DNA of 64,000 bases from Schauerella fraxinea (GTDB lineage: Bacteria; Pseudomonadota; Gammaproteobacteria; Burkholderiales; Burkholderiaceae_B). The DNA is taken from NCBI GenBank assembly GCA_030849965.1, contig JAVDKL010000001.1:2462554-2526553 (forward strand), written 5' to 3'. Both the position numbers and the translations under genes were made by a program. A model generated the notes under the pieces. That model was not told the DNA's origin. It was given only the letters and a program-made list of their open reading frames with translations, and ran no database searches. The number at the start of each line of letters is the position of its first letter. The first letter of the stretch is position 1. Below, one piece after another: positions 1 to 64,000 of the stretch.

Positions 1-115
1 AGCGCGCAGCCAGTTCGACTTCATCCAGGCGGGCGCCCGGACCCAACTCACCGGAAAAGATTTCGCCCTCGAGGGCCTCGAGAATCTGTTGGGAACGGCT
101 GAGCGAAGGGGCCAT
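1..115 (-). CDS. GntR-family transcriptional regulator, N-terminus only (cut by window edge)
   Basis: The first 38 codons of a minus-strand gene start at an ATG at 113-115. The residues (MAPSLSRSQQILEALEGEI followed by FSGELGPGARLDEVELAAR) match the first helix and turn of the GntR winged-helix domain, where the pattern 'I..GEL.PG.RL.E.ELA' is typical of FadR/VanR (FCD) members. The ligand-binding domain lies outside the window, so the subfamily is not certain. The gene is divergent from the 11-gene operon starting at 417 and is its likely local regulator. A TGTATACA palindrome lies in the shared promoter region. Confidence 0.8.
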   Translation of the reverse strand, partial: MAPSLSRSQQILEALEGEIFSGELGPGARLDEVELAAR

Positions 116-156
116 GGCGATAGAGAAAGTGAGATAACAAGGCGCTATTTTATCGA

Positions 157-190
157 TCAATGTATACATCGGCCAGCATTTTGTATGCAC
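157..190. promoter_or_regulatory. Candidate GntR operator in the 116-416 divergent promoter region
   Basis: The 301-base gap between the GntR gene and the SDR gene holds no credible coding sequence. It contains a perfect palindrome TGTATACA at 161-168 and a related TTGTATGCA at 181-189. FCD-type GntR proteins commonly bind short palindromes with a TGTATACA- or TTGTATACAA-like core (family knowledge). The site lies about 50 bases upstream of the GntR start, where autoregulation and control of the divergent operon would be expected. The assignment is inference. Confidence 0.4.
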
Positions 191-416
191 AGTTTCGGCG
201 CATGCTGATCCACGTTTGGCACCGCATCGGGGCACATCGTAGCGCTAGCAATGGCGCGCTCCTGCGAAGAAAAGTTGGCATGCATGTTGCTTGTATTCCC
301 TCACCGCAAAATCACTATCGACGCTGCGGACTCTTCGAACACGGCAAGCTTGACGGCCTGGTTGAATACATCAACGGCCACATTGCATGCATTTACGCCA
401 AGGATGCGATAGGTAG

Positions 417-1202
417 ATGGAACTCGGTCTGAAAGGTAAGTCGGCGCTGATCACAGGCGCATCCAAGGGCATCGGTCTGGCCACGGCGCACAGCTTTGCG
501 CGCGAAGGTATTTCGACCCTCTATCTGGCGGCGCGCTCCGTCGATGGCCTGGCCGCCGCAAAGGAAGCCCTGTCGTCGCAATACGGCACCACCGTGCACG
601 TGCACGCGATGGATCTGTCGGTCACGGAAAACGTGTTGCGTCTTGCGCGCGAGTGCGCCGAGGCCGACATCCTCGTCAACAATGCGGCCGACTCGTCCGC
701 CGGCCCGCTCGATCAGATTTCCGATCAGGTCTGGCGCGACAGCCTCGACCTCAAGATCTTTTCCTACGTGACGCTCACGCGCGAAATGTATGCGCACATG
801 AAAAAGCGCGGCAGCGGCGTCATCGTCAATGACATCGGCAACTCGGGCGAAAACTGGGATGCCAACTACATCGTCGGCACGACCGGCAACGCCGCAATGA
901 TGGCGTTCACACGTGGCGTGGGTGGCCGCAGTCTCGATGACGGCATCCGTGTCGTCGGCGTCAATCCCGGCCCGGTCGCCACCGACCGCATGGTCAAACT
1001 GATGAAACGCCGCGCGCTGGATTGGTATGGCGACGAGGGCCGCTGGGAGGAACTGTTCGACAAGTATCCCGCCAAGCGCCCCGCCAGCGCCGAGGAAGTC
1101 GCCGACCTGATGGTGTATCTCGCCTCGGATCGCGCGGGCTACATCACCGGCACCATCGTGACCATCGACGGCGGCATCGCTTCGCGCCGCTCCATCATCT
1201 GA
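417..1202 (+). CDS. SDR-family oxidoreductase (atypical active site)
   Basis: A 261-residue short-chain dehydrogenase/reductase, a normal length for a single-domain classical SDR. The NAD(P)-binding motif TGASKGIG is at about residues 14-21, NNAA at about 90-93, and the C-terminal region ends in the usual GTIVTIDGG. The active site is unusual: the tyrosine in DANYIVGT is followed four residues later by Thr rather than the catalytic Lys of YxxxK, as in a divergent SDR subgroup with a 'GNA.MAFT' segment. It is the first gene of an operon continuing to 10586, with 11 bases before the next ATG. It could oxidise or reduce a hydroxyl/keto intermediate of the imported compound; the substrate is unknown. 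Confidence 0.85.
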   Translation: MELGLKGKSALITGASKGIGLATAHSFAREGISTLYLAARSVDGLAAAKEALSSQYGTTVHVHAMDLSVTENVLRLARECAEADILVNNAADSSAGPLDQISDQVWRDSLDLKIFSYVTLTREMYAHMKKRGSGVIVNDIGNSGENWDANYIVGTTGNAAMMAFTRGVGGRSLDDGIRVVGVNPGPVATDRMVKLMKRRALDWYGDEGRWEELFDKYPAKRPASAEEVADLMVYLASDRAGYITGTIVTIDGGIASRRSII

Positions 1203-1213
1203 GCGGAGACACC

Positions 1214-2347
1214 ATGCGCCGCTTCGAAGCCCGTAACGCGTATTTCGATACGCTGTGCAATACGCCCGGCCTGATGTGGTTGGGTCAGAACACCAACCAC
1301 TTCGACCCGCACCCGGCGGTGATCGACGCGGTGATCGACGCGCTCAAGCGCGGCGATTATCACGCCTACGCACCACCGGCAGGCTTCGAGCGGCTACGCC
1401 AGCTCATCATCGAGGATGCGGGCGTGCCGGGCGCAAGCGCGTTCGTCACGGACGGCGCCGTCGAGGGCCTGTACAACGTGTGCCGCACGCTCTGCAAACC
1501 CGACACCGACTTCGTCACCACCGATCCCAGTTGGGCATGGCCGATGCACTTTGCGCGCCAGGCCGGCGCCACCGTGATCGAACTGCCGATTTACGACGCC
1601 GCCCAAGGCTACAAACTCACCGCGGACCAATTGAAGGCGGCCATCACGCCGCGCACGCGCGTGATCTATCTGGTCGATCCCAATAACCCCCTGGGCACGT
1701 GCCATACCGCTGACGAGATCGAAGCCATTGCCGCGATCGCACGCGAAGCCGATGCCTATCTGATCCACGACTCAACGTACTCGCAGTTCGCGGACAGCTT
1801 CACACCTGCCTACAACTTCTATCCCGAGAAGACGATCATGACCGTCAGCTTCTCGAAGTGGCTGGGGCTGGCCGGGATGCGCCTGGGCGCCATCATCGCC
1901 AATCCCGACATCATCGAAATGCTGGCGGCGGCGCCGCCCAACAACCTCGGCAGCAATGTGCTGTCGCAGCGTGCGGCCATTGCCGGCCTCGAAACCAAAG
2001 CCGAATGGTTTCCCGAGATCCAGCGCCGTCAACGCCGCAATCAGGCGGCAGTAGCCAAGGCCGCCGCCGGGGTACCGGGCCTGCATCTGCCGGTGTATCC
2101 GTCGCAAGCCAATCTGCTCATCATGGAAACGGTCGATGCCGGCATTACGCCCGAAGCGTTGGTCGCGGCTTATCAAGCCGAAGGCATCATGATTCGCCAA
2201 GGCACGTATCACACGCAGCGCTTCGGTCATCGCTTCGTGAAGATCAGTCTCACCGTTCCCGAAACCTGGGCCGACCGCTTCTGCGAACTGCTGCCCGCCA
2301 TGGTGGAACGCGCGCGCACGATGCCCGCGCCGGCTGCCCTGTTCTAA
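1214..2347 (+). CDS. PLP-dependent aminotransferase, fold type I (class I/II)
   Basis: A 377-residue fold-I aminotransferase. The start is set at ATG 1214, just after the SDR stop and a GGAG-like stretch; longer versions would overlap the SDR gene. Visible marks are DPNNPLG at 155-161 (the family NPxNPxG loop), Asp186 in HDSTY for the PLP ring nitrogen, and SFSK with the Schiff-base lysine Lys215, followed by Arg223. The protein should transfer an amino group between a substrate-derived compound and a keto acid in the cytoplasm. It sits second in an operon with an amidohydrolase and an ABC importer, so a nitrogen-containing substrate is plausible. The exact substrate cannot be read from the sequence. 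Confidence 0.88.
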   Translation: MRRFEARNAYFDTLCNTPGLMWLGQNTNHFDPHPAVIDAVIDALKRGDYHAYAPPAGFERLRQLIIEDAGVPGASAFVTDGAVEGLYNVCRTLCKPDTDFVTTDPSWAWPMHFARQAGATVIELPIYDAAQGYKLTADQLKAAITPRTRVIYLVDPNNPLGTCHTADEIEAIAAIAREADAYLIHDSTYSQFADSFTPAYNFYPEKTIMTVSFSKWLGLAGMRLGAIIANPDIIEMLAAAPPNNLGSNVLSQRAAIAGLETKAEWFPEIQRRQRRNQAAVAKAAAGVPGLHLPVYPSQANLLIMETVDAGITPEALVAAYQAEGIMIRQGTYHTQRFGHRFVKISLTVPETWADRFCELLPAMVERARTMPAPAALF

Positions 2348-2356
2348 GGAAATTCG

Positions 2357-3238
2357 ATGCCTACGATCACCACGCGCGACGGCGTTGCGCTGCATTACGA
2401 GGAAGCGGGATCGGGAACGCCGATCCTGTTCGTGCACGAGTTCGGCGGCGACTGGCGCAGTTGGGAGCCGCAGATGCGGTACTTCACGCGCCGGTATCGT
2501 TGCATCACGTACAGCGCGCGCGGCTACTTGCCATCGCAAGTACCGGAAAGCGTCGATGCGTACTCGCAGGTCAATGCGGTGAACGACATGATCGATGTCC
2601 TCGACGGATTGCACCTCGACCGCGCCCACATCATCGGCCTCTCGATGGGCGGCTTCGCGACCTTGCACTTCGGATTGCGCCATCCCGATCGCGCCCGTTC
2701 ATTGGTCGTGGCGGGTGCCGGTTACGGTGCCGAGAAAGCCTTCGAAGCGCACTTCCGCGACGTGTCATTGGCCGTGGCGGATCAATTCGAAAGCAAAGGT
2801 GCGCCGGCCTTCGCGCCCACGTATGCCACCGCGGCATCGCGCATCGTGTTCCAGGTCAAAGACCCGCGCGGCTGGCAGGAATTCGCCACGCAGTTGGGCG
2901 AGCATTCGTCGATCGGATCGGCACTGACGATGCGGGGCGTGCAGGCGCGCCGGCCGTCGATCTACGATCTCGAAGACGAACTCAAGCGCATGACCGTGCC
3001 CACGCTGATCGTGGTGGGCGACGAAGACGACCATTGCCTGCAGCCGGGCATCTTCCTGAAAAAGACGGTGCCGGCCAGCGGCCTGCTGGTACTCCCGAAG
3101 ACCGGCCACACCCTCAACATCGAAGAGCCTGCGCTTTTCAACCAGTTCGTCTCGGACTTCCTCGCCACCGTCGAGCAAGATAAATGGGGCGCACGCGACC
3201 CGCGCTCGGCGCCCACCGAAATCATGAAGACCTCATGA
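2357..3238 (+). CDS. Alpha/beta-fold hydrolase
   Basis: A 293-residue alpha/beta hydrolase with a good ribosome site (AAGGAAATTCG) before ATG 2357. The nucleophile elbow GLSMGG places Ser96. An acidic residue lies in GDEDDH (about 227-232) and the catalytic His in KTGHT near 254. An oxyanion-hole segment FVHEFGGDW at about 25-33 replaces the commoner HG motif. Family members include esterases, carbon-carbon bond hydrolases and enol-lactonases (3-oxoadipate enol-lactonase-like sequences look similar). The stop overlaps the next start as ATGA at 3235-3238, so it is translationally coupled to the amidohydrolase. Substrate unknown. Confidence 0.87.
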   Translation: MPTITTRDGVALHYEEAGSGTPILFVHEFGGDWRSWEPQMRYFTRRYRCITYSARGYLPSQVPESVDAYSQVNAVNDMIDVLDGLHLDRAHIIGLSMGGFATLHFGLRHPDRARSLVVAGAGYGAEKAFEAHFRDVSLAVADQFESKGAPAFAPTYATAASRIVFQVKDPRGWQEFATQLGEHSSIGSALTMRGVQARRPSIYDLEDELKRMTVPTLIVVGDEDDHCLQPGIFLKKTVPASGLLVLPKTGHTLNIEEPALFNQFVSDFLATVEQDKWGARDPRSAPTEIMKTS

Positions 3239-4491
3239 CGAAGCGCGCTTCCGATTTCGTCGATGCCGATCGGCTCAACGATCGTCTGGCACAGATGGCG
3301 CGCCTGGGGGCCACCGCAGCCGGCGGCGTCGATCGCCCGGCGCTCTCGCCCGCCGATGGCGCCGCGCAACAACTCATGGCCACCTGGGGCGCCCGGCTGG
3401 GTTTGACCCCGTCGCGCGATCCCGCGGGCAACTTCTTCTTGCGGTGGGCAGGCAAGCAAGCCGATGCCGCGCCGGTGATGTCGGGCTCGCATCTGGACAG
3501 TCAGCCTACCGGCGGCAAGTACGACGGCGTGTTCGGCGTGGTCGCCGCGCTCGAGGCGGTGCAGGCCCTGATCGACGCGGGTCGCCAACCCGAGATGCCG
3601 GTCGACATCGTGGCGTGGATGAATGAAGAAGGCTCGCGATTTGCGCCCGGCATGCTGGGGTCGGCCGCGTTCGCCGGCGCTCGCAGCCTGGAAGACACAC
3701 TGACTGTGAGCGACGCCGAAGGCATCACGGTGGCCGCGGCACTGGCGGCCCTGGCACCGGCGCTCGCCGCGATGCCGGCGCGCCCCTTGGGCGGCGCCGT
3801 GCACGCCTACATCGAAGCGCACATCGAACAGGGGCCGGTGCTGGAACGCGAGGGCCTGCAGGTTGGCGTGGTAACCGGCATTCAAGGCAAGCACACCTAT
3901 CGCGTCACGGTGCAAGGCGAGGCGGCGCATGCCGGCACGTCCACACGCACCGAGCGCCGCGATGCCCTGCTCGCCGCCACGGCGATGGTGCAGGCGTTGG
4001 CGGCCGAGATGCACGACGCCCAGGACTGCGTGAAGTTCACGGTGGGCCGCTTCGATGTGCAGCCCAGCGCGCCATCGGTGGTCGCCAGTTGCGTCGTGTT
4101 CTCGATCGACCTGCGGCATCCCGACAGCGAGACGCTGCGCGCGCTATCTGATCGCGTCGCGCCGATCTGCGCCGCGCATCGCGGGCCATGCGCGGTCGAG
4201 GTCGTGCGGTTGTCAGCGGCCGACTCGCTCACGTTTCCGCCCGCGTTGCGCAAGCACATCGATCAGGCAGCCGCCGCCCTGGCCATTCCGCATCGCGACT
4301 TGCCGTCGGCTGCCGGTCACGACGCGCGCTATCTGCATGCGATCTGCCCCGCTGCCATGATTTTCGTGCCGTCCCGCGACGGCATCACGCACAACGAGGC
4401 GGAATACACCGCGCCCGGCGACCTTTACGCCGGTGCGCGCGTCTTGACCGACGTTCTCGATCGCCTGATTACTTCTGCGAAGACACCATGA
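3235..4491 (+). CDS. M20-family Zn-dependent amidohydrolase (N-carbamoylase / allantoate amidohydrolase type)
   Basis: A 418-residue M20/hydantoinase-carbamoylase enzyme; start chosen at ATG 3235, coupled to the preceding stop. The metal ligands are visible as His86 in GSHLDS, Asp97 in KYDGVFG and Glu131-Glu132 in WMNEEGSRF; the dimerisation domain contains HIEQGP, characteristic of the carbamoylase/allantoate amidohydrolase/ureidoglycolate hydrolase group. A C-terminal His lies in GITHNEAEY. Family enzymes hydrolyse N-carbamoyl amino acids or ureido acids, releasing ammonia and CO2. Its place in an ABC-importer operon suggests it attacks an amide or ureido bond of the imported compound. It overlaps the ABC ATPase start (ATGA). 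Confidence 0.9.
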   Translation: MTKRASDFVDADRLNDRLAQMARLGATAAGGVDRPALSPADGAAQQLMATWGARLGLTPSRDPAGNFFLRWAGKQADAAPVMSGSHLDSQPTGGKYDGVFGVVAALEAVQALIDAGRQPEMPVDIVAWMNEEGSRFAPGMLGSAAFAGARSLEDTLTVSDAEGITVAAALAALAPALAAMPARPLGGAVHAYIEAHIEQGPVLEREGLQVGVVTGIQGKHTYRVTVQGEAAHAGTSTRTERRDALLAATAMVQALAAEMHDAQDCVKFTVGRFDVQPSAPSVVASCVVFSIDLRHPDSETLRALSDRVAPICAAHRGPCAVEVVRLSAADSLTFPPALRKHIDQAAAALAIPHRDLPSAAGHDARYLHAICPAAMIFVPSRDGITHNEAEYTAPGDLYAGARVLTDVLDRLITSAKTP

Positions 4492-5348
4492 CCGCTCATC
4501 GACTTTCCGGTATGTTTCCTGGCGTACCCGCCACCGCGCCCGCCACGCGCGCGCGTAGCGGCAGCCTGCTGGCCCTGACCAACATCTCGAAGACGTTCGG
4601 CGCCGTACAAGCCTTGAACGGCCTGAGTGTGGACATCGCCCCCGGCGAATTCGTGACGGTGGTCGGCCCCAGCGGCTGCGGCAAAAGCACCTTGTTCAAC
4701 ATCGTGGCCGGCCTCGAAGAACCCGATGACGGCGGCAGCCTGCAATTTCTGGGCAAGCCCTGCCGCGCACGCGATCTGCTGGGTCAGGTCTCCTTCATGC
4801 CGCAACGCGACCTTTTGCTGCCGTGGCGCACCGTGATCGACAACGCCATCCTGGCCGTCGAAATGGAAGGCGCCCGTAAAAGCGATGCACGCCGCGAAGC
4901 GCTGGCCATGCTGCCTGAGTTCGGCCTGACCGGCTTCGAGCAGCAGTATCCGCATCAGCTCTCGGGCGGGATGCGCCAACGTGTGGCGCTGATGCGCACG
5001 TTCATGTTCAAGCGCGATTTGATGCTGCTGGACGAACCGTTCGGCGCCCTGGACGCGCTGACGCGCAGCATGATGCAACGTTGGCTGCTGGACGTATGGC
5101 AAAAGCACCGCCGCACGATTCTGTTCATCACCCACGACGTCGACGAAGCATTGTTTCTCGGCGATCGCGTGCTGGTGATGACCGCACGCCCCGGCCGGGT
5201 GAAGCTGGAACTGCCGGTCACGCTCAGCCGGCCCCGCAACGCCGATATCGTCACCTCCCCCGAATTCATCGCACAAAAACGCATCCTGCTCGAAGCCATC
5301 GAAGAGGAAAGCATGAAGTCGTTCACCGCCCAAACCGGGAGCCACTGA
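4488..5348 (+). CDS. ABC transporter ATP-binding protein (NitT/TauT/ThiZ type)
   Basis: A 286-residue ATPase starting at ATG 4488 in an ATGA overlap with the amidohydrolase. Walker A GPSGCGKST is at 60-68, the Q-loop at about 100, signature LSGGMRQR near 160, Walker B LMLLDEP near 180 and the H-loop in FITHDVDEAL. The motif order and the short tail are typical of the nitrate/sulfonate/taurine and thiamine-precursor importer family. It energises the permeases at 8109 and 8885 with the binding protein at 7090. The ATPase is separated from the permeases by two enzyme genes (aldolase and dioxygenase), which suggests the transporter and enzymes act on the same compound. Confidence 0.93.
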   Translation: MTAHRLSGMFPGVPATAPATRARSGSLLALTNISKTFGAVQALNGLSVDIAPGEFVTVVGPSGCGKSTLFNIVAGLEEPDDGGSLQFLGKPCRARDLLGQVSFMPQRDLLLPWRTVIDNAILAVEMEGARKSDARREALAMLPEFGLTGFEQQYPHQLSGGMRQRVALMRTFMFKRDLMLLDEPFGALDALTRSMMQRWLLDVWQKHRRTILFITHDVDEALFLGDRVLVMTARPGRVKLELPVTLSRPRNADIVTSPEFIAQKRILLEAIEEESMKSFTAQTGSH

Positions 5349-6127
5349 TGAGCGCCCAACCCGATCTTCGTTCGCACGTGGCGCCCGACGAATGGGAAGC
5401 GCGCGTGGCCCTTGCCGCGTGCTATCGGCTCGTTGCTCGCCTGGGGCTCGACGACCTGATCTACAACCACATCTCGATGCGCGTGCCCGGCACCACGAAT
5501 GAGTTTCTGATCAATCCGTACGGCCTGCTGTTCGAGGAAATCACCGCGTCGTCCCTGGTGCGGATCGATCTCGCCGGCCGCGTGCTCAGCCCCACGCCGC
5601 ACACCGTGAACGTCGCCGGCTTCGTCATCCACGGCGCCATTCACCAGGCGCGGCACGATGCCGTTTGCGTGCTGCACACCCATTCGGATGCCAGCATCGC
5701 CGTATCGGCACAAGCGCAGGGGTTGCTGCCGCTATCGCAGTTCGCGATGCGGTTTTATCAGCGCCAAGCGTTTCACGACTATGAAGGCGTGGCCATCGAT
5801 CTCGACGAGCAACAGCGGCTGGTGAGCGATCTTGGCGACCACCGCGTGATGGTGATGCGCAATCACGGCGTGCTCACGCTGGGCCGCACACCCGGTGAAG
5901 CCTTCATGCTGCTGTATTACTTCGAACGCGCGGCACGCATCCAACTCAGCATGCAGGCCGCCACTGCCGGCGGCGCCGGTCCCATCCTCGCCCCCGCGCC
6001 CGAGGTGTGCGAGAAAGCCGCACGCCAATTCTGGGAAAACAAGGGCGACATCCTGATCGCCGGCGAACGCGAATGGCCCGCCTTCATCCGTCAACTCGAT
6101 CGCGACGATCCCTCTTACAGGAGCTGA
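5348..6127 (+). CDS. Class II aldolase/adducin-domain protein
   Basis: A 259-residue class II aldolase/adducin domain protein starting at ATG 5348 within a TGATG overlap with the ATPase stop. The Zn-ligand pattern is present: HTHSD near residues 99-103 and a later His in MRNHGVLTLG near 172. An early YNHIS motif (about 39) is typical of the aldolase-II subgroup fused to or found beside catabolic enzymes. Family members are L-fuculose- or rhamnulose-phosphate aldolases, decarboxylases and dehydratase-like proteins. Here it probably cleaves or dehydrates an intermediate; no phosphorylating kinase lies nearby, so a non-phosphorylated substrate is more likely (inference). Confidence 0.88.
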   Translation: MSAQPDLRSHVAPDEWEARVALAACYRLVARLGLDDLIYNHISMRVPGTTNEFLINPYGLLFEEITASSLVRIDLAGRVLSPTPHTVNVAGFVIHGAIHQARHDAVCVLHTHSDASIAVSAQAQGLLPLSQFAMRFYQRQAFHDYEGVAIDLDEQQRLVSDLGDHRVMVMRNHGVLTLGRTPGEAFMLLYYFERAARIQLSMQAATAGGAGPILAPAPEVCEKAARQFWENKGDILIAGEREWPAFIRQLDRDDPSYRS

Positions 6128-6130
6128 ATC

Positions 6131-7012
6131 ATGTCCATGTCACAACGTATGAGCACGGCCACACCTGCGCCATTTGCCGCGCGCCCGCTGCACACCGGTT
6201 TCGGCATCGAAGTCACCGATCTCGACTTGTCGAATCCGGATAGCGATGTCGTCGTCGATGCCCTGGTGACCGCACTGGATACGCATTCGCTGATTCTGGT
6301 GCGCGGCCAGACGTTGAGCAACGCTCGCCATGTGGACATCAGCCGTCGCTTCGGCGACCTGCTTACGCACGTGCTCAAGCAGTTTCTGACCACCGGCCTG
6401 CCCGAAATCTACGTGCTCTCCAACGTGAGCGAGCAAGGCAAGCCGATCGGCAACCACAAGGAAGGGTGGAACTGGCATTCGGATCTGTCGTATGTGGCCG
6501 AACCCAGCATGGGGTCGCTGCTGTATTCGGTGGAAGTGCCGCCGGAAGGCGCCGACACCTTGTTCGCGAGCATGCACCTGGCGTGGGAGTCGCTGCCGCC
6601 CGCCACACAAACCCAGATCCGCAATATGACGGCCACGCATTCTTACGAAGGCTATTACAGCCGCGCCTTCGCCGATCGCGCCCCGCTCACCGACGAGCAG
6701 AAAGCGCGTACGCCCGATGTGGTGCATCCCGTCGTGCGCACGCACCCCACCACAGGTCGCCTGTCGCTGTACGTGGGTCAGGACATCGTCAAGCAGATCG
6801 ACGGCCTGCCCGCGGAAGAAAGCGCGGCGCTGCTGGCTGCCCTTAATGCGCATGCCATCTCGGACGCGTTCACGTACCGCCACAAGTGGCAGCAGGGCGA
6901 TCTCATCATCTGGGACAACCGTTGCACCATGCATTGCGCCACGCCGTATGACGACAACCGGTACCGCCGCGTCATGCATCGCACCACGGTCGCGGGAACG
7001 CGCCCGTTCTGA
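6131..7012 (+). CDS. TauD/TfdA-family Fe(II)/2-oxoglutarate dioxygenase
   Basis: A 293-residue dioxygenase with a clear ribosome site (ACAGGAGCT) before ATG 6131; a second in-frame ATG is at 6137. The iron triad is His116-x-Asp118 in WHSDLSY and the distal His in WDNRCTMHCAT near 264; the 2-oxoglutarate-binding Arg is in RYRRVMHR. Family enzymes hydroxylate sulfonates, phenoxyacetates or carnitine-type compounds, often breaking a C-S, C-O or C-N bond. Together with the taurine-type ABC importer it suggests oxidative attack on an imported small molecule. Nothing in the gene itself shows that the substrate is taurine. Confidence 0.92.
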   Translation: MSMSQRMSTATPAPFAARPLHTGFGIEVTDLDLSNPDSDVVVDALVTALDTHSLILVRGQTLSNARHVDISRRFGDLLTHVLKQFLTTGLPEIYVLSNVSEQGKPIGNHKEGWNWHSDLSYVAEPSMGSLLYSVEVPPEGADTLFASMHLAWESLPPATQTQIRNMTATHSYEGYYSRAFADRAPLTDEQKARTPDVVHPVVRTHPTTGRLSLYVGQDIVKQIDGLPAEESAALLAALNAHAISDAFTYRHKWQQGDLIIWDNRCTMHCATPYDDNRYRRVMHRTTVAGTRPF

Positions 7013-7089
7013 TTGCCGTTTTCAAGTCGCGGCGGCTCACGCGCGCCACGACGCCAGTTGCTTTGCCCACACCACACAGGGGAAACATC

Positions 7090-8112
7090 ATGACCATTCG
7101 ACGTTTGCTGACCTTACTGGCCTGCACCGCCACGCTGGCGGTGGCGCAATTGACGCCTGCGGCGGCCGCCGATGCCAAAGCGCAGGTGAAAGCATCCTTG
7201 CGACTGAAATGGTTGCCGCAAACCCAGTTCGCGGGTTTCTATTACGCGCTTGAAAAGGGCTATTACAAGCAGGAAGGGATCGATCTCACCATCAATCCGG
7301 GCGGCCCGAACCTGTTGACCGAGAACCTGGTGGCCACGGGTGCGGACACCTTCGGTCTCTCCGGCGGCTCGGACAGCGTCATGGCCGCCATCGACAAGGG
7401 CATGCCGATCGTCTCGGTGGGCGTGGCGCACCAGATCACCCCCTTCGTGTTCGTGACGCGCAAGGACGGCCCGGTCAAAACGCTCAAGGACTTCGAAGGC
7501 AAGAAGGTCACGACCTGGTTTACCGGCGCCAATTACGTGCTCTTCGGCATGCTCGGCAACGAAGGCATCGACCGTGCCAAAGTGGACATCCAGCCGCAGC
7601 AAGTAAGCGTGACGCCGTTCGTCAATGGCGACATCGATGTGGTCACTGCCACCTGGTACAACGAACTCAACACGATCAAGGGCCGCATGAAGGCCGACGA
7701 TCTGAAGTACTTCGTGGCTGAGGACTACGGCATCACCTTCCCGCGCGACACCATCATCGTCTCGCGCGATACCGCCGCCAAGCAACCGCAGCTCGTCGAA
7801 GGCTTCCTGCGCGCGTCGATTCGCGGCTGGCGCGATGCGATGGCCAATCCCAAGGAAGCCGTCGATATCGTGATGAAGACCTCGCCCACGCTCGACCGTG
7901 CGCACCAGGAAGCCATGCTTACCGAAGCGTATCGCTTGATGACATCGGGCAAGGCGAAAACCGAAGGCCTCTTCACCATCGATCCGGTCGCGCTGCAGAA
8001 GGCTGAAGAATTCCTGCTCAAGAACAACGTGCTCACCAAGCAAGTCGATGTGTCGGTGGCATTTGACGATCGCTTCCTGAAGGCCATTCCGATGCAGGAT
8101 CGTCTGCCATGA
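7090..8112 (+). CDS. ABC transporter substrate-binding protein, NMT1/THI5-like
   Basis: A 340-residue periplasmic binding protein beginning at ATG 7090 after a GGGGAAAC ribosome site. The first 26 residues form a Sec signal peptide ending in PAAAA. The mature N-terminus (LKWLPQTQFAGFYYALEKGY) is the hallmark of the NMT1/THI5 superfamily, whose known ligands include hydroxymethyl- and formylamino-pyrimidines, riboflavin and alkylsulfonates. It is followed without a gap by two permeases (ATGA overlap at 8109). The 77-base spacer upstream from the dioxygenase is the longest inside the operon and may contain a secondary promoter, which I cannot confirm. Confidence 0.92.
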   Translation: MTIRRLLTLLACTATLAVAQLTPAAAADAKAQVKASLRLKWLPQTQFAGFYYALEKGYYKQEGIDLTINPGGPNLLTENLVATGADTFGLSGGSDSVMAAIDKGMPIVSVGVAHQITPFVFVTRKDGPVKTLKDFEGKKVTTWFTGANYVLFGMLGNEGIDRAKVDIQPQQVSVTPFVNGDIDVVTATWYNELNTIKGRMKADDLKYFVAEDYGITFPRDTIIVSRDTAAKQPQLVEGFLRASIRGWRDAMANPKEAVDIVMKTSPTLDRAHQEAMLTEAYRLMTSGKAKTEGLFTIDPVALQKAEEFLLKNNVLTKQVDVSVAFDDRFLKAIPMQDRLP

Positions 8113-8888
8113 GTGCCGCGGCCGCAGCCTTGCGTCCCGCCGCGATGTCGGTGCTGCGCGGCGCGGCCGCGCTGCTCGTGGTGGCGGCGTTGTGGGAGGG
8201 TCTGGTCATCGCGACCGGCGTCAAACCCTACTACCTGCCGCGCTTGAGCGTCATCCTGCAATCGATCGCGCAGGTGCCCGACGCCTACATTGCCGGCTTC
8301 TTGCGCACCGCATCCGAAACGCTGCTGGGTTTCAGCGTGGGCGCTGTCGTCGGTGTGTTCAATGGCGTCGTCTTCTCGCAATCACGGCGTTTGCGCGAGA
8401 TCATCTTTCCGCTCTTCGTGATCTCGCAAACCATCCCGGTCATTGCGTTCGGCGCGGTGGTGGTGCTGTGGTTCGGCAACACCATCCTCGCCAAGGCGGT
8501 GATCGCGTTTTATCTCACGTTCTTTCCCGTCACGGTGAATACGCTCAACGGCATCGAATCGGTCGACCCGCGTCAGGTCGATCTGCTGCGCAGCTTCGGC
8601 GCGTCGCGCTTCAAACTCATGCGCCAGTTGCTGCTGCCGGCTGCGCTGCCGCAGATCTTCGTCGCATTGCGGCTGGCCTGCACCCTGAGCCTCTTGGGTG
8701 CCATTGCCGGCGAGTGGTTCGGCGACACCGTGGGCTTGGGCGTGCTGTTGCTGCAGGCCATGTACAACGAACAGGTGGTGGCGCTGTGGGCCGCCATTCT
8801 GGTGGCCGGTTTATTGGGCACCACGTTCTATGGCCTCGTGGCGTTGGCGGAAAAGAAATTCGTCTTCTGGAAGGCTGAGCAAACATGA
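8109..8888 (+). CDS. ABC transporter permease (NitT/TauT type)
   Basis: A 259-residue inner-membrane permease with about six hydrophobic segments and the EAA-type cytoplasmic loop (RSFGASRFKLMRQLLLPAALP, about residues 162-181). It starts at ATG 8109, overlapping the binding-protein stop. The BPD_transp_1 domain covers most of the protein. It pairs with the second permease at 8885 as a heterodimer; both are served by the ATPase at 4488. Its length and loop are normal for the family. Confidence 0.93.
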   Translation: MSAAAAALRPAAMSVLRGAAALLVVAALWEGLVIATGVKPYYLPRLSVILQSIAQVPDAYIAGFLRTASETLLGFSVGAVVGVFNGVVFSQSRRLREIIFPLFVISQTIPVIAFGAVVVLWFGNTILAKAVIAFYLTFFPVTVNTLNGIESVDPRQVDLLRSFGASRFKLMRQLLLPAALPQIFVALRLACTLSLLGAIAGEWFGDTVGLGVLLLQAMYNEQVVALWAAILVAGLLGTTFYGLVALAEKKFVFWKAEQT

Positions 8889-9643
8889 ACGCACGTTCTC
8901 ACACCTCGCGCCGTGCGATCGTCAACGGCGCCATCGGCATCGTGGGCGTCGTCGTCTTGTGGGAGGCGGCCGCCCGATTACTGGATCTGCCGGTGTACGT
9001 GCTGCCCAGCGTCAGCCGCATTCTCGCGGCGATCGTCGCCCAGCATCAACTGCTTTGGAACGCAGCGCTGATGACGATGTGGGAAGCCGTTGCAGGCTTC
9101 TTCACCGGCAGCGCGGTGGGCGTCGTCCTGGCCATTACACTCACAATGATGCCGCGCGCGCGCCGCGTGCTGTTGCCGATGGCAACGGCACTCAACTCCG
9201 TACCGGTGGTGGCCTACGCGCCACTGATTCTGCTGTGGTTCGGCATCGGACCCACCTCCAAGATCGTGATGGTGGCGATCGCCGTGGGCTTTACGGTGTT
9301 TCTGCATGCGTTGTCGGGACTGGATCGGGTCGACCGCCGCGCCGTCGACCTGATGCGCAGCTTCGGGGCCAGCCCCGCCGCCATCATTTGGCGACTTCGC
9401 GTACCGGCCGCCATTCCGCTTACTGCCGCGGGCATGCGCGTGTCGACCGTACGCGCCATGATCGTGGCCATCGTGACCGAGATGCTGGGCGCCACCGGCG
9501 GCTTGGGCTGGACGATCTTCCAGGCCGTGCTGCAGATCGACTTCGTGCAGGTGTGGGCCGCCATCTTCGTCGCATCCGCCATCAGCCTGGTGTTCTTCGG
9601 CGGCGTCAACATGCTGGAAAAACGCTATGTCTTCTGGAAATAA
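8885..9643 (+). CDS. ABC transporter permease (NitT/TauT type), second subunit
   Basis: A 252-residue inner-membrane permease starting at ATG 8885 in an ATGA overlap with the first permease. It has the same six-segment layout and an EAA loop (MRSFGASPAAIIWRLRVPAA). The similarity of the two permeases suggests an ancient duplication and a heterodimeric channel. Its last 17 bases overlap the start of the cupin gene. Confidence 0.93.
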   Translation: MNARSHTSRRAIVNGAIGIVGVVVLWEAAARLLDLPVYVLPSVSRILAAIVAQHQLLWNAALMTMWEAVAGFFTGSAVGVVLAITLTMMPRARRVLLPMATALNSVPVVAYAPLILLWFGIGPTSKIVMVAIAVGFTVFLHALSGLDRVDRRAVDLMRSFGASPAAIIWRLRVPAAIPLTAAGMRVSTVRAMIVAIVTEMLGATGGLGWTIFQAVLQIDFVQVWAAIFVASAISLVFFGGVNMLEKRYVFWK

Positions 9644-10586
9644 CCCAGCTGCAACCAAGCCATCGATGGCCGCCATGGGCGTGCAAACGGTGGCACAGCC
9701 TGCGACCGACGCCCAAGCGCGCGCCCGCTACTTCAACTCGGCCAACGCCTTCAACGTCAAGCTGCCGGCTGTTCCTGCCCGCCTCTTCGATACCCCCGCG
9801 CGCGCCGCCATGGCCTCCGATAGCCCCACCGGTCTGTACGACTGCGATCAATCTTCGGCCCTGGGCTGTGCAATGCCGGCCACCACGCCGCTCATGCTCG
9901 CCCGCTATGCCCGCATCAACGCCGGCGACTCCCTATCCGTCGATCTGCGGGCCAGCGGCGCGCTCTGGTATGTGATCGCCGGATCGGGCACGGTGACGGT
10001 GGGCGAGGAAACATTGGCCTGGGCGCCGGGCGATGTGCTGGCCCTGCCGGGTGGCGCATTAACGTGGCGCGCCGGCGGCGAGGCCGCCGTGTTGTGGAGC
10101 GTGAGCGACGAACCGCTGCTCGCACAATTCGGGCTGCAAGCGCATCCGGCACTGGCCACTACCCTGCAACCCGTGCATTGCCCAGGTGCCGATATCGCTG
10201 CGCAGCTTGTGAAGATTCATGCCACCGAACCCGATCCCGGCACGTCCGGCATGGCGCTGGTATTTTCCAGCGATGCATTGATCGCGTCGCGCAACATCCA
10301 TCCCACGCTTACGCTGTCGCTCAACACGTTGCCACCGCAGAGCCTGCAGTCGTCGCACCGCCACAATGCCGCAGCGCTCACGTTGGTGGTGGCAGGCGAG
10401 AAATGCTTTTCAACGGTGGACGGCCTGGCGCACGATTGGACGCCATGGGCCACGCTCGTCACACCTGCCGGTGCGCCCCACGCGCATCACAACGCCGGCC
10501 CCGCCCGCGCCGATTTCCTGATCGTGCAAGACGGCGGTCTGCACTATCACACCCGCACGATGGACTTCACGTTTTTAGGGGCGTGA
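9627..10586 (+). CDS. Bicupin protein, gentisate-dioxygenase-like
   Basis: A 319-residue protein with two cupin folds. The N-terminal cupin (about 95-165) has the turn GSGTVTVGEE; the C-terminal cupin (about 225-315) carries SSHRHNAAAL, whose HRH resembles the metal-binding motif of gentisate and 1-hydroxy-2-naphthoate dioxygenases. The first cupin lacks an obvious HxH, so only one metal site is likely. It starts at ATG 9627 inside the end of the permease gene; ATGs at 9666 and 9675 are alternatives. As last gene of the operon it may be a ring-opening dioxygenase or an isomerase/lyase; the function is not proven. Confidence 0.8.
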   Translation: MSSGNNPAATKPSMAAMGVQTVAQPATDAQARARYFNSANAFNVKLPAVPARLFDTPARAAMASDSPTGLYDCDQSSALGCAMPATTPLMLARYARINAGDSLSVDLRASGALWYVIAGSGTVTVGEETLAWAPGDVLALPGGALTWRAGGEAAVLWSVSDEPLLAQFGLQAHPALATTLQPVHCPGADIAAQLVKIHATEPDPGTSGMALVFSSDALIASRNIHPTLTLSLNTLPPQSLQSSHRHNAAALTLVVAGEKCFSTVDGLAHDWTPWATLVTPAGAPHAHHNAGPARADFLIVQDGGLHYHTRTMDFTFLGA

Positions 10587-10712
10587 CGCGAGTGGACCAA
10601 GAGAAACAGATCAATCGAGCACGCGAAAAATCGGGGCCAATCGTCAAAGTATCGGTGTCGCGACACCGCAATGGGTGTTGCTCCAGAAATTTTCCGGCCC
10701 ACCGCCCTTGAC

Positions 10713-11948
10713 CTACAGCACCACGCCCCGCGCCCTCAGTGCCGCGATCTGCTCAGCCGACAATCCACACTCCGCGAGCACCGCATCCGTATCCTGCCCG
10801 AACACGGGCGCAGCATACGGCGCCGAGCCTGGCGTGCGGCCGTAGCGGATCGGCTCTGCAAATCCGCGATAGCGGCCCACCACGGGGTGGTCGTACTCGG
10901 CCACCATGCCTTCGGCGAGCACCTGCGGAAAATCGAACATATCCTCCACGGTGCGCGCCGCGGCGCATGGCACCGCTTCGCCAAACAGCTGCTCCCATTC
11001 GAGCGCCGATCGCGCGGCCAATGCCGCATGCAATTGCGGCACGATCTCGGCATGATGCTGCGCACGCTTGCGCACCGAGTCGTAACGCGAATCGGTGGCC
11101 AACGCCTGCAAGCCCGTGCGTTCGCAGAGCGCCGCCCAGAAATGCGGCGTATTGGCCGAGATGTACAGATAGCCGTCGCGTGTGGGATGGATGCCGGTGA
11201 TCCCACCCGAGCGCATATCGCGTCCCACTTCACGCGGTTCGGCATCGGCCCAGATCAACCGCGCGGATTGCAATGCCAGCGCACTGCGCATCAACGAGAT
11301 GCCTACGTATTGGCCTTCGCCGCTTTTCTCGCGTTCGTACAATGCCGACGCCACGCCGCTGGCCAATAGGGCCGACGCGTAGTAATCCACGATCGAGCCG
11401 TACAGGATTTCAGGTGCGCCACCGGCCTTGCCCTGCATCGCGCACATGCCCGTCATCGTCTGCAGGACCTGGTCGTAGCCGGCCTTGTCCTTGAGCGGCC
11501 CGGTATCGCCGTACCCGCTGACGGCGCAATACACCAGACGCGGATTGATCTCGCGTAACTGCTCGTAGCCGATGCCCAATCGCGGCGGTACTGTTGGCCG
11601 GAAATTATGCACGAGCACGTCGGCGGTGCGCACGAGGTCTTTCAAAATGTCCAAGGCGTCGGGCTGCTTGAGATCGAGCGCGATGCCGCGCTTGCTGCGA
11701 TTCACGCCCAGAAACGCACGGCTCTCGGTATCGAGGGTAGACGGATACTTGCGCAGGTTATCGCCCACCGGCGGCTCGATCTTGACGATCTCCGCACCCT
11801 GGTCGGCGAGCAGCGTGCACCCGTAGGGGCCGGCGATGTATGCGCTGAGATCGAGCACACGAATGCCGCTCAAGGGACCGGTACGGGGGGCCGTTCGCGG
11901 ATCGTTCGCAATAGCGCCAGCGGCGGAACGCGTGTGGGTCTCGCTCAT
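10713..11948 (-). CDS. CaiB/BaiF-family CoA-transferase
   Basis: A 411-residue family III CoA-transferase. The N-terminal segment GIRVLDLSAYIAGPYGCTLL, the motif VEIVKIEPP-like 'AEIVKIEPP' and NRSKRGIALDL are diagnostic. The catalytic Asp is in KAGYDQVLQ near residue 178. The enzyme moves CoA from a donor such as succinyl-CoA to a carboxylic acid. It overlaps the upstream lyase gene (ATGA at 11945-11948), so the pair should activate an acid and then cleave the CoA ester. A poorly conserved alanine-rich leader (about 28 residues) precedes the domain. Confidence 0.92.
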   Translation of the reverse strand: MSETHTRSAAGAIANDPRTAPRTGPLSGIRVLDLSAYIAGPYGCTLLADQGAEIVKIEPPVGDNLRKYPSTLDTESRAFLGVNRSKRGIALDLKQPDALDILKDLVRTADVLVHNFRPTVPPRLGIGYEQLREINPRLVYCAVSGYGDTGPLKDKAGYDQVLQTMTGMCAMQGKAGGAPEILYGSIVDYYASALLASGVASALYEREKSGEGQYVGISLMRSALALQSARLIWADAEPREVGRDMRSGGITGIHPTRDGYLYISANTPHFWAALCERTGLQALATDSRYDSVRKRAQHHAEIVPQLHAALAARSALEWEQLFGEAVPCAAARTVEDMFDFPQVLAEGMVAEYDHPVVGRYRGFAEPIRYGRTPGSAPYAAPVFGQDTDAVLAECGLSAEQIAALRARGVVL

Positions 11949-12814
11949 GCCACCAACCCCAGTTGGCGTGCCGTGGCCACGATCCGCTCGGCGCGGCGCA
12001 CGAACGGGCCGTCGATCATCTTGCCGTCCACCACGTAGGCACCGCGTCCGTCGGCGTCGGCCTCGCGCGCAGCGGCCACCACTTTAACGGCATGCGCGAT
12101 CTCGTCATCGGTGGGCCGAAAGGCCTCATTGGCCAACGCGACCTGACTCGGATGGATGCAGCTCTTGCCCAGAAATCCCAGGCGTCGCGCCTGCGCGGCT
12201 TCGGCGCGGAAGCCCTCGACATCCGCGATGTTCGCAAAGGCCGAATCGTAGGCAAACACGCCCCCTTCACCTGCGGCAATGCGAATCTGAAACATCGCCT
12301 GATCGATGGCGGCAATGGCGCGGCGATCGATGCCCAACGGCTCGAACAGGTCGCCCAGGCCCAACTGCAATCCGGCAACGCGCTCGTGCGCGCAAGCCAA
12401 GCTGGCCGCAGCGCGAAAGGCGCGAGGCGATTCGATATTGAGCAGCAGCTTGACCGGCACCGTGACGCCATTGGCACGCTCGGCCGCCTCGACGGCCTGC
12501 ACCGCCTGCAAGACATCCTCCGGCGTTTCGACCTTGGGCACGTTGATCAGATGCACGCCCGGCTGCGTGACCGCCGCCACATCGGCCGCAAAGTGCGGCG
12601 TATCCAACGCATTCACACGCACGATGACGTTCTTGCCATGGGCCACCTGGGCGGCTTCCGACAGCAGGAACGCGCGCAAAGTGGCGCGTGCCTCGTCCTT
12701 GCGCGGTTCGGTGACCGAATCTTCGAGATCGAACGACAGGCCATCGGCAGCACTGGCCAGGGCCTTGGGAAAAAGCTCCGGGCGCGAGCCGGGCACGAAT
12801 AGTTTGCTTCGCAT
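11945..12814 (-). CDS. HpcH/HpaI (CitE-like) CoA-ester lyase
   Basis: A 289-residue CitE/malyl-CoA-lyase-type aldolase, normal length, with a good ribosome site (AAGGACACCCG). Conserved pieces are RSKLFVPGSRPE at the start, FDLEDSV (metal-proximal), LLNIESPRAF with a metal-binding Glu and LGLGDLFEPLG with a metal-binding Asp, followed by GKSCIHPSQV. Homologues cleave citryl-, malyl-, citramalyl- or beta-methylmalyl-CoA. With the coupled CaiB transferase and the Bug receptor next to it, the module probably takes up a hydroxy-dicarboxylate, makes its CoA ester and splits it (inference). Confidence 0.92.
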   Translation of the reverse strand: MRSKLFVPGSRPELFPKALASAADGLSFDLEDSVTEPRKDEARATLRAFLLSEAAQVAHGKNVIVRVNALDTPHFAADVAAVTQPGVHLINVPKVETPEDVLQAVQAVEAAERANGVTVPVKLLLNIESPRAFRAAASLACAHERVAGLQLGLGDLFEPLGIDRRAIAAIDQAMFQIRIAAGEGGVFAYDSAFANIADVEGFRAEAAQARRLGFLGKSCIHPSQVALANEAFRPTDDEIAHAVKVVAAAREADADGRGAYVVDGKMIDGPFVRRAERIVATARQLGLVA

Positions 12815-12889
12815 CGGGTGTCCTTGAGTTCAATAACGGGGGCAATCGGCGCGCATCGCGCATGCCGATCGCATCCATTCCCGTCAGGG

Positions 12890-13882
12890 TTATTCGGCGA
12901 CGATATTGCGCTCTTGCGCGACCTGCTTCCATTTTGCGGCATCGGCAGCCACCAATTGTTCGAACTGGGCCACCGAGAGCGCTGCCGGGGTGGCGCTTTC
13001 CTGCGCGAACATCTCTTTCATCTTCTCTTCGCTGACGATCGCGCGAATGTCGGCATTCACACGCTCGACGAGCGGCGCGGGCACGCCGGCCGGTGCCAAC
13101 ACACCCCACCACAGCTCAACCGAGTAACCGGGCTGCACTTCAGCGACCGTCGGGATGTCGGGATAGAACGGCGAACGTTGCGGTGAAGTCACGGCCAGCA
13201 CGCGCAGACGGTTGCCCTTGAGCATCGACGAGATCGACGCAAAGCTGCCGATCACGAAGTCGACCCGGCCACCGGCCAGATCGTTCAGCGCCTGCGACAT
13301 GCCTTTGTAAGGCACATGCGTATAGGTCGATTTCTCGCCACCCGCCAGAATTTCCGCAGCCATCTGGTTGACCGATCCCAAGCCGGCCGAACCGTAGTTC
13401 AACTTGCCCGGCTCCTTGCGGCCCTCGGCCAGCAAGGCTTTCACATCGGTATATGTGCTGTCCTTGCCCACAACCAGCGCCATCGGGCTGGTGGCCAGCA
13501 TGGCGATCGCATCGAAGTTGTCATTGACGTTGTACTTGAGCGTGGGCTGCACGGCAGCATTGGTCGTGAACGTGGAGGACGACAGCATCAGCACCGAGCC
13601 ATCCTTGGGCGCACGCGCCACGAACTCCGCGCCGATGGCGCCGCCCGCGCCCGGACGGTTTTCGATGATGATGGTGTTGCCCAATCGCCCCGACAATTTC
13701 TCGGCCAGCACGCGTGCGAAAACGTCATTGCTTCCGCCCGGCGGAAACGGCACCACGATCGTCATCGTTTGCGGCACCGTCACTTTGGCGGCCGCCGTAT
13801 CTGCGGCCTGCACTGCACCGGCACACGCACCCGCAGCGGCCACGAACGTGGCGGCACGCAACCATGCAAAGGCTTTATTCAT
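12890..13882 (-). CDS. Bug-family tripartite tricarboxylate transporter (TTT) substrate-binding protein
   Basis: A 330-residue periplasmic receptor with a signal peptide of about 26 residues ending in VQA-A. VPFPPGGSNDVFARVLAEKL at about 45-64 and NRPGAGGAIGAE are family signatures. Bug proteins bind carboxylates, amides or aromatic acids, often in the absence of their own membrane partners. No TctA or TctB gene is next to it; the only pair in the window is at 42583-44607. It is transcribed towards the CoA lyase and transferase and is divergent from the LysR gene at 14019. Confidence 0.92.
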   Translation of the reverse strand: MNKAFAWLRAATFVAAAGACAGAVQAADTAAAKVTVPQTMTIVVPFPPGGSNDVFARVLAEKLSGRLGNTIIIENRPGAGGAIGAEFVARAPKDGSVLMLSSSTFTTNAAVQPTLKYNVNDNFDAIAMLATSPMALVVGKDSTYTDVKALLAEGRKEPGKLNYGSAGLGSVNQMAAEILAGGEKSTYTHVPYKGMSQALNDLAGGRVDFVIGSFASISSMLKGNRLRVLAVTSPQRSPFYPDIPTVAEVQPGYSVELWWGVLAPAGVPAPLVERVNADIRAIVSEEKMKEMFAQESATPAALSVAQFEQLVAADAAKWKQVAQERNIVAE

Positions 13883-13978
13883 CTTCTGTCTCCGTATCCC
13901 GTGTCCGATGCGCAGAGAGCGATGCGGCGCGGGAGATGTCGTTATGGTGCCGTGATGCTAGTGCAGTGCGCCGATGAT

Positions 13979-13993
13979 ATAAAGCGAGGTTAT
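13979..13993. promoter_or_regulatory. Candidate LysR box between Bug gene and lysR-type gene
   Basis: ATAAAGCGAGGTTAT is an interrupted palindrome (ATAA-N7-TTAT) that fits the LysR T-N11-A rule. It lies 25 bases before the LysR start and about 100 bases before the Bug start, in the only divergent promoter region of this cluster. The role as operator is inference. Confidence 0.4.
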
Positions 13994-14018
13994 GTGTAGT
14001 CTTTGATGAGAAAACCTC

Positions 14019-14894
14019 ATGAAGCTCGAAGCCTTCGGCACGTTGAATGCCGTGCTGCGCTGCGGCAGTTTTGCCGCCGCAGCGACCGAAATGAATTTGA
14101 GCCCCAGCGCCGTCAGCCTGCAGATGAAGCACATGGAGGCCTACTTCGGCCAACCGCTCTTCGACCGTTCGTCGCTCTCTGCGCGCCCCACCGCGTTCGC
14201 CCGCGAGGTCAACGATGCCGTGCAGGACACGTTGCAGCGCCTGGACGGCTTGCGACGTCGTCACTCGCCGGCATTGGCCGGCCGGGTGCGCCTGGGCACG
14301 ATCGAGCCCTTGCAGGTCAGCCTCATGCCCGCCCTCCTGCGGTGCGTGGCCGCGCGCTATCCCCAACTCGATGTGCGCCCGGTGCGCGGGCGCGTCAGCG
14401 AACTGGTGGATCAACTCAACCGCGGTGAAATCGATGCCGCGATCATCACGCAACCGGAAACCGGCGGGTCGCGCCGACTTTCGTGGACGCCGCTGGTGAA
14501 GGAAAAACTCATCGGGATCGCACCGTTGGCGGCGCGCGCGGGCACCTTGGCAGAGTGCTTCGCCACTTATGAATGGATCCGGTTCGATCGCAGCACCGTG
14601 GGCGGTCGGATTGCCGCACGCTATGTGGCCAAGCACGCGCCCGAAGCGCGCTCGCGCATCGACGTGCAGTCGCTGGCCGCGTTGACGGCTATGGTGTCCG
14701 AAGGGCTGGGCGTATCGGTACTGCCCGATCCTGGGCCCGGCGTGCTGCAGGCGCATCCCGTTCGCGTCTTGCCCTTGGGCAAGAATGGCCCAGCGCGGCA
14801 GATCGCGTTTGCCTGCCGGTTGGCGGATCACGACAACCGCCTGGTGCAAGCGTTACTGGATGGTGCGCGCAGCGCCTATGCCGAGCGGTTATAG
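14019..14894 (+). CDS. LysR-family transcriptional regulator
   Basis: A 291-residue LysR regulator: winged helix at residues 1-60 (FAAAATEMNLSPSAVSLQMK is the recognition region) and a periplasmic-binding-like effector domain at about 90-285. The N-terminus is normal and the ATG at 14019 is the only sensible start. It is divergent from the Bug-lyase-transferase operon and is likely to control it in response to its substrate. It is convergent with the nicotinamidase-like gene, which ends 17 bases downstream. Confidence 0.9.
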   Translation: MKLEAFGTLNAVLRCGSFAAAATEMNLSPSAVSLQMKHMEAYFGQPLFDRSSLSARPTAFAREVNDAVQDTLQRLDGLRRRHSPALAGRVRLGTIEPLQVSLMPALLRCVAARYPQLDVRPVRGRVSELVDQLNRGEIDAAIITQPETGGSRRLSWTPLVKEKLIGIAPLAARAGTLAECFATYEWIRFDRSTVGGRIAARYVAKHAPEARSRIDVQSLAALTAMVSEGLGVSVLPDPGPGVLQAHPVRVLPLGKNGPARQIAFACRLADHDNRLVQALLDGARSAYAERL

Positions 14895-14911
14895 ATGCAT
14901 TGGCCGATCGG

Positions 14912-15754
14912 CTACGGCACCATTAGCGACGTGCTGTTGCGCCACTGCACCCCACGCCCAATCGCTTCATCGCGATACTGTGCGTACAGCGCCTCGAATC
15001 CCGCCACCGGCGCCATGCAATCGCCGATCACGACCACCGGCCGCGCGCGCAAGTCGCCGCGATGCGCCAATACATCGTCGAGCGTGGCGCGCACGCAATG
15101 GCTCGCGGCCTCGCCCGCCACCCACAACACATCGGCGCCATCGGTCCATTCGAGCAGCGACGTATTCGTGTGCGTCCCGGGATCCTCGGGATGCGGCACT
15201 TCGGCACGCACGGCGCTGTAGTGTTCGGTGCGCGGATTGCTGCCTTTGTAGATGTCGAGCACGGATTTGCCCGTGGTGTGCGTCCACTGCGCGCAGGCCG
15301 CCGCCACGGCAGGATGCACCGCATGGCCCCAGGTGCCGTCGATGCAATGCTCGGGCCACACCATCAGCGAGTAACGAGATTGCGCTTCAAGGGCATCGAG
15401 ATACCCCAGCGCATAGTGATGCTCGTCGGGATCGGCCGTGGCGAACCGCCGGTCACGCAGATCCTGCGCCGTAATCGGCGTAAACGGTGTGACGGCCTCG
15501 CCGTCACCGCTGCGCCAATAGGTGGGGTGCGCGATGTGCAGGCGCTCATGCGTGTCGTGCGTCACGGCCACCGCATCGATGGTTGTGGCGCACCGGTGCA
15601 GCAGTGCCGCCAGACGCACCATGTCGTCGTGCGCGCCGGGCACGGCAAGCGCGGGCGCCTCGCCTTCGGGCAACAGACCAGCCGGCGTATCGCAAAAGTC
15701 ATTTTGCGGATCGATGATCAATAACCGTATCCGCAGCTCATCTCGAGCTTGCAT
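14912..15754 (-). CDS. Cysteine hydrolase, nicotinamidase/isochorismatase superfamily
   Basis: A 280-residue cysteine hydrolase. The start is placed at ATG 15754 because it follows a near-perfect ribosome site (AAGGAGGAACACGCG); a longer reading adds 12 residues of poor quality. The catalytic triad Asp15 (IIDPQNDF), Lys170 (IYKGSNP) and Cys220 (EAASHCVRAT) is complete, and WPEHC at 133-137 matches a nicotinamidase-type loop. It is longer than usual nicotinamidases (about 210) because of inserts around residues 80-125 and 175-200. It should hydrolyse an amide in the cytoplasm; NAD salvage or a role with the neighbouring catabolic module are both possible. Confidence 0.85.
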   Translation of the reverse strand: MQARDELRIRLLIIDPQNDFCDTPAGLLPEGEAPALAVPGAHDDMVRLAALLHRCATTIDAVAVTHDTHERLHIAHPTYWRSGDGEAVTPFTPITAQDLRDRRFATADPDEHHYALGYLDALEAQSRYSLMVWPEHCIDGTWGHAVHPAVAAACAQWTHTTGKSVLDIYKGSNPRTEHYSAVRAEVPHPEDPGTHTNTSLLEWTDGADVLWVAGEAASHCVRATLDDVLAHRGDLRARPVVVIGDCMAPVAGFEALYAQYRDEAIGRGVQWRNSTSLMVP

Positions 15755-15846
15755 CGCGTGTTCCTCCTTGTGCATTCCGTTCATTCCCATGCAACCGGCG
15801 CATCCTTATGCATCGTGGCTTCTCCAGTCGCTTTCATGCATTCGTC

Positions 15847-15900
15847 GCATCCCTCGGCATCGTTGCATCCCGTGGCATCGTTGCATCCCTCGGCACGGTG
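15847..15900 (+). repeat. Three tandem 18-bp repeats
   Basis: Three adjacent copies of an 18-base unit: GCATCCCTCGGCATCGTT at 15847-15864, GCATCCCGTGGCATCGTT at 15865-15882 and GCATCCCTCGGCACGGTG at 15883-15900. Degenerate GCATCG-type fragments continue on both sides. They lie between the nicotinamidase-like gene and the MscS gene, in the 277-base gap that holds no convincing gene. A reading frame runs through them but has no support. Confidence 0.75.
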
Positions 15901-16031
15901 CGCTCCCTCGACATCGCATCGCATACGTTCGGTTAACCGTAACTCTTTGCTGCATTGCGGCATTTATGCCACCCTCAGCAGGAATTGTTGGGTATCCTCG
16001 GTCTATTAAAGCCCGTATACGACACCACGAT

Positions 16032-17156
16032 ATGGATTTTAGTTTTCTTCCTGAAGCGGTTCGCGACCCGCTCCGAGCCTGGATGTTTATCCTGGGTTTC
16101 GGATTGGCGGCCACGCTGCTGGCAATTGCCCTGCATCGCGCGGGTATCGCGTTGCTGCGCCGCATTGCGCGCCGCCGCCCGTTCACCACGCATGCCACCA
16201 CCGTTGCCTTCGGCGCCAGCCGCCTGTGTCTGGTGCTCTTCGCCTGGCGTATCGTCCTCTCGGGTGCGCCGTCCGGTGTGCCTTACCTGACCCCGATTTC
16301 TTATGTGGTCACGGTCGCGTTGATTCTTGCGCTCACATGGCTTGCGATCCGCTGCATCCAGTCGATCAGCGAAACCATCATCGCGCAAAATCCGTTCGAT
16401 GTGTCCGATAACCTGAAGGCGCGGCGCATTCTGACGCAAACGCGGGTACTTGCGCGCAGCGCTTACTTCATCGCCGGCTTGCTGGGCTTCGCTTTCGTGC
16501 TGCTCACCTTACCCGGCGCGCGGCAATTCGGCGCAAGCTTGCTGGCCTCGGCGGGCGTGGCCGGTCTGGTCGCCGGTATCGCTGCCCGCCCCGTGCTCGG
16601 CAACTTCATCGCCGGCCTGCAAATCGCGTTTTCGCAACCTATCCGCATCGACGACGTGCTCATCGTCAATGGCGAATGGGGTCGCGTCGAAGAAATCACC
16701 GGCACCTTCGTGGTCGTTCGCATCTGGGACGAGCGACGGATGATCGTGCCGCTGCAATGGTTCATCGAAAACCCATTCGAGAACTGGACACACCAATCGT
16801 CCACCATTTTGGGCACCGTCTTCTTATGGCTCGATTTCGGCGTGCCGGTCGACGCCGTGCGCACCGAGTTCGAACGCCTTTGCAAGGCGTGCGAATTGTG
16901 GGACAAGCGCGTGTGCGTGCTGCACGTCACCGATGCCACCGATCGCGCCATGCAGGTGCGCCTGCTGGTCAGCGCACGCGACTCGGGCACGGCCTTCGAT
17001 CTGCGCTGCCATATCCGCGAACGCATGATTGCGTTCATCGCTGCGCAGTATCCCGATAGCTTGCCGCGACTGCGTGCCGAACTCGATAGTCCCAACGACA
17101 CCGCAGCGCCGCGCGGACGCGTGCGCGTGATGGAAACGGCTGACGAAATGGCTTGA
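16032..17156 (+). CDS. MscS-family mechanosensitive ion channel
   Basis: A 374-residue membrane channel; ATG 16032 chosen because upstream sequence is repeat-derived. Four to five hydrophobic segments (about residues 14-36, 55-75, 85-108, 135-158, 163-190) precede the MscS beta-domain, where VAGLVAGIAARPVLGNFIAG is the pore-lining TM3 equivalent and GEWGRVEEIT the beta-domain signature. The C-terminal alpha/beta domain ends near 360. It opens on hypo-osmotic tension and releases solutes. It is a medium-length member, longer than E. coli MscS (286). No operon partner is evident. Confidence 0.92.
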   Translation: MDFSFLPEAVRDPLRAWMFILGFGLAATLLAIALHRAGIALLRRIARRRPFTTHATTVAFGASRLCLVLFAWRIVLSGAPSGVPYLTPISYVVTVALILALTWLAIRCIQSISETIIAQNPFDVSDNLKARRILTQTRVLARSAYFIAGLLGFAFVLLTLPGARQFGASLLASAGVAGLVAGIAARPVLGNFIAGLQIAFSQPIRIDDVLIVNGEWGRVEEITGTFVVVRIWDERRMIVPLQWFIENPFENWTHQSSTILGTVFLWLDFGVPVDAVRTEFERLCKACELWDKRVCVLHVTDATDRAMQVRLLVSARDSGTAFDLRCHIRERMIAFIAAQYPDSLPRLRAELDSPNDTAAPRGRVRVMETADEMA

Positions 17157-17181
17157 ATTGGCCCGGGGAACCGGGCAATTC
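17155..17181. terminator. Strong inverted repeat between convergent mscS-like and clc-like genes
   Basis: GAATTGGCCCGG and CCGGGCAATTC form an 11-pair stem with a one-base bulge and a GGAA loop directly after the mscS-type stop codon. No T-run follows on either strand, so it is a hairpin at a convergent gene end rather than a proven rho-independent terminator. Confidence 0.45.
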
Positions 17182-17232
17182 CTGACCGACGCCATACCGC
17201 GCGCATGTCACACAAACGCGCAGCGAGTGAGG

Positions 17233-18939
17233 CTATACAAACGCGCGGCGCGCCTGCTCCAGGACCACGCTTTTAGGCAGCACGCCCAATACGCGCTTGC
17301 TGGTGACATCGGCCAATACCGGCAAGCGCTCCGCGGGCGACGCTACGACCTTCTCCCAAATATCCACCAGTCGGTCGTCCGCAAACAACGTGGGAAATTC
17401 AGGGCTGAGCAAAGACAGCAACGCGCGCGCCGGACCATCGCTGCTGCCGCGCGCCATCTCGTCGACGATGTCGTGCATCCAGACCGCGCCTACGAATGCA
17501 TGATCGGCATCGAGCACGAACACAAATCGATTCTTGGCCTCATGCCCCACATCCCAGGCCTCTTGCAGCGAGGCGGTGTCGAGCACGTAGCGGTCGAGCG
17601 GCCGCATGGCGGCGCTCGCCGTGAGTTCATACAAACGGCTGCGGCTGGCGAACCGCAATCGATGCCGGTCGATAATGGCGTACGTGCCCGGCTGCCCGAC
17701 CACGTTGGCCGTGCCATAGGCGACCACGGTGGCCAGCATGATCGGGAAAATCAGCAAAGGCTCTTGCGTCATTTCAAACACCATCAACGTCGACATCAAC
17801 GGCGCTTGCGTGGTAGCGGCCAAGGCCGCCGCCATGCCCACCACGGCAAACAACACGGGGCTGTGATCAGTACCGAACAATGCATTGAGCCCCGCGATGC
17901 AGCTCATGCCGCTGAGCGCCCCGATCAACAACGCCGGGGTAAACAAGCCTCCCACCGCGCCCGACCCCACCGTTGCTGCCGTGGCGACGATCTTCAAGGC
18001 CAGCAACGCGAGCACCGCCGTCGTCAACATATCGCCACCCAGCAACTGGGTGATGGGGAAGAAGCCGTTGCCGGCGACCTCAGGCGCCACGCAAATGATG
18101 CCGCCCACGATCAATCCGCCCAGCGTCATGCGCGCCACGACGCCGCCTGGCACCAATGCAAACAGGCTCTTGCTCGAACGAATGGCGGCCAGCATCAGTG
18201 CGCCACCCAGTCCTGCCACCACGCCGACCACGATGGTGACGGCCAGTGCCGACGCATCGAGATCGAAGGCGTGAATCGGCAGCGGATAGGTGGGCGTGAA
18301 CTGCCCCATGGCCGACACGATCCAGGTAGCCACCACGGCCGCGGTAAACAACAGCGCCAGGCGCCGGAACTCGATGCCGCCAAAAGCGATTTCGGCGATG
18401 AAGATCGCCGCCGCCAAGGGCGTGTGATACACCGCGGCCAGCCCACCCGTGGCTGCCACGGCAATCGTCATTTGAAACCGTTCGCCGCGCAGCCAGTCGA
18501 TCCGGCGGGCAAACATCGAGGCGATCGTGGAAGACAGTTGCACCATCGCCCCCTCTTTACCGATCGAGCCGCCCGACACAATCGAACAGAACGACGAGAG
18601 GCAGCGCAACAGCGAAGGCACCGCAGGAATGGCACCGGTACGGCCGTCGATCGTCTCGAGATAATCGCCCCCGCCAAAACCGCGTGCCTTCTGATAGCGG
18701 TCGGCATACACCAGGATCAATCCGGCGATCAGTCCGCCGGCGGCGGGCACGCCAAGTTTTGCGATCCATGCCAGGTCACCCATGATGACGGAGATGTCCG
18801 AATCGCGACCGAACATCGTCTGCGTGGCGAGTTCAAGCCCGTGGCGAAACCCTTCCGCCGCCAACGCGCCTACCGCGCCGAAGACGACGGCAAGCAACAA
18901 TCCCTTGAGGTAAAGCCAGGCTAATTCACGATGAAACAT
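17233..18939 (-). CDS. ClC-family chloride channel/antiporter with C-terminal CBS domains
   Basis: A 568-residue ClC protein; ATG 18939 is preferred (AGGG seven bases upstream), a GTG two codons earlier is the alternative. GGSIGKEGAMVQ at about 123-134 carries the gating Glu129, and GSGAVGGLFTPALL (about 325-338) is the GxFxP chloride-site motif. The first chloride motif GSGIP is absent; the equivalent region reads ARGFGGGDYLET near residue 85. About ten membrane segments are followed by a cytosolic CBS pair (about 440-565). It probably acts in chloride/proton exchange, for instance acid or osmotic stress. The YitT gene lies 30 bases upstream on the same strand. Confidence 0.9.
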   Translation of the reverse strand: MFHRELAWLYLKGLLLAVVFGAVGALAAEGFRHGLELATQTMFGRDSDISVIMGDLAWIAKLGVPAAGGLIAGLILVYADRYQKARGFGGGDYLETIDGRTGAIPAVPSLLRCLSSFCSIVSGGSIGKEGAMVQLSSTIASMFARRIDWLRGERFQMTIAVAATGGLAAVYHTPLAAAIFIAEIAFGGIEFRRLALLFTAAVVATWIVSAMGQFTPTYPLPIHAFDLDASALAVTIVVGVVAGLGGALMLAAIRSSKSLFALVPGGVVARMTLGGLIVGGIICVAPEVAGNGFFPITQLLGGDMLTTAVLALLALKIVATAATVGSGAVGGLFTPALLIGALSGMSCIAGLNALFGTDHSPVLFAVVGMAAALAATTQAPLMSTLMVFEMTQEPLLIFPIMLATVVAYGTANVVGQPGTYAIIDRHRLRFASRSRLYELTASAAMRPLDRYVLDTASLQEAWDVGHEAKNRFVFVLDADHAFVGAVWMHDIVDEMARGSSDGPARALLSLLSPEFPTLFADDRLVDIWEKVVASPAERLPVLADVTSKRVLGVLPKSVVLEQARRAFV

Positions 18940-18969
18940 GGGCACCCTGCAGCCGAAGCCGCCCGATGC

Positions 18970-19605
18970 TTATCCCGCTACGTAGCGGCCAGGGCGGTGA
19001 TTCATTGCCACGACGAGGTTGAGCGCGGTCACGCCGATGACCGATGCGATCAATGCCGGCGTGCCTACGACAAACAGAGCCGCAAGCATAATGCACAGAT
19101 CAACGATCATCTGGAATTTTCCTGCCGCGAAACCATAACGTTCCTGCAGATAGACCGACAGGATGCTCACGCCGCCCAAGCTGGCCTTATGGCGAAACAA
19201 CACGAGCAGGCCCACGCCCATGAGCACGCCGCCCAGTGGCGCCACATAAAACGGCTCGAGCTGCGCCACCGTGAGATAGCGCGAATGCAGCTCGGCAAAG
19301 GCCGAGATCAGCCCAACGGCCGCCATGGTCTTGAGCGTGAAGGCCCATCCCATACGCCGCAAAGAAAGCCAGTAAAACGGAATGTTGATCACGAAAAACG
19401 TGGCGCCGAACGGCAACTGCGTTTTGTAGTGAATCAAGAACGCCAGGCCAGCCGTGCTGCCGGTCAGTAGCCCCGTTTGTTTGTAGAGCGCCAGGGCGAA
19501 CGAGACCAGCAAGGTGCCGATGACCAAGGCAGCGAGATCTTCAAACAGGGAGTGCGGACGGGCGGCGGGCAAGACGGTAGCAGGAGAGGCGGCGGCGGAT
19601 GACAT
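18970..19605 (-). CDS. YitT-family (DUF161) membrane protein
   Basis: A 211-residue inner-membrane protein with five to six hydrophobic segments. ATG 19605 is chosen; the longer frame adds a non-conserved leader passing through an upstream hairpin. TGLLTGSTAGLAFLIHY and GGVLMGVGLLVLFRHKASLGG are conserved YitT patterns. It lacks the C-terminal DUF2179 domain of Bacillus YitT, as usual in proteobacteria. The function is unknown; transport of a small solute has been suggested for the family. It may be co-transcribed with the ClC gene. Confidence 0.85.
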   Translation of the reverse strand: MSSAAASPATVLPAARPHSLFEDLAALVIGTLLVSFALALYKQTGLLTGSTAGLAFLIHYKTQLPFGATFFVINIPFYWLSLRRMGWAFTLKTMAAVGLISAFAELHSRYLTVAQLEPFYVAPLGGVLMGVGLLVLFRHKASLGGVSILSVYLQERYGFAAGKFQMIVDLCIMLAALFVVGTPALIASVIGVTALNLVVAMNHRPGRYVAG

Positions 19606-19660
19606 GCAAAACGTCCAGTGGATGGACTGTAACTTTAGCAGCGATGGCCGTTCGATGGAC

Positions 19661-19702
19661 GAAAAAACGCCGTCCGATGTGGGATTTCCACACGGACGGC
19701 GT
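19661..19702 (-). terminator. Rho-independent terminator (minus strand)
   Basis: A 14-pair stem with one bulged base (arms CGCCGTCCG-TGTGG and CCACACGGACGGCG, loop about five bases), read on the minus strand, is followed by a run of six T (A-run at 19662-19667 on plus). It lies between the Gly-rich gene and the YitT gene and should end transcription from the former. Confidence 0.8.
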
Positions 19703-19856
19703 GATTTGAATGCGCCCATTCCAAGTTGAGCTGCTTACCCAACGGCAACATGGGCGTCGCCCTGGTGAGATTGCAGCCTAGGTAACGGCACGTCGAACGG
19801 AAGGAACGCCGCCCTATGAAGCAATACCGGCTTAAGAAGCAATGCCGGCTTAAGCG

Positions 19857-20468
19857 CTAGTTGACGCCGTAGCCCCGGCCCGTCATGCAGGCACCGACCG
19901 CGCGGCGATACGACTCTGTATTGGCCGAGGTCGTGTACTGCGTAACATAAGACGGATCGAACCCGCTCTGGTTGACAGCCCACTGATGGCACTCGTAGCG
20001 ATCGCGGCCCTGCTGATCTGAACTCTGACCGCGGCTGGGATAAGCCACCACATCGGTGCCGCTCGAGGCCACACGCTGGACCGGCGCGTATTCGACCTGC
20101 GGTGCATACACTGGCGCAGGGGCATATTGCACCGGCGGCGCGGCATACACCGGCGCGCCGTAAACCGGCTGCGCATACACGGGGGCCGCATAAACCGGTT
20201 GGGCATACACGGGCGGGGCGTAGCTATAGCGCGGTTGCGAGTTGATCGCGATCACCGTACCGGCTGCCGCCAGCGCCAATGCGCCACCGATCCACCAGCC
20301 ATTCGGCCCGCGATAACCGCCACCACCGTGATAACCACCGCCGTGATAGCCCCCGCCATAGCCGCCACCATACCCGCGACCGCCCCAGCCGGGACCCGCC
20401 AGAGCTTGACTGCTGACCGTCGCCAATACGAGGGCGAGACCGATTGCACGTAACTGATACCGCTTCAT
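19857..20468 (-). CDS. Exported Gly-rich / PVYA-repeat protein
   Basis: A 203-residue protein of unknown function starting at ATG 20468. A signal peptide (MKRYQLRAIGLALVLATVSS, cleaved after ALA) is followed by a Gly/Tyr/His-rich stretch (residues 25-55), a short hydrophobic segment (about 60-75), five to six tandem PVYA-type units (about 85-125), and a conserved C-terminal part with YECHQWAVNQSGFDP and CMTGRGYGV. The CHQWAxxQ-GFDP block occurs in several small periplasmic or outer-membrane proteins of proteobacteria. The Pro-rich repeat could span periplasm or peptidoglycan. It is monocistronic with its own terminator. Confidence 0.8.
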   Translation of the reverse strand: MKRYQLRAIGLALVLATVSSQALAGPGWGGRGYGGGYGGGYHGGGYHGGGGYRGPNGWWIGGALALAAAGTVIAINSQPRYSYAPPVYAQPVYAAPVYAQPVYGAPVYAAPPVQYAPAPVYAPQVEYAPVQRVASSGTDVVAYPSRGQSSDQQGRDRYECHQWAVNQSGFDPSYVTQYTTSANTESYRRAVGACMTGRGYGVN

Positions 20469-20741
20469 TTGAACGCTCCTGGCACCGCTAGGCACTACGT
20501 CCGCGCCGCGATGATAGAGACACTTTACTCCTGCGCAAGACAAAACGAATGCCCCGGATTGGGGGGATTCGGTGAATATGCTTCAACCGATTTCAGATGC
20601 ACACGCTGCCGTCGGCATCACACTCCACCTGGGCTGAGGTACGTCCGGCTGAAGTGTCTGGCTGAGGACGCCTGGCTGACCGGGCGTCACTCAAGCTTGT
20701 GTAACGATCAGCCTTCGACTATCGTGATCGGTGTCGACCAA

Positions 20742-20916
20742 ACCCTGCGCAGAAGAGATCAGCCCCGTGCTGACGCCGACGGAGCAACCACCCCGGAAAC
20801 TCTCAGGCACACCGGACTACGCAGGTAAGACAATCTGGAGAGCGGCGCTTTCGCAGCGCCCACCGAAGGGGAACCGGCCACGCTGCCGGTGAAACTCTCA
20901 GGTCAAAGGACAGATG
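20742..20916 (+). promoter_or_regulatory. Tandem glycine riboswitch
   Basis: Two glycine aptamers in series. Aptamer I spans about 20742-20825: its P1 pairs CCTGCG (20744-20749) with CGCAGG (20820-20825, approximate) and the core holds GACGGAGCAA and GGAAACTCTCAGGCA. Aptamer II spans about 20829-20916: it begins AATCTGGAGAGCGGC, has CACCGAAGGGG and GTGAAACTCTCAGG, and closes with AGGACAGAT, where ATCTG pairs with CAGAT. Both repeat AAACTCTCAGG, the family hallmark. It lies about 50 bases upstream of the DadA-like gene at 20967 and is expected to turn it on when glycine is abundant. The rest of the 498-base gap (20469-20741) shows nothing recognisable. Confidence 0.93.
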
Positions 20917-20950
20917 GGGTGTTGCGGTCAATGGGCCGCAACCACCCTTT
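20917..20950 (+). promoter_or_regulatory. Expression-platform hairpin of the glycine riboswitch
   Basis: Directly after aptamer II, GGGT-GTTGCGG (20917-20927) can pair with CCGCAAC-C-ACCC (20936-20947): 11 pairs, one bulge, an eight-base loop, then TTTG. The 5' arm abuts the closing strand of aptamer II P1, so the hairpin may compete with ligand-bound P1. It is either a weak terminator or a folding switch ahead of the ribosome site. The mechanism is inference. Confidence 0.6.
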
Positions 20951-20966
20951 GTCTGGAATCCGCCTC

Positions 20967-22211
20967 ATGTCTCGTATCGCCATCATCGGCGCCGGTATTA
21001 CCGGCGTCACCTCAGCCTACGCCCTCGTCAAACTCGGTCATGACGTTACCGTCATCGATCGCCAACGCTACCCCGCGATGGAAACATCGTTTGCCAACGG
21101 CGGGCAGCTCTCGGCCAGCAACGCCGAGGTCTGGAATAGCGCCGCCACCCTGATCAAAGGCCTGCGCTGGATGTTTCGGCGCGATGCGCCACTCAGCCTG
21201 AACCCGGCTTTCAGTCTGCATAAATACGCATGGCTGGCGGCCTTCGTGGGCAACATTCCACACTACCGCGCCAACACCATTGCGACCACACGCATGGCCA
21301 TCGAAGCCCGCCAGCATCTGTACGCCATGGCGGAAGACGAAGGCATCGACTTCGATCTCGAGCGGCGCGGCATCCTGCACATTTATCACGACCGCAAGAG
21401 TTTCGAGGCCGCGCAGCGCGCCAATCTGTTGTTGCAAGAAGGCGGCCTGGAACGCCATGCCGTTACCCCAGCCGAAGCCCGGAGCATCGAACCGGCGCTC
21501 ACACAGGACTGCTACGGCGGTTTCTTCACGCCATCGGATGCCACGGGCGACATTCATAAATTCACGCGCGGTTTGGCTGACGCGTGCGCCCGGCGCGGCG
21601 TGACGTTTACGATGGATAGCGACGTGCTGCGCATCCGTCAGGAGGGTGGTCAGCACCTGATCCAGATTGCCCGCCACGCTTCGCACGGTACTCAAGACAA
21701 TGGGGCGCAGACGCTGGCCTTCGATGCCGTCGTGATCTGCGCAGGCGCGGCGAGCCGCACGTTCGCGGCGATGCTGGGCGACAGCGTGAATATTTATCCG
21801 GTCAAAGGCTATTCGATCAGCGTTCACCTCGACGACCCTCGCAGCCTTACAGCAGCGCCGCAGGTGAGCCTGCTCGACGAGGCCGCCAAAATCGTCACCA
21901 GCAGGTTGGGCGATCGTTTCAGAGTGGCCGGCACGGCCGAGTTCAACGGTTTCAACAAGGACATCCGCGCCGATCGCGTGCAGCCGCTGATCGACTGGAC
22001 ACGGCGGCACTTCCCCGCCGTCGAAACGACGCGCGTCGTGGCCTGGAGCGGCTTGCGGCCGATGATGCCCAACATGATGCCGCGTGTGGGCGCCGGCAAG
22101 CGCGCCGGCGTGTTCTACAACACCGGCCATGGCCATCTGGGTTGGACGCTATCGGCGGCCACGGCGCAGATGCTGGCCGCCAGTGTTCAGGCAAGCACCA
22201 TGGGCGCCTGA
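20967..22211 (+). CDS. dadA: DadA-like D-amino-acid/glycine dehydrogenase (FAD)
   Basis: A 414-residue flavoprotein of the DAO family starting at ATG 20967. The FAD motif AIIGAGITGVTSAYAL is at residues 5-20, and the C-terminal GHGHLGWTLSAATAQ is the DadA signature. E. coli DadA has 432 residues. DadA oxidises D-amino acids to 2-oxo acids and ammonia, passing electrons to the respiratory chain at the inner membrane. No alanine racemase gene is adjacent, unlike classical dad operons; instead a glycine riboswitch precedes it. This suggests the physiological substrate is glycine or an N-methyl-glycine-like compound rather than D-alanine (inference). The dadA symbol reflects family only. Confidence 0.85.
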   Translation: MSRIAIIGAGITGVTSAYALVKLGHDVTVIDRQRYPAMETSFANGGQLSASNAEVWNSAATLIKGLRWMFRRDAPLSLNPAFSLHKYAWLAAFVGNIPHYRANTIATTRMAIEARQHLYAMAEDEGIDFDLERRGILHIYHDRKSFEAAQRANLLLQEGGLERHAVTPAEARSIEPALTQDCYGGFFTPSDATGDIHKFTRGLADACARRGVTFTMDSDVLRIRQEGGQHLIQIARHASHGTQDNGAQTLAFDAVVICAGAASRTFAAMLGDSVNIYPVKGYSISVHLDDPRSLTAAPQVSLLDEAAKIVTSRLGDRFRVAGTAEFNGFNKDIRADRVQPLIDWTRRHFPAVETTRVVAWSGLRPMMPNMMPRVGAGKRAGVFYNTGHGHLGWTLSAATAQMLAASVQASTMGA

Positions 22212-22296
22212 GCCCATCGTCGGCAGACCGCCGCGCTCGGCACGGGGTCGTCGACGCAGAAGGCGTGTCACCCGGTTGGACACCGGGCGACCACAC

Positions 22297-22812
22297 TCAA
22301 TGCGCGCCGTGCGCCTTTGGGTTTTTGGCGCCGTCGCCTTCGGCAGGTTGCGCGCGGGCATTCAAGGGACGCGCGCGCGCTTCGACCACCACGGTTTTGT
22401 GACCGCCACCCACGTCGATTTCGAGCGTGACCGGCACCATGTCGCCTTCTTTGATCTGCTGCTTCAGATCGATCAACATGATGTGATAACTGCCCGGCTC
22501 GAACCCCACCACTTTGGCCGCCGGCAGATCGACGGCCTTCACCTGACGCATGCGCATCACGTCGTTCTCGCGCACCATCTCATGCACTTCCGTAATGGCG
22601 GCCACGGATGACGATGCGCCCACCAGACGCGCGTCGTTGCCGGAGGTCACCCTCATGAACACGCCCGTTGCGCGCTGCTGCGGCACCGTGGCGCGCACCC
22701 AGGCATCGGATACGACGATGTCGTGCGCCTGCCCCACCGACTGCGCCATGGCGGCGCCCGAAAAAGCAAAAGCGGTCAGCATCAACGCGTGACCGATAAA
22801 TTTGCGTGACAT
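22297..22812 (-). CDS. Periplasmic copper chaperone PCu(A)C
   Basis: A 171-residue PCu(A)C protein with a signal peptide cleaved near residue 24 (AAMAQ). The Cu(I) motif H-x10-M-x21-H-x-M is exact: His77, Met88, His110, Met112. Such proteins deliver copper to the CuA site of cytochrome c oxidase, often together with SCO. The C-terminal 25 residues (about 146-171) are Ala/Pro/His-rich and end in HGAH, possibly extra metal ligands. The next gene upstream on this strand is a SCO protein, which supports the assembly role. Confidence 0.93.
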   Translation of the reverse strand: MSRKFIGHALMLTAFAFSGAAMAQSVGQAHDIVVSDAWVRATVPQQRATGVFMRVTSGNDARLVGASSSVAAITEVHEMVRENDVMRMRQVKAVDLPAAKVVGFEPGSYHIMLIDLKQQIKEGDMVPVTLEIDVGGGHKTVVVEARARPLNARAQPAEGDGAKNPKAHGAH

Positions 22813-22924
22813 ACAACATCCTTTTCTCTATTTATTCAATGTAAACGTCTCAAGGACTGACCAGCATGAACGTGCAGGATGCCGGCCAGTGCGCCACATC
22901 CGCACCATGCCCACCGCGCACCGC

Positions 22925-23548
22925 TCAAGCGTCGCGCAGTACCTGACGGATGTCATCCGCCAGATCCGGCGCACTCTGATCGTCGCGGACCATCACGCGC
23001 ACCTTGCCTTGCGGGTCGATCAAATAACTCAACGCGGTGTGATCCATGGTGTACGAATCGCCGGTGGCCACCTTCTGATAGAACACCTTGAATTCCTTGG
23101 CCGTGGCCGCCGTAGCCGGGATATCGCCATACAACCCGAGAAAATCCGGGTCGAACGCCGTGGTGTACGCGCCCAGTACTTCAGGCACATCCCGCTCCGG
23201 GTCGACGGTAATGAAGACCACCTGCAGCCGATCGCCTTGATCGCCCAGCAACTTCTTCGCATCCGCCGCCCGCACAAGCGCGGTCGGACACACATCGGGG
23301 CATTGAGTGAACCCGAAGAACACCAGCACGGCACGGCCCTTGAACTCCTCAAGCGTGCGAACACGGCCTGCGGGATCCTTGAGCGAAAACGAACGCGCAA
23401 ATTTCGCGCCGGTGATATCGGTGCCGTGCACGTCGAGCGGCTCCGCACGGCCGCAGCCCGCCAGCATCAACGCGGTGGCGCCCAGGGCGCCCAGGCAAAG
23501 CCTGCGGCCGGGATTGGCTACGGGAGAAAAAATGGGGGTGTCGGGCAT
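22925..23548 (-). CDS. SCO-family copper-binding lipoprotein
   Basis: A 207-residue SCO1/SenC protein with an excellent ribosome site (AGGAGGCAGCA). A lipobox LMLAGC puts the lipidated Cys at about 32. The thioredoxin-like fold carries the copper ligands Cys83 and Cys87 in CPDVCP and a downstream His in TMDHTALS near 171. SCO proteins reduce and metallate the CuA centre of cytochrome oxidase in the periplasm. It lies between PCu(A)C and a DUF2946 gene on the same strand, a recurrent copper-handling grouping. Confidence 0.93.
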   Translation of the reverse strand: MPDTPIFSPVANPGRRLCLGALGATALMLAGCGRAEPLDVHGTDITGAKFARSFSLKDPAGRVRTLEEFKGRAVLVFFGFTQCPDVCPTALVRAADAKKLLGDQGDRLQVVFITVDPERDVPEVLGAYTTAFDPDFLGLYGDIPATAATAKEFKVFYQKVATGDSYTMDHTALSYLIDPQGKVRVMVRDDQSAPDLADDIRQVLRDA

Positions 23549-23669
23549 TGCTGCCTCCTGTCATGAGCCACACACTTCAGGCGGGCGGCAATCAACGCCG
23601 CCACAACCGAAGATCGAAACACGTCGCACGCGGCCGGCAGCCCAACGGGCGCGGCCAGGCGACGGTGGG

Positions 23670-24095
23670 TCAACCCGCGAGCCGTGGCGGGGCTCTTGAC
23701 CCCAAGGGTGGGCCGGCTGCCGGCAATGGCGGCAATGCGGCCTGGCGCACCACGGGCGGCGCGATGACGTGTGCCGCAGGGGCCGACACCACTGCCGCGA
23801 GCCCCGGCGGCAACGTCAGCGCCTGATGGCTGAGCATGTTGAAGGCGCAGTCCGCGCTGGCATGCTGGGGGTCGGGCGTATCGGGCGCCGGGCGCCCCAT
23901 ATCGACCGTCATCGTGACCATATCGCCCGTGGACGTACACAACGACAGGGCCATCTCGCCACCCTGCGCGGGATCGGCCCGCGGCATGAATCCGGCGGGG
24001 ATCAAGGCGCGAACGACGAACGCCAGCACCAGCAGGCAAAGCCATGGGTGCAGGGGTGGGCGGGCGGCCCGACGTCGATGTGGCGCGGTCGGCAT
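23670..24095 (-). CDS. DUF2946-family membrane-anchored protein
   Basis: A 141-residue protein, start ATG 24095; longer frames have no homologous look. One hydrophobic segment (LHPWLCLLVLAFVVRALIPAGFMP, about residues 15-37) is followed by a soluble part with CTSTGDM and CAFNMLSHQALTLPPG, the DUF2946 pattern with paired Cys and a Cys-x5-His. DUF2946 genes often accompany copper or cytochrome-oxidase chaperones. It sits upstream of SCO and PCu(A)C on the same strand, so a copper-related periplasmic role is likely. Function unproven. Confidence 0.7.
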   Translation of the reverse strand: MPTAPHRRRAARPPLHPWLCLLVLAFVVRALIPAGFMPRADPAQGGEMALSLCTSTGDMVTMTVDMGRPAPDTPDPQHASADCAFNMLSHQALTLPPGLAAVVSAPAAHVIAPPVVRQAALPPLPAAGPPLGSRAPPRLAG

Positions 24096-24158
24096 GGCCG
24101 AAATTCTAAAGCATCGCGCGCGCCGGTATGATCGTGCCGTCCCTATTCGAGTTCGCTC

Positions 24159-24347
24159 ATGCCGCAGCCGCCGCTTGCCCCCTTTCCCGTACCCGACGAT
24201 GGACGCGATCCGCGCCCACCTCGAGGCGCTCGAACGCAGACCTGTAACCGGACTGGTGCTGCATCGGCACGTCGTCGCGCCGAGGTCCAGGCGCGCGGCC
24301 GCCAGGCGTGCGGCTACCGTACCTCGCCCGAGGGGGATCGAACATGA
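24159..24347 (+). CDS. Possible small ORF coupled to the DUF4105 gene
   Basis: A 62-codon frame whose TGA overlaps the next ATG (ATGA at 24344-24347). The peptide is Pro/Arg-rich, with no hydrophobic segment and no recognised family. An alternative frame from ATG 24199 reads MDAIRAHLEALERRPVTG, which looks more protein-like at its start but is not clearly better. Either could be an artefact of high G+C. The 24096-24343 gap otherwise holds only the divergent promoters of the DUF2946 and DUF4105 genes. Confidence 0.2.
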   Translation: MPQPPLAPFPVPDDGRDPRPPRGARTQTCNRTGAASARRRAEVQARGRQACGYRTSPEGDRT

Positions 24348-25333
24348 TCGCCCGCATCCTGCTGCGGATGGCCATTGTGGTGACGGCGGCATGGGCCGGG
24401 CTGGCGCTGTGGGTGCAGCGCCCCCTCGCCTCAGTGGGCACGCTGTCGTTGATCTTCCTGACGGCCCTGCTGGCCATTGCCGCGCTCGTCTGCGTGCGCC
24501 CGCGCCCCCGATCGGCCCTCGCCCTCTACGCCATCGGCACCTTGAGCATTTGCGTCTGGTGGTGGACGATCGTGCCGACCAACAACCGCGACTGGGCCCC
24601 GGATGTGGCCCAGCAAACACAGGGAGCGGTAGCGGGCGATCGCGTCACACTCACCAACGTACGCAACTTCGATTGGAAGAGCGATACCGATTTCACGCAG
24701 CGTTGGGAAACCCGCCACTACGATCTGACCAAGCTGCAATCCACCGACATGATCGTGTCGTACTGGGGCATGCCGGCGATCGCCCACACGCTGGTCTCGT
24801 TCGGCTTTGAAGGCGGCGAACAGATCGTCTTTTCGGTCGAAATCCGCCGCGAGCGTCACGAATCGTTTTCCGAGTTGGGCGGCTTTTTCAAGCAATTCGA
24901 ATTGAGTGTGGTGGCAGCCGACGAGCGCGACATCGTGCGCGTACGCACCAACGTGCGCGACGAAGACGATTACCTTTTCCGCGTGAACATGTCGCCCGAA
25001 GCGCGGCGCTCGCTGTTTCTGGCATATGTCGAACAGGCCAATGCGCTGCCCGCCACACCGCGGTTCTACAACACCGTCACCGCCAATTGCACGACCATCA
25101 TTTATCACATGGCCAAACGCATCGTCGACGGCCTGCCTTGGGACTACCGCCTGCTGGCCTCCGGCTATCTACCGGAATACCTGTTCGATCTTGGCGCCTT
25201 CAGCGGCGCCTCGACCATCGAGGAATACCGCGCACGCGGCCGCATCACCGACCGCGCCCGCGCCACCACGCCGAGCGACGATTTCTCGAAAGCGATTCGT
25301 CAAGGCGTGCCGGGGATTCCGGCGGGCGGATGA
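24344..25333 (+). CDS. DUF4105 (Lnb N-terminal periplasmic) membrane protein
   Basis: A 329-residue protein with three hydrophobic segments in the first 80 residues (about 4-22, 32-50, 55-74) and a large periplasmic domain. The conserved TANCTTIIYH near residue 247 provides a probable catalytic Cys, and the earlier HTLVSF/ FSVEIRRE segment is typical of DUF4105. Relatives include the Lnb lipoprotein N-acyltransferase-like domain of Gram-positive bacteria and the Cys is thought to be catalytic (family knowledge). The role in proteobacteria is unclear. It is convergent with the GST gene, whose stop lies nine bases downstream. Confidence 0.8.
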   Translation: MIARILLRMAIVVTAAWAGLALWVQRPLASVGTLSLIFLTALLAIAALVCVRPRPRSALALYAIGTLSICVWWWTIVPTNNRDWAPDVAQQTQGAVAGDRVTLTNVRNFDWKSDTDFTQRWETRHYDLTKLQSTDMIVSYWGMPAIAHTLVSFGFEGGEQIVFSVEIRRERHESFSELGGFFKQFELSVVAADERDIVRVRTNVRDEDDYLFRVNMSPEARRSLFLAYVEQANALPATPRFYNTVTANCTTIIYHMAKRIVDGLPWDYRLLASGYLPEYLFDLGAFSGASTIEEYRARGRITDRARATTPSDDFSKAIRQGVPGIPAGG

Positions 25334-25342
25334 GGTTTAGTA

Positions 25343-25966
25343 CTACGCCGTGCCGTTATCCCCGTGCTTGCGGAATCCCGCACGCTCGCCGAGCCGCGCG
25401 TAGTAGGCGGACACCGCCGGAAGATCGGGATGCGCGAAGGGCGTTCTGAACCAGCGATTGACCGATAACCCCACAGGGATATCCGCGAGCGAAAAATCCG
25501 CGCCCGCCACATATGCGCCGGTGCGCTGCAGTTGCTGCTCGAGCACCTGCATAAAGCCTGACCATGCCGCGCACGAGGCGGCAACGGCATCCGGATCGCC
25601 GTGCGCCGGCGACTGCCGTGCCAGTGCCATGAAGGCATAGCTCCACGAACGATTCAAATCCGACGCCTGCCAATCGATCCACTGATCGATCTTCGCGCGA
25701 TCGCGGGCCTGCGCCGGGTAGATCGCCGCGCCGCCATATTGCGTGGCGAGATAGCGAATGATGGCGTTGGATTCCCAGAGCACAAAATCGCCGTCTTGAA
25801 TCACCGGCACCATTGCATTGGGATTGAGCGCGAGAAAATCAGCCGTCTGCGTCGACTTGAACCCCGCGCCCCAATCCTCACGCACGAACGGCAAGTCGAG
25901 TTCTTCGCAGGTCCAAAGCACCTTGCGAACGTTGATGGAGGTGGCCTTACCTAGAATACGCAGCAT
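25343..25966 (-). CDS. Glutathione S-transferase family protein
   Basis: A 207-residue GST with an N-terminal thioredoxin-like domain (residues 1-80; [18 protein letters not shown] and [22 protein letters not shown], containing the glutathione-binding E-S pair) and an all-helical C-terminal domain with the N-capping SLADI-P motif. Theta/zeta-like bacterial GSTs of this kind detoxify electrophiles or act in maleylacetoacetate-type isomerisations. It lies 13 bases after the ABC permease gene on the same strand and may be the last gene of that operon. Confidence 0.9.
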
Positions 25967-25979
25967 GGCTGAAACGTTA

Positions 25980-26657
25980 TCATCCTTTCGCGCCCAGATT
26001 GCGGTGCTCGAAGCGGCTCAACAAACGCACCACCGGCCACAACAACGCCAGATAGAACAGCGCGGCCAGCACGATCGGCGACGGGTTGTACACGAGCGAT
26101 TGCGCGTCGCGCGCCACGCGCAGCAACTCCGGCAGCGCCACCGCGCTGGCCAGGGTCGTAAGCTTGACCACTTCCAGGGTATTGCTGATCAGATCGGGCA
26201 TCACGTTGCGGGTAGCCTGCGGAATCTGCACATACCAAAGCGTTTGCGCGGCGCTCAAGCCTGTCGAGCGCGCAGCTTCGATTTGCCCTTTGGGCACACT
26301 TTCCAGCCCCGCACGAAACACTTCGCCGTAGTACGACGAGTTGTTGAGCATGAACCCGATCGCCACGGCCAGAAGTTTGGGCAGATCGAGCCCCAGAAAC
26401 GGCGTGCCGAAATAGATGAAGATCAGCAATACCAACGGCGGCAAGGCGCGGAAGAAGTCGATGTAGATCGCGAGCAGAATGCGCGCCCAGCGCCGCTTGA
26501 GCGTGATCGAGAGCACGCCGATGGCGAGCCCGGAAGCGATACCCACGGGGATCACCAGCGCCGACAGCATCAGCGTGCGGCCCAGTCCCTGCAACAGGTA
26601 CGGTGCCACGCTGATGTAGATATCAAGATTGAAAAAGTTCTGAAGGATTTCGTCCAT
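25980..26657 (-). CDS. Amino-acid-type ABC transporter permease (HisM/GlnP family)
   Basis: A 225-residue inner-membrane permease of the polar amino-acid transport (PAAT) family, with five hydrophobic segments. [16 protein letters not shown] and the EAA loop [21 protein letters not shown] are typical. It forms a heterodimer with the permease at 26667, energised by the ATPase at 27363 and fed by the receptor at 28179. Nine bases separate it from that permease. Confidence 0.93.
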
Positions 26658-26666
26658 GGCGAGGCC

Positions 26667-27344
26667 TCAATGCGTCCACTTGAACCGGGTTTCGGTCCAG
26701 CGCCCGAGCAACACCACGGGTACGAAAATGATCAAGCAGGCGATCGCAGCCAGCGTAAGCGGCGTCGCATTGCCGGCATTGCTGCTGGCCGATTGGGCGT
26801 TGTTGAGCACCTCGCTCAACCCCACCACCGAGCCGAGCGCCGTGCTCTTGGTGATGGCGATCACGCGATTGGTCAGCGGCGCCACCGTCAGGCGAAACGC
26901 CTGCGGCATCACCACGAACGCCATGCTTTGCAACCACGACAACCCGGTCGAACGCGCGGCCTCAGCCTGCCCTTTTGGGACCGACAAAATGCCGGCCCAG
27001 AAAATCTCTTCCGAAAATGCCGCCAGCACCAGCGAGAGCGACAACCACGTGGCCGTAAATGCCGACATCGGCATCTCGATATAGGGAAACGCGAAAAACA
27101 GCACCATGATCACGACCAGCGGCGGCAAAGCGCGCAGGATGTCGGCAAAGCACACGATGAAGAAGTTGATCGGCGTGACCCGAAATGCCCGCACGATCGC
27201 GAGCAGCAAGCCCATCGCCAGGCCGGTGATGGCCACGGCCACGCCTAATTGAATCGTCATCCACATCCCTTGCAGGATGTCGGGCAGATACCGCCACGCG
27301 ATCTCGGCATTGAAAAAAGAAAACTGCAGCGCTCTCAGATCCAT
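26667..27344 (-). CDS. Amino-acid-type ABC transporter permease (HisQ/GlnP family)
   Basis: A 225-residue PAAT permease, the same length as its partner at 25980 and clearly related to it: DILRALPPLVVIMVLFFAF and [21 protein letters not shown] are the equivalent segments. About five membrane helices. It lies 18 bases downstream of the ATPase gene in the hydantoinase operon. Confidence 0.93.
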   Translation of the reverse strand: MDLRALQFSFFNAEIAWRYLPDILQGMWMTIQLGVAVAITGLAMGLLLAIVRAFRVTPINFFIVCFADILRALPPLVVIMVLFFAFPYIEMPMSAFTATWLSLSLVLAAFSEEIFWAGILSVPKGQAEAARSTGLSWLQSMAFVVMPQAFRLTVAPLTNRVIAITKSTALGSVVGLSEVLNNAQSASSNAGNATPLTLAAIACLIIFVPVVLLGRWTETRFKWTH

Positions 27345-27362
27345 GATGTTCCTGGCCCGCCT

Positions 27363-28109
27363 TTACGCGGCGTGCTCGGTCATGCGCGATAGAAACGATT
27401 GCGTGCGCGGGTGTTGGGGCGCGCCGAACACGGCTTGTGGCGTGCCCTGCTCCACGATCACGCCGCCATCCATGAACACCACCCGATCGGCCGCCGCCCG
27501 CGCAAAACCCATTTCGTGACTGACGACCATCATCGTCATGCCGTCTTCCTTGAGTTCGCGCATCACATTGAGCACGCTCCCCACGAGTTCCGGATCGAGC
27601 GCGCTGGTGGGCTCATCGAACAGCACCACCTTGGGCCGCAGCGCCAGCGACCGGGCGATGCCCACCCGCTGTTGCTGCCCGCCAGACAACGCATCCGGGT
27701 AGGCCGCTGCCTTCTCGGCCAGGCCTACACGGGCAAGCGCCTCGTGGCCGCGCGCATCCGCATCGGCACGCGACATCTTCTGCACCTTTCGCAGGGCCAG
27801 CGTCACATTGCCCAGCACGGTCATGTGGCGATAAAGATTGAAGTGCTGGAACACCATGCCAATGTTCTGCCGAATGCGGTTCAGATCGGCGCGTGGCGCG
27901 GTGATGTCGTCGCCGTCCACCACGATCGATCCCGAGCTCGACTCCTCCAGCCGATTGCAGCAACGCAACAGGCTGCTCTTGCCCGATCCGGACGGCCCGA
28001 TGATGAAGACCAACTCGCCGGGATGCACATCGAGATCGATGCCTTTGAGGACGGCATTGCTGCCGTAGGATTTGTGCAGATTCGAGATCCGCAGGATAGG
28101 CGTAGCCAT
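27363..28109 (-). CDS. Amino-acid-type ABC transporter ATP-binding protein
   Basis: A 248-residue ATPase; ATG 28109 chosen since the extra 19 codons upstream are not conserved. Walker [10 protein letters not shown], signature [17 protein letters not shown], Walker [15 protein letters not shown] and H-loop VVSHEMGFA are complete. The sequence is of the GlnQ/HisP type that drives polar amino-acid uptake. It lies between the binding protein (28179) and its two permeases. The cargo is probably an amino-acid-like or ureido compound processed by the hydantoinase upstream. Confidence 0.95.
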
Positions 28110-28178
28110 CACGTACTCCAGAATGCGTGCAGGCACGGCGCCCGCCATGCCTGCGAGGTCGTTCAACCGCCCATCACC

Positions 28179-29042
28179 TCAAGCGGCGCATTCCAGCTTG
28201 ATCGGCGTAGCGTCGTAGCCCGGCAAGTCCGGTACGCCCTGGCCCGGCACGATGGTGACCGCGGCTGTACCCGCTGCCGGCGTAAAGCCGAACCACTTCT
28301 GCGCCAACTTCGACACCGTGCCATCCTGCTTCAGGCATTTGAGCGCCATCGATACGCGGTCGCGACCGGCCTTGTCATCCAGACGAAACGCCAACGCCCA
28401 CACGAGTCCGGTGGGGATCGTCATGGTCGTGCGCACAGCGGGATTCTGCTTTGCCGCCCAGGCGGAGACAGTATTGCCGGCCAGATTGGTATCGGCGCGG
28501 CCCGATTGCACGGCCTGAATGGCATCGGCATTGGTCGCGTACACGTCGTACTTGAAGCCGTATTTGGCCATGTTGTCGCGCGCCCAGTTTTCATAGGCCG
28601 AACCCTTGTTCACCGCCAACGTCTTGCCCTTCAGCTCTTCAAGCGACTTGATATCCGGCGCCTTCTTGGCCACGACGAACGTGTAATCGGTATTCAGATA
28701 GCCTTCCGAAAACAGCAGCGCCTTTGCGCGTTCGGGCGTGACCGTGGTCGGCGCCAGCACAAAGTCGTATTTCTTGGCGTTCAGCCCGGGGATCAGCGCG
28801 GCATATTCGGTGCCTTCGATCTCGATTGTGGTGCCCAATTTCTTGGCGATCGCCTGGCCGAGTTCGATATTGAAACCATCCAGCCCACCGCCCAGCTTGG
28901 GCATGGCGTGCGGCGCAAAGGTGGCGTCCACGCCGGTGACCAGGGGCTTGGCGGCCCAAGCGGCTGAGGCGCAAGCACCGCTCATCAAGAGCGCCAGGCC
29001 GACGCGGCCCGCACGATGCAGCGAAAGGGAAAAGCGTGTCAT
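28179..29042 (-). CDS. Periplasmic amino-acid-type substrate-binding protein
   Basis: A 287-residue SBP_bac_3 protein with a signal peptide of about 30 residues (cleavage after ASAAWA). KPLVTGVDATFAPHAMPKLGGGLDGFNIELGQAIAKKLG is the normal lobe-1 start and TVNKGSAYENWA-like 'AVNKGSAYENWAR' the hinge region. It binds the ligand of the ABC importer encoded at 25980-28109. A 239-base gap (29043-29281) separates it from the hydantoinase gene and shows no gene; it may hold its own promoter. Confidence 0.92.
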   Translation of the reverse strand: MTRFSLSLHRAGRVGLALLMSGACASAAWAAKPLVTGVDATFAPHAMPKLGGGLDGFNIELGQAIAKKLGTTIEIEGTEYAALIPGLNAKKYDFVLAPTTVTPERAKALLFSEGYLNTDYTFVVAKKAPDIKSLEELKGKTLAVNKGSAYENWARDNMAKYGFKYDVYATNADAIQAVQSGRADTNLAGNTVSAWAAKQNPAVRTTMTIPTGLVWALAFRLDDKAGRDRVSMALKCLKQDGTVSKLAQKWFGFTPAAGTAAVTIVPGQGVPDLPGYDATPIKLECAA

Positions 29043-29281
29043 GGCAGTAGTCCTTAAGGAAGAGGCGGCATGCCCCGCGCGCGTCCGGCACTCGCCCTCT
29101 CATCGATCGAACGGTCGGGCGCCGGCCGCCGATGGGCGGCAAAGTTGAAGCGGTGCTGCGTAAAGGTATAAACGCATGCCAGGTCGCCCTGGCCGAACAT
29201 CACTCTCGGTCCTCCTCCCCTGAACCGGCGCCATCGTGGCCTCTGCGGGCGTGGCGATCTCGGCTTCCTGCGCGATCCTGC

Positions 29282-30757
29282 TTACTCGTCGTTGGGATGG
29301 CTGCCGAAATACTTGCGCACCAGCGCATTGGGATTGCCGTTCAACCGTTGACGCAAGACCGGCTCGGGCGTGCCACGAACCAGGAACCGGCCACTGCCGC
29401 GCTCGGCATCGAGCACACCACCTTCGACCACGACGCGCCCGCGGCTCACCACGATCTCGGGCCAGCCTTGCACCTCGCGCCCTTCATAGGGGGTATAGCC
29501 CACATTGTCGTGCAGCATGGCGGTTGAAATCGTGACGCGCCGTTCGGGATTCCAGATGCCGATATCGGCACCCACGGCAATCGTGCCTTTGCGGGGATGC
29601 AGCCCATAGGTGCGCGCGTGATTGGTCGCCGTCAACGCCACAAACCGTTCGATCGTCATGCGGCCCGTCATCACGCCTTCGGAGAACAGCAGCGGCATGC
29701 GCACCTCGAGTCCGGGTACGCCGTTGGCCATATCCTTGAAGGTCGTCGCTTCCCCTTTGGGCAACTTGCCGCTTTCGTCGAAGCGATAAGGCGCATGATC
29801 CGACGAGAACATCTGCAGGGTGCCATCCAGCAAGCCCTGCCACACGGCGGCTTGCGACTCGGGATCGCGCGGCGGCGGGCTGCAGCAGAACTTGGCGCCC
29901 TCGAGGCCCGGCAGATCCAGGTCCTCCGCCGTGAGAAAGAGATACTGCGGGCAGCTCTCGGCATGGATCGGCAACCCCAACGCTTGCGACGAATGCACCA
30001 CGCGCACGGCTTCGATGCCCGCCACATGCACGATCATCAGCGGCACATCCATCATGCGCGCCAAGGCAACAGCACGATTCGTCGCCTCGCTCTCAGCCAA
30101 AGGCGTGTGCGCGACGGCGTGATACTTGGGCGCAGTCATGCCGCGCTCGGCCAGACGCCGCGCCACCCAGCGAATCATGTCGTTGTTCTCGGCGTGCACC
30201 ATCACCAGCGCACCTTCGCGATCGGCGACGTCAAGCACGTCAAGCAACTGAAAATCGTCAAGCTTCATGCGCTCGTACGTCATGAACACTTTGAACGACG
30301 TGATGCCGCTTTTGATCAACGCCGGCAGATCATGCTTGAGCGCCTGCTCGGTGGGGTCGGACACGATGAGGTGAAAGCCGTAGTCGATGACGGCTTTCTC
30401 GGCTGCGCGCTTCGAATAATCGGCCACCACTTCCGGCAGCAGATCGCCGCGGTGCTGCGCGGCAAACGGAATGATGGTGGTCGTGCCGCCGAACGCGGCC
30501 GACACCGTGGCACTGTAGAAGTCGTCGGCGCACATCATGCCCATGCCCGATAGCTGCTCGACATGGCAATGACTATCGATGCCGCCCGGCAGCACCCACC
30601 GGCCGGCGGCATCGATATCGCGCTTGCCCGGTGCCAAGCCGCTGCCGATCGCCACGATGACGCCGTCGCGCACACCGATGTCGGCATGGTAAGTATCGCT
30701 GGCCGTTGAAATGCGGCCGTTGCGTATCGTCAGATCGAACTCGGTGGGCAAGGTCAT
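29282..30757 (-). CDS. Dihydropyrimidinase / D-hydantoinase
   Basis: A 491-residue cyclic amidohydrolase. The binuclear metal site is visible: His63 and His65 in DSHCHVE (family usually T-H), the carboxylated Lys156 in TSFKVFMTY, His in VMVHAEN and VHVAG, and Asp in SSDHAPY. The length is standard (about 460-490). It opens dihydropyrimidine or 5-substituted hydantoin rings to N-carbamoyl amino acids. It is flanked by an amino-acid-type ABC importer, an SDR and a DapA-like lyase on the same strand. No pydA-type dehydrogenase or beta-ureidopropionase lies next to it, so pyrimidine degradation itself is not assured. Confidence 0.93.
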   Translation of the reverse strand: MTLPTEFDLTIRNGRISTASDTYHADIGVRDGVIVAIGSGLAPGKRDIDAAGRWVLPGGIDSHCHVEQLSGMGMMCADDFYSATVSAAFGGTTTIIPFAAQHRGDLLPEVVADYSKRAAEKAVIDYGFHLIVSDPTEQALKHDLPALIKSGITSFKVFMTYERMKLDDFQLLDVLDVADREGALVMVHAENNDMIRWVARRLAERGMTAPKYHAVAHTPLAESEATNRAVALARMMDVPLMIVHVAGIEAVRVVHSSQALGLPIHAESCPQYLFLTAEDLDLPGLEGAKFCCSPPPRDPESQAAVWQGLLDGTLQMFSSDHAPYRFDESGKLPKGEATTFKDMANGVPGLEVRMPLLFSEGVMTGRMTIERFVALTATNHARTYGLHPRKGTIAVGADIGIWNPERRVTISTAMLHDNVGYTPYEGREVQGWPEIVVSRGRVVVEGGVLDAERGSGRFLVRGTPEPVLRQRLNGNPNALVRKYFGSHPNDE

Positions 30758-30778
30758 CGTGTTTCTTCAGTTAAACAA

Positions 30779-31558
30779 TCAAAGCGTGCCGGGATAGATT
30801 CCGCCGTCGAGCACCAGGTTCTGGCCGGTCATGAACCCGGCCTGGGCGCTGCACAGAAACGCGCAGGCGTCGCCGAACTCGGCGGGATCGCCATAGCGCC
30901 CGGCCGGAATGCCGCTCAATCGCGCCGCCATCACGTCGTCGATCGACTTGCCGGTGTTCTCCGCCGTCTTGGCGGCGGTCTGCCGCAGCCGATCGGTCTC
31001 GAACGGACCGGGCAAGAGGTTGTTGATCGTCACGTTGTGGGCCACGGTCTGGCGCGCCAGTCCAGCCACGAAACCCGTCAATCCGGCGCGCGCGCCGTTT
31101 GACAGGCCCAGGATCTCGATCGGCATCTTCACCGCGGCAGATGTGATGTTGACGATGCGCCCGAACTTGCGCGCGATCATCGTATCGACCGTGGCACGGA
31201 TAAGCTCGATCGGCGTCAACATATTGGCGTCGATCGCCGCGATCCAGTCGTCGCGCGACCATTCGCGAAAATCGCCCGGTTTCGGGCCGCCCGCATTGGT
31301 CACGAGGATGTCCGGATCGGGGCAGGCCGCCAGTACTTTCTCGCGGCCTTCGCGGGTGGTCACGTCGGCCGCGATGGCCGTCACGGTGACGCCACTCTCG
31401 ATGCGGATCGCTTCGGCAGAGGCTTCCAACGCCTCGGCGCCACGCGCCACCATCACGAGATCGACGCCTTCGCGCGCCAACGACACCGCGCATGCGCGCC
31501 CCAACCCTTTACTGGAGGCGCATACCAACGCCCGCTTGCCTTTGAGTCCCAGATCCAT
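30779..31558 (-). CDS. SDR-family oxidoreductase (atypical, lacks catalytic Tyr)
   Basis: A 259-residue SDR; ATG 31558 chosen (MDLGLKGKRALV). The cofactor motif CASSKGLG is at about 13-20 and NAGGPKPG follows in the 90s. In the catalytic region the sequence is ILGLSNGARAG, so the YxxxK motif is replaced by L-x3-N; this is the subgroup of 3-oxoacyl-reductase-like SDRs with GLSNxxR. Whether it is active on a ketone is open. It sits between the hydantoinase and the DapA-like gene and resembles the SDR at 417 in its N-terminus (MxLGLKGK). Confidence 0.87.
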   Translation of the reverse strand: MDLGLKGKRALVCASSKGLGRACAVSLAREGVDLVMVARGAEALEASAEAIRIESGVTVTAIAADVTTREGREKVLAACPDPDILVTNAGGPKPGDFREWSRDDWIAAIDANMLTPIELIRATVDTMIARKFGRIVNITSAAVKMPIEILGLSNGARAGLTGFVAGLARQTVAHNVTINNLLPGPFETDRLRQTAAKTAENTGKSIDDVMAARLSGIPAGRYGDPAEFGDACAFLCSAQAGFMTGQNLVLDGGIYPGTL

Positions 31559-31572
31559 GTGATGTGTGTCCT

Positions 31573-32496
31573 TTAACGCTTGACCGGTTGACGGCTGCCG
31601 TTCAAGGCTAAGCCGACCCGGGCGACGGTCGCCTCGAGTTCGGCTATTGTGACCGGATCGATGCGCATGCCGGGCGCGCGCAGCGCATCGCTCGCAATGG
31701 CGCCACGTTGTCGATAGATGTACTTGCGCAACGCCAGGCCGATCCTGGGCTGAAAGTCGTAGCGAATCAGGGGGCAATAGCGATCGAAAATGGCGGCCGC
31801 TCCGGCTCGGTCGCCGGCGGCGAATGCGTCGTAGATGGCGACCAGGATTTCGGGAAACGCAAAGCCGGTCATCGTGCCCACGGCACCGCGCTGCAGCTCT
31901 TCAAGGAAGTACACCCCACCCAATCCGCCGAAAATCTTCATCGCGTCGTCGCCGGCGAGCTCGCGGATCCGGCTGATCTTCTGCCCCACCGGGGGCTCTT
32001 CCATCTTGATCATGTGCACGCCGCCTTCGCGCCCGAGCCGCGCCACCACTTCGGGCTTGATCTCGGTGCCGAACGAATCCGGGAAGTCGTGAATCACCAC
32101 CGGGATATCGACCGCGCGAGCAACGGCCTGGTAATAGTCGAACAGCAAGGCATCGTTGGCATGGTCGAGCGGTGCGGCAAACACTGCCGCCGCGCCCATC
32201 TCCTGCGCCTCGCGGGCCTGCTCGATGGCGCCGGTGATGCCGTGCGCACGCACCCCCACCCACACCGGCACGCGGCCGTCGGTGTGCTTGATGAAGGTCT
32301 CCAGCACCAGCCGCCGCTCGGCATTCGACAGCTTGTGCAGCTCGCCCAGAAAGCCAAGAATCGCCAATCCGGTGACGCCCGTGCCCAGCAGGAAGTCCAC
32401 CAACGTGCCAATGCTGTGGGTGTCCACCGCGAGGGTGTCGTCAAAGGGGGTAGGACAAATCGTGAAGACGCCTTTCGCGTCAAGCGGCGCAGCCAT
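31573..32496 (-). CDS. DapA/KdgA-family aldolase (Schiff-base lyase), non-canonical
   Basis: A 307-residue DHDPS-family protein; ATG 32496 follows GGAG at proper distance, so the 12 extra upstream codons are not used. The Schiff-base Lys is in HMIKMEEP. The usual TTGE loop is replaced by FLGE in ILGFLGELHKLS, and the Tyr of YNVP is replaced in VIHDFPDSFG, so it is not a true dihydrodipicolinate synthase. Family enzymes condense or cleave pyruvate-containing substrates. It is the promoter-proximal gene of the operon running to 25343; a candidate LysR site lies 105 bases upstream of the start. Confidence 0.88.
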   Translation of the reverse strand: MAAPLDAKGVFTICPTPFDDTLAVDTHSIGTLVDFLLGTGVTGLAILGFLGELHKLSNAERRLVLETFIKHTDGRVPVWVGVRAHGITGAIEQAREAQEMGAAAVFAAPLDHANDALLFDYYQAVARAVDIPVVIHDFPDSFGTEIKPEVVARLGREGGVHMIKMEEPPVGQKISRIRELAGDDAMKIFGGLGGVYFLEELQRGAVGTMTGFAFPEILVAIYDAFAAGDRAGAAAIFDRYCPLIRYDFQPRIGLALRKYIYRQRGAIASDALRAPGMRIDPVTIAELEATVARVGLALNGSRQPVKR

Positions 32497-32600
32497 CCGG
32501 TCTCCATGAGGAAGAAGCGATTCGGAACACAACGCATCGAATCGTCAGTCATCCTAATGCGGATCGATCACGCCTCCACTTGCTTTTTTATCGGTGCCCT

Positions 32601-32615
32601 ATAACGCATGGTTAA
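32601..32615. promoter_or_regulatory. Candidate LysR operator A (ATAAC-N5-GTTAA)
   Basis: ATAACGCATGGTTAA is an inverted repeat (TAAC-N5-GTTA) just beyond the 3' end of the LysR gene and about 105 bases upstream of the DapA-like gene. A sequence of the same form occurs at 33590-33604, upstream of the LysR gene itself. The spacing fits the LysR T-N11-A rule. The coincidence of two sites flanking one regulator makes this a good candidate operator. Confidence 0.6.
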
Positions 32616-32623
32616 CCTGCGGA

Positions 32624-33559
32624 TTACCCGGATATACCTTCCGCTTGGGCGTTCTCGTCAAGCGCAAATCCTTGTTCTTGCATGGTGGCGCGCAGAATGT
32701 CGACAAAGCCTTGCGCCAATTGCGAAAGGGGTTCGAATCGCGACTGCACCAGATTGGCCGTCAACGTTTTGGCCTGTGCGATCGGCCGCACCACGAAGTC
32801 GCCCGACGTGCGGCTCTTGACGGTAAAGGCATCGACGATCGCAATGCCCGCGCCGACCTGCACCAACGAGCAGGCGTTTTGCGGCGAGCTGACTTCCACC
32901 GCCACGCGCCGCGTGTGCCCGGCCTCCTGGTACATCTGATCGACCAGCACGCCAAACGGCGTATCGGCGCCGTAGGAAATCAGGGGATAAGGCTGCAGGT
33001 CGGCGATCGTCAGCTGCGCGCGGTGCGCCAGGGGATGGTTGTAGGGGCAGATGCACACCAGTTGCCCCTGCCCCAGGGGCTGTTGCAGGAGATTGGGATG
33101 CGCGTCCGACACAATGGTCACGCCGAGCTCGGCACGGCTCTCGAGCAAGGCTTGCGTCAGGGCCTGATAGGGCAACGGGTAGAACGTGATCTTGACGTCG
33201 GGATGCGTGCCGCGAAAGCGCGCGATCGACAACGGGATCAGCATGTGACCGAGGCTGGGGCTGGACACGATGTGCAGTATGCCGCTGCGCCGCTCCGCCA
33301 ATTCGCTCGCCAGCTCCCCCACGCGCCGCACGCCCGCGTATACCTGCTCGACTTCGCGAAAGAGCTGGCGCGCTTCAGGCGTGGGATAAAGCCGGCCCTT
33401 GATGCGCTCGAAGAGCGCAAACGCCAGCCGCTGCTCGGTGTGCGACAGCAACCGGCTGACCGCCGGCTGCGAGACGAACAGCAACTTGGCCGCCCCGCTG
33501 ATCGAGCCGGTCGTCATGACCGCGCGAAAGACTTCGATTTGGCGCAGGTTCAGTTGCAT
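32624..33559 (-). CDS. LysR-family transcriptional regulator
   Basis: A 311-residue LysR regulator; ATG 33559 (MQLNLRQIEVF) is chosen over a longer frame. The winged helix covers residues 1-60 (SISGAAKLLFVSQPAVSRLL as recognition region) and the effector domain about 90-295. It is divergent from the racemase/oxidase pair (33706-35795) and lies just upstream of the DapA-SDR-hydantoinase-ABC operon. Matching ATAAC-N5-GTTAA sites before both units suggest it controls both. Confidence 0.92.
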   Translation of the reverse strand: MQLNLRQIEVFRAVMTTGSISGAAKLLFVSQPAVSRLLSHTEQRLAFALFERIKGRLYPTPEARQLFREVEQVYAGVRRVGELASELAERRSGILHIVSSPSLGHMLIPLSIARFRGTHPDVKITFYPLPYQALTQALLESRAELGVTIVSDAHPNLLQQPLGQGQLVCICPYNHPLAHRAQLTIADLQPYPLISYGADTPFGVLVDQMYQEAGHTRRVAVEVSSPQNACSLVQVGAGIAIVDAFTVKSRTSGDFVVRPIAQAKTLTANLVQSRFEPLSQLAQGFVDILRATMQEQGFALDENAQAEGISG

Positions 33560-33589
33560 GGGCGATGTGCGAGGGGGTGAGGGAAAAGC

Positions 33590-33604
33590 ATAACAAAGGG
33601 TTAA
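33590..33604. promoter_or_regulatory. Candidate LysR operator B (ATAAC-N5-GTTAA)
   Basis: ATAACAAAGGGTTAA has the same 15-base architecture as the site at 32601-32615. It lies 31 bases before the LysR start and about 100 bases before the racemase start at 33706, the usual place for an autoregulatory and activating site. Confidence 0.6.
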
Positions 33605-33705
33605 GGGTGGCGCACAAATGGGCAATGCGTCGCGCGCGACCCCACTGCTAGACTCGACGCAGGCTGCCGGTCCGTCGAGCAGCCGCGCCTTTCAGGATAC
33701 CGCTC

Positions 33706-34386
33706 ATGGATCGCACCATCTTCGTGATCAACCCGAACTCGACGCAAGCCGTGACGGCCGCGTTCGACACGGCACTCGACCCGTTGCGTGTGGCCGGCGG
33801 CCCCAGGATCGTGAGCGTCACACTCGAGGAAGGCCCACCGGGCGTGCAAACGCAAATGGACGTCGAAAGCGTGACGCTGCCGCTTGCGCGACTGGTGCGC
33901 ACACTCGACGCCCAACACGGCGACGCCGCCGGCGCGTTCGTGATCGCCTGCTTCAGCGACCCCGGGCTGCACGCGGTGCGCGAAGTCACCCGCAAACCGG
34001 TACTGGGGATCAGCGAATGCGGCATGCTGACCGCGATGACGCTGGGCCAGCGCATCGGCGTGATCGCCATCCTGCGGCAATCCATTTCGCGTCATGCCCG
34101 TTTCTTCGGCGCGAGTGGTTTTACCGGCCGCATCGCGGCCGAACTGCCGCTGGAACTCGGCGTGGTCGAGCTGTCCGACGAAGCCCGCACGCGCGAACGC
34201 TTGCTCAATGTGGGCCGCCGTCTGCGCGACGATCATCAATCTGATGTGGTGGTGCTCGGTTGCGCCGGCATGGCCGCCTATCGCGACTGGCTGCAAGCAG
34301 AACTGGGCATCCCGGTGGTCGAGCCGACCCAGGCCGCCACGGGCATGGCCGCGGCCCGCGTGCTGCTCGGCTGGCACCGCGCGTAA
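33706..34386 (+). CDS. Asp/Glu racemase superfamily protein, hydantoin-racemase-like
   Basis: A 226-residue protein of the Asp/Glu/hydantoin racemase family. The start INPNSTQAVT is the hallmark of hydantoin racemases and related arylmalonate decarboxylase-like enzymes. Two catalytic cysteines are visible: Cys82 in IACFSDPG and one in VVLGCAGM near 188. It would interconvert the stereoisomers of a 5-substituted hydantoin or similar acidic C-H compound. A D-hydantoinase-type gene lies at 29282 across the LysR gene, giving functional context. Its stop overlaps the next ATG (TAATG). Confidence 0.85.
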   Translation: MDRTIFVINPNSTQAVTAAFDTALDPLRVAGGPRIVSVTLEEGPPGVQTQMDVESVTLPLARLVRTLDAQHGDAAGAFVIACFSDPGLHAVREVTRKPVLGISECGMLTAMTLGQRIGVIAILRQSISRHARFFGASGFTGRIAAELPLELGVVELSDEARTRERLLNVGRRLRDDHQSDVVVLGCAGMAAYRDWLQAELGIPVVEPTQAATGMAAARVLLGWHRA

Positions 34387-35795
34387 TGCACGCCCGCGAC
34401 CTGATCGGCGGCCTCTCGCATCTCGTGGGTGAAGCCGGTGTGATTCGCGATCCTGCGGATCAGTCACCCTATCTGCGCGATTGGCTGGGCCGGTACGAGG
34501 GCCGCACACCCGTGGTGGTGCGGCCGCGCACCACCACTGAAGTAGCTGCGGTCATGCGCTTGTGTCATCAGACCGGTACGCCGGTGGTGCCGCAAGGCGG
34601 CAATACCGGCATGAGTGGCGGGGCCACGCCCGATGGCAGCGGCGCGCAGGTGGTGTTGAGCCTGTCGCGCATGACCCGGATCCGCGAGGTCGATCCTGTC
34701 AACAACACGCTCACCGTGGACGCGGGTGTGCTGCTGGCCGATGTGCAGCGTGTAGCGCACGAGGCGCAGCGACACTTTCCGCTGAGCCTGGGTGCGGAAG
34801 GCCAATGCACCATCGGCGGCAACCTGGCCACCAACGCGGGCGGCACCTCGGTACTGCGATACGGCAATGCGCGTGAACTCACGCTCGGCCTGGAGGTTGT
34901 GCTGCCGGACGGGCGCGTGTGGGATGGATTGCGCGGCTTGCGTAAAGACAACGCGGGCTACGACCTGAAGAGCCTCTTCATCGGTTCGGAAGGCACGCTG
35001 GGCGTCATCACCGGCGCGGTGCTCAAACTCTCCCCGCTTGCACCGACACGCGCCGTGGCCTGGGTGGGCGCACACACGCCGGCGCACATCGTGGCGCTGC
35101 TGACGCATCTGCAAGCCGCGTTCGGCCAGAGCGTGACGGCTTTCGAAATGATGTCGGCGGCGTGCCTGACTATCGAGGCGACGCAGCGCGACGATGCACC
35201 GGCGCTCTTGCGCGGCACGCACGCCTACTACGCGTTGATCGAACTCGCCGACACGCAGGACGACGACCTCGCCGGCAGACTGCGGCAGGCGCTCGCGCAG
35301 GCGACACAGGCGGGCACGATCATCGATGCACGTGTGGCCGAAGATGCAACTAGCGCAGCCATGATGTGGCGGGCCCGCGAGGGCATTTCACAGGCTCAGG
35401 TACGCGGGGGCAAAACGATCAAGCACGACATCGCCCTGCCGATCTCGCGCCTGGCAGCATTCATCGACGAGGCGGATGCGACAGTCGCAGCGCGCTTCCC
35501 CCAGGTCAGGCTGATCAACTTCGGCCACGTGGGCGACGGCAACCTGCACTACAACGCGTTGCTGCCGCTGGATATCCCAGACGACGATTTCGCCCAGCTC
35601 GCCACGGCGATGAATCGCTGCGTGCACGACATCGTCGTGCAGCGCGGCGGCACCATCAGTGCCGAACATGGCGTGGGGCAACTCCGGCGCGACGCGTTGC
35701 GCCGCTATAAGTCGCCGGTCGAGATGGACCTGATGCTGATGATCAAGCGCGCCCTCGACCCGAATCAACTGATGAATCCGGGCAAGGTGCTCTGA
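34386..35795 (+). CDS. FAD-linked oxidase (GlcD/D-2-hydroxyacid dehydrogenase type)
   Basis: A 469-residue flavoprotein starting at ATG 34386 in a TAATG overlap with the racemase. The PCMH FAD-binding domain covers residues 30-215 (VPQGGNTGMSGGATPDG), the C-terminal FAD-oxidase domain has NFGHVGDGNLHYN and EHGVGQLRRD. It resembles D-lactate, D-2-hydroxyglutarate and glycolate oxidase subunits. It should oxidise a 2-hydroxy acid, possibly one produced by the neighbouring pathway. The stop is followed within 65 bases by the convergent garD stop. Confidence 0.9.
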   Translation: MHARDLIGGLSHLVGEAGVIRDPADQSPYLRDWLGRYEGRTPVVVRPRTTTEVAAVMRLCHQTGTPVVPQGGNTGMSGGATPDGSGAQVVLSLSRMTRIREVDPVNNTLTVDAGVLLADVQRVAHEAQRHFPLSLGAEGQCTIGGNLATNAGGTSVLRYGNARELTLGLEVVLPDGRVWDGLRGLRKDNAGYDLKSLFIGSEGTLGVITGAVLKLSPLAPTRAVAWVGAHTPAHIVALLTHLQAAFGQSVTAFEMMSAACLTIEATQRDDAPALLRGTHAYYALIELADTQDDDLAGRLRQALAQATQAGTIIDARVAEDATSAAMMWRAREGISQAQVRGGKTIKHDIALPISRLAAFIDEADATVAARFPQVRLINFGHVGDGNLHYNALLPLDIPDDDFAQLATAMNRCVHDIVVQRGGTISAEHGVGQLRRDALRRYKSPVEMDLMLMIKRALDPNQLMNPGKVL

Positions 35796-35859
35796 GGCGG
35801 GCGCCGTGCGCCAGAGCAGGTATGCCGGCGCGCGATCGCGCAGGCGCACAAGCTTGCAA

Positions 35860-37446
35860 TCAGGTCACAGGACCCGGGTTGAACAGCGCCAGCGCATTGT
35901 GCAGCTTGAGCTTCTCGGCGCAGGTTTGCTTGCGCCCGCTGGCCACGTCCAGCATCAGGTTGAACAACTCCCAACCCACGTCTTCGATCGTGGCATCGCC
36001 CGTGGCGATGCGGCCTGCGTTCACGTCCATCAGATCGTGCCACCGACGCGCCAGATCGGTACGCGTGGCCACTTTGATCACCGGCACTTGCGCCAGGCCA
36101 TACGGCGTGCCGCGGCCGGTGGTGAAGATATGCAGGTTCATGCCGGCGGCCAATTGCAGCGTGCCGCAGATGAAATCACTCGCCGGCGTGGCGGCGAAGA
36201 TCAAGCCCTTGCGATCCAGCTTGTCGCCCGGCGACAGCACGCCCGCAATGGGCGACGAACCGGACTTCACGATCGATCCCATCGCCTTCTCGACGATATT
36301 GGACAGCCCGCCCTTCTTATTGCCGGGCGAAGTGTTGGCACTGCGATCGGCCATGCCGCGCGCCAGATAGCGGTCGTACCAATCCATCTCGCGGATCAAG
36401 GCCTCGGCGATCTCGGGCGTGGCCGCGCGCGACGTCAGCTGATCGATGCCGTCGCGCACTTCCGTATTTTCAGAAAACATAATGGCCGCGCCGGCGCGCA
36501 CCAGCAAATCGGCCGCAAAGCCCACTGCCGGATTGGCCGTCACACCGGAGAAGGCATCGCTGCCGCCGCACTGCACGCCCACCACGAGATCGGCGACCGG
36601 ACAGGTTTCGCGCCGGCGTCGATCCAGTATCGCGAGGTGACGCTCAGCGGTCTGCATGATGGCGTCGATCATGGATTCGAAACCCACGTTCTCGTCATCC
36701 TGCAATACGACGGTGTCGATCCTGCCGTCGTCGGCTGTTTCGCCTGCCATGCCCGCACCGGCACGAATCGGAATCGTGCCGCGCGGCAGCAAGCGCTCGG
36801 GTTGCAGCTTCTCGCAGCCCAGGCTCACCATCATGGCGGTGCCGCCGAAATTGGGGTTCAGGCTGATATTGCGCAATGTGCGGATCGGGATCGCCGCATC
36901 GGGCGCATCGATCGCCACGCCGCAACCATAGGTGTGTTCGATGCCGACCACATCGTCCACATTAGGATAACGCGGCAGCATTTCCGCCTTGATCCGGCTC
37001 ACAGCATGCTCAACCACGCCTTGCACGCACTGCACCGTGGTGGTGATGGCGAGGATGTTGCGCGTGCCGACGGAGCCATCCGCATTGCGAAAGCCTTCGA
37101 ACGTATAGCCTTCCAGCGGCGGCATCTCGGGCGCCGCCCGCGTGGCCATCGGCAGATCGTGCAGCGCCAGCGCCTCGGGCATGGTGGTCACGCGCTCGTT
37201 GACCCAACTGCCGGCGGGCAATGCGACCGCAGCGAACCCCACCACCACGTTGTAGCGCACCACGGGGTCACCCACGTTCAAGTCCACCAACGCAATCTTG
37301 TGCCCTTGCGGAATGCCTTCGCGCAACGTCAATCCATCCGGAAACACCGTTCCTGCAGGTAGGCCACCGTCATTGGCCACGATCGCGACGTTATCGGCCG
37401 GATGAACCTTGATGGAGATGGGCGCCGTTTTTACCGCCTCTTGCAT
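35860..37446 (-). CDS. garD: Galactarate dehydratase (UxaA/GarD family)
   Basis: A 528-residue protein (galactarate dehydratases are about 520), start ATG 37446 after GAGGAAG. An N-terminal SAF domain (about 8-85; [12 protein letters not shown]) precedes the UxaA/GarD dehydratase domain with [34 protein letters not shown]-type '[12 protein letters not shown]' and the C-terminal TTGRGTPYG. It removes water from galactarate to give 5-keto-4-deoxyglucarate, the substrate of KdgD encoded divergently at 37743. Altronate dehydratase is the alternative, but the linked kdgD and semialdehyde dehydrogenase favour galactarate. Two operator-like sequences lie upstream. Confidence 0.88.
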
Positions 37447-37508
37447 GATTTTTCTTCCTCGCACGCGGTCAGCCGGGCCTGATCCCAAGCTGCCATATAG
37501 TTCATGTC

Positions 37509-37518
37509 GTCGTACGAC
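37509..37518. promoter_or_regulatory. Candidate GntR operator 1 of the gar cluster
   Basis: The perfect palindrome GTCGTACGAC, within ATGTCGTCGTACGACCCAG, sits 63 bases before the garD start in the 296-base garD-kdgD divergent region. The identical ten bases recur at 41572-41581 next to the Bug and GntR genes. Binding by the FadR-type regulator at 41744 is inferred. Confidence 0.65.
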
Positions 37519-37629
37519 CCAGATTATACGGGACGGCGCCAAATTCGTCGCAATTCGTCTGTGGCAGCAGCTAAAACGAGCGTCTTTTCGCGCCGCATCA
37601 GCACAAGCACTAGCCCTCGTTCGACTTAT

Positions 37630-37639
37630 GTTGTACGAT
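37630..37639. promoter_or_regulatory. Candidate GntR operator 2 of the gar cluster
   Basis: GTTGTACGAT is a variant of GTCGTACGAC, in the same divergent region about 105 bases before the kdgD start. It shares the GTyGTAyGA pattern with the other three sites. The rest of 37447-37742 contains no recognisable gene. Confidence 0.5.
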
Positions 37640-37742
37640 GACTTAACACCTAACGGCAATTGTCGGCGTAATCGGCACTGCCATCAGTCTCACTTCTCTT
37701 CAAGCCCCCGGCCCTTGGGCCACTCGCAACGGACCGCTATCC

Positions 37743-38657
37743 ATGACGACCCCGCAAGAACTCAAAGAAATCGTTTCGCAAGGCCTGCTTTCTTTCCCGA
37801 TTACCGACTTCGACGAACAAGGCGACTTCCGCCCGAAGAGCTATATCGAGCGTCTCGAGTGGCTGGCCCCTTACGGCGCCACCGCGCTGTTCGCCGCCGG
37901 CGGTACGGGTGAGTTCTTCTCGCTGGCCCCCCAGGAATACTCGGATGTGGTGCGCACGGCCGTCACCACGTGCGCCGGCAAAGTACCCATTCTGGCTGGC
38001 GCCGGCGGCCCCACCCGTACGGCCATCGCCTACGCACAAGAAGCCGAGCGCCAAGGCGCCAAGGGCATCTTGCTCTTGCCGCACTACCTGACCGAAGCAT
38101 CGCAAGACGGCATCTGCGCCTACGTGGAGCAAGTCTGCAAGTCGGTCAAGATCGGCGTGATCGTCTACAACCGCGCAAACTCGCGCCTGACGGCAGACAG
38201 CCTGGTCAAATTGGCCGACCGTTGCCCCAACCTGATCGGCTTCAAAGACGGCATCGGCGAAATCGAACCGATGGTGCGCATTCGCCGCAAGCTCGGCGAC
38301 CGCTTTTCGTACCTGGGCGGCCTGCCCACGGCCGAGGTGTACGCTGCAGCGTACAAGGCGCTCGGCGTGCCGGTGTATTCGTCGGCCGTATTCAACTTCA
38401 TCCCCAAGACGGCTATGGATTTCTATAAAGCCGTTGCCGCCGAAGATCACGCCACCATCAACAAGCTGATCGACGATTTCTTCTTGCCCTACCTCGACAT
38501 CCGCAACCGTCGTGCTGGTTATGCCGTCAGTATCGTCAAGGCCGGCGCCAAACTCGTGGGCCGCGATGGCGGTCCGGTGCGCGCACCGTTGACGGACCTG
38601 ACGCCCGAAGAATTCGACATGCTGGATGTGCTGATCAAGAAGCTCGGTCCTCAATAA
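37743..38657 (+). CDS. kdgD: 5-dehydro-4-deoxyglucarate dehydratase
   Basis: A 304-residue DapA-family enzyme, usual length. GGTGEFFSL at about 53-61 is diagnostic of KdgD, Tyr142 lies in VYNRANS and the Schiff-base Lys168 in IGFKDGIGE. It decarboxylates and dehydrates 5-keto-4-deoxyglucarate to alpha-ketoglutarate semialdehyde. It lies ten bases before the dehydrogenase that consumes that product and is divergent from garD, so the whole oxidative galactarate/glucarate route is present. Confidence 0.95.
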
Positions 38658-38667
38658 GGAACTGCAT

Positions 38668-40254
38668 ATGACTTTACATGGCGACATGCTGATTGGCGCC
38701 GCTGCCGTGCGCGGTAGCGCCGGCACGCAGCGCGCGATCAACCCCGCATCGCGGGCCGAACTCGAACCCGCGTTCGGCTTGGGCACGCGCGCCGATGTCG
38801 AACGCGCGGCCGGTTTGGCCGAACAGGCGTTCGACCCGTTTCGTGCGTTGCCGCTCGAGACGCGCGCACAATTTCTCGAAACGATCGCCCAGAATATTCT
38901 CGACCTGGGCGATGCGCTGATCGAGCGCGCGCATCAGGAAAGCGGCCTGCCGCTGGCGCGCCTGCAAGGCGAACGCGGTCGCACCGTCGGTCAACTCCGA
39001 TTGTTTGCCCGCGTCGTGCGCGACGGCCATTTCCTCACGGCGACCATCGATCCCGCGCAACCGGCTCGCACGCCGCTGCCGCGCGCCGATCTGCGTTTGC
39101 AGAAGTTGCCGTTGGGGCCGGTTGCCGTCTTCGGCGCCAGCAACTTCCCGTTGGCCTTCTCGGTTGCCGGTGGCGACACGGCTTCGGCGTTTGCCGCAGG
39201 CTGCCCGGTCATCGTCAAAGCGCATAGCGCCCATCTCGGCACATCGGAAATGGTGGGCCGTGCCATTCAGAAAGCGGTCGGCCAGCACAAGCTGCCCGAG
39301 GGCGTGTTCTCGCTGTTGATCGGCGCCGGACGCGACATCGGCGAAGCCTTGGTCGCGCACCCCGCAATCAAGGCCGTTGGGTTTACCGGTTCGCGTCAAG
39401 GCGGACTCTCGTTGGTGGCCACGGCACAGTCGCGCGCCGAACCCATTCCCGTGTATGCCGAAATGAGCAGCATCAACCCGGTGTTCCTGATGCCGGCGGC
39501 TTTGGAGCAACGCGCCGAAACGATCGCGAGCGGCTATGTCGATTCGCTCGTGATGGGTGTGGGTCAGTTCTGCACGAACCCCGGCCTGGTGATCGGCATC
39601 GAGGGTCCGGCGCTGGATCGTTTTCGCGCAGCCGCAGCCAAAGCGGTTGCCGAGAAAGGCGCCGCGACCATGCTCACGCCTGGCATCTTCGATGCCTACC
39701 AACGCGGCGTCGCCGAATTGGGATCGCAGCCTGGCGTGACGGCAATCGGTGAAGGCAAGCCCTCGCAAGCGGAAAGCTGCGCGGCAGGCCCCGTGGTGTT
39801 TGGCGCCAGCGCCAAGGATATGCTGGGTTCGCAGGCACTGGAAGCCGAAGTATTCGGCCCCAGCTCCATCGTGATCGGTTGCAGCGATGTGGCCGAAATG
39901 CGCGCGGTGGCTGAGCACCTTGAAGGACAGCTCACCGCCACGCTCATGCTCGACGATGCCGATATCGAGGCTGCGCGCGGCCTGTTGCCCGTGCTCGAGC
40001 GGCGTGCTGGCCGTATTCTGGCCAACGGCTATCCCACCGGTGTGGAAGTCAGCCATGCGATGGTGCATGGCGGCCCGTTCCCGGCGACCTCGAACGCGTC
40101 GTTCACTTCGGTAGGCGCGACGGCGATCGATCGCTTCCTGCGTCCGGTCTGCTATCAGGATCTGCCGGATGCGTTGTTGCCCGACGCGCTCAAGCGTGGC
40201 AACCCGCTCAAGCTGGTACGCACGACGGACGGCGAACCCGCACGCGACGCGTAA
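38668..40254 (+). CDS. Alpha-ketoglutarate semialdehyde dehydrogenase
   Basis: A 528-residue aldehyde dehydrogenase with the catalytic Cys302 in GQFCTNPG and general base Glu265 in YAEMSS; FTGSRQGG forms the cofactor-binding turn. The length and the CTNPG motif match NADP-dependent 2,5-dioxovalerate dehydrogenases. It oxidises alpha-ketoglutarate semialdehyde to 2-oxoglutarate, the last step of galactarate/glucarate breakdown. It is preceded by an AATAAGGAACTGCAT ribosome site and followed by a strong terminator at 40327. Confidence 0.93.
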   Translation: MTLHGDMLIGAAAVRGSAGTQRAINPASRAELEPAFGLGTRADVERAAGLAEQAFDPFRALPLETRAQFLETIAQNILDLGDALIERAHQESGLPLARLQGERGRTVGQLRLFARVVRDGHFLTATIDPAQPARTPLPRADLRLQKLPLGPVAVFGASNFPLAFSVAGGDTASAFAAGCPVIVKAHSAHLGTSEMVGRAIQKAVGQHKLPEGVFSLLIGAGRDIGEALVAHPAIKAVGFTGSRQGGLSLVATAQSRAEPIPVYAEMSSINPVFLMPAALEQRAETIASGYVDSLVMGVGQFCTNPGLVIGIEGPALDRFRAAAAKAVAEKGAATMLTPGIFDAYQRGVAELGSQPGVTAIGEGKPSQAESCAAGPVVFGASAKDMLGSQALEAEVFGPSSIVIGCSDVAEMRAVAEHLEGQLTATLMLDDADIEAARGLLPVLERRAGRILANGYPTGVEVSHAMVHGGPFPATSNASFTSVGATAIDRFLRPVCYQDLPDALLPDALKRGNPLKLVRTTDGEPARDA

Positions 40255-40326
40255 GACACAGCGTGACCGGCGCGAGATGCGCAGGTCACGCCACATGGCC
40301 GAGCGCGTTCGAGCGGCCAAAGAAAA

Positions 40327-40364
40327 ATGGGGCGGTGCTTGAAAAAGCACTGCCCCATCTTTTT
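40327..40364 (+). terminator. Rho-independent terminator of kdgD-dehydrogenase operon
   Basis: A 14-pair stem (ATGGGGCGGTGCTT with AAGCACTGCCCCAT, one G-U pair) with a GAAA tetraloop, followed by CTTTTT. It lies 73 bases after the dehydrogenase stop. Confidence 0.93.
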
Positions 40365-40366
40365 GC

Positions 40367-40464
40367 TTGATCGCGTTGTGCATTGATCGCGTTGTGCATT
40401 GACAATGTTGTGCACTGATCGTGTTGTGCAATCGATCACGTTGTGCAATCGATCACGTCGCCCA
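40367..40464 (+). repeat. About six tandem 16-17-bp degenerate repeats
   Basis: Units TTGATCGCGTTGTGCA at 40367-40382 and 40383-40398 are identical. Variants follow: TTGACAATGTTGTGCA (40399), CTGATCGTGTTGTGCA (40415), ATCGATCACGTTGTGCA (40431) and a decayed ATCGATCACGTCGCCCA (40448). The array lies between the terminator and the end of the Bug gene, in the 40255-40536 intergenic space. No gene is seen in it; frames through it are accidental. It could be a slipped-strand repeat or bind a protein. Confidence 0.85.
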
Positions 40465-40536
40465 ATCAATTGCATTGTTTAATCGAGCATCTTGCTGACC
40501 TCGGTGGGCGCCATCGGCGCCACACCCGCGCACGAT

Positions 40537-41535
40537 TTACTGCGTCTTGATATTGCCGTCCTTGATGACCTTGGCCCACTTGGCCTGCTCGGTCTTTTGG
40601 AAAGCCGCAAATTGTTCCGGCGTATTGGCGGTGTACTCCAAGCCCAGGGAATCCATCTTCGCGCGCACATCCGGCTTGGCGATGATGGTGGTCAAGGCCT
40701 TGTTCAGCTTGTCCACTACCGGCTTGGGCGTACCGGCCGGCGCGTAGATGCCCTGCCAACTGCTCACGTCAAAGCCCGACACACCAGCCTCTTGCATCGT
40801 CGGCACGTCCGGCATCACTTGCGTGCGCTTGGCCGACGTCACCGCGAGCGCGCGAATCTTGCCGCTCGCGATATGCGGCAGTGCGACCAATGCCGTTTCG
40901 AACGACATCGGAATCTGACCGCCGATTAGATCCTGCACGGCCGGCGCGCTGCCGCGATACGGCACATGCGTGAGCTGCGCGCCTGTGAGCAACTTGAACA
41001 CTTCACCCGAAAGATGCTGCGAGGTGCCTTGCCCGGCCGAACCGAAGGCGAGCGTATCGGGCTTGGCCTTGGCTGCGTCGATCACGTCCTTGACGGTCTT
41101 GTAAGGCTGCGCCTCACCCACGATCAACACATTGCTGATGCTTCCCAGGAGAATGATCGGTGCGAAATCGCGCGCGGCATCGTAGGAGATGCTGGGCAAC
41201 AAGGCAGGATTGATGGCGTTGGTCGCAATGGTGCCCAACAGCAGCGTGTAGCCGTCGGCTTCCGACTTGGCCACGCTATCGGCGCCAAGGACGCCGCCCG
41301 CACCGCCCTTGTTTTCCACCACGATCGTTTGGTTCAACTCACCTTGCATCTCTTTGGCCAGCGTTCGCGCCAGCACGTCGGACGTGCCGCCGGCTGCAAA
41401 CGGCACCACGAGGCGAATCGGTTTGGCTGCCGGCCACGCATCGGCCGCATGAGCGGTAAATGCGGCCGTCGAAGCGGCGGTCAACGCGCCCGTCAGGGCC
41501 AGGGCGCGCACGGTCGCCTTAAACGGAAATGCCAT
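40537..41535 (-). CDS. Bug-family TTT substrate-binding protein (gar cluster)
   Basis: A 332-residue periplasmic receptor; signal peptide about 30 residues ending in AFTAHA. Family marks are LVVPFAAGGTSDVLARTLAKEM and NKGGAGGVLGADSVAK. It is divergent from the FadR-type regulator at 41744 and close to the galactarate genes. With TctAB at 42583-44607 it probably imports an aldarate (galactarate or glucarate), an inference from context. Confidence 0.9.
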   Translation of the reverse strand: MAFPFKATVRALALTGALTAASTAAFTAHAADAWPAAKPIRLVVPFAAGGTSDVLARTLAKEMQGELNQTIVVENKGGAGGVLGADSVAKSEADGYTLLLGTIATNAINPALLPSISYDAARDFAPIILLGSISNVLIVGEAQPYKTVKDVIDAAKAKPDTLAFGSAGQGTSQHLSGEVFKLLTGAQLTHVPYRGSAPAVQDLIGGQIPMSFETALVALPHIASGKIRALAVTSAKRTQVMPDVPTMQEAGVSGFDVSSWQGIYAPAGTPKPVVDKLNKALTTIIAKPDVRAKMDSLGLEYTANTPEQFAAFQKTEQAKWAKVIKDGNIKTQ

Positions 41536-41571
41536 TTTGTCTCCTAAGAAAATTGCCCGATTTTGTCGGTT

Positions 41572-41581
41572 GTCGTACGAC
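41572..41581. promoter_or_regulatory. Candidate GntR operator 3 of the gar cluster
   Basis: GTCGTACGAC, identical to the site at 37509, 37 bases upstream of the Bug start and within GGTTGTCGTACGACTATA. Confidence 0.65.
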
Positions 41582-41667
41582 TATATTTCCTGATTAAGGC
41601 CGAATCGTCAATAAACTTTGCAAATTCCGCCTAAAACGACCTTCTTCTCACGACGGCACATCATATT

Positions 41668-41677
41668 GTTGTATGAC
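41668..41677. promoter_or_regulatory. Candidate GntR operator 4 of the gar cluster
   Basis: GTTGTATGAC within ATATTGTTGTATGACGACAG, about 67 bases before the GntR-type start. It is a two-mismatch variant of GTCGTACGAC and fits autoregulation. Confidence 0.5.
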
Positions 41678-41743
41678 GACAGAACAAGTTGGCAGGGTTC
41701 CGTTACACTCCAGTTGCCTGATGGCAATATCGGAGTAGTAGCC

Positions 41744-42484
41744 ATGGATGCCCGTTCACCCACCTTCCCACGCAAGCCGCGCAATCTGGCGCAAGCCTTG
41801 GTCGACGAGCTCACTGGGCGCGTTCGCAGCGGCACGCTGGCGCCCGGCGACAAGCTGCCCACCGAGGCCGAAATCATGCGTGAGTTCGGCGTGAGCCGAA
41901 CCGTCGTGCGCGAAGCGATCTCCAAGCTTCAAGCGGCAGGATTGATGCAAACGCGGCACGGCGTAGGCACGTTCGTCAACGCCCTGGGCGAGAGCGCGCC
42001 CTTTCGTATCGGCGCCGAGCAACTCGCTACCATCAACGATGTGATCGCGATGCTCGAGTTGCGGATCGGCCTGGAAGCCGAGGCGGCGTCGCTCGCGGCG
42101 TTGCGTCGCACCGATGCCAATCTGCAGGCGATGCGCGATGCCCAAGCCGCCTTCCATCACGCGGTGCGCAACGGTGAAGACGCCGTGGTCGCCGACTTTC
42201 AATTCCATCTTGAAATCGCACGCGCCACGCAAAACGTTCACTTCAGCTCGATGCTCGGCGCCCTCGGCGCAACCGTGATTCCGCGATCGCGGCTGGCGCA
42301 AACGGTGCCCGGCGAAACCAGCCCCACGTCGTATCTGGAAAAGGTGTTTGTGGAGCACGAGAGCATCCTCTCGGCCATCGCCAGTCACGATCCTGAATCG
42401 GCCCGCACGGCGATGCGCATCCATTTGGCCAATAGCCGCGAACGACGCCGGCTGCTGAGTTCGTTGTCGCAGGACGAGCTGTAA
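41744..42484 (+). CDS. FadR-subfamily GntR transcriptional regulator
   Basis: A 246-residue regulator; ATG 41744 follows GGAG and begins just before the conserved domain. The winged helix covers about 15-78 (GDKLPTEAEIMREFGVSRTVVREAISKLQ), the FCD all-helical effector domain about 95-230, with metal-ligand-type residues in DFQFHLEIARA and EHESILSAI. It probably represses the gar genes and is released by an aldarate or its dehydration product. Four related palindromes at the garD-kdgD and Bug-GntR gaps are the likely targets. Confidence 0.9.
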   Translation: MDARSPTFPRKPRNLAQALVDELTGRVRSGTLAPGDKLPTEAEIMREFGVSRTVVREAISKLQAAGLMQTRHGVGTFVNALGESAPFRIGAEQLATINDVIAMLELRIGLEAEAASLAALRRTDANLQAMRDAQAAFHHAVRNGEDAVVADFQFHLEIARATQNVHFSSMLGALGATVIPRSRLAQTVPGETSPTSYLEKVFVEHESILSAIASHDPESARTAMRIHLANSRERRRLLSSLSQDEL

Positions 42485-42492
42485 GCGCGTAC

Positions 42493-42525
42493 AAAAAAAT
42501 TGCCGAGAGCGAATCGCCCTCGGCA
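42493..42525 (-). terminator. Rho-independent terminator after tctA (minus strand)
   Basis: TGCCGAGAGCG and CGCCCTCGGCA form an 11-position stem with one mismatch and a three-base loop. On the minus strand it is followed by ATTTTTTT (A-run at 42493-42499 on plus), so it ends the tctBA transcript. It may also weakly end the convergent regulator transcript. Confidence 0.85.
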
Positions 42526-42582
42526 CAAAACCCACACGCGTGAGCGTGATCCAACAAAAAATTGTGCGGCTGGCGTGGCTGC

Positions 42583-44127
42583 CTACTCCTGCTGCCCCTC
42601 CACTTCAGGTACTTGCCGCAGCAGATTCGAGGTCTTCGTTTTTCCCTTCCGTACGAACGACCACAATTGCACCAGGATCAGCAACGCACTCGCAGCGATG
42701 AAGCATGCGCTGATCGGGCGCTCGACGAATACCGTCATGCTGCCGCGCGACAACAGCAACGCGCGCCGGAAATTCTCTTCCACCATTGGGCCGAGCACGA
42801 AGCCGAGCAAGATGGGCGCCACCGAGAAATTCAACGTCATCAATACCGCGCCAATGATCCCGAACGCCAATACTTCCCAGATCTGAAAGAGACTGTTTTG
42901 CGTGCTGTACACGCCCACCGCGATAAAGAACAGTGCGGAGGGAAACAGAAAGCGGTACGGCACCCGCAGAAGCTTCACCCACACGCCGATCAACGGCACG
43001 TTGAGGATGATGAGCAGCACGTTACCCACCCAGAAACTGGCGATCAACCCCCAGAACATATCCGGGTGTTCGGTGATGAGTTGCGGGCCCGGCTGAATCC
43101 CCTGGATCAGCAACGCCCCCAGAATCAACGCCATCACCGCGTCGCCCGGAATACCCAGGCTCATCGTCGGAATGAAGTCGACCTGCGTTTTGGAATGCGA
43201 CGAGGCTTCAGGCGCAGCAACCCCGGCGATCATGCCGGTGCCGAACTTCTCGGGCGTCTTCGACACCTTGCGTTCGAGCGCGTAGGCGATGAACGTGGTG
43301 ATCGTGGGACCCGTGCCCGGCATCGCACCAAACAAGGTGCCCACCAGCGTGCCACGCACCATCGGGAAAAACGCCTCCTTCATTTCGGCGCGGCTGGGCC
43401 GCATGTCGCGCAAGCGCAACTTCATGCCGCCGCCAATGGCCGTCATGCGATTCACGCTCATCAGGAAGTCAGCCACCCCGAACAAGCCCATCGAGATTGC
43501 CACGAGTTCCAAGCCATCGGACACGTCGATCAAACCGAAGGAAAAGCGGATCGTGCCGGTGTTCACGTCGGTGCCCACCACGCCGCACATCAGCCCGAAG
43601 AGCGTCATGGCGACGCCCTTCAACGGCGAACCGCGCGACATCGTGGCGCCGGCAAGCAAACCCAGCAACATGATCGAAAAGATCTCGGTAGGCCCGAACT
43701 TGAACGCCACTTCCACCAGCAACGGCGAGGCGAAAATCATCACGATAATGCCGACCGACGCCGCGAAGAACGACGAGATCATCGTGATCCCGAGCGCTGT
43801 TCCCCCTTTGCCCATCTTGGTCATCGGATAGCCGTCCAGACACGTCACGGCGTGAGGCGGATGCGAGGGCAGGTTGAGCAGGATGGCGCCGATGGCGCCG
43901 CCATATTGCGAACCATAAAAAATGCCCGCCAACATCAGAATCGCAGGCACAGGCTGCATCACATAGGTCAGCGGCAGCAGGATGGAAATGGCGGAGAGTG
44001 CGCCCATGCCGGGCAACACGCCGATGAGGTTTCCCACCAGCACGCCAAAGAACGACCACAGCAGGTTATGCCATTGAAAGGCAACGCCGAAGCCGTACCA
44101 GAGATCGAGAAGCGATTGTTGGATCAT
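42583..44127 (-). CDS. tctA: TctA-family large permease of a TTT transporter
   Basis: A 514-residue membrane protein (family about 500) with ten to twelve hydrophobic segments. GVLPGMGALSAISILLPLTY and YGGAIGAILLNLPSHPPHAVTCLDG are the TctA signatures, and GAMPGTGPTITTFIAYALE the second repeat half. It forms the transport channel with TctB (44134) and a periplasmic Bug receptor, most likely the one at 40537. It begins six bases after the tctB stop. Confidence 0.95.
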   Translation of the reverse strand: MIQQSLLDLWYGFGVAFQWHNLLWSFFGVLVGNLIGVLPGMGALSAISILLPLTYVMQPVPAILMLAGIFYGSQYGGAIGAILLNLPSHPPHAVTCLDGYPMTKMGKGGTALGITMISSFFAASVGIIVMIFASPLLVEVAFKFGPTEIFSIMLLGLLAGATMSRGSPLKGVAMTLFGLMCGVVGTDVNTGTIRFSFGLIDVSDGLELVAISMGLFGVADFLMSVNRMTAIGGGMKLRLRDMRPSRAEMKEAFFPMVRGTLVGTLFGAMPGTGPTITTFIAYALERKVSKTPEKFGTGMIAGVAAPEASSHSKTQVDFIPTMSLGIPGDAVMALILGALLIQGIQPGPQLITEHPDMFWGLIASFWVGNVLLIILNVPLIGVWVKLLRVPYRFLFPSALFFIAVGVYSTQNSLFQIWEVLAFGIIGAVLMTLNFSVAPILLGFVLGPMVEENFRRALLLSRGSMTVFVERPISACFIAASALLILVQLWSFVRKGKTKTSNLLRQVPEVEGQQE

Positions 44128-44133
44128 GATGGC

Positions 44134-44607
44134 TCAACCGAAACGGAACAGGGGCAACTGCAACTGCAGCGCCCACCAGAAAACGACGACAGCGATGGCC
44201 GACATGCATACCGCCAGAAGCGCAGCCTGCACGATGCTGTTGCTGCGATCGCCCAATGCCGAAATGAAGACGATGGCAAACGTCGCCGGCAGCAAGCCGC
44301 CGTATTTTCCGAAGAGCAGAAAGGCGAGAATGCCCAGCAGAATGCATACGCTGCCACGCATATCGGGGATCGCGGAGTGGTGCCCCGGTGTGGGCGCTTC
44401 GGGCTGGCCGGAGCGCGCCGAAAACGCGATCATCGCGCCCACGATGGCCAGGAGCGCGCCCAACGCCGCCGGAAAATATCCCGGTCCCATGTGTGCCAGG
44501 GTGCCGATGTGATAACTCATCGCCGCGGTCACCGCACCCACCCCGATGAGCACCATCAGCGCCCCGCCGTAATAGTCTTTCTTGAACTTTGTTGTGGTTG
44601 ATTCCAT
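44134..44607 (-). CDS. tctB: TctB-family small permease of a TTT transporter
   Basis: A 157-residue membrane protein with four hydrophobic segments; ATG 44607 is chosen since GGAGGAGAG precedes it, and a start five codons earlier would remove that site. GPGYFPAALGALLAIVGAMIAF is the recognisable TctB region. It is the first gene of the two-gene transporter operon. The 316 bases upstream (44608-44923) hold no gene I can support and should contain its promoter and that of the divergent DMT gene. Confidence 0.9.
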   Translation of the reverse strand: MESTTTKFKKDYYGGALMVLIGVGAVTAAMSYHIGTLAHMGPGYFPAALGALLAIVGAMIAFSARSGQPEAPTPGHHSAIPDMRGSVCILLGILAFLLFGKYGGLLPATFAIVFISALGDRSNSIVQAALLAVCMSAIAVVVFWWALQLQLPLFRFG

Positions 44608-44923
44608 GTTGCTCTCCTCCATCCTCAGGCTCGCGATGAGCCGTGGCGATATGCGCCGATTGCGGCGCCGGTCCTAACTGTCATGACCGCGATCGAAGAT
44701 TAGAGAGTCAAGCTACCAACCCGCTTTCTGTCCGTTGTCAGTTGCCTGAATCCAAGGGTTATCACTGACGTGGGACTGACGCCCCGGCATCCAGAAACGC
44801 GGCTTAGCTTTCAAATCACGCGTTCGATGAAAGCTTCGCGCCTTGCATGCTTGCGGCCGAACTCAGCACGAACAGATCGGCGCAAATCGCACCACGTCAT
44901 CGACTGCGTGGTCTAATCCCGCC

Positions 44924-45826
44924 GTGCAGCCCTCCAACACCTCTCGTCGCGCCTACTTCCTCCTGATCGTCACCACCCTGTTCTGGGGCGGCAACATGGT
45001 GGCTGCGCGCATGGCCGTGGGTGAGATTTCCCCGATGGCGTTGAGTTTTTTCCGGTGGCTGATCTGCGCCGTGTCGCTGATGGTCATTGCGCGCCGCGAC
45101 GTCGCCGAGCATTGGCGTGCCCTGCTGCCGCACTGGAAGTTGATCCTGCCGATGGCGATCGGCGGCATGACGGCATACGGCAATCTGCTTTATGTGGCTG
45201 CGAGCCATACGTCAGGCATCAACCTGTCGATCATTCAGGGTGCAATCCCCGTCTTCGTACTGATCGGTGCGTTCGTCTTTCAGCGCAAGCGCACGAACGC
45301 GCTCACGCTGGCCGGCGTAGCCCTTACCTTGGTCGGTATCTTGTACATGGCCACGCGTGGCCATCTTGAAGCACTTACCACACTGCAATTCAATATCGGC
45401 GATGTCTATGTGGTCATTGCCGGGATTTGCTATGCGGGCTACGCGCTGGGCCTGCCCCATCGCCCCGCCGTGCCGGCCATCGTGTTCTTCACGGCGCTCG
45501 CATGCGTGGGCATGGTGGCGAGCTTGCCGCTGTTCCTTATTGAGGCCGCATCCGGCGATCTCCTGATGCCCACCACGCCCAAGGCATTTGCGATCGTGAT
45601 GTACATCGGCCTGGGGCCCTCGTTCATCGCCCAGTTGCTGTTCATGCGAGGGGTGGCACTGATCGGCCCAAGCCGCGCCGGGCTCTTCATCAACCTGGTG
45701 CCGATCTTCGGCGCCATCATGTCGGTCCTGATCCTGGGCGAGCCCTTCGCGAGCTATCACGCCGTTGCGTTGGCGTGCGTGCTGGGCGGTATCTTTCTGG
45801 CAGAACGTAAACGGCCGGCAGCATAG
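44924..45826 (+). CDS. DMT-superfamily (EamA) transporter
   Basis: A ten-helix drug/metabolite transporter with two EamA repeats (about residues 12-140 and 155-290). The start is uncertain: GTG 44924 gives 300 residues, the normal family size, while a TTG at 44843 would add 27 poorly conserved residues. No strong ribosome site is seen for either. Conserved pieces are FWGGNMVAARMAVGEISP and RAGLFINLVPIFGA. Such proteins export metabolites or amino acids, and the cargo is not evident. A bidirectional terminator follows. Confidence 0.87.
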   Translation: MQPSNTSRRAYFLLIVTTLFWGGNMVAARMAVGEISPMALSFFRWLICAVSLMVIARRDVAEHWRALLPHWKLILPMAIGGMTAYGNLLYVAASHTSGINLSIIQGAIPVFVLIGAFVFQRKRTNALTLAGVALTLVGILYMATRGHLEALTTLQFNIGDVYVVIAGICYAGYALGLPHRPAVPAIVFFTALACVGMVASLPLFLIEAASGDLLMPTTPKAFAIVMYIGLGPSFIAQLLFMRGVALIGPSRAGLFINLVPIFGAIMSVLILGEPFASYHAVALACVLGGIFLAERKRPAA

Positions 45827-45828
45827 AA

Positions 45829-45858
45829 AAAGGCGGACATGGTGTCCGCCTTTCGTTT
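45829..45858. terminator. Bidirectional rho-independent terminator
   Basis: AAAGGCGGACA and TGTCCGCCTTT form an 11-pair stem with a TGG loop. T-runs follow on the plus strand (TTTCGTTT) and the minus strand (TTTTTC), so it serves the DMT gene and the convergent flavin-dehydrogenase operon. Confidence 0.9.
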
Positions 45859-45907
45859 GCTTGCTGCCTGCCGTCGAGCGCGGCCCCCTTTTGCGGCCTG
45901 CCCACGT

Positions 45908-47353
45908 TCATTTCTTGAAGCGAATGACGGCGCGCCGGCTATCGTCGGTTTGCGGCAACGACGCGATCTCTCCCAACGTCATGGGCTTTGTGGGAAAGCG
46001 CAACCGGTAATATCCGACTTCTTGCGCCGATACACCGCGTTCCTCAGCCATCAATTCGGTCACCGTCACGCCGCAAAAGCGCCCCTGGCACGGCCCCATT
46101 CCGCAGCGCAAGAACGCCTTCATCTGATTGGGACCTTGCACGCCGAGACGCGCGGTGTCGCGCACCTGCGCCGCCGTGACTTCCTCGCAGCGGCAGACGA
46201 TCGTATCGCCGGTTGGCTTACGAAAGTTGTCCGGGGCCCGATAAAGCGTATCGAAGAACGCACGCCCTCGCGTGGCCCGGGCCAACGCCGCATGTGGCGC
46301 CACGCCAGCCCGATCGCGATGTTCGCGATCAATGCGGCCCAACTCAAATGCCGCATGGAGCGCCGCCAAGCGGCCGCGATGCTCGGCAGCGACGGCGCCC
46401 GCCACGCCCGCACCATCGCCCGCCATGCCGATATGGTCGACATTCGTACTGCCCCAGATATCGACCTGAGGTTCCCAGCAGACCAACGCGTCGTTCCATC
46501 GATGAGCGATACCCACTGCCTGCGTCAGATTGATGTTTGGGACAACCCCCTGATGCAACATCAGGTGATCGGCGTCGATCGTTTGAGCCGCACCACCTGC
46601 CGTATAGCGCACCGCCTTCAGGCGATCGTTCTCGCCAATGGCCTCGAGGGTAGACACATGCCGCACGATCGGCACCGAACGCTTGACCGCGCGCAGCAGT
46701 TTCAGCCCCTTCGCAAGATAGGGAGAACGCAGAAAGCCCCAGGCATGCGGTAACGCTCGGGTCGCGCGCCCAGGCGGTGTGGTCTCGAGCAACACATCGA
46801 TCTTCACACCCGCATTCAGGTATTGCCACGCGAGCAGATAGAGCAGCGGACCGCAGCCGGCAAGGACGGTACGCGAGCCGGGCGCCACACCCGACTGCTT
46901 GAGCAGAATCTGCGCCGCGCCCGCGGTAATCACGCCAGGCAACGTCCAGCCCGGGATCGGAAAGGGACGCTCCTGGGCACCGGTCGCCAACAGGACATAC
47001 CGCGTGTGAACCAGCCGCGCCTCGCCGCCAATGGAGTACGCCACCTCATAGCCTTTGCCGGTTGAATCGCCATCCAGACTGCCGATTGCCCACACCGTCG
47101 CGCCCGCTTCGTAGCGCGCCGCCGATCGCTCGAACGGCGCGACCAGACTCGCGCCGTGCCAATAGTCTTCACCGAGTACCGCTCGATCGACGAGGGGTGT
47201 GGTCGTGATCGCTCGATAGATCTGGCCCCCGGGAGTCATTTGTTCGTCCAGTACCAGCGTATCCACACCAAGGTCGGCCGCCTGCGTGGCGGCCGCCAGT
47301 CCGGCGGGCCCGGATCCGATCACCAGCAATTCACAGGTGCTTATCGCCGTCAT
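45908..47353 (-). CDS. HcnB/OoxA-like NAD/FAD oxidoreductase subunit with BFD-type [2Fe-2S] site
   Basis: A 481-residue flavoprotein subunit; ATG 47353 is coupled (ATGA) to the 2Fe-2S gene upstream. FAD motif VIGSGPAGLAAATQA is at about 10-25, LLATGAQERPFPIPGW at about 125-140, a second dinucleotide motif near 165. The C-terminal extension has CRCEEVT and CGMGPCQGRFCG, a four-Cys BFD-like [2Fe-2S] site. This architecture is that of HcnB, opine oxidase A and the alpha subunits of D-hydroxyproline and sarcosine-type dehydrogenases. It should relay electrons from the DAO-like subunit at 47639. Confidence 0.9.
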   Translation of the reverse strand: MTAISTCELLVIGSGPAGLAAATQAADLGVDTLVLDEQMTPGGQIYRAITTTPLVDRAVLGEDYWHGASLVAPFERSAARYEAGATVWAIGSLDGDSTGKGYEVAYSIGGEARLVHTRYVLLATGAQERPFPIPGWTLPGVITAGAAQILLKQSGVAPGSRTVLAGCGPLLYLLAWQYLNAGVKIDVLLETTPPGRATRALPHAWGFLRSPYLAKGLKLLRAVKRSVPIVRHVSTLEAIGENDRLKAVRYTAGGAAQTIDADHLMLHQGVVPNINLTQAVGIAHRWNDALVCWEPQVDIWGSTNVDHIGMAGDGAGVAGAVAAEHRGRLAALHAAFELGRIDREHRDRAGVAPHAALARATRGRAFFDTLYRAPDNFRKPTGDTIVCRCEEVTAAQVRDTARLGVQGPNQMKAFLRCGMGPCQGRFCGVTVTELMAEERGVSAQEVGYYRLRFPTKPMTLGEIASLPQTDDSRRAVIRFKK

Positions 47354-47658
47354 TCGAGCACCTCGCGTGCACCGTGCTGACGCGCCACGTTCATCCCGGC
47401 GCGCACAAGCGTCATGCAGGCCTGCTGATTGGCGCGTCCGTCGATAGTGACCAGGCAGTCGTAACACACGCCCATCATGCAGTACGGTCCCCGGGGCACG
47501 CCAGTGACCACCGTGTCGCGGCAGGCATCGTCACCCGCCGCGAAGCACGCTGCGGCGACCGAGTCGCCCGGTCGGCATGGCACATCGCGGCCATTCAGGC
47601 TGATCGATATCGAGGCCTGCATCACTGCCGCCTCAGCTTCACGCAGCCGCTTGAACAT
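47350..47658 (-). CDS. HcnA-like small [2Fe-2S] subunit
   Basis: A 102-residue ferredoxin-like subunit beginning at ATG 47658 after CGGAGAG. The Cys set CRPGDS, CMMGVCYDCLV and QACMTL follows the pattern of HcnA and the gamma subunit of D-hydroxyproline dehydrogenase (plant-type [2Fe-2S] fold). It overlaps the preceding DAO-like gene by 20 bases and the following gene by four, so the three subunits are made together. It links the two flavoprotein subunits. Confidence 0.9.
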   Translation of the reverse strand: MFKRLREAEAAVMQASISISLNGRDVPCRPGDSVAAACFAAGDDACRDTVVTGVPRGPYCMMGVCYDCLVTIDGRANQQACMTLVRAGMNVARQHGAREVLE

Positions 47659-48811
47659 GAAATCTCTCCGTGGAAAAACAGTGCAGCGCATCGCCGATGA
47701 CCCCAGCCTGAACCATCGGTGCGTAATGGTAGGCATGCGCCGCTGCCAGGGTGACGCCGCTGTGGCATGTGGCCACGAAAGCCCCGGGATGAGACTGGGA
47801 TTGTTCGTAGATGGGAAAACCATCCTTCGACATCACTCGCAACGCCGCCCAGGCACGCACGGCACGCACCTCGCGCAGCGCCGGAATCGTGCGCACGGCG
47901 CGATCGGCCAACGTGGCCAGCACCGGCAGGCCGGTGGTCTTGTCTTCGTATCCCATTTCTTCTTGCGAATCGCCAATGAGCCAGGTGCCCTCATCCATCT
48001 GCCGCAAACTGACCAAGGGCGTATCGAGAATGCGCCGCGTACGCTCCAGCACGATGATCTGGCCGCGTTGCGGCCGCACTGGCACGTCCAGGCCCACCTG
48101 CGCACCGAGTGCTTTGTTTGCCAAGCCGGACGCGAGCACTATCTTCTTGCCGCGGATGACGCCCGAAGGCGTTCGTACATCGAATACACCATTCTTGAGC
48201 GCGATCTCGCCGACCGCATGGTGCGGCAGGTAGTCGACACCCAGACGGTCGAACGCGGTGTGAAACGCCCGCAGCAACTTGAGCGGATTGGCAATGCCGT
48301 CAACCGGCGACCACGACGCACCGACCACATCGGGCCCCACGCCGGGGATCATGCTGGCCACCTCATGGCGATCCAGCATTTTCCAGGGGTACTGCGCCAT
48401 GCCGGGCTGCGCCTGCAATCGTGTCATGAAATCGATGCGCGCTTCGCGCTCCACATCGCTCAACACCACATTGAGGCCGCCCCGCTGCTCCAGGTGCACA
48501 TCGATACCGGTCAGATCGACGAGTGCGTCGGCGAGTCGCTGCCAGTCGCGTTGCGACGTCATCGTCCACTGACCGTACTGCGGCATACCCATGCCTTTGC
48601 TTTGCACCCAGATCAGGCCGAAGTTGCCGCGTGATGCACGATAGGCAACGTCGCCCTCGTCCAGTACGGCTACGCAGTCCTTATCGCGCGCAAGGCCGTA
48701 AGCGAGAGCGGAACCGACCAGCCCGCCGCCCACGACGACCACATCATAGATGCCACGATGTCGGCGCGGCCGCGCCACGCCAAGTGCGCCGGCCGGTGGT
48801 GTATCAGTCAT
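47639..48811 (-). CDS. HcnC-like DAO-family FAD subunit (amino acid/sarcosine dehydrogenase type)
   Basis: A 390-residue DAO-family flavoprotein. The FAD motif VVVVGGGLVGSALAYGLA is at about 23-40, a second nucleotide contact ASRGNFGLIWVQSKG follows, and CHSGVTLAAAHAY lies near the C-terminus. In the three-subunit enzymes of this type (HcnABC, OoxABC, LhpBEF-like) this subunit oxidises the amine at the N-alpha carbon. Candidate substrates from context are sarcosine, glycine or a cyclic amino acid. It starts 25 bases after the Bug gene's stop. Confidence 0.9.
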   Translation of the reverse strand: MTDTPPAGALGVARPRRHRGIYDVVVVGGGLVGSALAYGLARDKDCVAVLDEGDVAYRASRGNFGLIWVQSKGMGMPQYGQWTMTSQRDWQRLADALVDLTGIDVHLEQRGGLNVVLSDVEREARIDFMTRLQAQPGMAQYPWKMLDRHEVASMIPGVGPDVVGASWSPVDGIANPLKLLRAFHTAFDRLGVDYLPHHAVGEIALKNGVFDVRTPSGVIRGKKIVLASGLANKALGAQVGLDVPVRPQRGQIIVLERTRRILDTPLVSLRQMDEGTWLIGDSQEEMGYEDKTTGLPVLATLADRAVRTIPALREVRAVRAWAALRVMSKDGFPIYEQSQSHPGAFVATCHSGVTLAAAHAYHYAPMVQAGVIGDALHCFSTERFHVQAAA

Positions 48812-48835
48812 GGCTATCCTTTGTTCCGGTGCCGC

Positions 48836-49819
48836 TCACTGCGGGGTAATCCCCGCGATATTCGACACGCGCTGCCATTTCGCGGTATCGGCTTTGATGG
48901 TTTCGGCCAGCGCCGCCGAGCCGGTGCCGGATGCTTCGATACCCTGGCTGAGCAGAAACTTCTTCATCGTCGGATCGGCCAGCACGGCATCCAGGTTGTC
49001 GGCGATCTTCTTCTGCAGGTCGGCCGGCATATTGGCGGGTGCCAGAATGGCGAACCAGATCAGCGCCTCGAAGTTGGGCAGGCCGCTTTCCGCGACGGTG
49101 GGCACGTCCGGCAACAAGGGCGATCGGCTGCGCGAGGTCACTGCCAGTGCGCGAAGTTTGCCCGCCTTCAGCGGCTCCAGCGACGTCATCACCACATCGA
49201 GCATCATGTCCACATGGCCGCCCAGCACATCGATGAGTGCCGGACCCGAACCCCGATATGAAATGTGATTCATCTTCACGCCTGCTTCCGCCGCAAAATA
49301 CGCGGCACCCAGATGGCTCGACGTGCCCGGTCCAGCCGACGCGTAGCTCACCTCACCGGGCTTGGCCTTCGCGAACGCGATGAATTCAGCCAGCGTATTG
49401 GCTTTGACCGACGGGTTGACGACGATCAGATCCGGAATGGTGCCGATGGTCGTGATCGGCGTGAAGTCACGCACGATGTCATAAGGCAAGTTGGCGGTCA
49501 CGCTCGGTGCGATGGCATGGGTAGACACCGTGCCCATCAGCAACGTGTAGCCATCGGCAGGTTGGCGTGCGACATAGCCAGTGCCGATGACTCCGCTGGC
49601 ACCGGCCTTGTTTTCGACCACCACCGTTTGATTGAGCCGCTTGCCCAACTCGTTGGCAACCTGGCGCGCCACGAGGTCGGTCGAACCACCATTCGCATAA
49701 GGCACAATCAGATGAATCGGTTTATTGGGCCACGCATCGGCCGCGGTCACGGTCGCAACAGCGGAAAGCATTGTTACTGCAAGCGCGCATTGCGCGAGTG
49801 TTCTTCGCATATCAAGCAC
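48836..49819 (-). CDS. Bug-family TTT substrate-binding protein
   Basis: A 327-residue Bug receptor. The GTG at 49819 is favoured by AAGGGGA five bases upstream; an ATG three codons later is the alternative. Signal peptide ends in TVTAA; family marks are LIVPYANGGSTDLVARQVANEL and NKAGASGVIGTGYVA. It is the first gene of the operon with the three-subunit dehydrogenase and is divergent from the LysR gene at 49946. No membrane partners are adjacent. Confidence 0.9.
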   Translation of the reverse strand: MLDMRRTLAQCALAVTMLSAVATVTAADAWPNKPIHLIVPYANGGSTDLVARQVANELGKRLNQTVVVENKAGASGVIGTGYVARQPADGYTLLMGTVSTHAIAPSVTANLPYDIVRDFTPITTIGTIPDLIVVNPSVKANTLAEFIAFAKAKPGEVSYASAGPGTSSHLGAAYFAAEAGVKMNHISYRGSGPALIDVLGGHVDMMLDVVMTSLEPLKAGKLRALAVTSRSRSPLLPDVPTVAESGLPNFEALIWFAILAPANMPADLQKKIADNLDAVLADPTMKKFLLSQGIEASGTGSAALAETIKADTAKWQRVSNIAGITPQ

Positions 49820-49921
49820 TGCATTCCCCTTGAATTTTTTTGCCGTAATCGATCGACGATGGCATTCGTAATCGTGCTGAAATAGTACGCACGGCCAAAT
49901 GCGACGTCGACAATGCCGAAC

Positions 49922-49935
49922 TTATAGGCGCATAA
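49922..49935. promoter_or_regulatory. Candidate LysR box upstream of the Bug/dehydrogenase operon
   Basis: TTATAGGCGCATAA is a TTAT-N6-ATAA interrupted palindrome fitting T-N11-A, eleven bases before the LysR start and about 100 bases before the Bug start. The gap 49820-49945 holds no gene. Function inferred. Confidence 0.4.
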
Positions 49936-49945
49936 CTTTCAAGCG

Positions 49946-50857
49946 ATGAAATCCACCGACCTGAATCTTCTCGTGCACTTCGATGCACTGATGTCGTGCA
50001 AAAGCGTGTCGCAGGCAGGCGAAGCCATGGGCATCAGCCAACCCGCCATGAGCTCCGCATTGAGCCGCCTTCGTTATTTGTTTGGCGACCCCTTGCTCGA
50101 GCGCGAAGGCAATACATGGACACCCACGGCGCGCGCACGCGAGCTTCACCGCACTTTCCAGCCCCTGCTGCATGCCTGGCAACGATCGACGTCGCCCGAA
50201 ACAGCATTCGACCCGGCTACCACCACACGTGTTTTTCATATCTACGCGACCGACTACCTGCAATACGTCGTGCTCCCGCGTATCCTGCCGCGTGTCAAAG
50301 CGGGTGCGCCGCATGCACAGATTCGGTGCCTGCCGCCCAAGACGTCCGGCGCCCCGGATATGTTGTCGGGCAATTACGTGGAGTTGTATTTCGGTCACTA
50401 CCCACAGCCGCCCGATAGCCTGCGCGCGCGGTTTCTGTTTGAAGAGGCAAGCACGTGCCTGGTGCGTGCCGGTCATCCTGCATTGAGCCGCGAGTGGAAC
50501 CTCGAAACCTACCTGCAGTATGAGCACATGGATGCCTCGGGCTACGCGGGCTACTTCAACGCACAGGTCGACGCTGCGTTGCAAGCGCAAAACCTGCAGC
50601 GCAGCGTAGGCGCATTGCTCAGCAGCTATGTGGCCACACCGTTCGCGCTGGCCAGCACCGACATGATCGCCACGCTACCCACGAGCGTGGCGCGAGGCTT
50701 GGCGGCCGCCAGCGGCACTGTGATGCTGCCGACGCCGCTCCCCCTGCCGCCACTGAGCGTGTCGCTCTATTGGCACGAGCGCTATCAAAACGATCACGCC
50801 CATGCGTGGATGCGGCAGTGCATCGGCGCAGCATTCGATCGCACGCTGGCGCCTTGA
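49946..50857 (+). CDS. LysR-family transcriptional regulator
   Basis: A 303-residue LysR (NodD-like subgroup judging by the start MKSTDLNLLVHFDALMSCKS). The recognition helix region is VSQAGEAMGISQPAMSSALSR (about 24-44) and RYLFGDPLL follows; the effector domain spans about 95-300. It is divergent from the Bug-dehydrogenase operon and convergent with hyuB. It probably controls both neighbouring operons, though only the first has an obvious box. Confidence 0.9.
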   Translation: MKSTDLNLLVHFDALMSCKSVSQAGEAMGISQPAMSSALSRLRYLFGDPLLEREGNTWTPTARARELHRTFQPLLHAWQRSTSPETAFDPATTTRVFHIYATDYLQYVVLPRILPRVKAGAPHAQIRCLPPKTSGAPDMLSGNYVELYFGHYPQPPDSLRARFLFEEASTCLVRAGHPALSREWNLETYLQYEHMDASGYAGYFNAQVDAALQAQNLQRSVGALLSSYVATPFALASTDMIATLPTSVARGLAAASGTVMLPTPLPLPPLSVSLYWHERYQNDHAHAWMRQCIGAAFDRTLAP

Positions 50858-50875
50858 AGTCAGCGCGCGCGTACC

Positions 50876-52630
50876 TTAGACCAAGGCACCGCGCGTTGAG
50901 CCTGCCTCGTGATTGAGGCTATCCAAGGCGAGATCGACGAGCTCACCATATGCGGCACGCGCCGCCTGCTCACCGATGCACCCGTCCAGCAGATCGCGCG
51001 CCAGCGCGGCCACCGAACGCTCGGCGGGAACGCCCAAGCCTCCCGCACCTGACGTTTCAAGTCGCACGCTTTCACCCTGTTTGAGCGTCATGTTCGCTGT
51101 CTTGGACGACAGCACTTCTTCGCTGCCATCCGGCGCGAAGCGCACCAGTCGAGATTGACGGCCGTCGCCCCCGCCCAACACGCCCGTCGCCCGACCGACA
51201 GTGTGATTGTCGGAACGCGCAGAGAACACGATGCCATTGCCGCGCGCGGATATCTGCCGTGCGACCGCCATGCCGCCGCGCATGCGGCCTACGCCACCCG
51301 ACTCGGGCACGAAGGCGTATTCATCGACTTGCAGCGGGTATTCGTTCTCCAGCGCTTCGATCGGTAGATTGGACGAGTTGGTCATATGGACATGGATGCC
51401 GTCCATGCCGTCCATATCGAAGCGCGCACCCGCGCCGCCCGCCACCGTTTCGAGATAGACGAAGTCGCCCAAACGCCGTTCGAGTTTGCCGGAGAACACG
51501 ATTGCGGGGCACACGTCATTGCTCGACGCCATGATCCGCGATTCGGGCAACACGCCGCGAAACGCGCCGAAAATCGCGCCTGCCACTTTCTGTGCCGTGA
51601 GCGATCGCGCACCCACCGCCGCAGGGGGCAGCGGATTGACGATGGTGCCCACCGGCGCCACGATGTCCAACGGTTCGAACAGACCGGCATTGGCCGCGAG
51701 CTCCGGATCGAGCAACGCTTTCACCGCGTAGTACACGCATGCATTGAGCGCACTCACCGGCAAGTTCATGGCGCCACGGGCTTGCCCGCTGGACCCATTG
51801 AAATCGAACTTCAACCGGCCATCGGCCACCGTCACTTCAACATGGATCTCGACCGGCGCGCCCCCTGCGCCTAGTCCGTCGTCATCGAGCACGTTGACGA
51901 AACGGTATGTACCTGGCGTGAGTTCGGCAATGCGGCGCGTGAGCCGAATGCGTGTGTAGCGAATCACATCGTCCACGGCAGTCAGGGCGCGCGCCACGCC
52001 CATCTGGTTCAGCAAGCCCTTTACGGCATCGGCACCCCGCTTATTCGTGGCCACCTGCACTTTCAAGTCCAGCGTGCGTTCTTCGGGATCGCGGGTATTG
52101 TGGCTGATCAAGCGCAGCAGTTCTTCATCGAGCACACCTTCGCGCACGATGCGCACCACCGGAATGCGGATGCCCTCTTCGAACACCGTGCGCAACCCAC
52201 CTGCAATCGAGCCGGGCACGGAGCCGCCCACATCCGAGTGATGGCCCACGTTCGCCGCGAAAAACACCAGGCGGCCTTCATGGAACACCGGCGTCACGAT
52301 GTTGATATCGGGCAGATGGCTGCCACCGGCCAGGTAGGGATCGTTGCTGATGAACGCGTCGCCGTCCCGGATGCGATCGGCGGGATAGTGCGCCAGCACT
52401 GCCGCCATCGCGCCGTTGAGCGACCCCAGATGCAGCGGAATCTGCGTGCCCTGCGCCACAAGGCGGCCCTGGCTGTCGAACAGCGCCACTGAGCAATCCT
52501 TGCGTTCCTTGATGTTGGTCGAGAACGACGACCGCACCAGCGTGTTGTTCATGTCTTCGGTAATCGACAACAGCCGATTGGTGAAGACTTCCATTTCGAT
52601 CGGGTCGCGAATCGCGTCTTTGTCATTCAT
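50876..52630 (-). CDS. hyuB: Hydantoinase B / oxoprolinase beta subunit
   Basis: A 584-residue HyuB protein; ATG 52630 follows GAGGGAATACATC and a longer frame has no homology-like content. MEVFTNRLLSITEDMNNTLVRSSFSTNIKERKD is the classic start (given in parts: residues 13-45), with DPYLAGGSHLPD and VGHHSDVGGSVPGS further on. With HyuA it forms the ATP-dependent hydantoinase/oxoprolinase or N-methylhydantoinase. It lies 14 bases after the hyuA stop. The divergent N-carbamoylsarcosine-amidase-like gene hints at N-methylhydantoin as the substrate. Confidence 0.93.
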   Translation of the reverse strand: MNDKDAIRDPIEMEVFTNRLLSITEDMNNTLVRSSFSTNIKERKDCSVALFDSQGRLVAQGTQIPLHLGSLNGAMAAVLAHYPADRIRDGDAFISNDPYLAGGSHLPDINIVTPVFHEGRLVFFAANVGHHSDVGGSVPGSIAGGLRTVFEEGIRIPVVRIVREGVLDEELLRLISHNTRDPEERTLDLKVQVATNKRGADAVKGLLNQMGVARALTAVDDVIRYTRIRLTRRIAELTPGTYRFVNVLDDDGLGAGGAPVEIHVEVTVADGRLKFDFNGSSGQARGAMNLPVSALNACVYYAVKALLDPELAANAGLFEPLDIVAPVGTIVNPLPPAAVGARSLTAQKVAGAIFGAFRGVLPESRIMASSNDVCPAIVFSGKLERRLGDFVYLETVAGGAGARFDMDGMDGIHVHMTNSSNLPIEALENEYPLQVDEYAFVPESGGVGRMRGGMAVARQISARGNGIVFSARSDNHTVGRATGVLGGGDGRQSRLVRFAPDGSEEVLSSKTANMTLKQGESVRLETSGAGGLGVPAERSVAALARDLLDGCIGEQAARAAYGELVDLALDSLNHEAGSTRGALV

Positions 52631-52644
52631 GATGTATTCCCTCT

Positions 52645-54684
52645 TTATCCGGCGATGCGCACGACGATGTTGCCGTAGTCGTCGACGCGGGCATGCTGGC
52701 CGGGTGCGATTACGGTGGTCGAACTCATCTCTTCGAAAACGACGGGCCCCGCAAAGGCCGCCCCGCTGCCTAATCGGTCGCGGTCGTACACCGCCGTACT
52801 CAGCCAGCCATGCGCCGCACCGAAATAAATATCGCGCCACGAAACAGGCTCGGGCATCGCAGCGGCAGCCAATGTGGCCAACGGCGCCTTGATGACGGTG
52901 CCCACTGCCTTCACACGACAATTGATGATCTCGATGGCCCGATCGGGCACGTTGTAGCCGTACTCGCGAAGATGCGCATCGTGAAAGCCGGCATCGAACG
53001 CTTCAAAGTGCAGGGCGTCGATGCTCGGCATGGCCACTTGCACCTCGAAGTTCTGCCCCACATAGCGCGCGTCGATGACGGCCTCGTAAATCCGATCGGA
53101 CGCGACCACACCTTCCCGTGCCAACCAGGCTTCTGCGTCCGCTTTCAGACGCGCCATCTTTTCGATGATCCGCCCCCAGCCCGCCGCGTCGATCAACGCG
53201 ATATCGCTTTCGACGAAATCGAACGAAATATTGGTGAGCAACATGCCCCGCGCGCACATCGTGCCGGGCTCTTGCGGCACCACCACGACTGGAATGCCGC
53301 ACTCCCGTGCCACATCCATCGCGTGCAAGGGTCCCGCGCCGCCGAAGGCAAACAGCGCAAAGTTGGAGAGATCGTACCCACGCTCTGTGGACACCGACCG
53401 GATGGCTCGGCTCATATTGGCATTGGCGATGCGAATGATGCCTTCGGCCGCAGCTTCGAGCGTGAGACCAAGCGGCTTGGCGACCTTCTCCATCACGACC
53501 GTGCGCGCCGCCGCCGCATCCACAGTCATCTTGCCCTTGAGCAGGCTTTTGGGATTGAGCCGTTGCAAGGCAAACATCGCATCGGTAATCGTCGGCACCT
53601 CGCCGCCGCGACCGTAACCGACCGGTCCCGGCACCGCGCCTGCACTATGCGGGCCCACCTTCAGCGATCCTGTTTCGTCCAACCAGGCGATGCTGCCGCC
53701 GCCTGCGCCAATCACGTGAATATCGACCATCGGCGTTTTGACGGGATAACCGGCCACCTGCCGATTGGAGGTGAACATCGGCTTGCTCTCATGGATCAGC
53801 GAGACGTCGGTACTCGTGCCGCCCACATCGAAGGTCACGATCTCGGGAAACCCGGCGATGCGACCGACTACCGCGGCGCCAACCACGCCGGCCGCCGGCC
53901 CGGACAGGCAGGTGCGTACCGGATAGTGGCGCACGGTTTCGATCGACATCAACCCGCCATTGGAGTGAATGGTAAAGGGCTCAACAGCGATGCCGGCGGC
54001 AGAAACGCGGTCCAGGAAGCGCTGCAGATAGCGTTCCATTCGCGGTCCTACCGCAGCATTCAGCGCCGTCGTCGACAGCCGTTCATACTCGCGAAACTCC
54101 GGCAGCACGTCACTCGAAATACTGATGTAAACGTCGGGCAGCACTTCCCTGACGATGTCGCGCGCACGCTGCTCATGAACGGGGTTGCGATAGGAATGCA
54201 GAAAGCAGATCGCGATCGCCTCCACGCCTGCTTCGTGCAGATATTCGGCTGCCGCGCGCACTTCATCTTCGTTCAGTACCGTTTGCACGTTGCCTTTGGC
54301 GTCCACGCGTTCAGCCACCTCACGGCGCAGCGCGCGCGGCACCAAGGTGGGGGGCTTGATCACGCTGTAATCGTAAAGATGCGGCCGCACCTGGCGGCCG
54401 ATCTCAAGCACATCGCGAAAGCCGCGCGTTGTGATCAGGCCGCATACCGCGCCTTTGCGTTCGATGATCAAATTGGTGGCGACAGTGGTGCCGTGACCGA
54501 TATGGCTGATATCGGCCGGGGCGATCGCATGCGCCGCCATCAGGCCCTGAATGCCGTTATTGATGGCCTCCGACGGATCGTGCGGCGTCGACGGCACTTT
54601 GAAGAACGCGACGCTGCCGCTCTGCTCGTTCACCAGCGTGAAGTCCGTGAACGTGCCGCCGACGTCGATACCGATTCGATACAT
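52645..54684 (-). CDS. hyuA: Hydantoinase A / oxoprolinase alpha subunit
   Basis: A 679-residue HyuA protein, start ATG 54684 after AAGGGGCAAAG. IGIDVGGTFTDFTLV at about 4-18 is the ATP-binding N-terminus, HIGHGTTVATNLIIERKGA near 70-88, and the HyuA C-terminal beta domain ends in GNIVVRI. The A subunit binds ATP and B provides the other half of the active site (family knowledge). Candidates are 5-oxoproline, hydantoins or N-methylhydantoin; acetone carboxylase is less likely without a gamma subunit. It is divergent from the amidase gene at 54957. Confidence 0.93.
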   Translation of the reverse strand: MYRIGIDVGGTFTDFTLVNEQSGSVAFFKVPSTPHDPSEAINNGIQGLMAAHAIAPADISHIGHGTTVATNLIIERKGAVCGLITTRGFRDVLEIGRQVRPHLYDYSVIKPPTLVPRALRREVAERVDAKGNVQTVLNEDEVRAAAEYLHEAGVEAIAICFLHSYRNPVHEQRARDIVREVLPDVYISISSDVLPEFREYERLSTTALNAAVGPRMERYLQRFLDRVSAAGIAVEPFTIHSNGGLMSIETVRHYPVRTCLSGPAAGVVGAAVVGRIAGFPEIVTFDVGGTSTDVSLIHESKPMFTSNRQVAGYPVKTPMVDIHVIGAGGGSIAWLDETGSLKVGPHSAGAVPGPVGYGRGGEVPTITDAMFALQRLNPKSLLKGKMTVDAAAARTVVMEKVAKPLGLTLEAAAEGIIRIANANMSRAIRSVSTERGYDLSNFALFAFGGAGPLHAMDVARECGIPVVVVPQEPGTMCARGMLLTNISFDFVESDIALIDAAGWGRIIEKMARLKADAEAWLAREGVVASDRIYEAVIDARYVGQNFEVQVAMPSIDALHFEAFDAGFHDAHLREYGYNVPDRAIEIINCRVKAVGTVIKAPLATLAAAAMPEPVSWRDIYFGAAHGWLSTAVYDRDRLGSGAAFAGPVVFEEMSSTTVIAPGQHARVDDYGNIVVRIAG

Positions 54685-54755
54685 GTGCTTTGCCCCTTGT
54701 GGCGTAATGCGTGACAAGGGACAAATGGTAGGGGCCGTGTTGTCCTGCCGGAAGA

Positions 54756-54799
54756 TGTCCGACGCTTATGCCGGTATATGTCGACGCTTATAAGCCGGT
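54756..54799. repeat. Direct repeats in the hyuA-amidase divergent promoter
   Basis: TGTCCGACGCTTATGCCGGT (54756-54775) and TGTCGACGCTTATAAGCCGG (54779-54798) are near copies, differing by small insertions; the second contains the palindrome GCTTATAAGC. They lie 72-115 bases upstream of hyuA and about 160 bases before the amidase gene. The spacing of 23 bases (about two helical turns) suits cooperative regulator binding. Function inferred. Confidence 0.6.
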
Positions 54800-54956
54800 C
54801 TCGACAACCCGTGGCATCGGCCCCCAGGCAATATATAGTGGAGTGGTTGTCCAGACGATGTGGGAGGCATGCCCCGCAGTCAGTTCGCGCGACGGAGTAG
54901 CTCCTGCATCGATCACTGATTCAGCCGGAAGACCGGTCAAAACAAGGGGAAGTGCA

Positions 54957-55595
54957 ATGGATAGTTATACCGAACGCAGCTTTGGCGCAATCGAGCGCGG
55001 CGTGACTGGCAAGATCGGCATCGCGGTCGTGGACTTTCAGTTGGCGTTTACCGACGCCCGCTTTCCGATGGGCGGCGCCGCCTTGGTAGAACGCGCTGTC
55101 ATCAACAGCGCGCGTCTGCTCGAGGTTGCACGGGCGAACAACATCCCTGTCGTTTCGTGCTACACGGCATACAACAACCCACGAGAAATACCGCCCTGGA
55201 AGATACGCGAACTACATGAATCGTTCAGTATCGGCGATCCCGGGAATGCCCTCGATCCACGCATCGAGGACACCGCTTACGACGTCATCCTGCGTAAAAC
55301 CGCACCCTCGATCTTCTTTCAGACCTCAGCGGCCCTCGTGTTTACCAAAGCCGCCGTCGAAACAGTGGTTATCGTGGGCTGCAATACCAGCGGTTGCGTA
55401 CGCGCCTCGGTCAATGACGCGTTCTCCCACGGCTTTCATGTGGTGGTTCCCGAGGACTGCTCAGGAGATGTGGAGGAAGGTCCTCATCGCGACAACCTCC
55501 GTGATGTGGGGCGCCGCTATGCCGACATCATGATGGCCGATGACATCATTGACGCCATATTGACCAACCGAGCGCTGCAACGCTCGGTCGCCTAA
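54957..55595 (+). CDS. Isochorismatase-family amidohydrolase, N-carbamoylsarcosine amidase-like
   Basis: A 212-residue cysteine hydrolase; ATG 54957 follows AAGGGGAAGTGCA, and the longer frame (63 extra codons) lacks conserved sequence. The catalytic triad is Asp26 (VVDFQLAFTD), Lys114 (LRKTAPS) and Cys147 (GCNTSGCVRAS). The stretch GCNTSGCVRASVNDAFSHGF and the D-x-PHRDNLRD tail match N-carbamoylsarcosine amidases more than nicotinamidases (family knowledge). It would release ammonia and CO2 from N-carbamoylsarcosine produced by HyuAB. It is divergent from hyuA, forming a probable pathway. Confidence 0.88.
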   Translation: MDSYTERSFGAIERGVTGKIGIAVVDFQLAFTDARFPMGGAALVERAVINSARLLEVARANNIPVVSCYTAYNNPREIPPWKIRELHESFSIGDPGNALDPRIEDTAYDVILRKTAPSIFFQTSAALVFTKAAVETVVIVGCNTSGCVRASVNDAFSHGFHVVVPEDCSGDVEEGPHRDNLRDVGRRYADIMMADDIIDAILTNRALQRSVA

Positions 55596-55617
55596 ATACC
55601 GCCGCATCGACAAGCCC

Positions 55618-56271
55618 TTAAAACTTCGGAATGCGTAGCGTGCGGCTGATCATCAACGTGCCGGAGAGCACGAACAGCAGGCTCAGCGGATGCAAATCCC
55701 AGGGGCCGATCGCCATGCTGCCACCCCACAGCGCTTCGCCCAACCGGCCTTGCCAAGCCGCCAGTGCCAGTACGCCCGTGATGACCACACTGGTCGGAAT
55801 CGGCGTGCCTTCGAAGTAGCTCACCTTGCCGCTTTCACCCGACATCGACTCGGCCGTGACGTTGTAGCGCGCCAATCGGCTCACGCCGCAGCACACGAAA
55901 TAGATCATGCCGACCACATCCCAGCCACCATGCATGCCCGCAGCGAACCCGAGCGCGGCCGGTGCGACGCCAAACGAAATCACATCAGCCAACGAATCGA
56001 GCTCGCGGCCCAACGCCGAGTGCTGCTGGCGCCACCGTGCGATGCGTCCATCGAGCACATCGAATGCGAAGGCGGCAGGCGCCATCACGGCAGCCGCCAA
56101 AAAGTGCTGCGGATTTTGAGTGACCAGATAAACCATCGCCAGAAACACGCCGGCCACGCCGCAGGCGGCATTGCCCAGCGTAAAGAAATCCGCGAGGTGA
56201 AACTCGCGGATCATCGAAAAGTGACGGCGGCGCGGTTTTTCCTGCACCTCGGCGCTGTGTTCGGATGGCAT
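55618..56271 (-). CDS. pssA: CDP-diacylglycerol--serine O-phosphatidyltransferase
   Basis: A 217-residue CDP-alcohol phosphatidyltransferase; the ATG at 56271 has a textbook ribosome site AAGGAGTAGTT. The motif D-x2-DG-x2-AR-x8-G-x3-D-x3-D is complete: Asp71, Asp74-Gly75, Ala-Arg 78-79, Gly88, Asp92, Asp96. About six membrane helices. It makes phosphatidylserine for phosphatidylethanolamine synthesis. PssA of this subclass is a core enzyme; the gene stands alone here. Confidence 0.9.
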   Translation of the reverse strand: MPSEHSAEVQEKPRRRHFSMIREFHLADFFTLGNAACGVAGVFLAMVYLVTQNPQHFLAAAVMAPAAFAFDVLDGRIARWRQQHSALGRELDSLADVISFGVAPAALGFAAGMHGGWDVVGMIYFVCCGVSRLARYNVTAESMSGESGKVSYFEGTPIPTSVVITGVLALAAWQGRLGEALWGGSMAIGPWDLHPLSLLFVLSGTLMISRTLRIPKF

Positions 56272-56397
56272 AACTACTCCTTGAATACGTCGATCTGAAT
56301 GCGTCGATCCCGTAGCGGGTTCGACGATAGCTTGCACGTCGCGTGCCTTGACTGTCGGCATTCAGCATTGGGAAACAAAATGCGTCGCCCCGACGCG

Positions 56398-57375
56398 CTA
56401 GCGCGAGACGAGTTCGACCCAATAACGTGTCACGTAGCGCGTCCGAATCGGGTAAGTGGTTTGCAGCGTGCCCAACACCCGGTCGGTGTCCTCAACCGGG
56501 AAAACACCCGTCACCTTCAGGTCGGCGACATCAGCGGCACAGCGCACCACACCGCGGCGATAGCGGGTGAGTTCGGCCGCCACATCATGCAGTTGCATAT
56601 CCTGGGCAATCAGGAGGCCATGCGTCCAGGCCAGCACGCGGTTGTCGGCCGGCACCGGCGGCGTATCGTCCACCCCGGGGCCAAATGTGGTTTGCCATCC
56701 CCCCAGCAGCATGCGCGATCCTGCCGCACCCGGGCGTTTGTCTACCAGGGTGGCGGATCCCGACAGGACCGCGACTCGAGTGCGGCCCTCGTCCTGCCGT
56801 ACGGCGAAATGACTGCTGGCGGCATCGATCTGCCCCTGTGCCGTCACGACGACAAAGGGACGAGCCGCCAAGGCGCGATCGGGTGCGACGCGAACGCTGA
56901 TTTCACCGCGCGTGAGCAAGATCGTGCGGCGCGTGGCATCGAAACGCACATCCACTGACGTATCGGTATTGAGGATCAGCACGCTACCGTCCTGCAGCAC
57001 GACCTCGCGGCGCGCGCCTACGCCCGTGTGGTAATCGGCGAGCCACTCGCGCCAAGGCAACACGTAGCTCCCACCCACGCCAGCCGCACCGACCAGGGCG
57101 ACGCCGAGCGCGGCGCGGCCGAGCCATTGACGGCGCGTAAGGCGGGGAGCGGCACTTTCCTGTTCGAAATAGGCGCCCGAGCGCTGCGCGTACACCTGCA
57201 GCATGCGCTCGGCAGCGTCGCCCGCTGCGCGATGAGCAGGACTTTGGTCACGCCAAGCTTCGAATGCCCGCCGACGGGGCGACCCCGGATAACCGGTCTC
57301 GAGCGGCACCATACCGGCCGCTTCGATCAGCAGCGCTTCTTCTGCCTGAAGGTCAGGCCGGTCGCTCGCAGTCAT
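56398..57375 (-). CDS. FecR-family anti-sigma/sensor protein, orphan
   Basis: A 325-residue FecR-like protein starting at ATG 57375. An N-terminal DUF4880-type cytoplasmic region (RRRAFEAWRDQSPAHRAAGDAAERM, about 33-57) precedes a membrane segment near 82-103 (AALGVALVGAAGVGGSYVLP), and the FecR periplasmic domain (DGSVLILNTDTSVDVRFDATRR) follows. FecR normally works with an ECF sigma factor (FecI) upstream and a TonB receptor downstream. Neither is present here: the neighbours are pssA and a nucleotidase. The 270 bases upstream (57376-57645) contain no sigma gene that I can see. It may be an isolated survivor or act with a distant partner. Confidence 0.82.
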   Translation of the reverse strand: MTASDRPDLQAEEALLIEAAGMVPLETGYPGSPRRRAFEAWRDQSPAHRAAGDAAERMLQVYAQRSGAYFEQESAAPRLTRRQWLGRAALGVALVGAAGVGGSYVLPWREWLADYHTGVGARREVVLQDGSVLILNTDTSVDVRFDATRRTILLTRGEISVRVAPDRALAARPFVVVTAQGQIDAASSHFAVRQDEGRTRVAVLSGSATLVDKRPGAAGSRMLLGGWQTTFGPGVDDTPPVPADNRVLAWTHGLLIAQDMQLHDVAAELTRYRRGVVRCAADVADLKVTGVFPVEDTDRVLGTLQTTYPIRTRYVTRYWVELVSR

Positions 57376-57645
57376 CGCTATGTAAACCAAAAAGAGGGCG
57401 TACAGCAGCGGCGCGCATGCCTCTGCTGGAGTAACAAAATGGAACAATTTTGATTCTAAACGTTCTAGGTGCCAAATGCACGCACTCTGTGGCGATCGTG
57501 CTGCATTGGGTGCCGAACCCCACGATATGTGGCCGCGACCCGCGTCGGTTGTGGCGCCGACTTCGTCCAAGCACGCCGCACACGAGCTCAAGCCGGAGAC
57601 AACGGTTTAGTAAGATCGCAGCCTCCCCTCACTGCAGGCACCGCC

Positions 57646-58206
57646 ATGTTGATCTTGTTGGACCAGGACGGCGTTCTCGCCGATTTCGAGCATGCTTTTC
57701 TTTCGGCGTGGGCGACCCGTTATCCCGAGATCGCGCCTGTCGCGTATGAGGATCGGCGATCGTTCAAGATTCTGGAGGATTACCCCGAAGCCCTACGCGG
57801 CAAGGCCGAGGCGCTTTACACCGCGCCAGGCTTCATCCGGGATCTCCCGCCGGTGCCGGGCGCAGTCGACGCCTTCCATGCCTTGCTGGCGATGGGTTGG
57901 GATGTGCGTATCTGCACCTCGCCGCTCACGCAATACGAGAATTGCGTGGCGGAAAAGTATCATTGGGTTGAACGCCATCTGGGCCGCGATGCGACCCAAC
58001 GCATGATCCTCACCCGCGACAAAACGCTGGTGCGCGGCGACCTCATCATCGACGATAAACCGCGCATCGAAGGCGCGGTGAAGCCGTCCTGGCGGCACAT
58101 CGTTTATGACGCGCCCTACAACCGTGAGGTGACCGAAGCGCCACGGCTGACGTGGCAGAACTGGCGCAATGTGCTGGCCGGCGAGCTGTATCGCGGCGAC
58201 TACTGA
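57646..58206 (+). CDS. 5'(3')-deoxyribonucleotidase (HAD superfamily)
   Basis: A 186-residue HAD phosphatase; ATG 57646 is the first start inside the conserved domain. The nucleophile motif LLDQDGVLADFE (Asp7 and Asp9) is characteristic of 5'-nucleotidase, deoxy (NT5C) enzymes. ICTSPLTQYENCV is motif II with Thr/Ser and LIIDDKPRIEG motif IV with two Asp. It dephosphorylates deoxynucleoside monophosphates. A bidirectional terminator follows before ilvD. Confidence 0.88.
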   Translation: MLILLDQDGVLADFEHAFLSAWATRYPEIAPVAYEDRRSFKILEDYPEALRGKAEALYTAPGFIRDLPPVPGAVDAFHALLAMGWDVRICTSPLTQYENCVAEKYHWVERHLGRDATQRMILTRDKTLVRGDLIIDDKPRIEGAVKPSWRHIVYDAPYNREVTEAPRLTWQNWRNVLAGELYRGDY

Positions 58207-58311
58207 AGCGATGAATGGCTGCGCGCGGATGTTGGCGCATGGTTCTCAGGCTCGCTTTCAACGGGCCGCGCCGCTCGGTCGTGGCCTCGGTGGGTTATCG
58301 CTGGTGATGAA

Positions 58312-58340
58312 AAAAGGGTGGCGCATGGCCACCCTTTTGT
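58312..58340. terminator. Bidirectional rho-independent terminator
   Basis: AAAAGGGTGGC and GCCACCCTTTT form an 11-pair stem with a five-base loop; T-run on both strands. It separates the nucleotidase (plus) from the convergent ilvD (minus, ending at 58380). Confidence 0.9.
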
Positions 58341-58379
58341 TCGCATGCATCCGCGGGCGCCGTGCGGCCCCGCCGCAAT

Positions 58380-60242
58380 CTATCGGCGTTTGAGTTGCGA
58401 CACGTCGCGCACGGCACCGCGATCGGCACTGGTGGCCAATGCGGCATACGCCTGCAACGCTTGCGACACATAGCGCTCACGACCGATCGGCTGCCACGCA
58501 TCGGCACCGCGCGCCACCATCGCTGCCCGGCGCGCCGCCAACGTGGCGTCGTCCACGCCCAATGCGATGCGGCGGTTGGGGATGTCGATATCGATGGCAT
58601 CGCCATCTTCCACCAGCCCGATCGTGCCACCTTCGGCCGCTTCCGGGGAGGCGTGACCGATCACCAGGCCCGACGAACCGCCGGAGAAACGCCCGTCGGT
58701 AAACAGCGCGCATTGCTTGCCCAAGCCCTTGGACTTGAGATACGACGTGGGATACAGCATCTCCTGCATGCCGGGGCCACCCTTGGGGCCCTCATAGCGA
58801 ATGATGACCACGTCACCCGGTTGCACCACGTCGCCCAGAATGGCTTCCACTGCGTCGTCCTGGCTTTCGAATACCCGCGCACGCCCACTGAATACCCACT
58901 GGCTTTCGTCCACGCCGGCCGTTTTCACGATGCAGCCCTTTTCGGCGATATTGCCGTACAGCACAGCCAGGCCGCCATCTTTCGAATACGCGTTGGGCAC
59001 GCTGCGGATGCAGCCTTCCGTGCGGTCGAGATCGAGCGTGAGGAACGTTTGGTCCTGACTGAATGCAACTTGTGTGGGCACGCCGCCAGGCGCCGCACGA
59101 TAGAACTTCTGCGCGGCTTCGCCGGCGCCGCCGTTGATGTCCCAAGCGGCGATCGCGCCACCCAGCGTGCCGCTGTGCACGTTGCCTGTTTCCAGATCGA
59201 GCAAGCCGGCACGACCCAGTTCGCCCAGGATGCCGATCACGCCGCCGGCGCGATGCACGTCTTCGATATGGAACTTGTCGGTGAGCGGCGCAGCTTTGCA
59301 CAGGCAAGGCACATTGCGCGAAATGCGATCGATGTCAGACATGGTGAAGTCCACACCCGCTTCTTGCGCGGCCGCCAGCAAATGCAGCACGGTATTGGTC
59401 GAGCCGCCCATCGCCACGTCCAGCGTCATCGCGTTTTCGAACGCCGAGCGCGATGCGATATTGCGCGGCAATACCGACGCGTCGTCCTGCTCGTAATAGC
59501 GTTTGCACAACTCCACGACCAGCGAGCCTGCGCGTTCGAACAACCCGCGGCGCCAGGCGTGCGTGGCCACGATCGTGCCGTTACCCGGCAATGCCAGGCC
59601 CAACGCCTCGGTCAGGCAGTTCATCGAATTGGCCGTGAACATACCGGAACAGGAACCGCACGTGGGGCAGGCGCTGCGTTCGACCGCTTCGACCTCGGCA
59701 TCGCTGACCTTGGGGTCGGCGGCCTTGATCATGGCGTCGATCAGATCGATCTTGGCGATCACTTGTCCGTCGACGGGCGACTTGACCTTGCCGGCCTCCA
59801 TCGGGCCGCCCGACACGAACACGACGGGAATGTTCAGGCGCATGGCGGCCATCAACATGCCCGGGGTGATCTTGTCGCAGTTCGAGATGCACACCATGGC
59901 GTCGGCGCAATGCGCGTTGACCATGTACTCCACCGAATCGGCGATGAGTTCGCGCGAGGGCAACGAGTACAGCATGCCGCCGTGGCCCATCGCGATGCCG
60001 TCGTCCACGGCGATGGTGTTGAATTCCTTGGCTACGCCGCCGGCCGCTTCGATCTGCTTGGCCACCAACGCGCCCAGGTCGCGCAGATGCACGTGGCCCG
60101 GCACGAATTGCGTGAACGAATTGACCACGGCAATGATGGGTTTGCCGAAGTCGCCGTCCGTCATGCCGGTGGCGCGCCAGAGAGCGCGGGCGCCGGCCAT
60201 GTTGCGGCCATGGGTAGTCGTGCGTGATCGATAGTGCGGCAT
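58380..60242 (-). CDS. ilvD: Dihydroxy-acid dehydratase
   Basis: A 620-residue IlvD, the standard length for the E. coli-type enzyme. [20 protein letters not shown] (residues 1-20) is the classic start, cluster Cys residues occur in SNCDKITPG and [18 protein letters not shown], and the C-terminus has [22 protein letters not shown]. It converts 2,3-dihydroxy-isovalerate and -3-methylvalerate to the branched-chain keto acids for Val/Ile/Leu. The gene is monocistronic here. The sugar-acid dehydratase paralogues of this family lack this exact start, so the call is firm. Confidence 0.97.
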
Positions 60243-60398
60243 GATGGTCTGAGAAGCGGGAAAGTCGCGGGTGGAAAACCCGACATGATAGTGCGGCTTG
60301 ACGCCGGACGCACATCGGCCTTGAAATGGCGGTCGGCTTCCGTTTTACAGCGCGCTTTTCGGAATCCCTTCTTCGCTCCCCTTTTCAGTTGTCTGTGA

Positions 60399-60494
60399 AG
60401 TTGCTTGCTCACTGCTTGTTCCATTGCTTGCTCGCTGCTTGTTCAGGTCCTTATTCAGTTGCTTGTTCAGTTGCTTGCTGACTTGGTTGCTCAC
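60399..60494. repeat. Degenerate 12-bp tandem repeats upstream of the GNAT gene
   Basis: A 12-base rhythm is visible: TTGCTTGCTCAC, TGCTTGTTCCAT, TGCTTGCTCGC, TGCTTGTTCAGG, TCCTTATTCAG, TTGCTTGTTCAG, TTGCTTGCTGAC, TTGGTTGCTCAC. Eight imperfect copies fill the middle of the 60243-60538 intergenic region between ilvD and the GNAT gene. No open frame through it has support, and no other element is seen in this gap. Confidence 0.75.
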
Positions 60495-60538
60495 CCGCCA
60501 TCCACCTTCCTCTTTCTCAATCGCCTCCTACTTCAATC

Positions 60539-61129
60539 ATGATGTGCGCCGATCCCAACAACGCAGCCACGCCGCATGATGCGTCGTTCCCCGCAGACGC
60601 ACCGCGCGTGCGCGACGCCACTGACGCCGACCTGCCCGCGATCAAGGCGATCTACGCGCACCATGTGCTGCACGGCACGGGTTCATTCGAAACCGAACCG
60701 CCATCGATTGCCGAGATGGCGCAGCGCCGCGCGAATGTGCTCGGCCTTGGCCTGCCCTATCTGGTCGCAGAAAGCGCCGGCGAGATCGTCGGCTTCGCCT
60801 ACGCCACGCATTACCGGCCGCGTCCGGCCTACCGGCATACGGCGGAAGACTCGGTGTATATCAAGCCCGGCATGACCGGGCGCGGCGTCGGCAGCCTGTT
60901 GCTGGCCGAGGTCATTTACCGATGCGAAACCGGCGGGTGGCGCCAGTTGATCGCCAACGTGGGCGACAGCGGCAACGCGGGCTCGCTCGCGCTGCATGCC
61001 CGCCATGGCTTTCGCACGGCAGGCACCCTGCAATCCGTTGGATTCAAATTCGGACGCTGGCTGGATACGGTGCTGATGCAGCGCGACTTGGGCGCAGGCG
61101 ATACCACACCGCCCGACCGGGCATCATGA
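60539..61129 (+). CDS. GNAT N-acetyltransferase, phosphinothricin acetyltransferase-like
   Basis: A 196-residue GNAT protein. VRDATDADLPAIKAIYAHHVLHGTGSFE (about 24-51) and VYIKPGMTGRGVGSLLL are the PAT/Bar-type pattern, the latter being the acetyl-CoA P-loop with the R/Q-x2-G-x-G/A motif. GNAGSLALHARHGF is the usual C-terminal block. Homologues acetylate phosphinothricin, methionine sulfoximine or methionine derivatives. The start is one of two adjacent ATGs (60539, 60542). It runs into a 29-base repeat at its stop. Confidence 0.87.
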   Translation: MMCADPNNAATPHDASFPADAPRVRDATDADLPAIKAIYAHHVLHGTGSFETEPPSIAEMAQRRANVLGLGLPYLVAESAGEIVGFAYATHYRPRPAYRHTAEDSVYIKPGMTGRGVGSLLLAEVIYRCETGGWRQLIANVGDSGNAGSLALHARHGFRTAGTLQSVGFKFGRWLDTVLMQRDLGAGDTTPPDRAS

Positions 61130-61228
61130 TCGCGCGCTGAGCGAGATGACCATGCGTCGAACATCATGACGGTGCGCTGAACGTCATGACTATCCACCAC
61201 ATCGTGAGGGTGCGCTGAACGTGATCAC
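61122..61228. repeat. Three spaced 29-bp repeats between GNAT and stress-protein genes
   Basis: Unit A 61122-61150, unit B 61162-61190 and unit C 61200-61228 are 29-base imperfect copies, all fitting CATCrTGA-x2-GyGCGCTGAr-C-G-xxATGAC (about 21-24 shared positions). They are separated by 11 and 9 bases of unrelated sequence. The first overlaps the GNAT stop. A fourth fragment (GGGCGCTGAGC) follows at 61229-61240. Spacer length is too short and the copy number too low for CRISPR. The rest of 61130-61371 shows only the promoter-proximal region of the next gene. Confidence 0.7.
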
Positions 61229-61371
61229 CGGGCGCTGAGCAAGCGGCAAGTCGGCACGCTGGGGAGAAATTTTCCCTGATTGCGCAATGCGCGCTACGCT
61301 AGCGCTTGACGCAGCAGGCATGCCACCTGCTTTGCCCGCTGCCCTCATCCGTCGATACTTGGAGAACGACC

Positions 61372-61935
61372 ATGGCCCAAACCGTTATCGGCGTATTCGA
61401 TTCGTATGACCGTGCGAACGAAACTTCGGCCGCGCTGGTGTATGCCGGCATTCACATCGAACATATCGAAGTGCATGCGCGCGCCGCCACCACATCACAC
61501 GAGGTCGCCCCGCGCGAACCTGGCTCGACCGATGCGGAAGCCGATGCCCATGCGCATCCCGAGCGCAGCGTGCTCGAAAGCATCGAACACTTTTTCGCCA
61601 ACATGTTTGGCCCCGACGATCGTTCTGAAGAAACCGGCCATTATCACGAAGCCATGCGCCGCGGCGGCGCGCTGGTGATCGTGGAAGTCGCCGACGAGGC
61701 GCAATTGCAAACAGCGACTACCGTGCTTCAACGGGCCGGTGCCATCGACATCGAGCAACAAGCCGAGCATTGGGAAGCGGATGGCCACACCGGCTTCGAT
61801 CGCGCTGCCGTGCCGTTCACGGTCGACGAAGCGGAGGCCGAGCGCCGCGCATTCGCCAAGGCTCAAGCCGATAGCGTGGCCGATGGTCGTGAAGCGGGCA
61901 ATCGTGCCGTGCGGGTGTACTCGCGGGATCGTTGA
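61372..61935 (+). CDS. General stress protein 17M-like / YsnF-type N-terminal domain protein
   Basis: A 187-residue soluble protein starting at ATG 61372 after TTGGAGAACG. Residues 1-35 (MAQTVIGVFDSYDRANETSA) and the middle part (HYHEAMRRGGALVIVEVADE, about 82-101) resemble the N-terminal domain found in general-stress-protein 17M and YsnF/AvaK-like proteins, where it binds nothing known. The C-terminal half is acidic and rich in Ala/Glu/Arg with no fold I recognise. It is monocistronic. Confidence 0.7.
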   Translation: MAQTVIGVFDSYDRANETSAALVYAGIHIEHIEVHARAATTSHEVAPREPGSTDAEADAHAHPERSVLESIEHFFANMFGPDDRSEETGHYHEAMRRGGALVIVEVADEAQLQTATTVLQRAGAIDIEQQAEHWEADGHTGFDRAAVPFTVDEAEAERRAFAKAQADSVADGREAGNRAVRVYSRDR

Positions 61936-62028
61936 TCGCCCAGCGTTACCGCAGATCAGCACGCCTCGCTCGTCAAGGGTGAGGCGTCAAACATTACCCG
62001 TCGGGCATCATGCGCCACACATTGGGCG

Positions 62029-62751
62029 TCAGGCGGTCGACTTGACCGCCTGCCAGCGCGCCCACCCCGCTGCGCGCAGTGCGCACGCGGGGCAATGCGC
62101 GCATCCGTAGCCCCAGGCGTGGCGCGCACCGCGTTCGCCCAGATAGCAGGTGTGGCTGTCCTCAACCACGATGTCCACCAGCGCCTGGCCGCCGAGTTGC
62201 TCGGCCAGCGCCCAGGTCTCGGCTTTGTCGATCCACATCAACGGCGTCTCGATCGTGAGCCGGGCGCCCAAACCCAGCCCCAAGGCCACTTGCTGCGCCT
62301 TGATCGTGTCGTCGCGGCAATCCGGGTAGCCTGAAAAATCGGTCTCGCACATCCCGCCTACGAGCACGTCGATCTGGCGCCGATAGCCCAGCGCGGCTGC
62401 CAAGGTCAGGAACATCAAGTTGCGGCCCGGCACGAAAGTATTAGGCAACCCGTTGGCCTGCATTTCGATGGCGCGATCTTCGGTCATCGCCGTGCCGCCG
62501 ATCTCACCCAGGACGGACAGATCCAGCAGGTGATCCTCCCCCAACCGCTCAGCCCAGTGCGGATACTGCGCCACGATGGCAGCACGCACTTTCAGGCGGG
62601 CATCGAGTTCGATGCGATGGCGTTGGCCGTAGTCGAACGCGACCGTTTCGACGCGCTCATAGCGATTGAGCGCCCAGGCGAGGCAGGTGGTCGAATCCTG
62701 GCCGCCCGAAAACAGGACGAGCGCGCGGCGAGTGGAAGGCAAGACAGACAT
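62029..62751 (-). CDS. queC: 7-cyano-7-deazaguanine synthase
   Basis: A 240-residue QueC. The PP-loop SGGQDSTTC is at about 15-23 for ATP binding, and [11 protein letters not shown] follows as the family motif. The zinc site uses four Cys at the C-terminus: [18 protein letters not shown]. The enzyme makes preQ0 from 7-carboxy-7-deazaguanine for queuosine in tRNA. No queD/E is adjacent. Its promoter region is shared with the divergent ppc gene. Confidence 0.95.
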
Positions 62752-62864
62752 ATCGTTGAGCAGACGGCGACAGGGAGATAAAGACGAACTTTAACGTACA
62801 CCCGCCGACTTTCAACGTGCAGACCAAGACTCCGGCGTCGGCGCGAATACGCCTGCAGGTCCCT

Positions 62865-62893
62865 GTGTCACGACGCGCACCCGTGCGTACAAT
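62865..62893 (+). promoter_or_regulatory. Candidate sigma70 promoter of ppc
   Basis: A TACAAT -10 box at 62888-62893 lies 17 bases after GTGTCA at 62865-62870 (4 of 6 match to TTGACA). It is 38 bases before the ppc ATG. Prediction only. Confidence 0.5.
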
Positions 62894-62931
62894 GGATTTT
62901 CCCTGCAACACCCGACCTTGGAATTCCTTTC

Positions 62932-64000
62932 ATGTCTGCTGTGCGCCCGAAGTCAGCCTCCCTCGAACCCATGCGTAACGACATTCGACTGCTCGGGCGA
63001 TTGCTCGGCGAGGTCATTCAGGCGTGTGAGGGCAAACGGATCTACGACACGATCGAGGCGTTGCGGCGGCATGCCGTCAGCCTGCGGCGCGCCGATGCGC
63101 CGCACGACGGCGAGGCGATTGCCAAGCAGGTTCGAACGCTGAAAGGGCATGACGCCAACTCGGTGGCGCGCGCGTTCAGCTACTTTCTGCACCTGTCCAA
63201 CATCGCCGAAGATCGCGACCAGAACCGCCGGCAACGCGAACGTGCGCTGGCCGACGACACGCCCACGCGCGGCAGCCTGCGCGATGCCTTGAGCATGCTG
63301 AAAGCGCAGGGCGTAGGCACGGCCCGCGTACGCAAATGGGTGGATGACGCGCTCGTCATGCCGGTGCTCACCGCGCACCCCACCGAAGTACAACGCAAGA
63401 GTACGCTCGACGTACACCGCGAAATCGCGGCGGCGCTCATGCAGCACGATCGCGAGTTGACGCCCGATGAGGCCGCCGAACTGCAGCGCAATCTGCTGGG
63501 GCGCATCGCCACGTTGTGGCAGACGCGAATGCTGCGCTACGAGCGGCTTACCGTGGCGGACGAGATCGAGAATGCGCTGTCGTATTACCGCAGCACCTTT
63601 CTCACGGTGGTGCCGCGCCTGTATGCCGACATGTCGCGCCTGCTCGAACGCGACACGCCGGCGCCGTTTGCACAACCGCCCGCCCCGCTTGCGCCCTTCC
63701 TGCGCATGGGCAGCTGGATCGGCGGCGATCGCGATGGCAATCCCAACGTCGACGCCGAAACGCTCGATCGCGCCACGCTGCGCCAGGCTACGGTGTTGTT
63801 CGATCATTACCTGACCGACGTGCATGCGCTGGGCGCCGAATTGTCGATCAGCACATTGTTGATCGATGCCGACGATGCGCTGCAAACGCTGGCCGATGCC
63901 GGAGGCGACGTCTCGCCGCATCGTCAGGATGAGCCGTATCGCCGGGCCCTTGTCGGCATGTATGCCCGATTGGATGCCACGGCACGGGTGCTCACGGGCA
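62932..64000 (+). CDS. ppc: Phosphoenolpyruvate carboxylase, N-terminal part (cut by window edge)
   Basis: The first 356 codons of ppc from ATG 62932. The catalytic His motif [15 protein letters not shown] is at about 144-158 and [14 protein letters not shown] at about 261-274; both are invariant in [18 protein letters not shown] at about 16-29 is the normal N-terminus. The full-length protein is about 900-950 residues, so roughly 60 % is missing. It supplies oxaloacetate from PEP and bicarbonate. It is divergent from queC. Confidence 0.96.

Follow-up and report, generated by a model that had tools for sequence, protein, structure and literature searches.

Gene order and conservation of the cluster

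Which compound is taken up and degraded by the products of eleven adjacent genes in Schauerella fraxinea? The genes lie on the forward strand at 417-10586 of the window, the 64-kb stretch of DNA that was analysed (Table 1), as initially annotated, and the operon appears to import and break down a ring compound, probably a nitrogen-containing one. Our preferred reading, to which we assign a probability of slightly above 0.4, is an inducible catabolic operon whose products take up, oxygenate and open the ring of an N-heterocycle that is anionic and resembles a nucleobase or vitamin.

The gaps between the genes are, from 5' to 3', 11, 9, -4, -4, -1, 3, 77, -4, -4 and -17 nt. Nine of the ten junctions thus fall between -17 and +11 nt, and the sole outlier (77 nt) separates the end of the TauD gene at 7012 from the binding-protein gene at 7090; the initial annotation had stated that nearly every junction is an overlap or a gap under 12 bases, and this exception is within its "nearly". 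Its family calls agree with Pfam and NCBIfam, which return an NMT1/THI5-like substrate-binding protein, BPD permeases and an ABC ATPase for transport, and M20 hydantoinase/carbamoylase, Aldolase_II, TauD, Cupin_2 (in two stretches), Abhydrolase, Aminotran_1_2 and SDR for the enzymes. Its view of one unit joining an importer to catabolic enzymes is backed by gene order and by conservation: the synteny search that it had suggested found the eleven genes arranged identically in 8 of 200 genomes from the family, S. fraxinea included, and the arrangement is therefore more than chance. No characterised equivalent operon was found by NCBIfam scans or in the open-licence literature, in keeping with the earlier statement that no such pathway is described.

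Table 1. Positions of the operon genes and upstream elements in the window
Feature	Position	Strand	Basis or remark
GntR/FCD-family regulator, N-terminal part	1..115	-	continues past the window edge (L009:7004 onward)
Palindrome TGTATACA, putative operator of the GntR regulator	161..168	no strand	single occurrence in the 64-kb window
SDR-family protein (PRK06125 type) lacking the usual catalytic tetrad	417..1202	+	Pfam/NCBIfam, residue alignment
PLP fold-type-I aminotransferase-like protein (PRK06225) with Lys in place of the carboxylate-binding Arg	1214..2347	+	NCBIfam, alignment
Alpha/beta hydrolase (3-oxoadipate enol-lactonase/RutD/C-C hydrolase-like)	2357..3238	+	NCBIfam models all below cut-off
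M20 hydantoinase/carbamoylase-family amidohydrolase; metal ligands kept, AllC NVVP Asn replaced by Ser	3235..4491	+	
ABC importer ATPase	4488..5348	+	Pfam/NCBIfam
Protein of class II aldolase/adducin fold (PRK07044) that retains the Zn His but has Ala/Gly at FucA Glu73	5348..6127	+	
TauD-family Fe(II)/2-oxoglutarate dioxygenase	6131..7012	+	Pfam/NCBIfam, residues
NMT1/THI5-type substrate-binding protein; closest structures of ThiY type (thiamin/formylaminopyrimidine)	7090..8112	+	
ABC permease 1	8109..8888	+	family search
ABC permease 2	8885..9643	+	family search
Bicupin, salicylate/gentisate 1,2-dioxygenase fold	9627..10586	+	family search, predicted fold

Rearranged versions of the cluster occur in Alpha-, Beta- and Gammaproteobacteria, with rhizobia, Methylobacterium, Variovorax, Bordetella/Achromobacter, Pseudomonas, Halomonas and Roseobacter-type bacteria as carriers. 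The aminotransferase, the alpha/beta hydrolase and the M20 enzyme occur together in 51 of 80 loci with a cupin relative, always with the SDR and the cupin, and at the thresholds used none of the three was found without the other two. Five loci (L009, L043, L034, L037 and L038) correspond to the window, to a near-copy of it or to duplicated genomes, and were left out of the counts of oxygenase swap, active-site residues, palindromes and M20 metal ligands given below; L035, L036 and L041 were additionally left out of those of the hydrolase motif and of the aminotransferase Lys and M20 motif. In locus L073 a fragment of an M20 gene, below the counting threshold, lies beside the cupin gene, with neither aminotransferase nor hydrolase.

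Altered active-site residues in four enzymes

Family alignments reveal that the SDR, the aminotransferase, the "aldolase" and the M20 protein carry uniform changes at residues that define the usual chemistry of their families. Relative to FabG, the SDR has N110 replaced by K and S138 by N in 64 of 64 rows, and K155 by S, A or T, likewise in 64 of 64; the tetrad Tyr is kept in one alignment and lies three residues off in another. With at least three of the four residues of the Asn-Ser-Tyr-Lys tetrad missing, the protein is not a classical SDR dehydrogenase, and "atypical", as it had been called, is correct. The PLP-binding Lys of the aminotransferase is present in 52 of 52 rows, but the C-terminal Arg that binds the alpha-carboxylate in alpha-amino-acid aminotransferases of fold type I is Lys in all 52. 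In the aldolase-like protein the Zn-binding His residues are kept in 65, 65 and 64 of 65 rows, and the catalytic Glu73 of FucA is replaced by Ala (41 rows) or Gly (24), which sets it apart from class II aldolases of the FucA type. The names "class II aldolase" and SDR in the initial annotation are misleading in this respect.

The M20 enzyme retains the equivalents of H81, D92, E126, E127, H190 and H382 in 51-52 of 52 rows, matches TIGR01879 with 359 bits (cut-off 204), and thus belongs to the hydantoinases/carbamoylases with AllC-like bimetal ligands; its structure matches include 8c46 and beta-alanine synthase. However, the Asn of the AllC substrate motif NVVP is Ser in 49 of 49 rows. The alpha/beta hydrolase keeps the GLSMGG nucleophile region among its relatives and reaches 77.5 bits against the RutD model (cut-off 238.5).

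It is conceivable, albeit doubtful, that this core (SDR-like, aminotransferase-like, hydrolase and M20 proteins), together with the aldolase-like protein, the cupin and an interchangeable oxygenase, constitutes a hitherto undescribed route for opening an N-heterocycle derived from a nucleobase or vitamin; SDR, aminotransferase and aldolase would in it perform chemistry for which their families are not known, because their defining residues are uniformly replaced.

Two known pathways share part of this enzyme set. The reductive pyrimidine pathway employs a dihydropyrimidinase, an M20 N-carbamoyl-beta-alanine amidohydrolase and an aminotransferase; the operon has an M20 enzyme of the same family and an aminotransferase-like protein, but neither dihydropyrimidine dehydrogenase nor dihydropyrimidinase, and its M20 motif is altered. 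Separate dihydropyrimidinase-family genes are present in the host genome outside the operon. Vitamin B6 (4-pyridoxate) degradation involves an SDR, a decarboxylase of class II aldolase fold (Mlr6791, 2z7b) and an alpha/beta hydrolase, types that all recur here; however, Mlr6791 matches the aldolase-like protein with 38.5 bits, and oxygenases and transporter are different ones.

Two interchangeable oxygenases

Core-bearing clusters encode either a TauD-type dioxygenase (21 of 55) or an NtaA/DmoA-type flavin monooxygenase (LLM; 34 of 55), and never both (0 of 55). These counts are threshold-dependent: at other thresholds, 51 core loci comprise 17 with TauD, 30 with LLM, none with both and four with neither, although L046 and L056 among the latter carry an LLM that is cut off where the locus ends, and L051 and L052 have one just past it, from which their LLM label in the 55-cluster count was set by hand. 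A quick tree with long-branch warnings indicates three switches, which may be two, because the warnings include L098, a switched row.

The flavin enzyme matches the NtaA/DmoA type with 529 bits and RutA with 66 (cut-off 498), and is therefore not RutA. The Rut pathway of uracil degradation consists of the flavin monooxygenase RutA, the alpha/beta hydrolase RutD, RutC and RutF. The swapped clusters resemble it in their flavin monooxygenase, in a flavin reductase-like gene (11 loci) and in a hydrolase that matches RutD weakly, but differ in the type of flavin enzyme, and Rut has no TauD, cupin, aldolase-like, SDR or aminotransferase protein.

Alternatively, either oxygenase might oxidise the carbon adjacent to a heteroatom (R-X-CH2-COO- or R-CH2-SO3-) and free an aldehyde such as glyoxylate, or sulfite, while the other enzymes handle the ring. 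The nearest solved relatives of the TauD protein, (R)-phenoxypropionate dioxygenases and taurine dioxygenase, would fit such side-chain removal, as would the retained TauD residues His70 and Arg270, structures near the flavin enzyme (YtnJ/MoxC, nitrilotriacetate monooxygenase, DszA) and weak matches of binding protein and ATPase to SsuA/taurine models. Among rows of at least 60% identity, the residues of an Fe(II)/2-oxoglutarate dioxygenase, namely the iron triad H116, D118 and H268 and the 2-oxoglutarate residues T143 and R280, are found in 22 of 22. E. coli TauD contacts taurine through H70, Y73, V102, F159, F206 and R270; here the anion-binding pair H70/R270 is kept, but the other four contacts are changed, and the match to the NCBIfam taurine dioxygenase is below cut-off (204.5 against 313), so that the protein is not a taurine dioxygenase proper. 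In TfdA, the position of the His of this family is occupied by Lys. Furthermore, both oxygenase families perform other oxidations too, thiamin or a pyrimidine is the ligand of the two solved binding proteins closest to this one, and Pfam annotation of the recurrent neighbour families other than clusters c18 and c21, rare neighbours excluded, gave no sulfite gene. Side-chain removal is therefore unlikely in our estimation. The TauABCD taurine operon likewise combines an NMT1-superfamily importer with a TauD dioxygenase, but the operon differs from it in its ThiY-type nearest solved binding proteins, in the changed TauD contacts and in its seven enzyme genes, where TauABCD has one. The single TauE/SafE gene observed lies at the edge of locus L137.

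The bicupin

The predicted model of the cupin (pLDDT 87.9) is nearest to salicylate and gentisate 1,2-dioxygenases (Z 27-29, versus about 20 for the next family), with which it shares the overall bicupin fold and His-rich, putatively metal-binding motifs, at 12-15% identity in the structural alignment. It differs from them in that the conserved motifs (H244, H246, H285 and H287) lie in the C-terminal cupin and in crossed sequence matches: gentisate dioxygenase is matched with its N-terminal half by the C-terminal half of the cupin, and 5-aminosalicylate dioxygenase with its C-terminal half by the N-terminal one. These halves hint at a circular permutation; however, the structural alignment runs in order, and a metal site moved between the cupin domains is therefore equally possible. 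Scores against the NCBIfam equivalogs gentisate_1_2 (55.9, cut-off 442) and MabB (57.3, cut-off 650) place it outside both, and ureidoglycine aminohydrolase (UGHY/AllE) is a weaker fold match (Z about 19 versus 28).

The fold might suggest that a non-nitrogenous aromatic acid is degraded, with the nitrogen enzymes acting on an amide or amino side chain, and a 47% homologue of the hydrolase on a plasmid of Sphingobium sp. CFD-1 lies beside fumarylacetoacetate-hydrolase, VOC and CoA-transferase genes. This would leave nucleosidases, a BMP-type importer and the ThiY-like binding protein unexplained, and we consider it distinctly improbable. The cupin itself is not tied to one substrate, because 16 of the 80 cupin relatives stand without aminotransferase, hydrolase, M20, aldolase-like or binding protein, some of them beside a more distant TauD. 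Moreover, five of nine plasmid records bearing the aminotransferase have no cupin; the core therefore need not include ring opening by the cupin, unless another replicon carries the cupin gene in these cases.

Importer and neighbouring nucleoside genes

The binding protein carries an NMT1/THI5 domain (PF09084, 188.6 bits, cut-off 20.5), and both sequence and fold rank the thiamin-bound 4nmy and the formylaminopyrimidine-binding 3ix1 first; Thi5 entries follow in the fold search, TauA among them (23 bits in sequence). Among the ligand classes initially proposed, a pyrimidine-like compound fits these two nearest structures. Sulfonates are lowered from first choice by the same ThiY-type relatives, but keep some likelihood because the NCBIfam matches of the binding protein (SsuA_fam and taurine models) and of the ATPase are to sulfonate, taurine or nitrate models, all below cut-off.

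If the substrate were thiamin or its pyrimidine (HMP or a relative), this would agree with these structures and with ECF vitamin-type transporter genes beside some clusters. However, the 13 loci tested gave no Rfam match at the gathering threshold other than an SRP RNA, which speaks against a riboswitch-regulated vitamin, no thiaminase is among the annotated recurrent neighbour families, and nucleoside hydrolase and uridine phosphorylase-like neighbours are not known to take part in HMP breakdown; such a substrate is highly unlikely.

A nucleoside hydrolase gene follows the cupin gene in 23 of 80 loci, within 30 nt in 21 of these, many of them close rhizobial relatives; none was found within the examined stretch of the other 57, and the S. 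fraxinea genome has none of the IU type. Its matches to RihC, UriH and RihA models are below cut-off, and its nearest solved relatives are annotated purine nucleosidases. These points count against the preferred reading, as do the weak sulfonate-type matches of the binding protein and ATPase. Locus L156 has the core beside nucleoside hydrolase and ECF transporter genes, and in Rhizobium sp. CB3060 a cupin-less core accompanies uridine phosphorylase-like, DeoC, phosphopentomutase, thymidine phosphorylase and BMP-type ABC genes. CB3060 comes from Leucaena, but mimosine degradation was set aside, the genes there being those of nucleoside salvage. Plain uracil or thymine catabolism by an undescribed route has a very slight chance: these neighbours and the M20 and RutD-like families favour it, but it leaves oxygenase, cupin and aldolase-like protein without an evident role, and ordinary pyrimidines are probably already served, because 13 of 15 genomes tested have a dihydropyrimidinase-family protein over cut-off (a family that also covers hydantoins) and 5 of 15 have a RutA that likewise exceeds its cut-off.

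A proposed pathway

For the preferred N-heterocycle we infer the following order of steps. The THI5-type importer would take up an anionic, planar compound of nucleobase or vitamin type, for which its N-(deoxy)riboside may be a further source in other bacteria. The TauD dioxygenase, whose kept iron and 2-oxoglutarate ligands and anion-binding pair favour this reading, or the flavin monooxygenase in other lineages, would hydroxylate it or oxidatively remove a side chain, and the Fe(II) bicupin would open the ring after this oxidation. Hydrolysis of the open-chain product and release of nitrogen may then fall to the alpha/beta hydrolase and the M20 enzyme, and the aminotransferase-like, SDR-like and aldolase-like proteins with their altered active sites could convert the remainder to central metabolites. 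The initial suggestion of oxidative opening of an N-containing ring or side-chain removal is compatible with this scheme, as conjectural as before, and is sharpened by the cupin fold, the oxygenase swap and the nucleoside neighbours. If it is true, a catabolic route for a natural heterocycle has been overlooked in the bacteria listed above because of the generic names that its genes bear. Thanks to the oxygenase swap and the altered active sites, few assays would be needed for a direct test of the substrate.

Regulatory signals

Scans of positions 1-11200 returned no sigma-70-like promoter (2.6 expected) and seven terminator-like sites (8.5 expected), and thus neither support nor break a single unit. 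Divergent from the operon and upstream of it lies the gene of a GntR/FCD regulator, mostly outside the window, whose start codon we placed at 115 from reading of the sequence; it matches phnR_burk, NanR and PRK11414 models, all below their cut-offs, and a relative of at least 40% identity is present in 54 of 80 loci. The palindrome TGTATACA may be its operator: in 78 related loci with a cluster gene (1.54 Mb) it occurs at nine sites, eight of which, in 8 of the 78 loci, lie at most 500 nt upstream of a cluster gene.

Operon anatomy and proposed pathway

The eleven genes of the operon encode, in order, an SDR-like protein, an aminotransferase, an alpha/beta hydrolase, an M20 protein (these four forming the core), the ATPase, a class II aldolase-like protein, the Fe(II)/2-oxoglutarate dioxygenase-family protein TauD, the substrate-binding protein (SBP), two permeases and a bicupin, with successive gaps of 11, 9, -4, -4, -1, 3, 77, -4, -4 and -17 nt. 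A literature search of open-licence papers found no description of this operon. From its anatomy, conservation and residues we infer a substrate and an order of steps: tentatively, with a probability of about 0.43, the operon is catabolic and serves an anionic nucleobase- or vitamin-like N-heterocycle. The SBP, permeases and ATPase would import this compound, TauD or, in other genomes, an NtaA/DmoA-type flavin monooxygenase (LLM) would oxygenate it, the cupin would open the ring, the alpha/beta hydrolase and M20 protein would perform hydrolysis, and the aminotransferase-, SDR- and aldolase-like proteins would take the end steps.

Between the operon and a GntR/FCD regulator gene lies the palindrome TGTATACA, present in a single copy in the 64 kb. 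Related loci (1.54 Mb) hold nine copies, eight of them at most 500 nt upstream of a cluster gene; 8 of the 78 loci scanned have such a copy. TGTATACA is a candidate operator, found in a minority of loci. Immediately 3' of the operon follows a convergent gene, whose product we take from its sequence to be a CaiB/BaiF-type CoA transferase; the related locus L033 has an ORF of equal length (411 aa) at the matching position.

Features of the window and of related loci from other genomes (L-numbers)
Feature	Locus	Coordinates	Strand
GntR/FCD gene	window	start ~115, extends past window edge	divergent from operon
TGTATACA palindrome	window	161-168	
Eleven-gene operon	window	417-10586	+
TauD	window	6131-7012	+
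SBP	window	7090-8112	+
Bicupin	window	9627-10586	+
Convergent gene	window	10713-11948	-
Amino-acid-type ABC ATPase	window	27363-28166	
Dihydropyrimidinase/hydantoinase	window	29282-30757	-
Maleate isomerase kin	L119	13065-13796	
Maleate isomerase kin	L060	2010-3128	
Maleate isomerase kin	L080	13087-13824	
Maleate isomerase kin	L122	7282-8187	
Alpha/beta hydrolase homologue	L159	8980-9864	

Distribution and conservation

Cupin relatives above 200 bits occur in 11 of 200 genomes of the same family, and eight of these 11, our own included, have the identical 11-gene order. Among the best 80 of 211 relatives from a pattern scan of genome contigs, SDR and aldolase-like genes are each present in 61 loci, SBP in 59, GntR in 54, LLM in 41 and TauD in 18 (both at >=60% identity). 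The other three core genes are each found in 51 loci, always together and always with the SDR (51/51); ten loci have the SDR without them, 16 have the cupin without these three, the aldolase-like gene or the SBP, and L073 holds a lone M20 fragment below the counting threshold. Bordetella genomosp. 4 has the operon in two pieces, with the four core genes on a separate contig (L131, G206:C20) and the ATPase, aldolase-like, TauD, SBP, permease and cupin genes at one site. Among 398 genomes of the phylum, profile searches found the aminotransferase in at least 4, ours counted; for a rhizobial family the figure was at least 7 of 199 genomes, of which two were already known. The system is therefore widespread but sparse.

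Altered active sites

The functional roles of the residues compared here are general knowledge. Where E. coli FabG has N110 and S138, the SDR family has Lys and Asn, respectively (64/64 rows), and K155 is replaced by Ser, Ala or Thr; the Tyr is kept or shifted, depending on the alignment. The aminotransferase keeps its PLP lysine and has Lys for the carboxylate Arg in 52/52 rows, a position found by alignment to solved aspartate aminotransferases. Zinc histidines are kept in the aldolase-like protein, in which FucA Glu73 is Ala or Gly (65/65 rows), and AllC metal ligands in M20, in which the Asn of the NVVP motif is Ser (49/49 rows). Six separate cores, of which five come from cupin-less loci (L137, L152, L153, L154, L156) and one is split from the cupin (L131), all share the aminotransferase Lys, the Ser of M20 and, in the SDR, both the Lys and the IGN motif (6/6 each). 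In TauD, the residues that bind iron and 2-oxoglutarate are kept in 22/22 rows, as are H70 and R270; TfdA has Lys in place of H70.

Exchange of the oxygenase

In clusters that combine the core with the cupin, the oxygenase is either TauD or the LLM, which scores 529 bits against the NtaA/DmoA model (cut-off 280) and in some clusters is accompanied by a flavin reductase-like gene. The 55 rows of the aminotransferase tree comprise 21 with TauD, 34 with LLM and none with both, and this quick tree, in which one switched row sits on a long branch, has three changes of oxygenase state. Whole-genome searches found no LLM above 50% identity in 11 TauD-type genomes and no such TauD in 16 LLM-type genomes; two Xanthobacter genomes, at first without either, have the LLM (71%) just beyond the locus end. 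We infer that both enzymes perform the same oxidation. Cupin-less cores fall outside this rule: a more distant NtaA/DmoA-type LLM is found in L138 and another luciferase-like protein in L137, and neither oxygenase is among the matched genes of L139, L152, L153 and L154.

In a set of alphaproteobacterial loci, mostly MAGs (L077, L084, L094, L113, L090), the partner of the cupin is a distant TauD (36-38%). AmtB and P-II genes lie near this pair in the first three, and a choline-dehydrogenase-like gene and an Amidohydro_2 protein in L113.

Nature of the substrate

By sequence, the SBP is nearest to 4nmy (thiamin-bound, 90.9 bits) and 3ix1 (formylaminopyrimidine-binding, 58.8 bits), with TauA at 23.0 bits. 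Both are also nearest by fold (model pLDDT 89.6), followed by Thi5 and TauA with similar E-values and better TM-scores for Thi5. However, the NCBIfam matches, SsuA_fam (77 bits, cut-off 163.5) and taurine models, count against this pointer. The bicupin fold (model pLDDT 87.9) is closest to salicylate/gentisate 1,2-dioxygenases (Z 27-29; next family about 20); its conserved histidines sit in the C-terminal cupin, and by sequence its C-terminal half resembles the N-terminal half of gentisate dioxygenase.

Neighbouring genes suggest a link to nucleosides. In 23 of the best 80 loci, the gene 3' of the cupin encodes an IU-type nucleoside hydrolase, at most 30 nt away in 21; many of the 23 are close rhizobial relatives, others Rhodobacterales, Kaistia, Bosea and Mesorhizobium. 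The hydrolase's matches to the RihC, UriH and RihA models fall below cut-off, and among solved structures it is closest to proteins annotated as purine nucleosidases. The core of Rhizobium sp. CB3060, on a plasmid that has no cupin match, shares its strand with genes for a BMP-type ABC importer, DeoC and a uridine phosphorylase-like protein (216.6 bits, cut-off 280), and genes for phosphopentomutase and thymidine phosphorylase lie nearby on the opposite strand. The core adjoins nucleoside hydrolase and ECF transporter genes in L156, and ECF genes adjoin the cluster in L063, L064 and L088. One point against the simplest nucleoside reading is that the window's own genome has no IU-type nucleoside hydrolase.

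Another is that plain pyrimidines are probably handled by other genes, since dihydropyrimidinase-family proteins exceed cut-off in 13 of 15 genomes and RutA in five of 15. The window's dihydropyrimidinase/hydantoinase (TIGR02033 536 bits, PRK13404 768 bits), together with the adjoining ABC ATPase, forms a locus of its own, for hydantoin or pyrimidine, 19 kb downstream of the operon.

A second cluster type, in Kaistia, Bosea and some Rhizobium, has none of the aminotransferase, alpha/beta hydrolase and M20 genes, and this aminotransferase is absent from 6/6 of its genomes searched; some members have an amidase, aldehyde dehydrogenase or maleate-isomerase-like gene. Four clusters in which the aminotransferase was not found carry a gene of the arylmalonate decarboxylase/Asp-Glu racemase superfamily (maleate isomerase kin; by Pfam in two of the four), which hints at a maleate-like end product.

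An alpha/beta hydrolase homologue (47%) on a plasmid of Sphingobium sp. CFD-1 lies 3' of an IS6100 copy, with VOC, fumarylacetoacetate-hydrolase and CoA-transferase genes around it.
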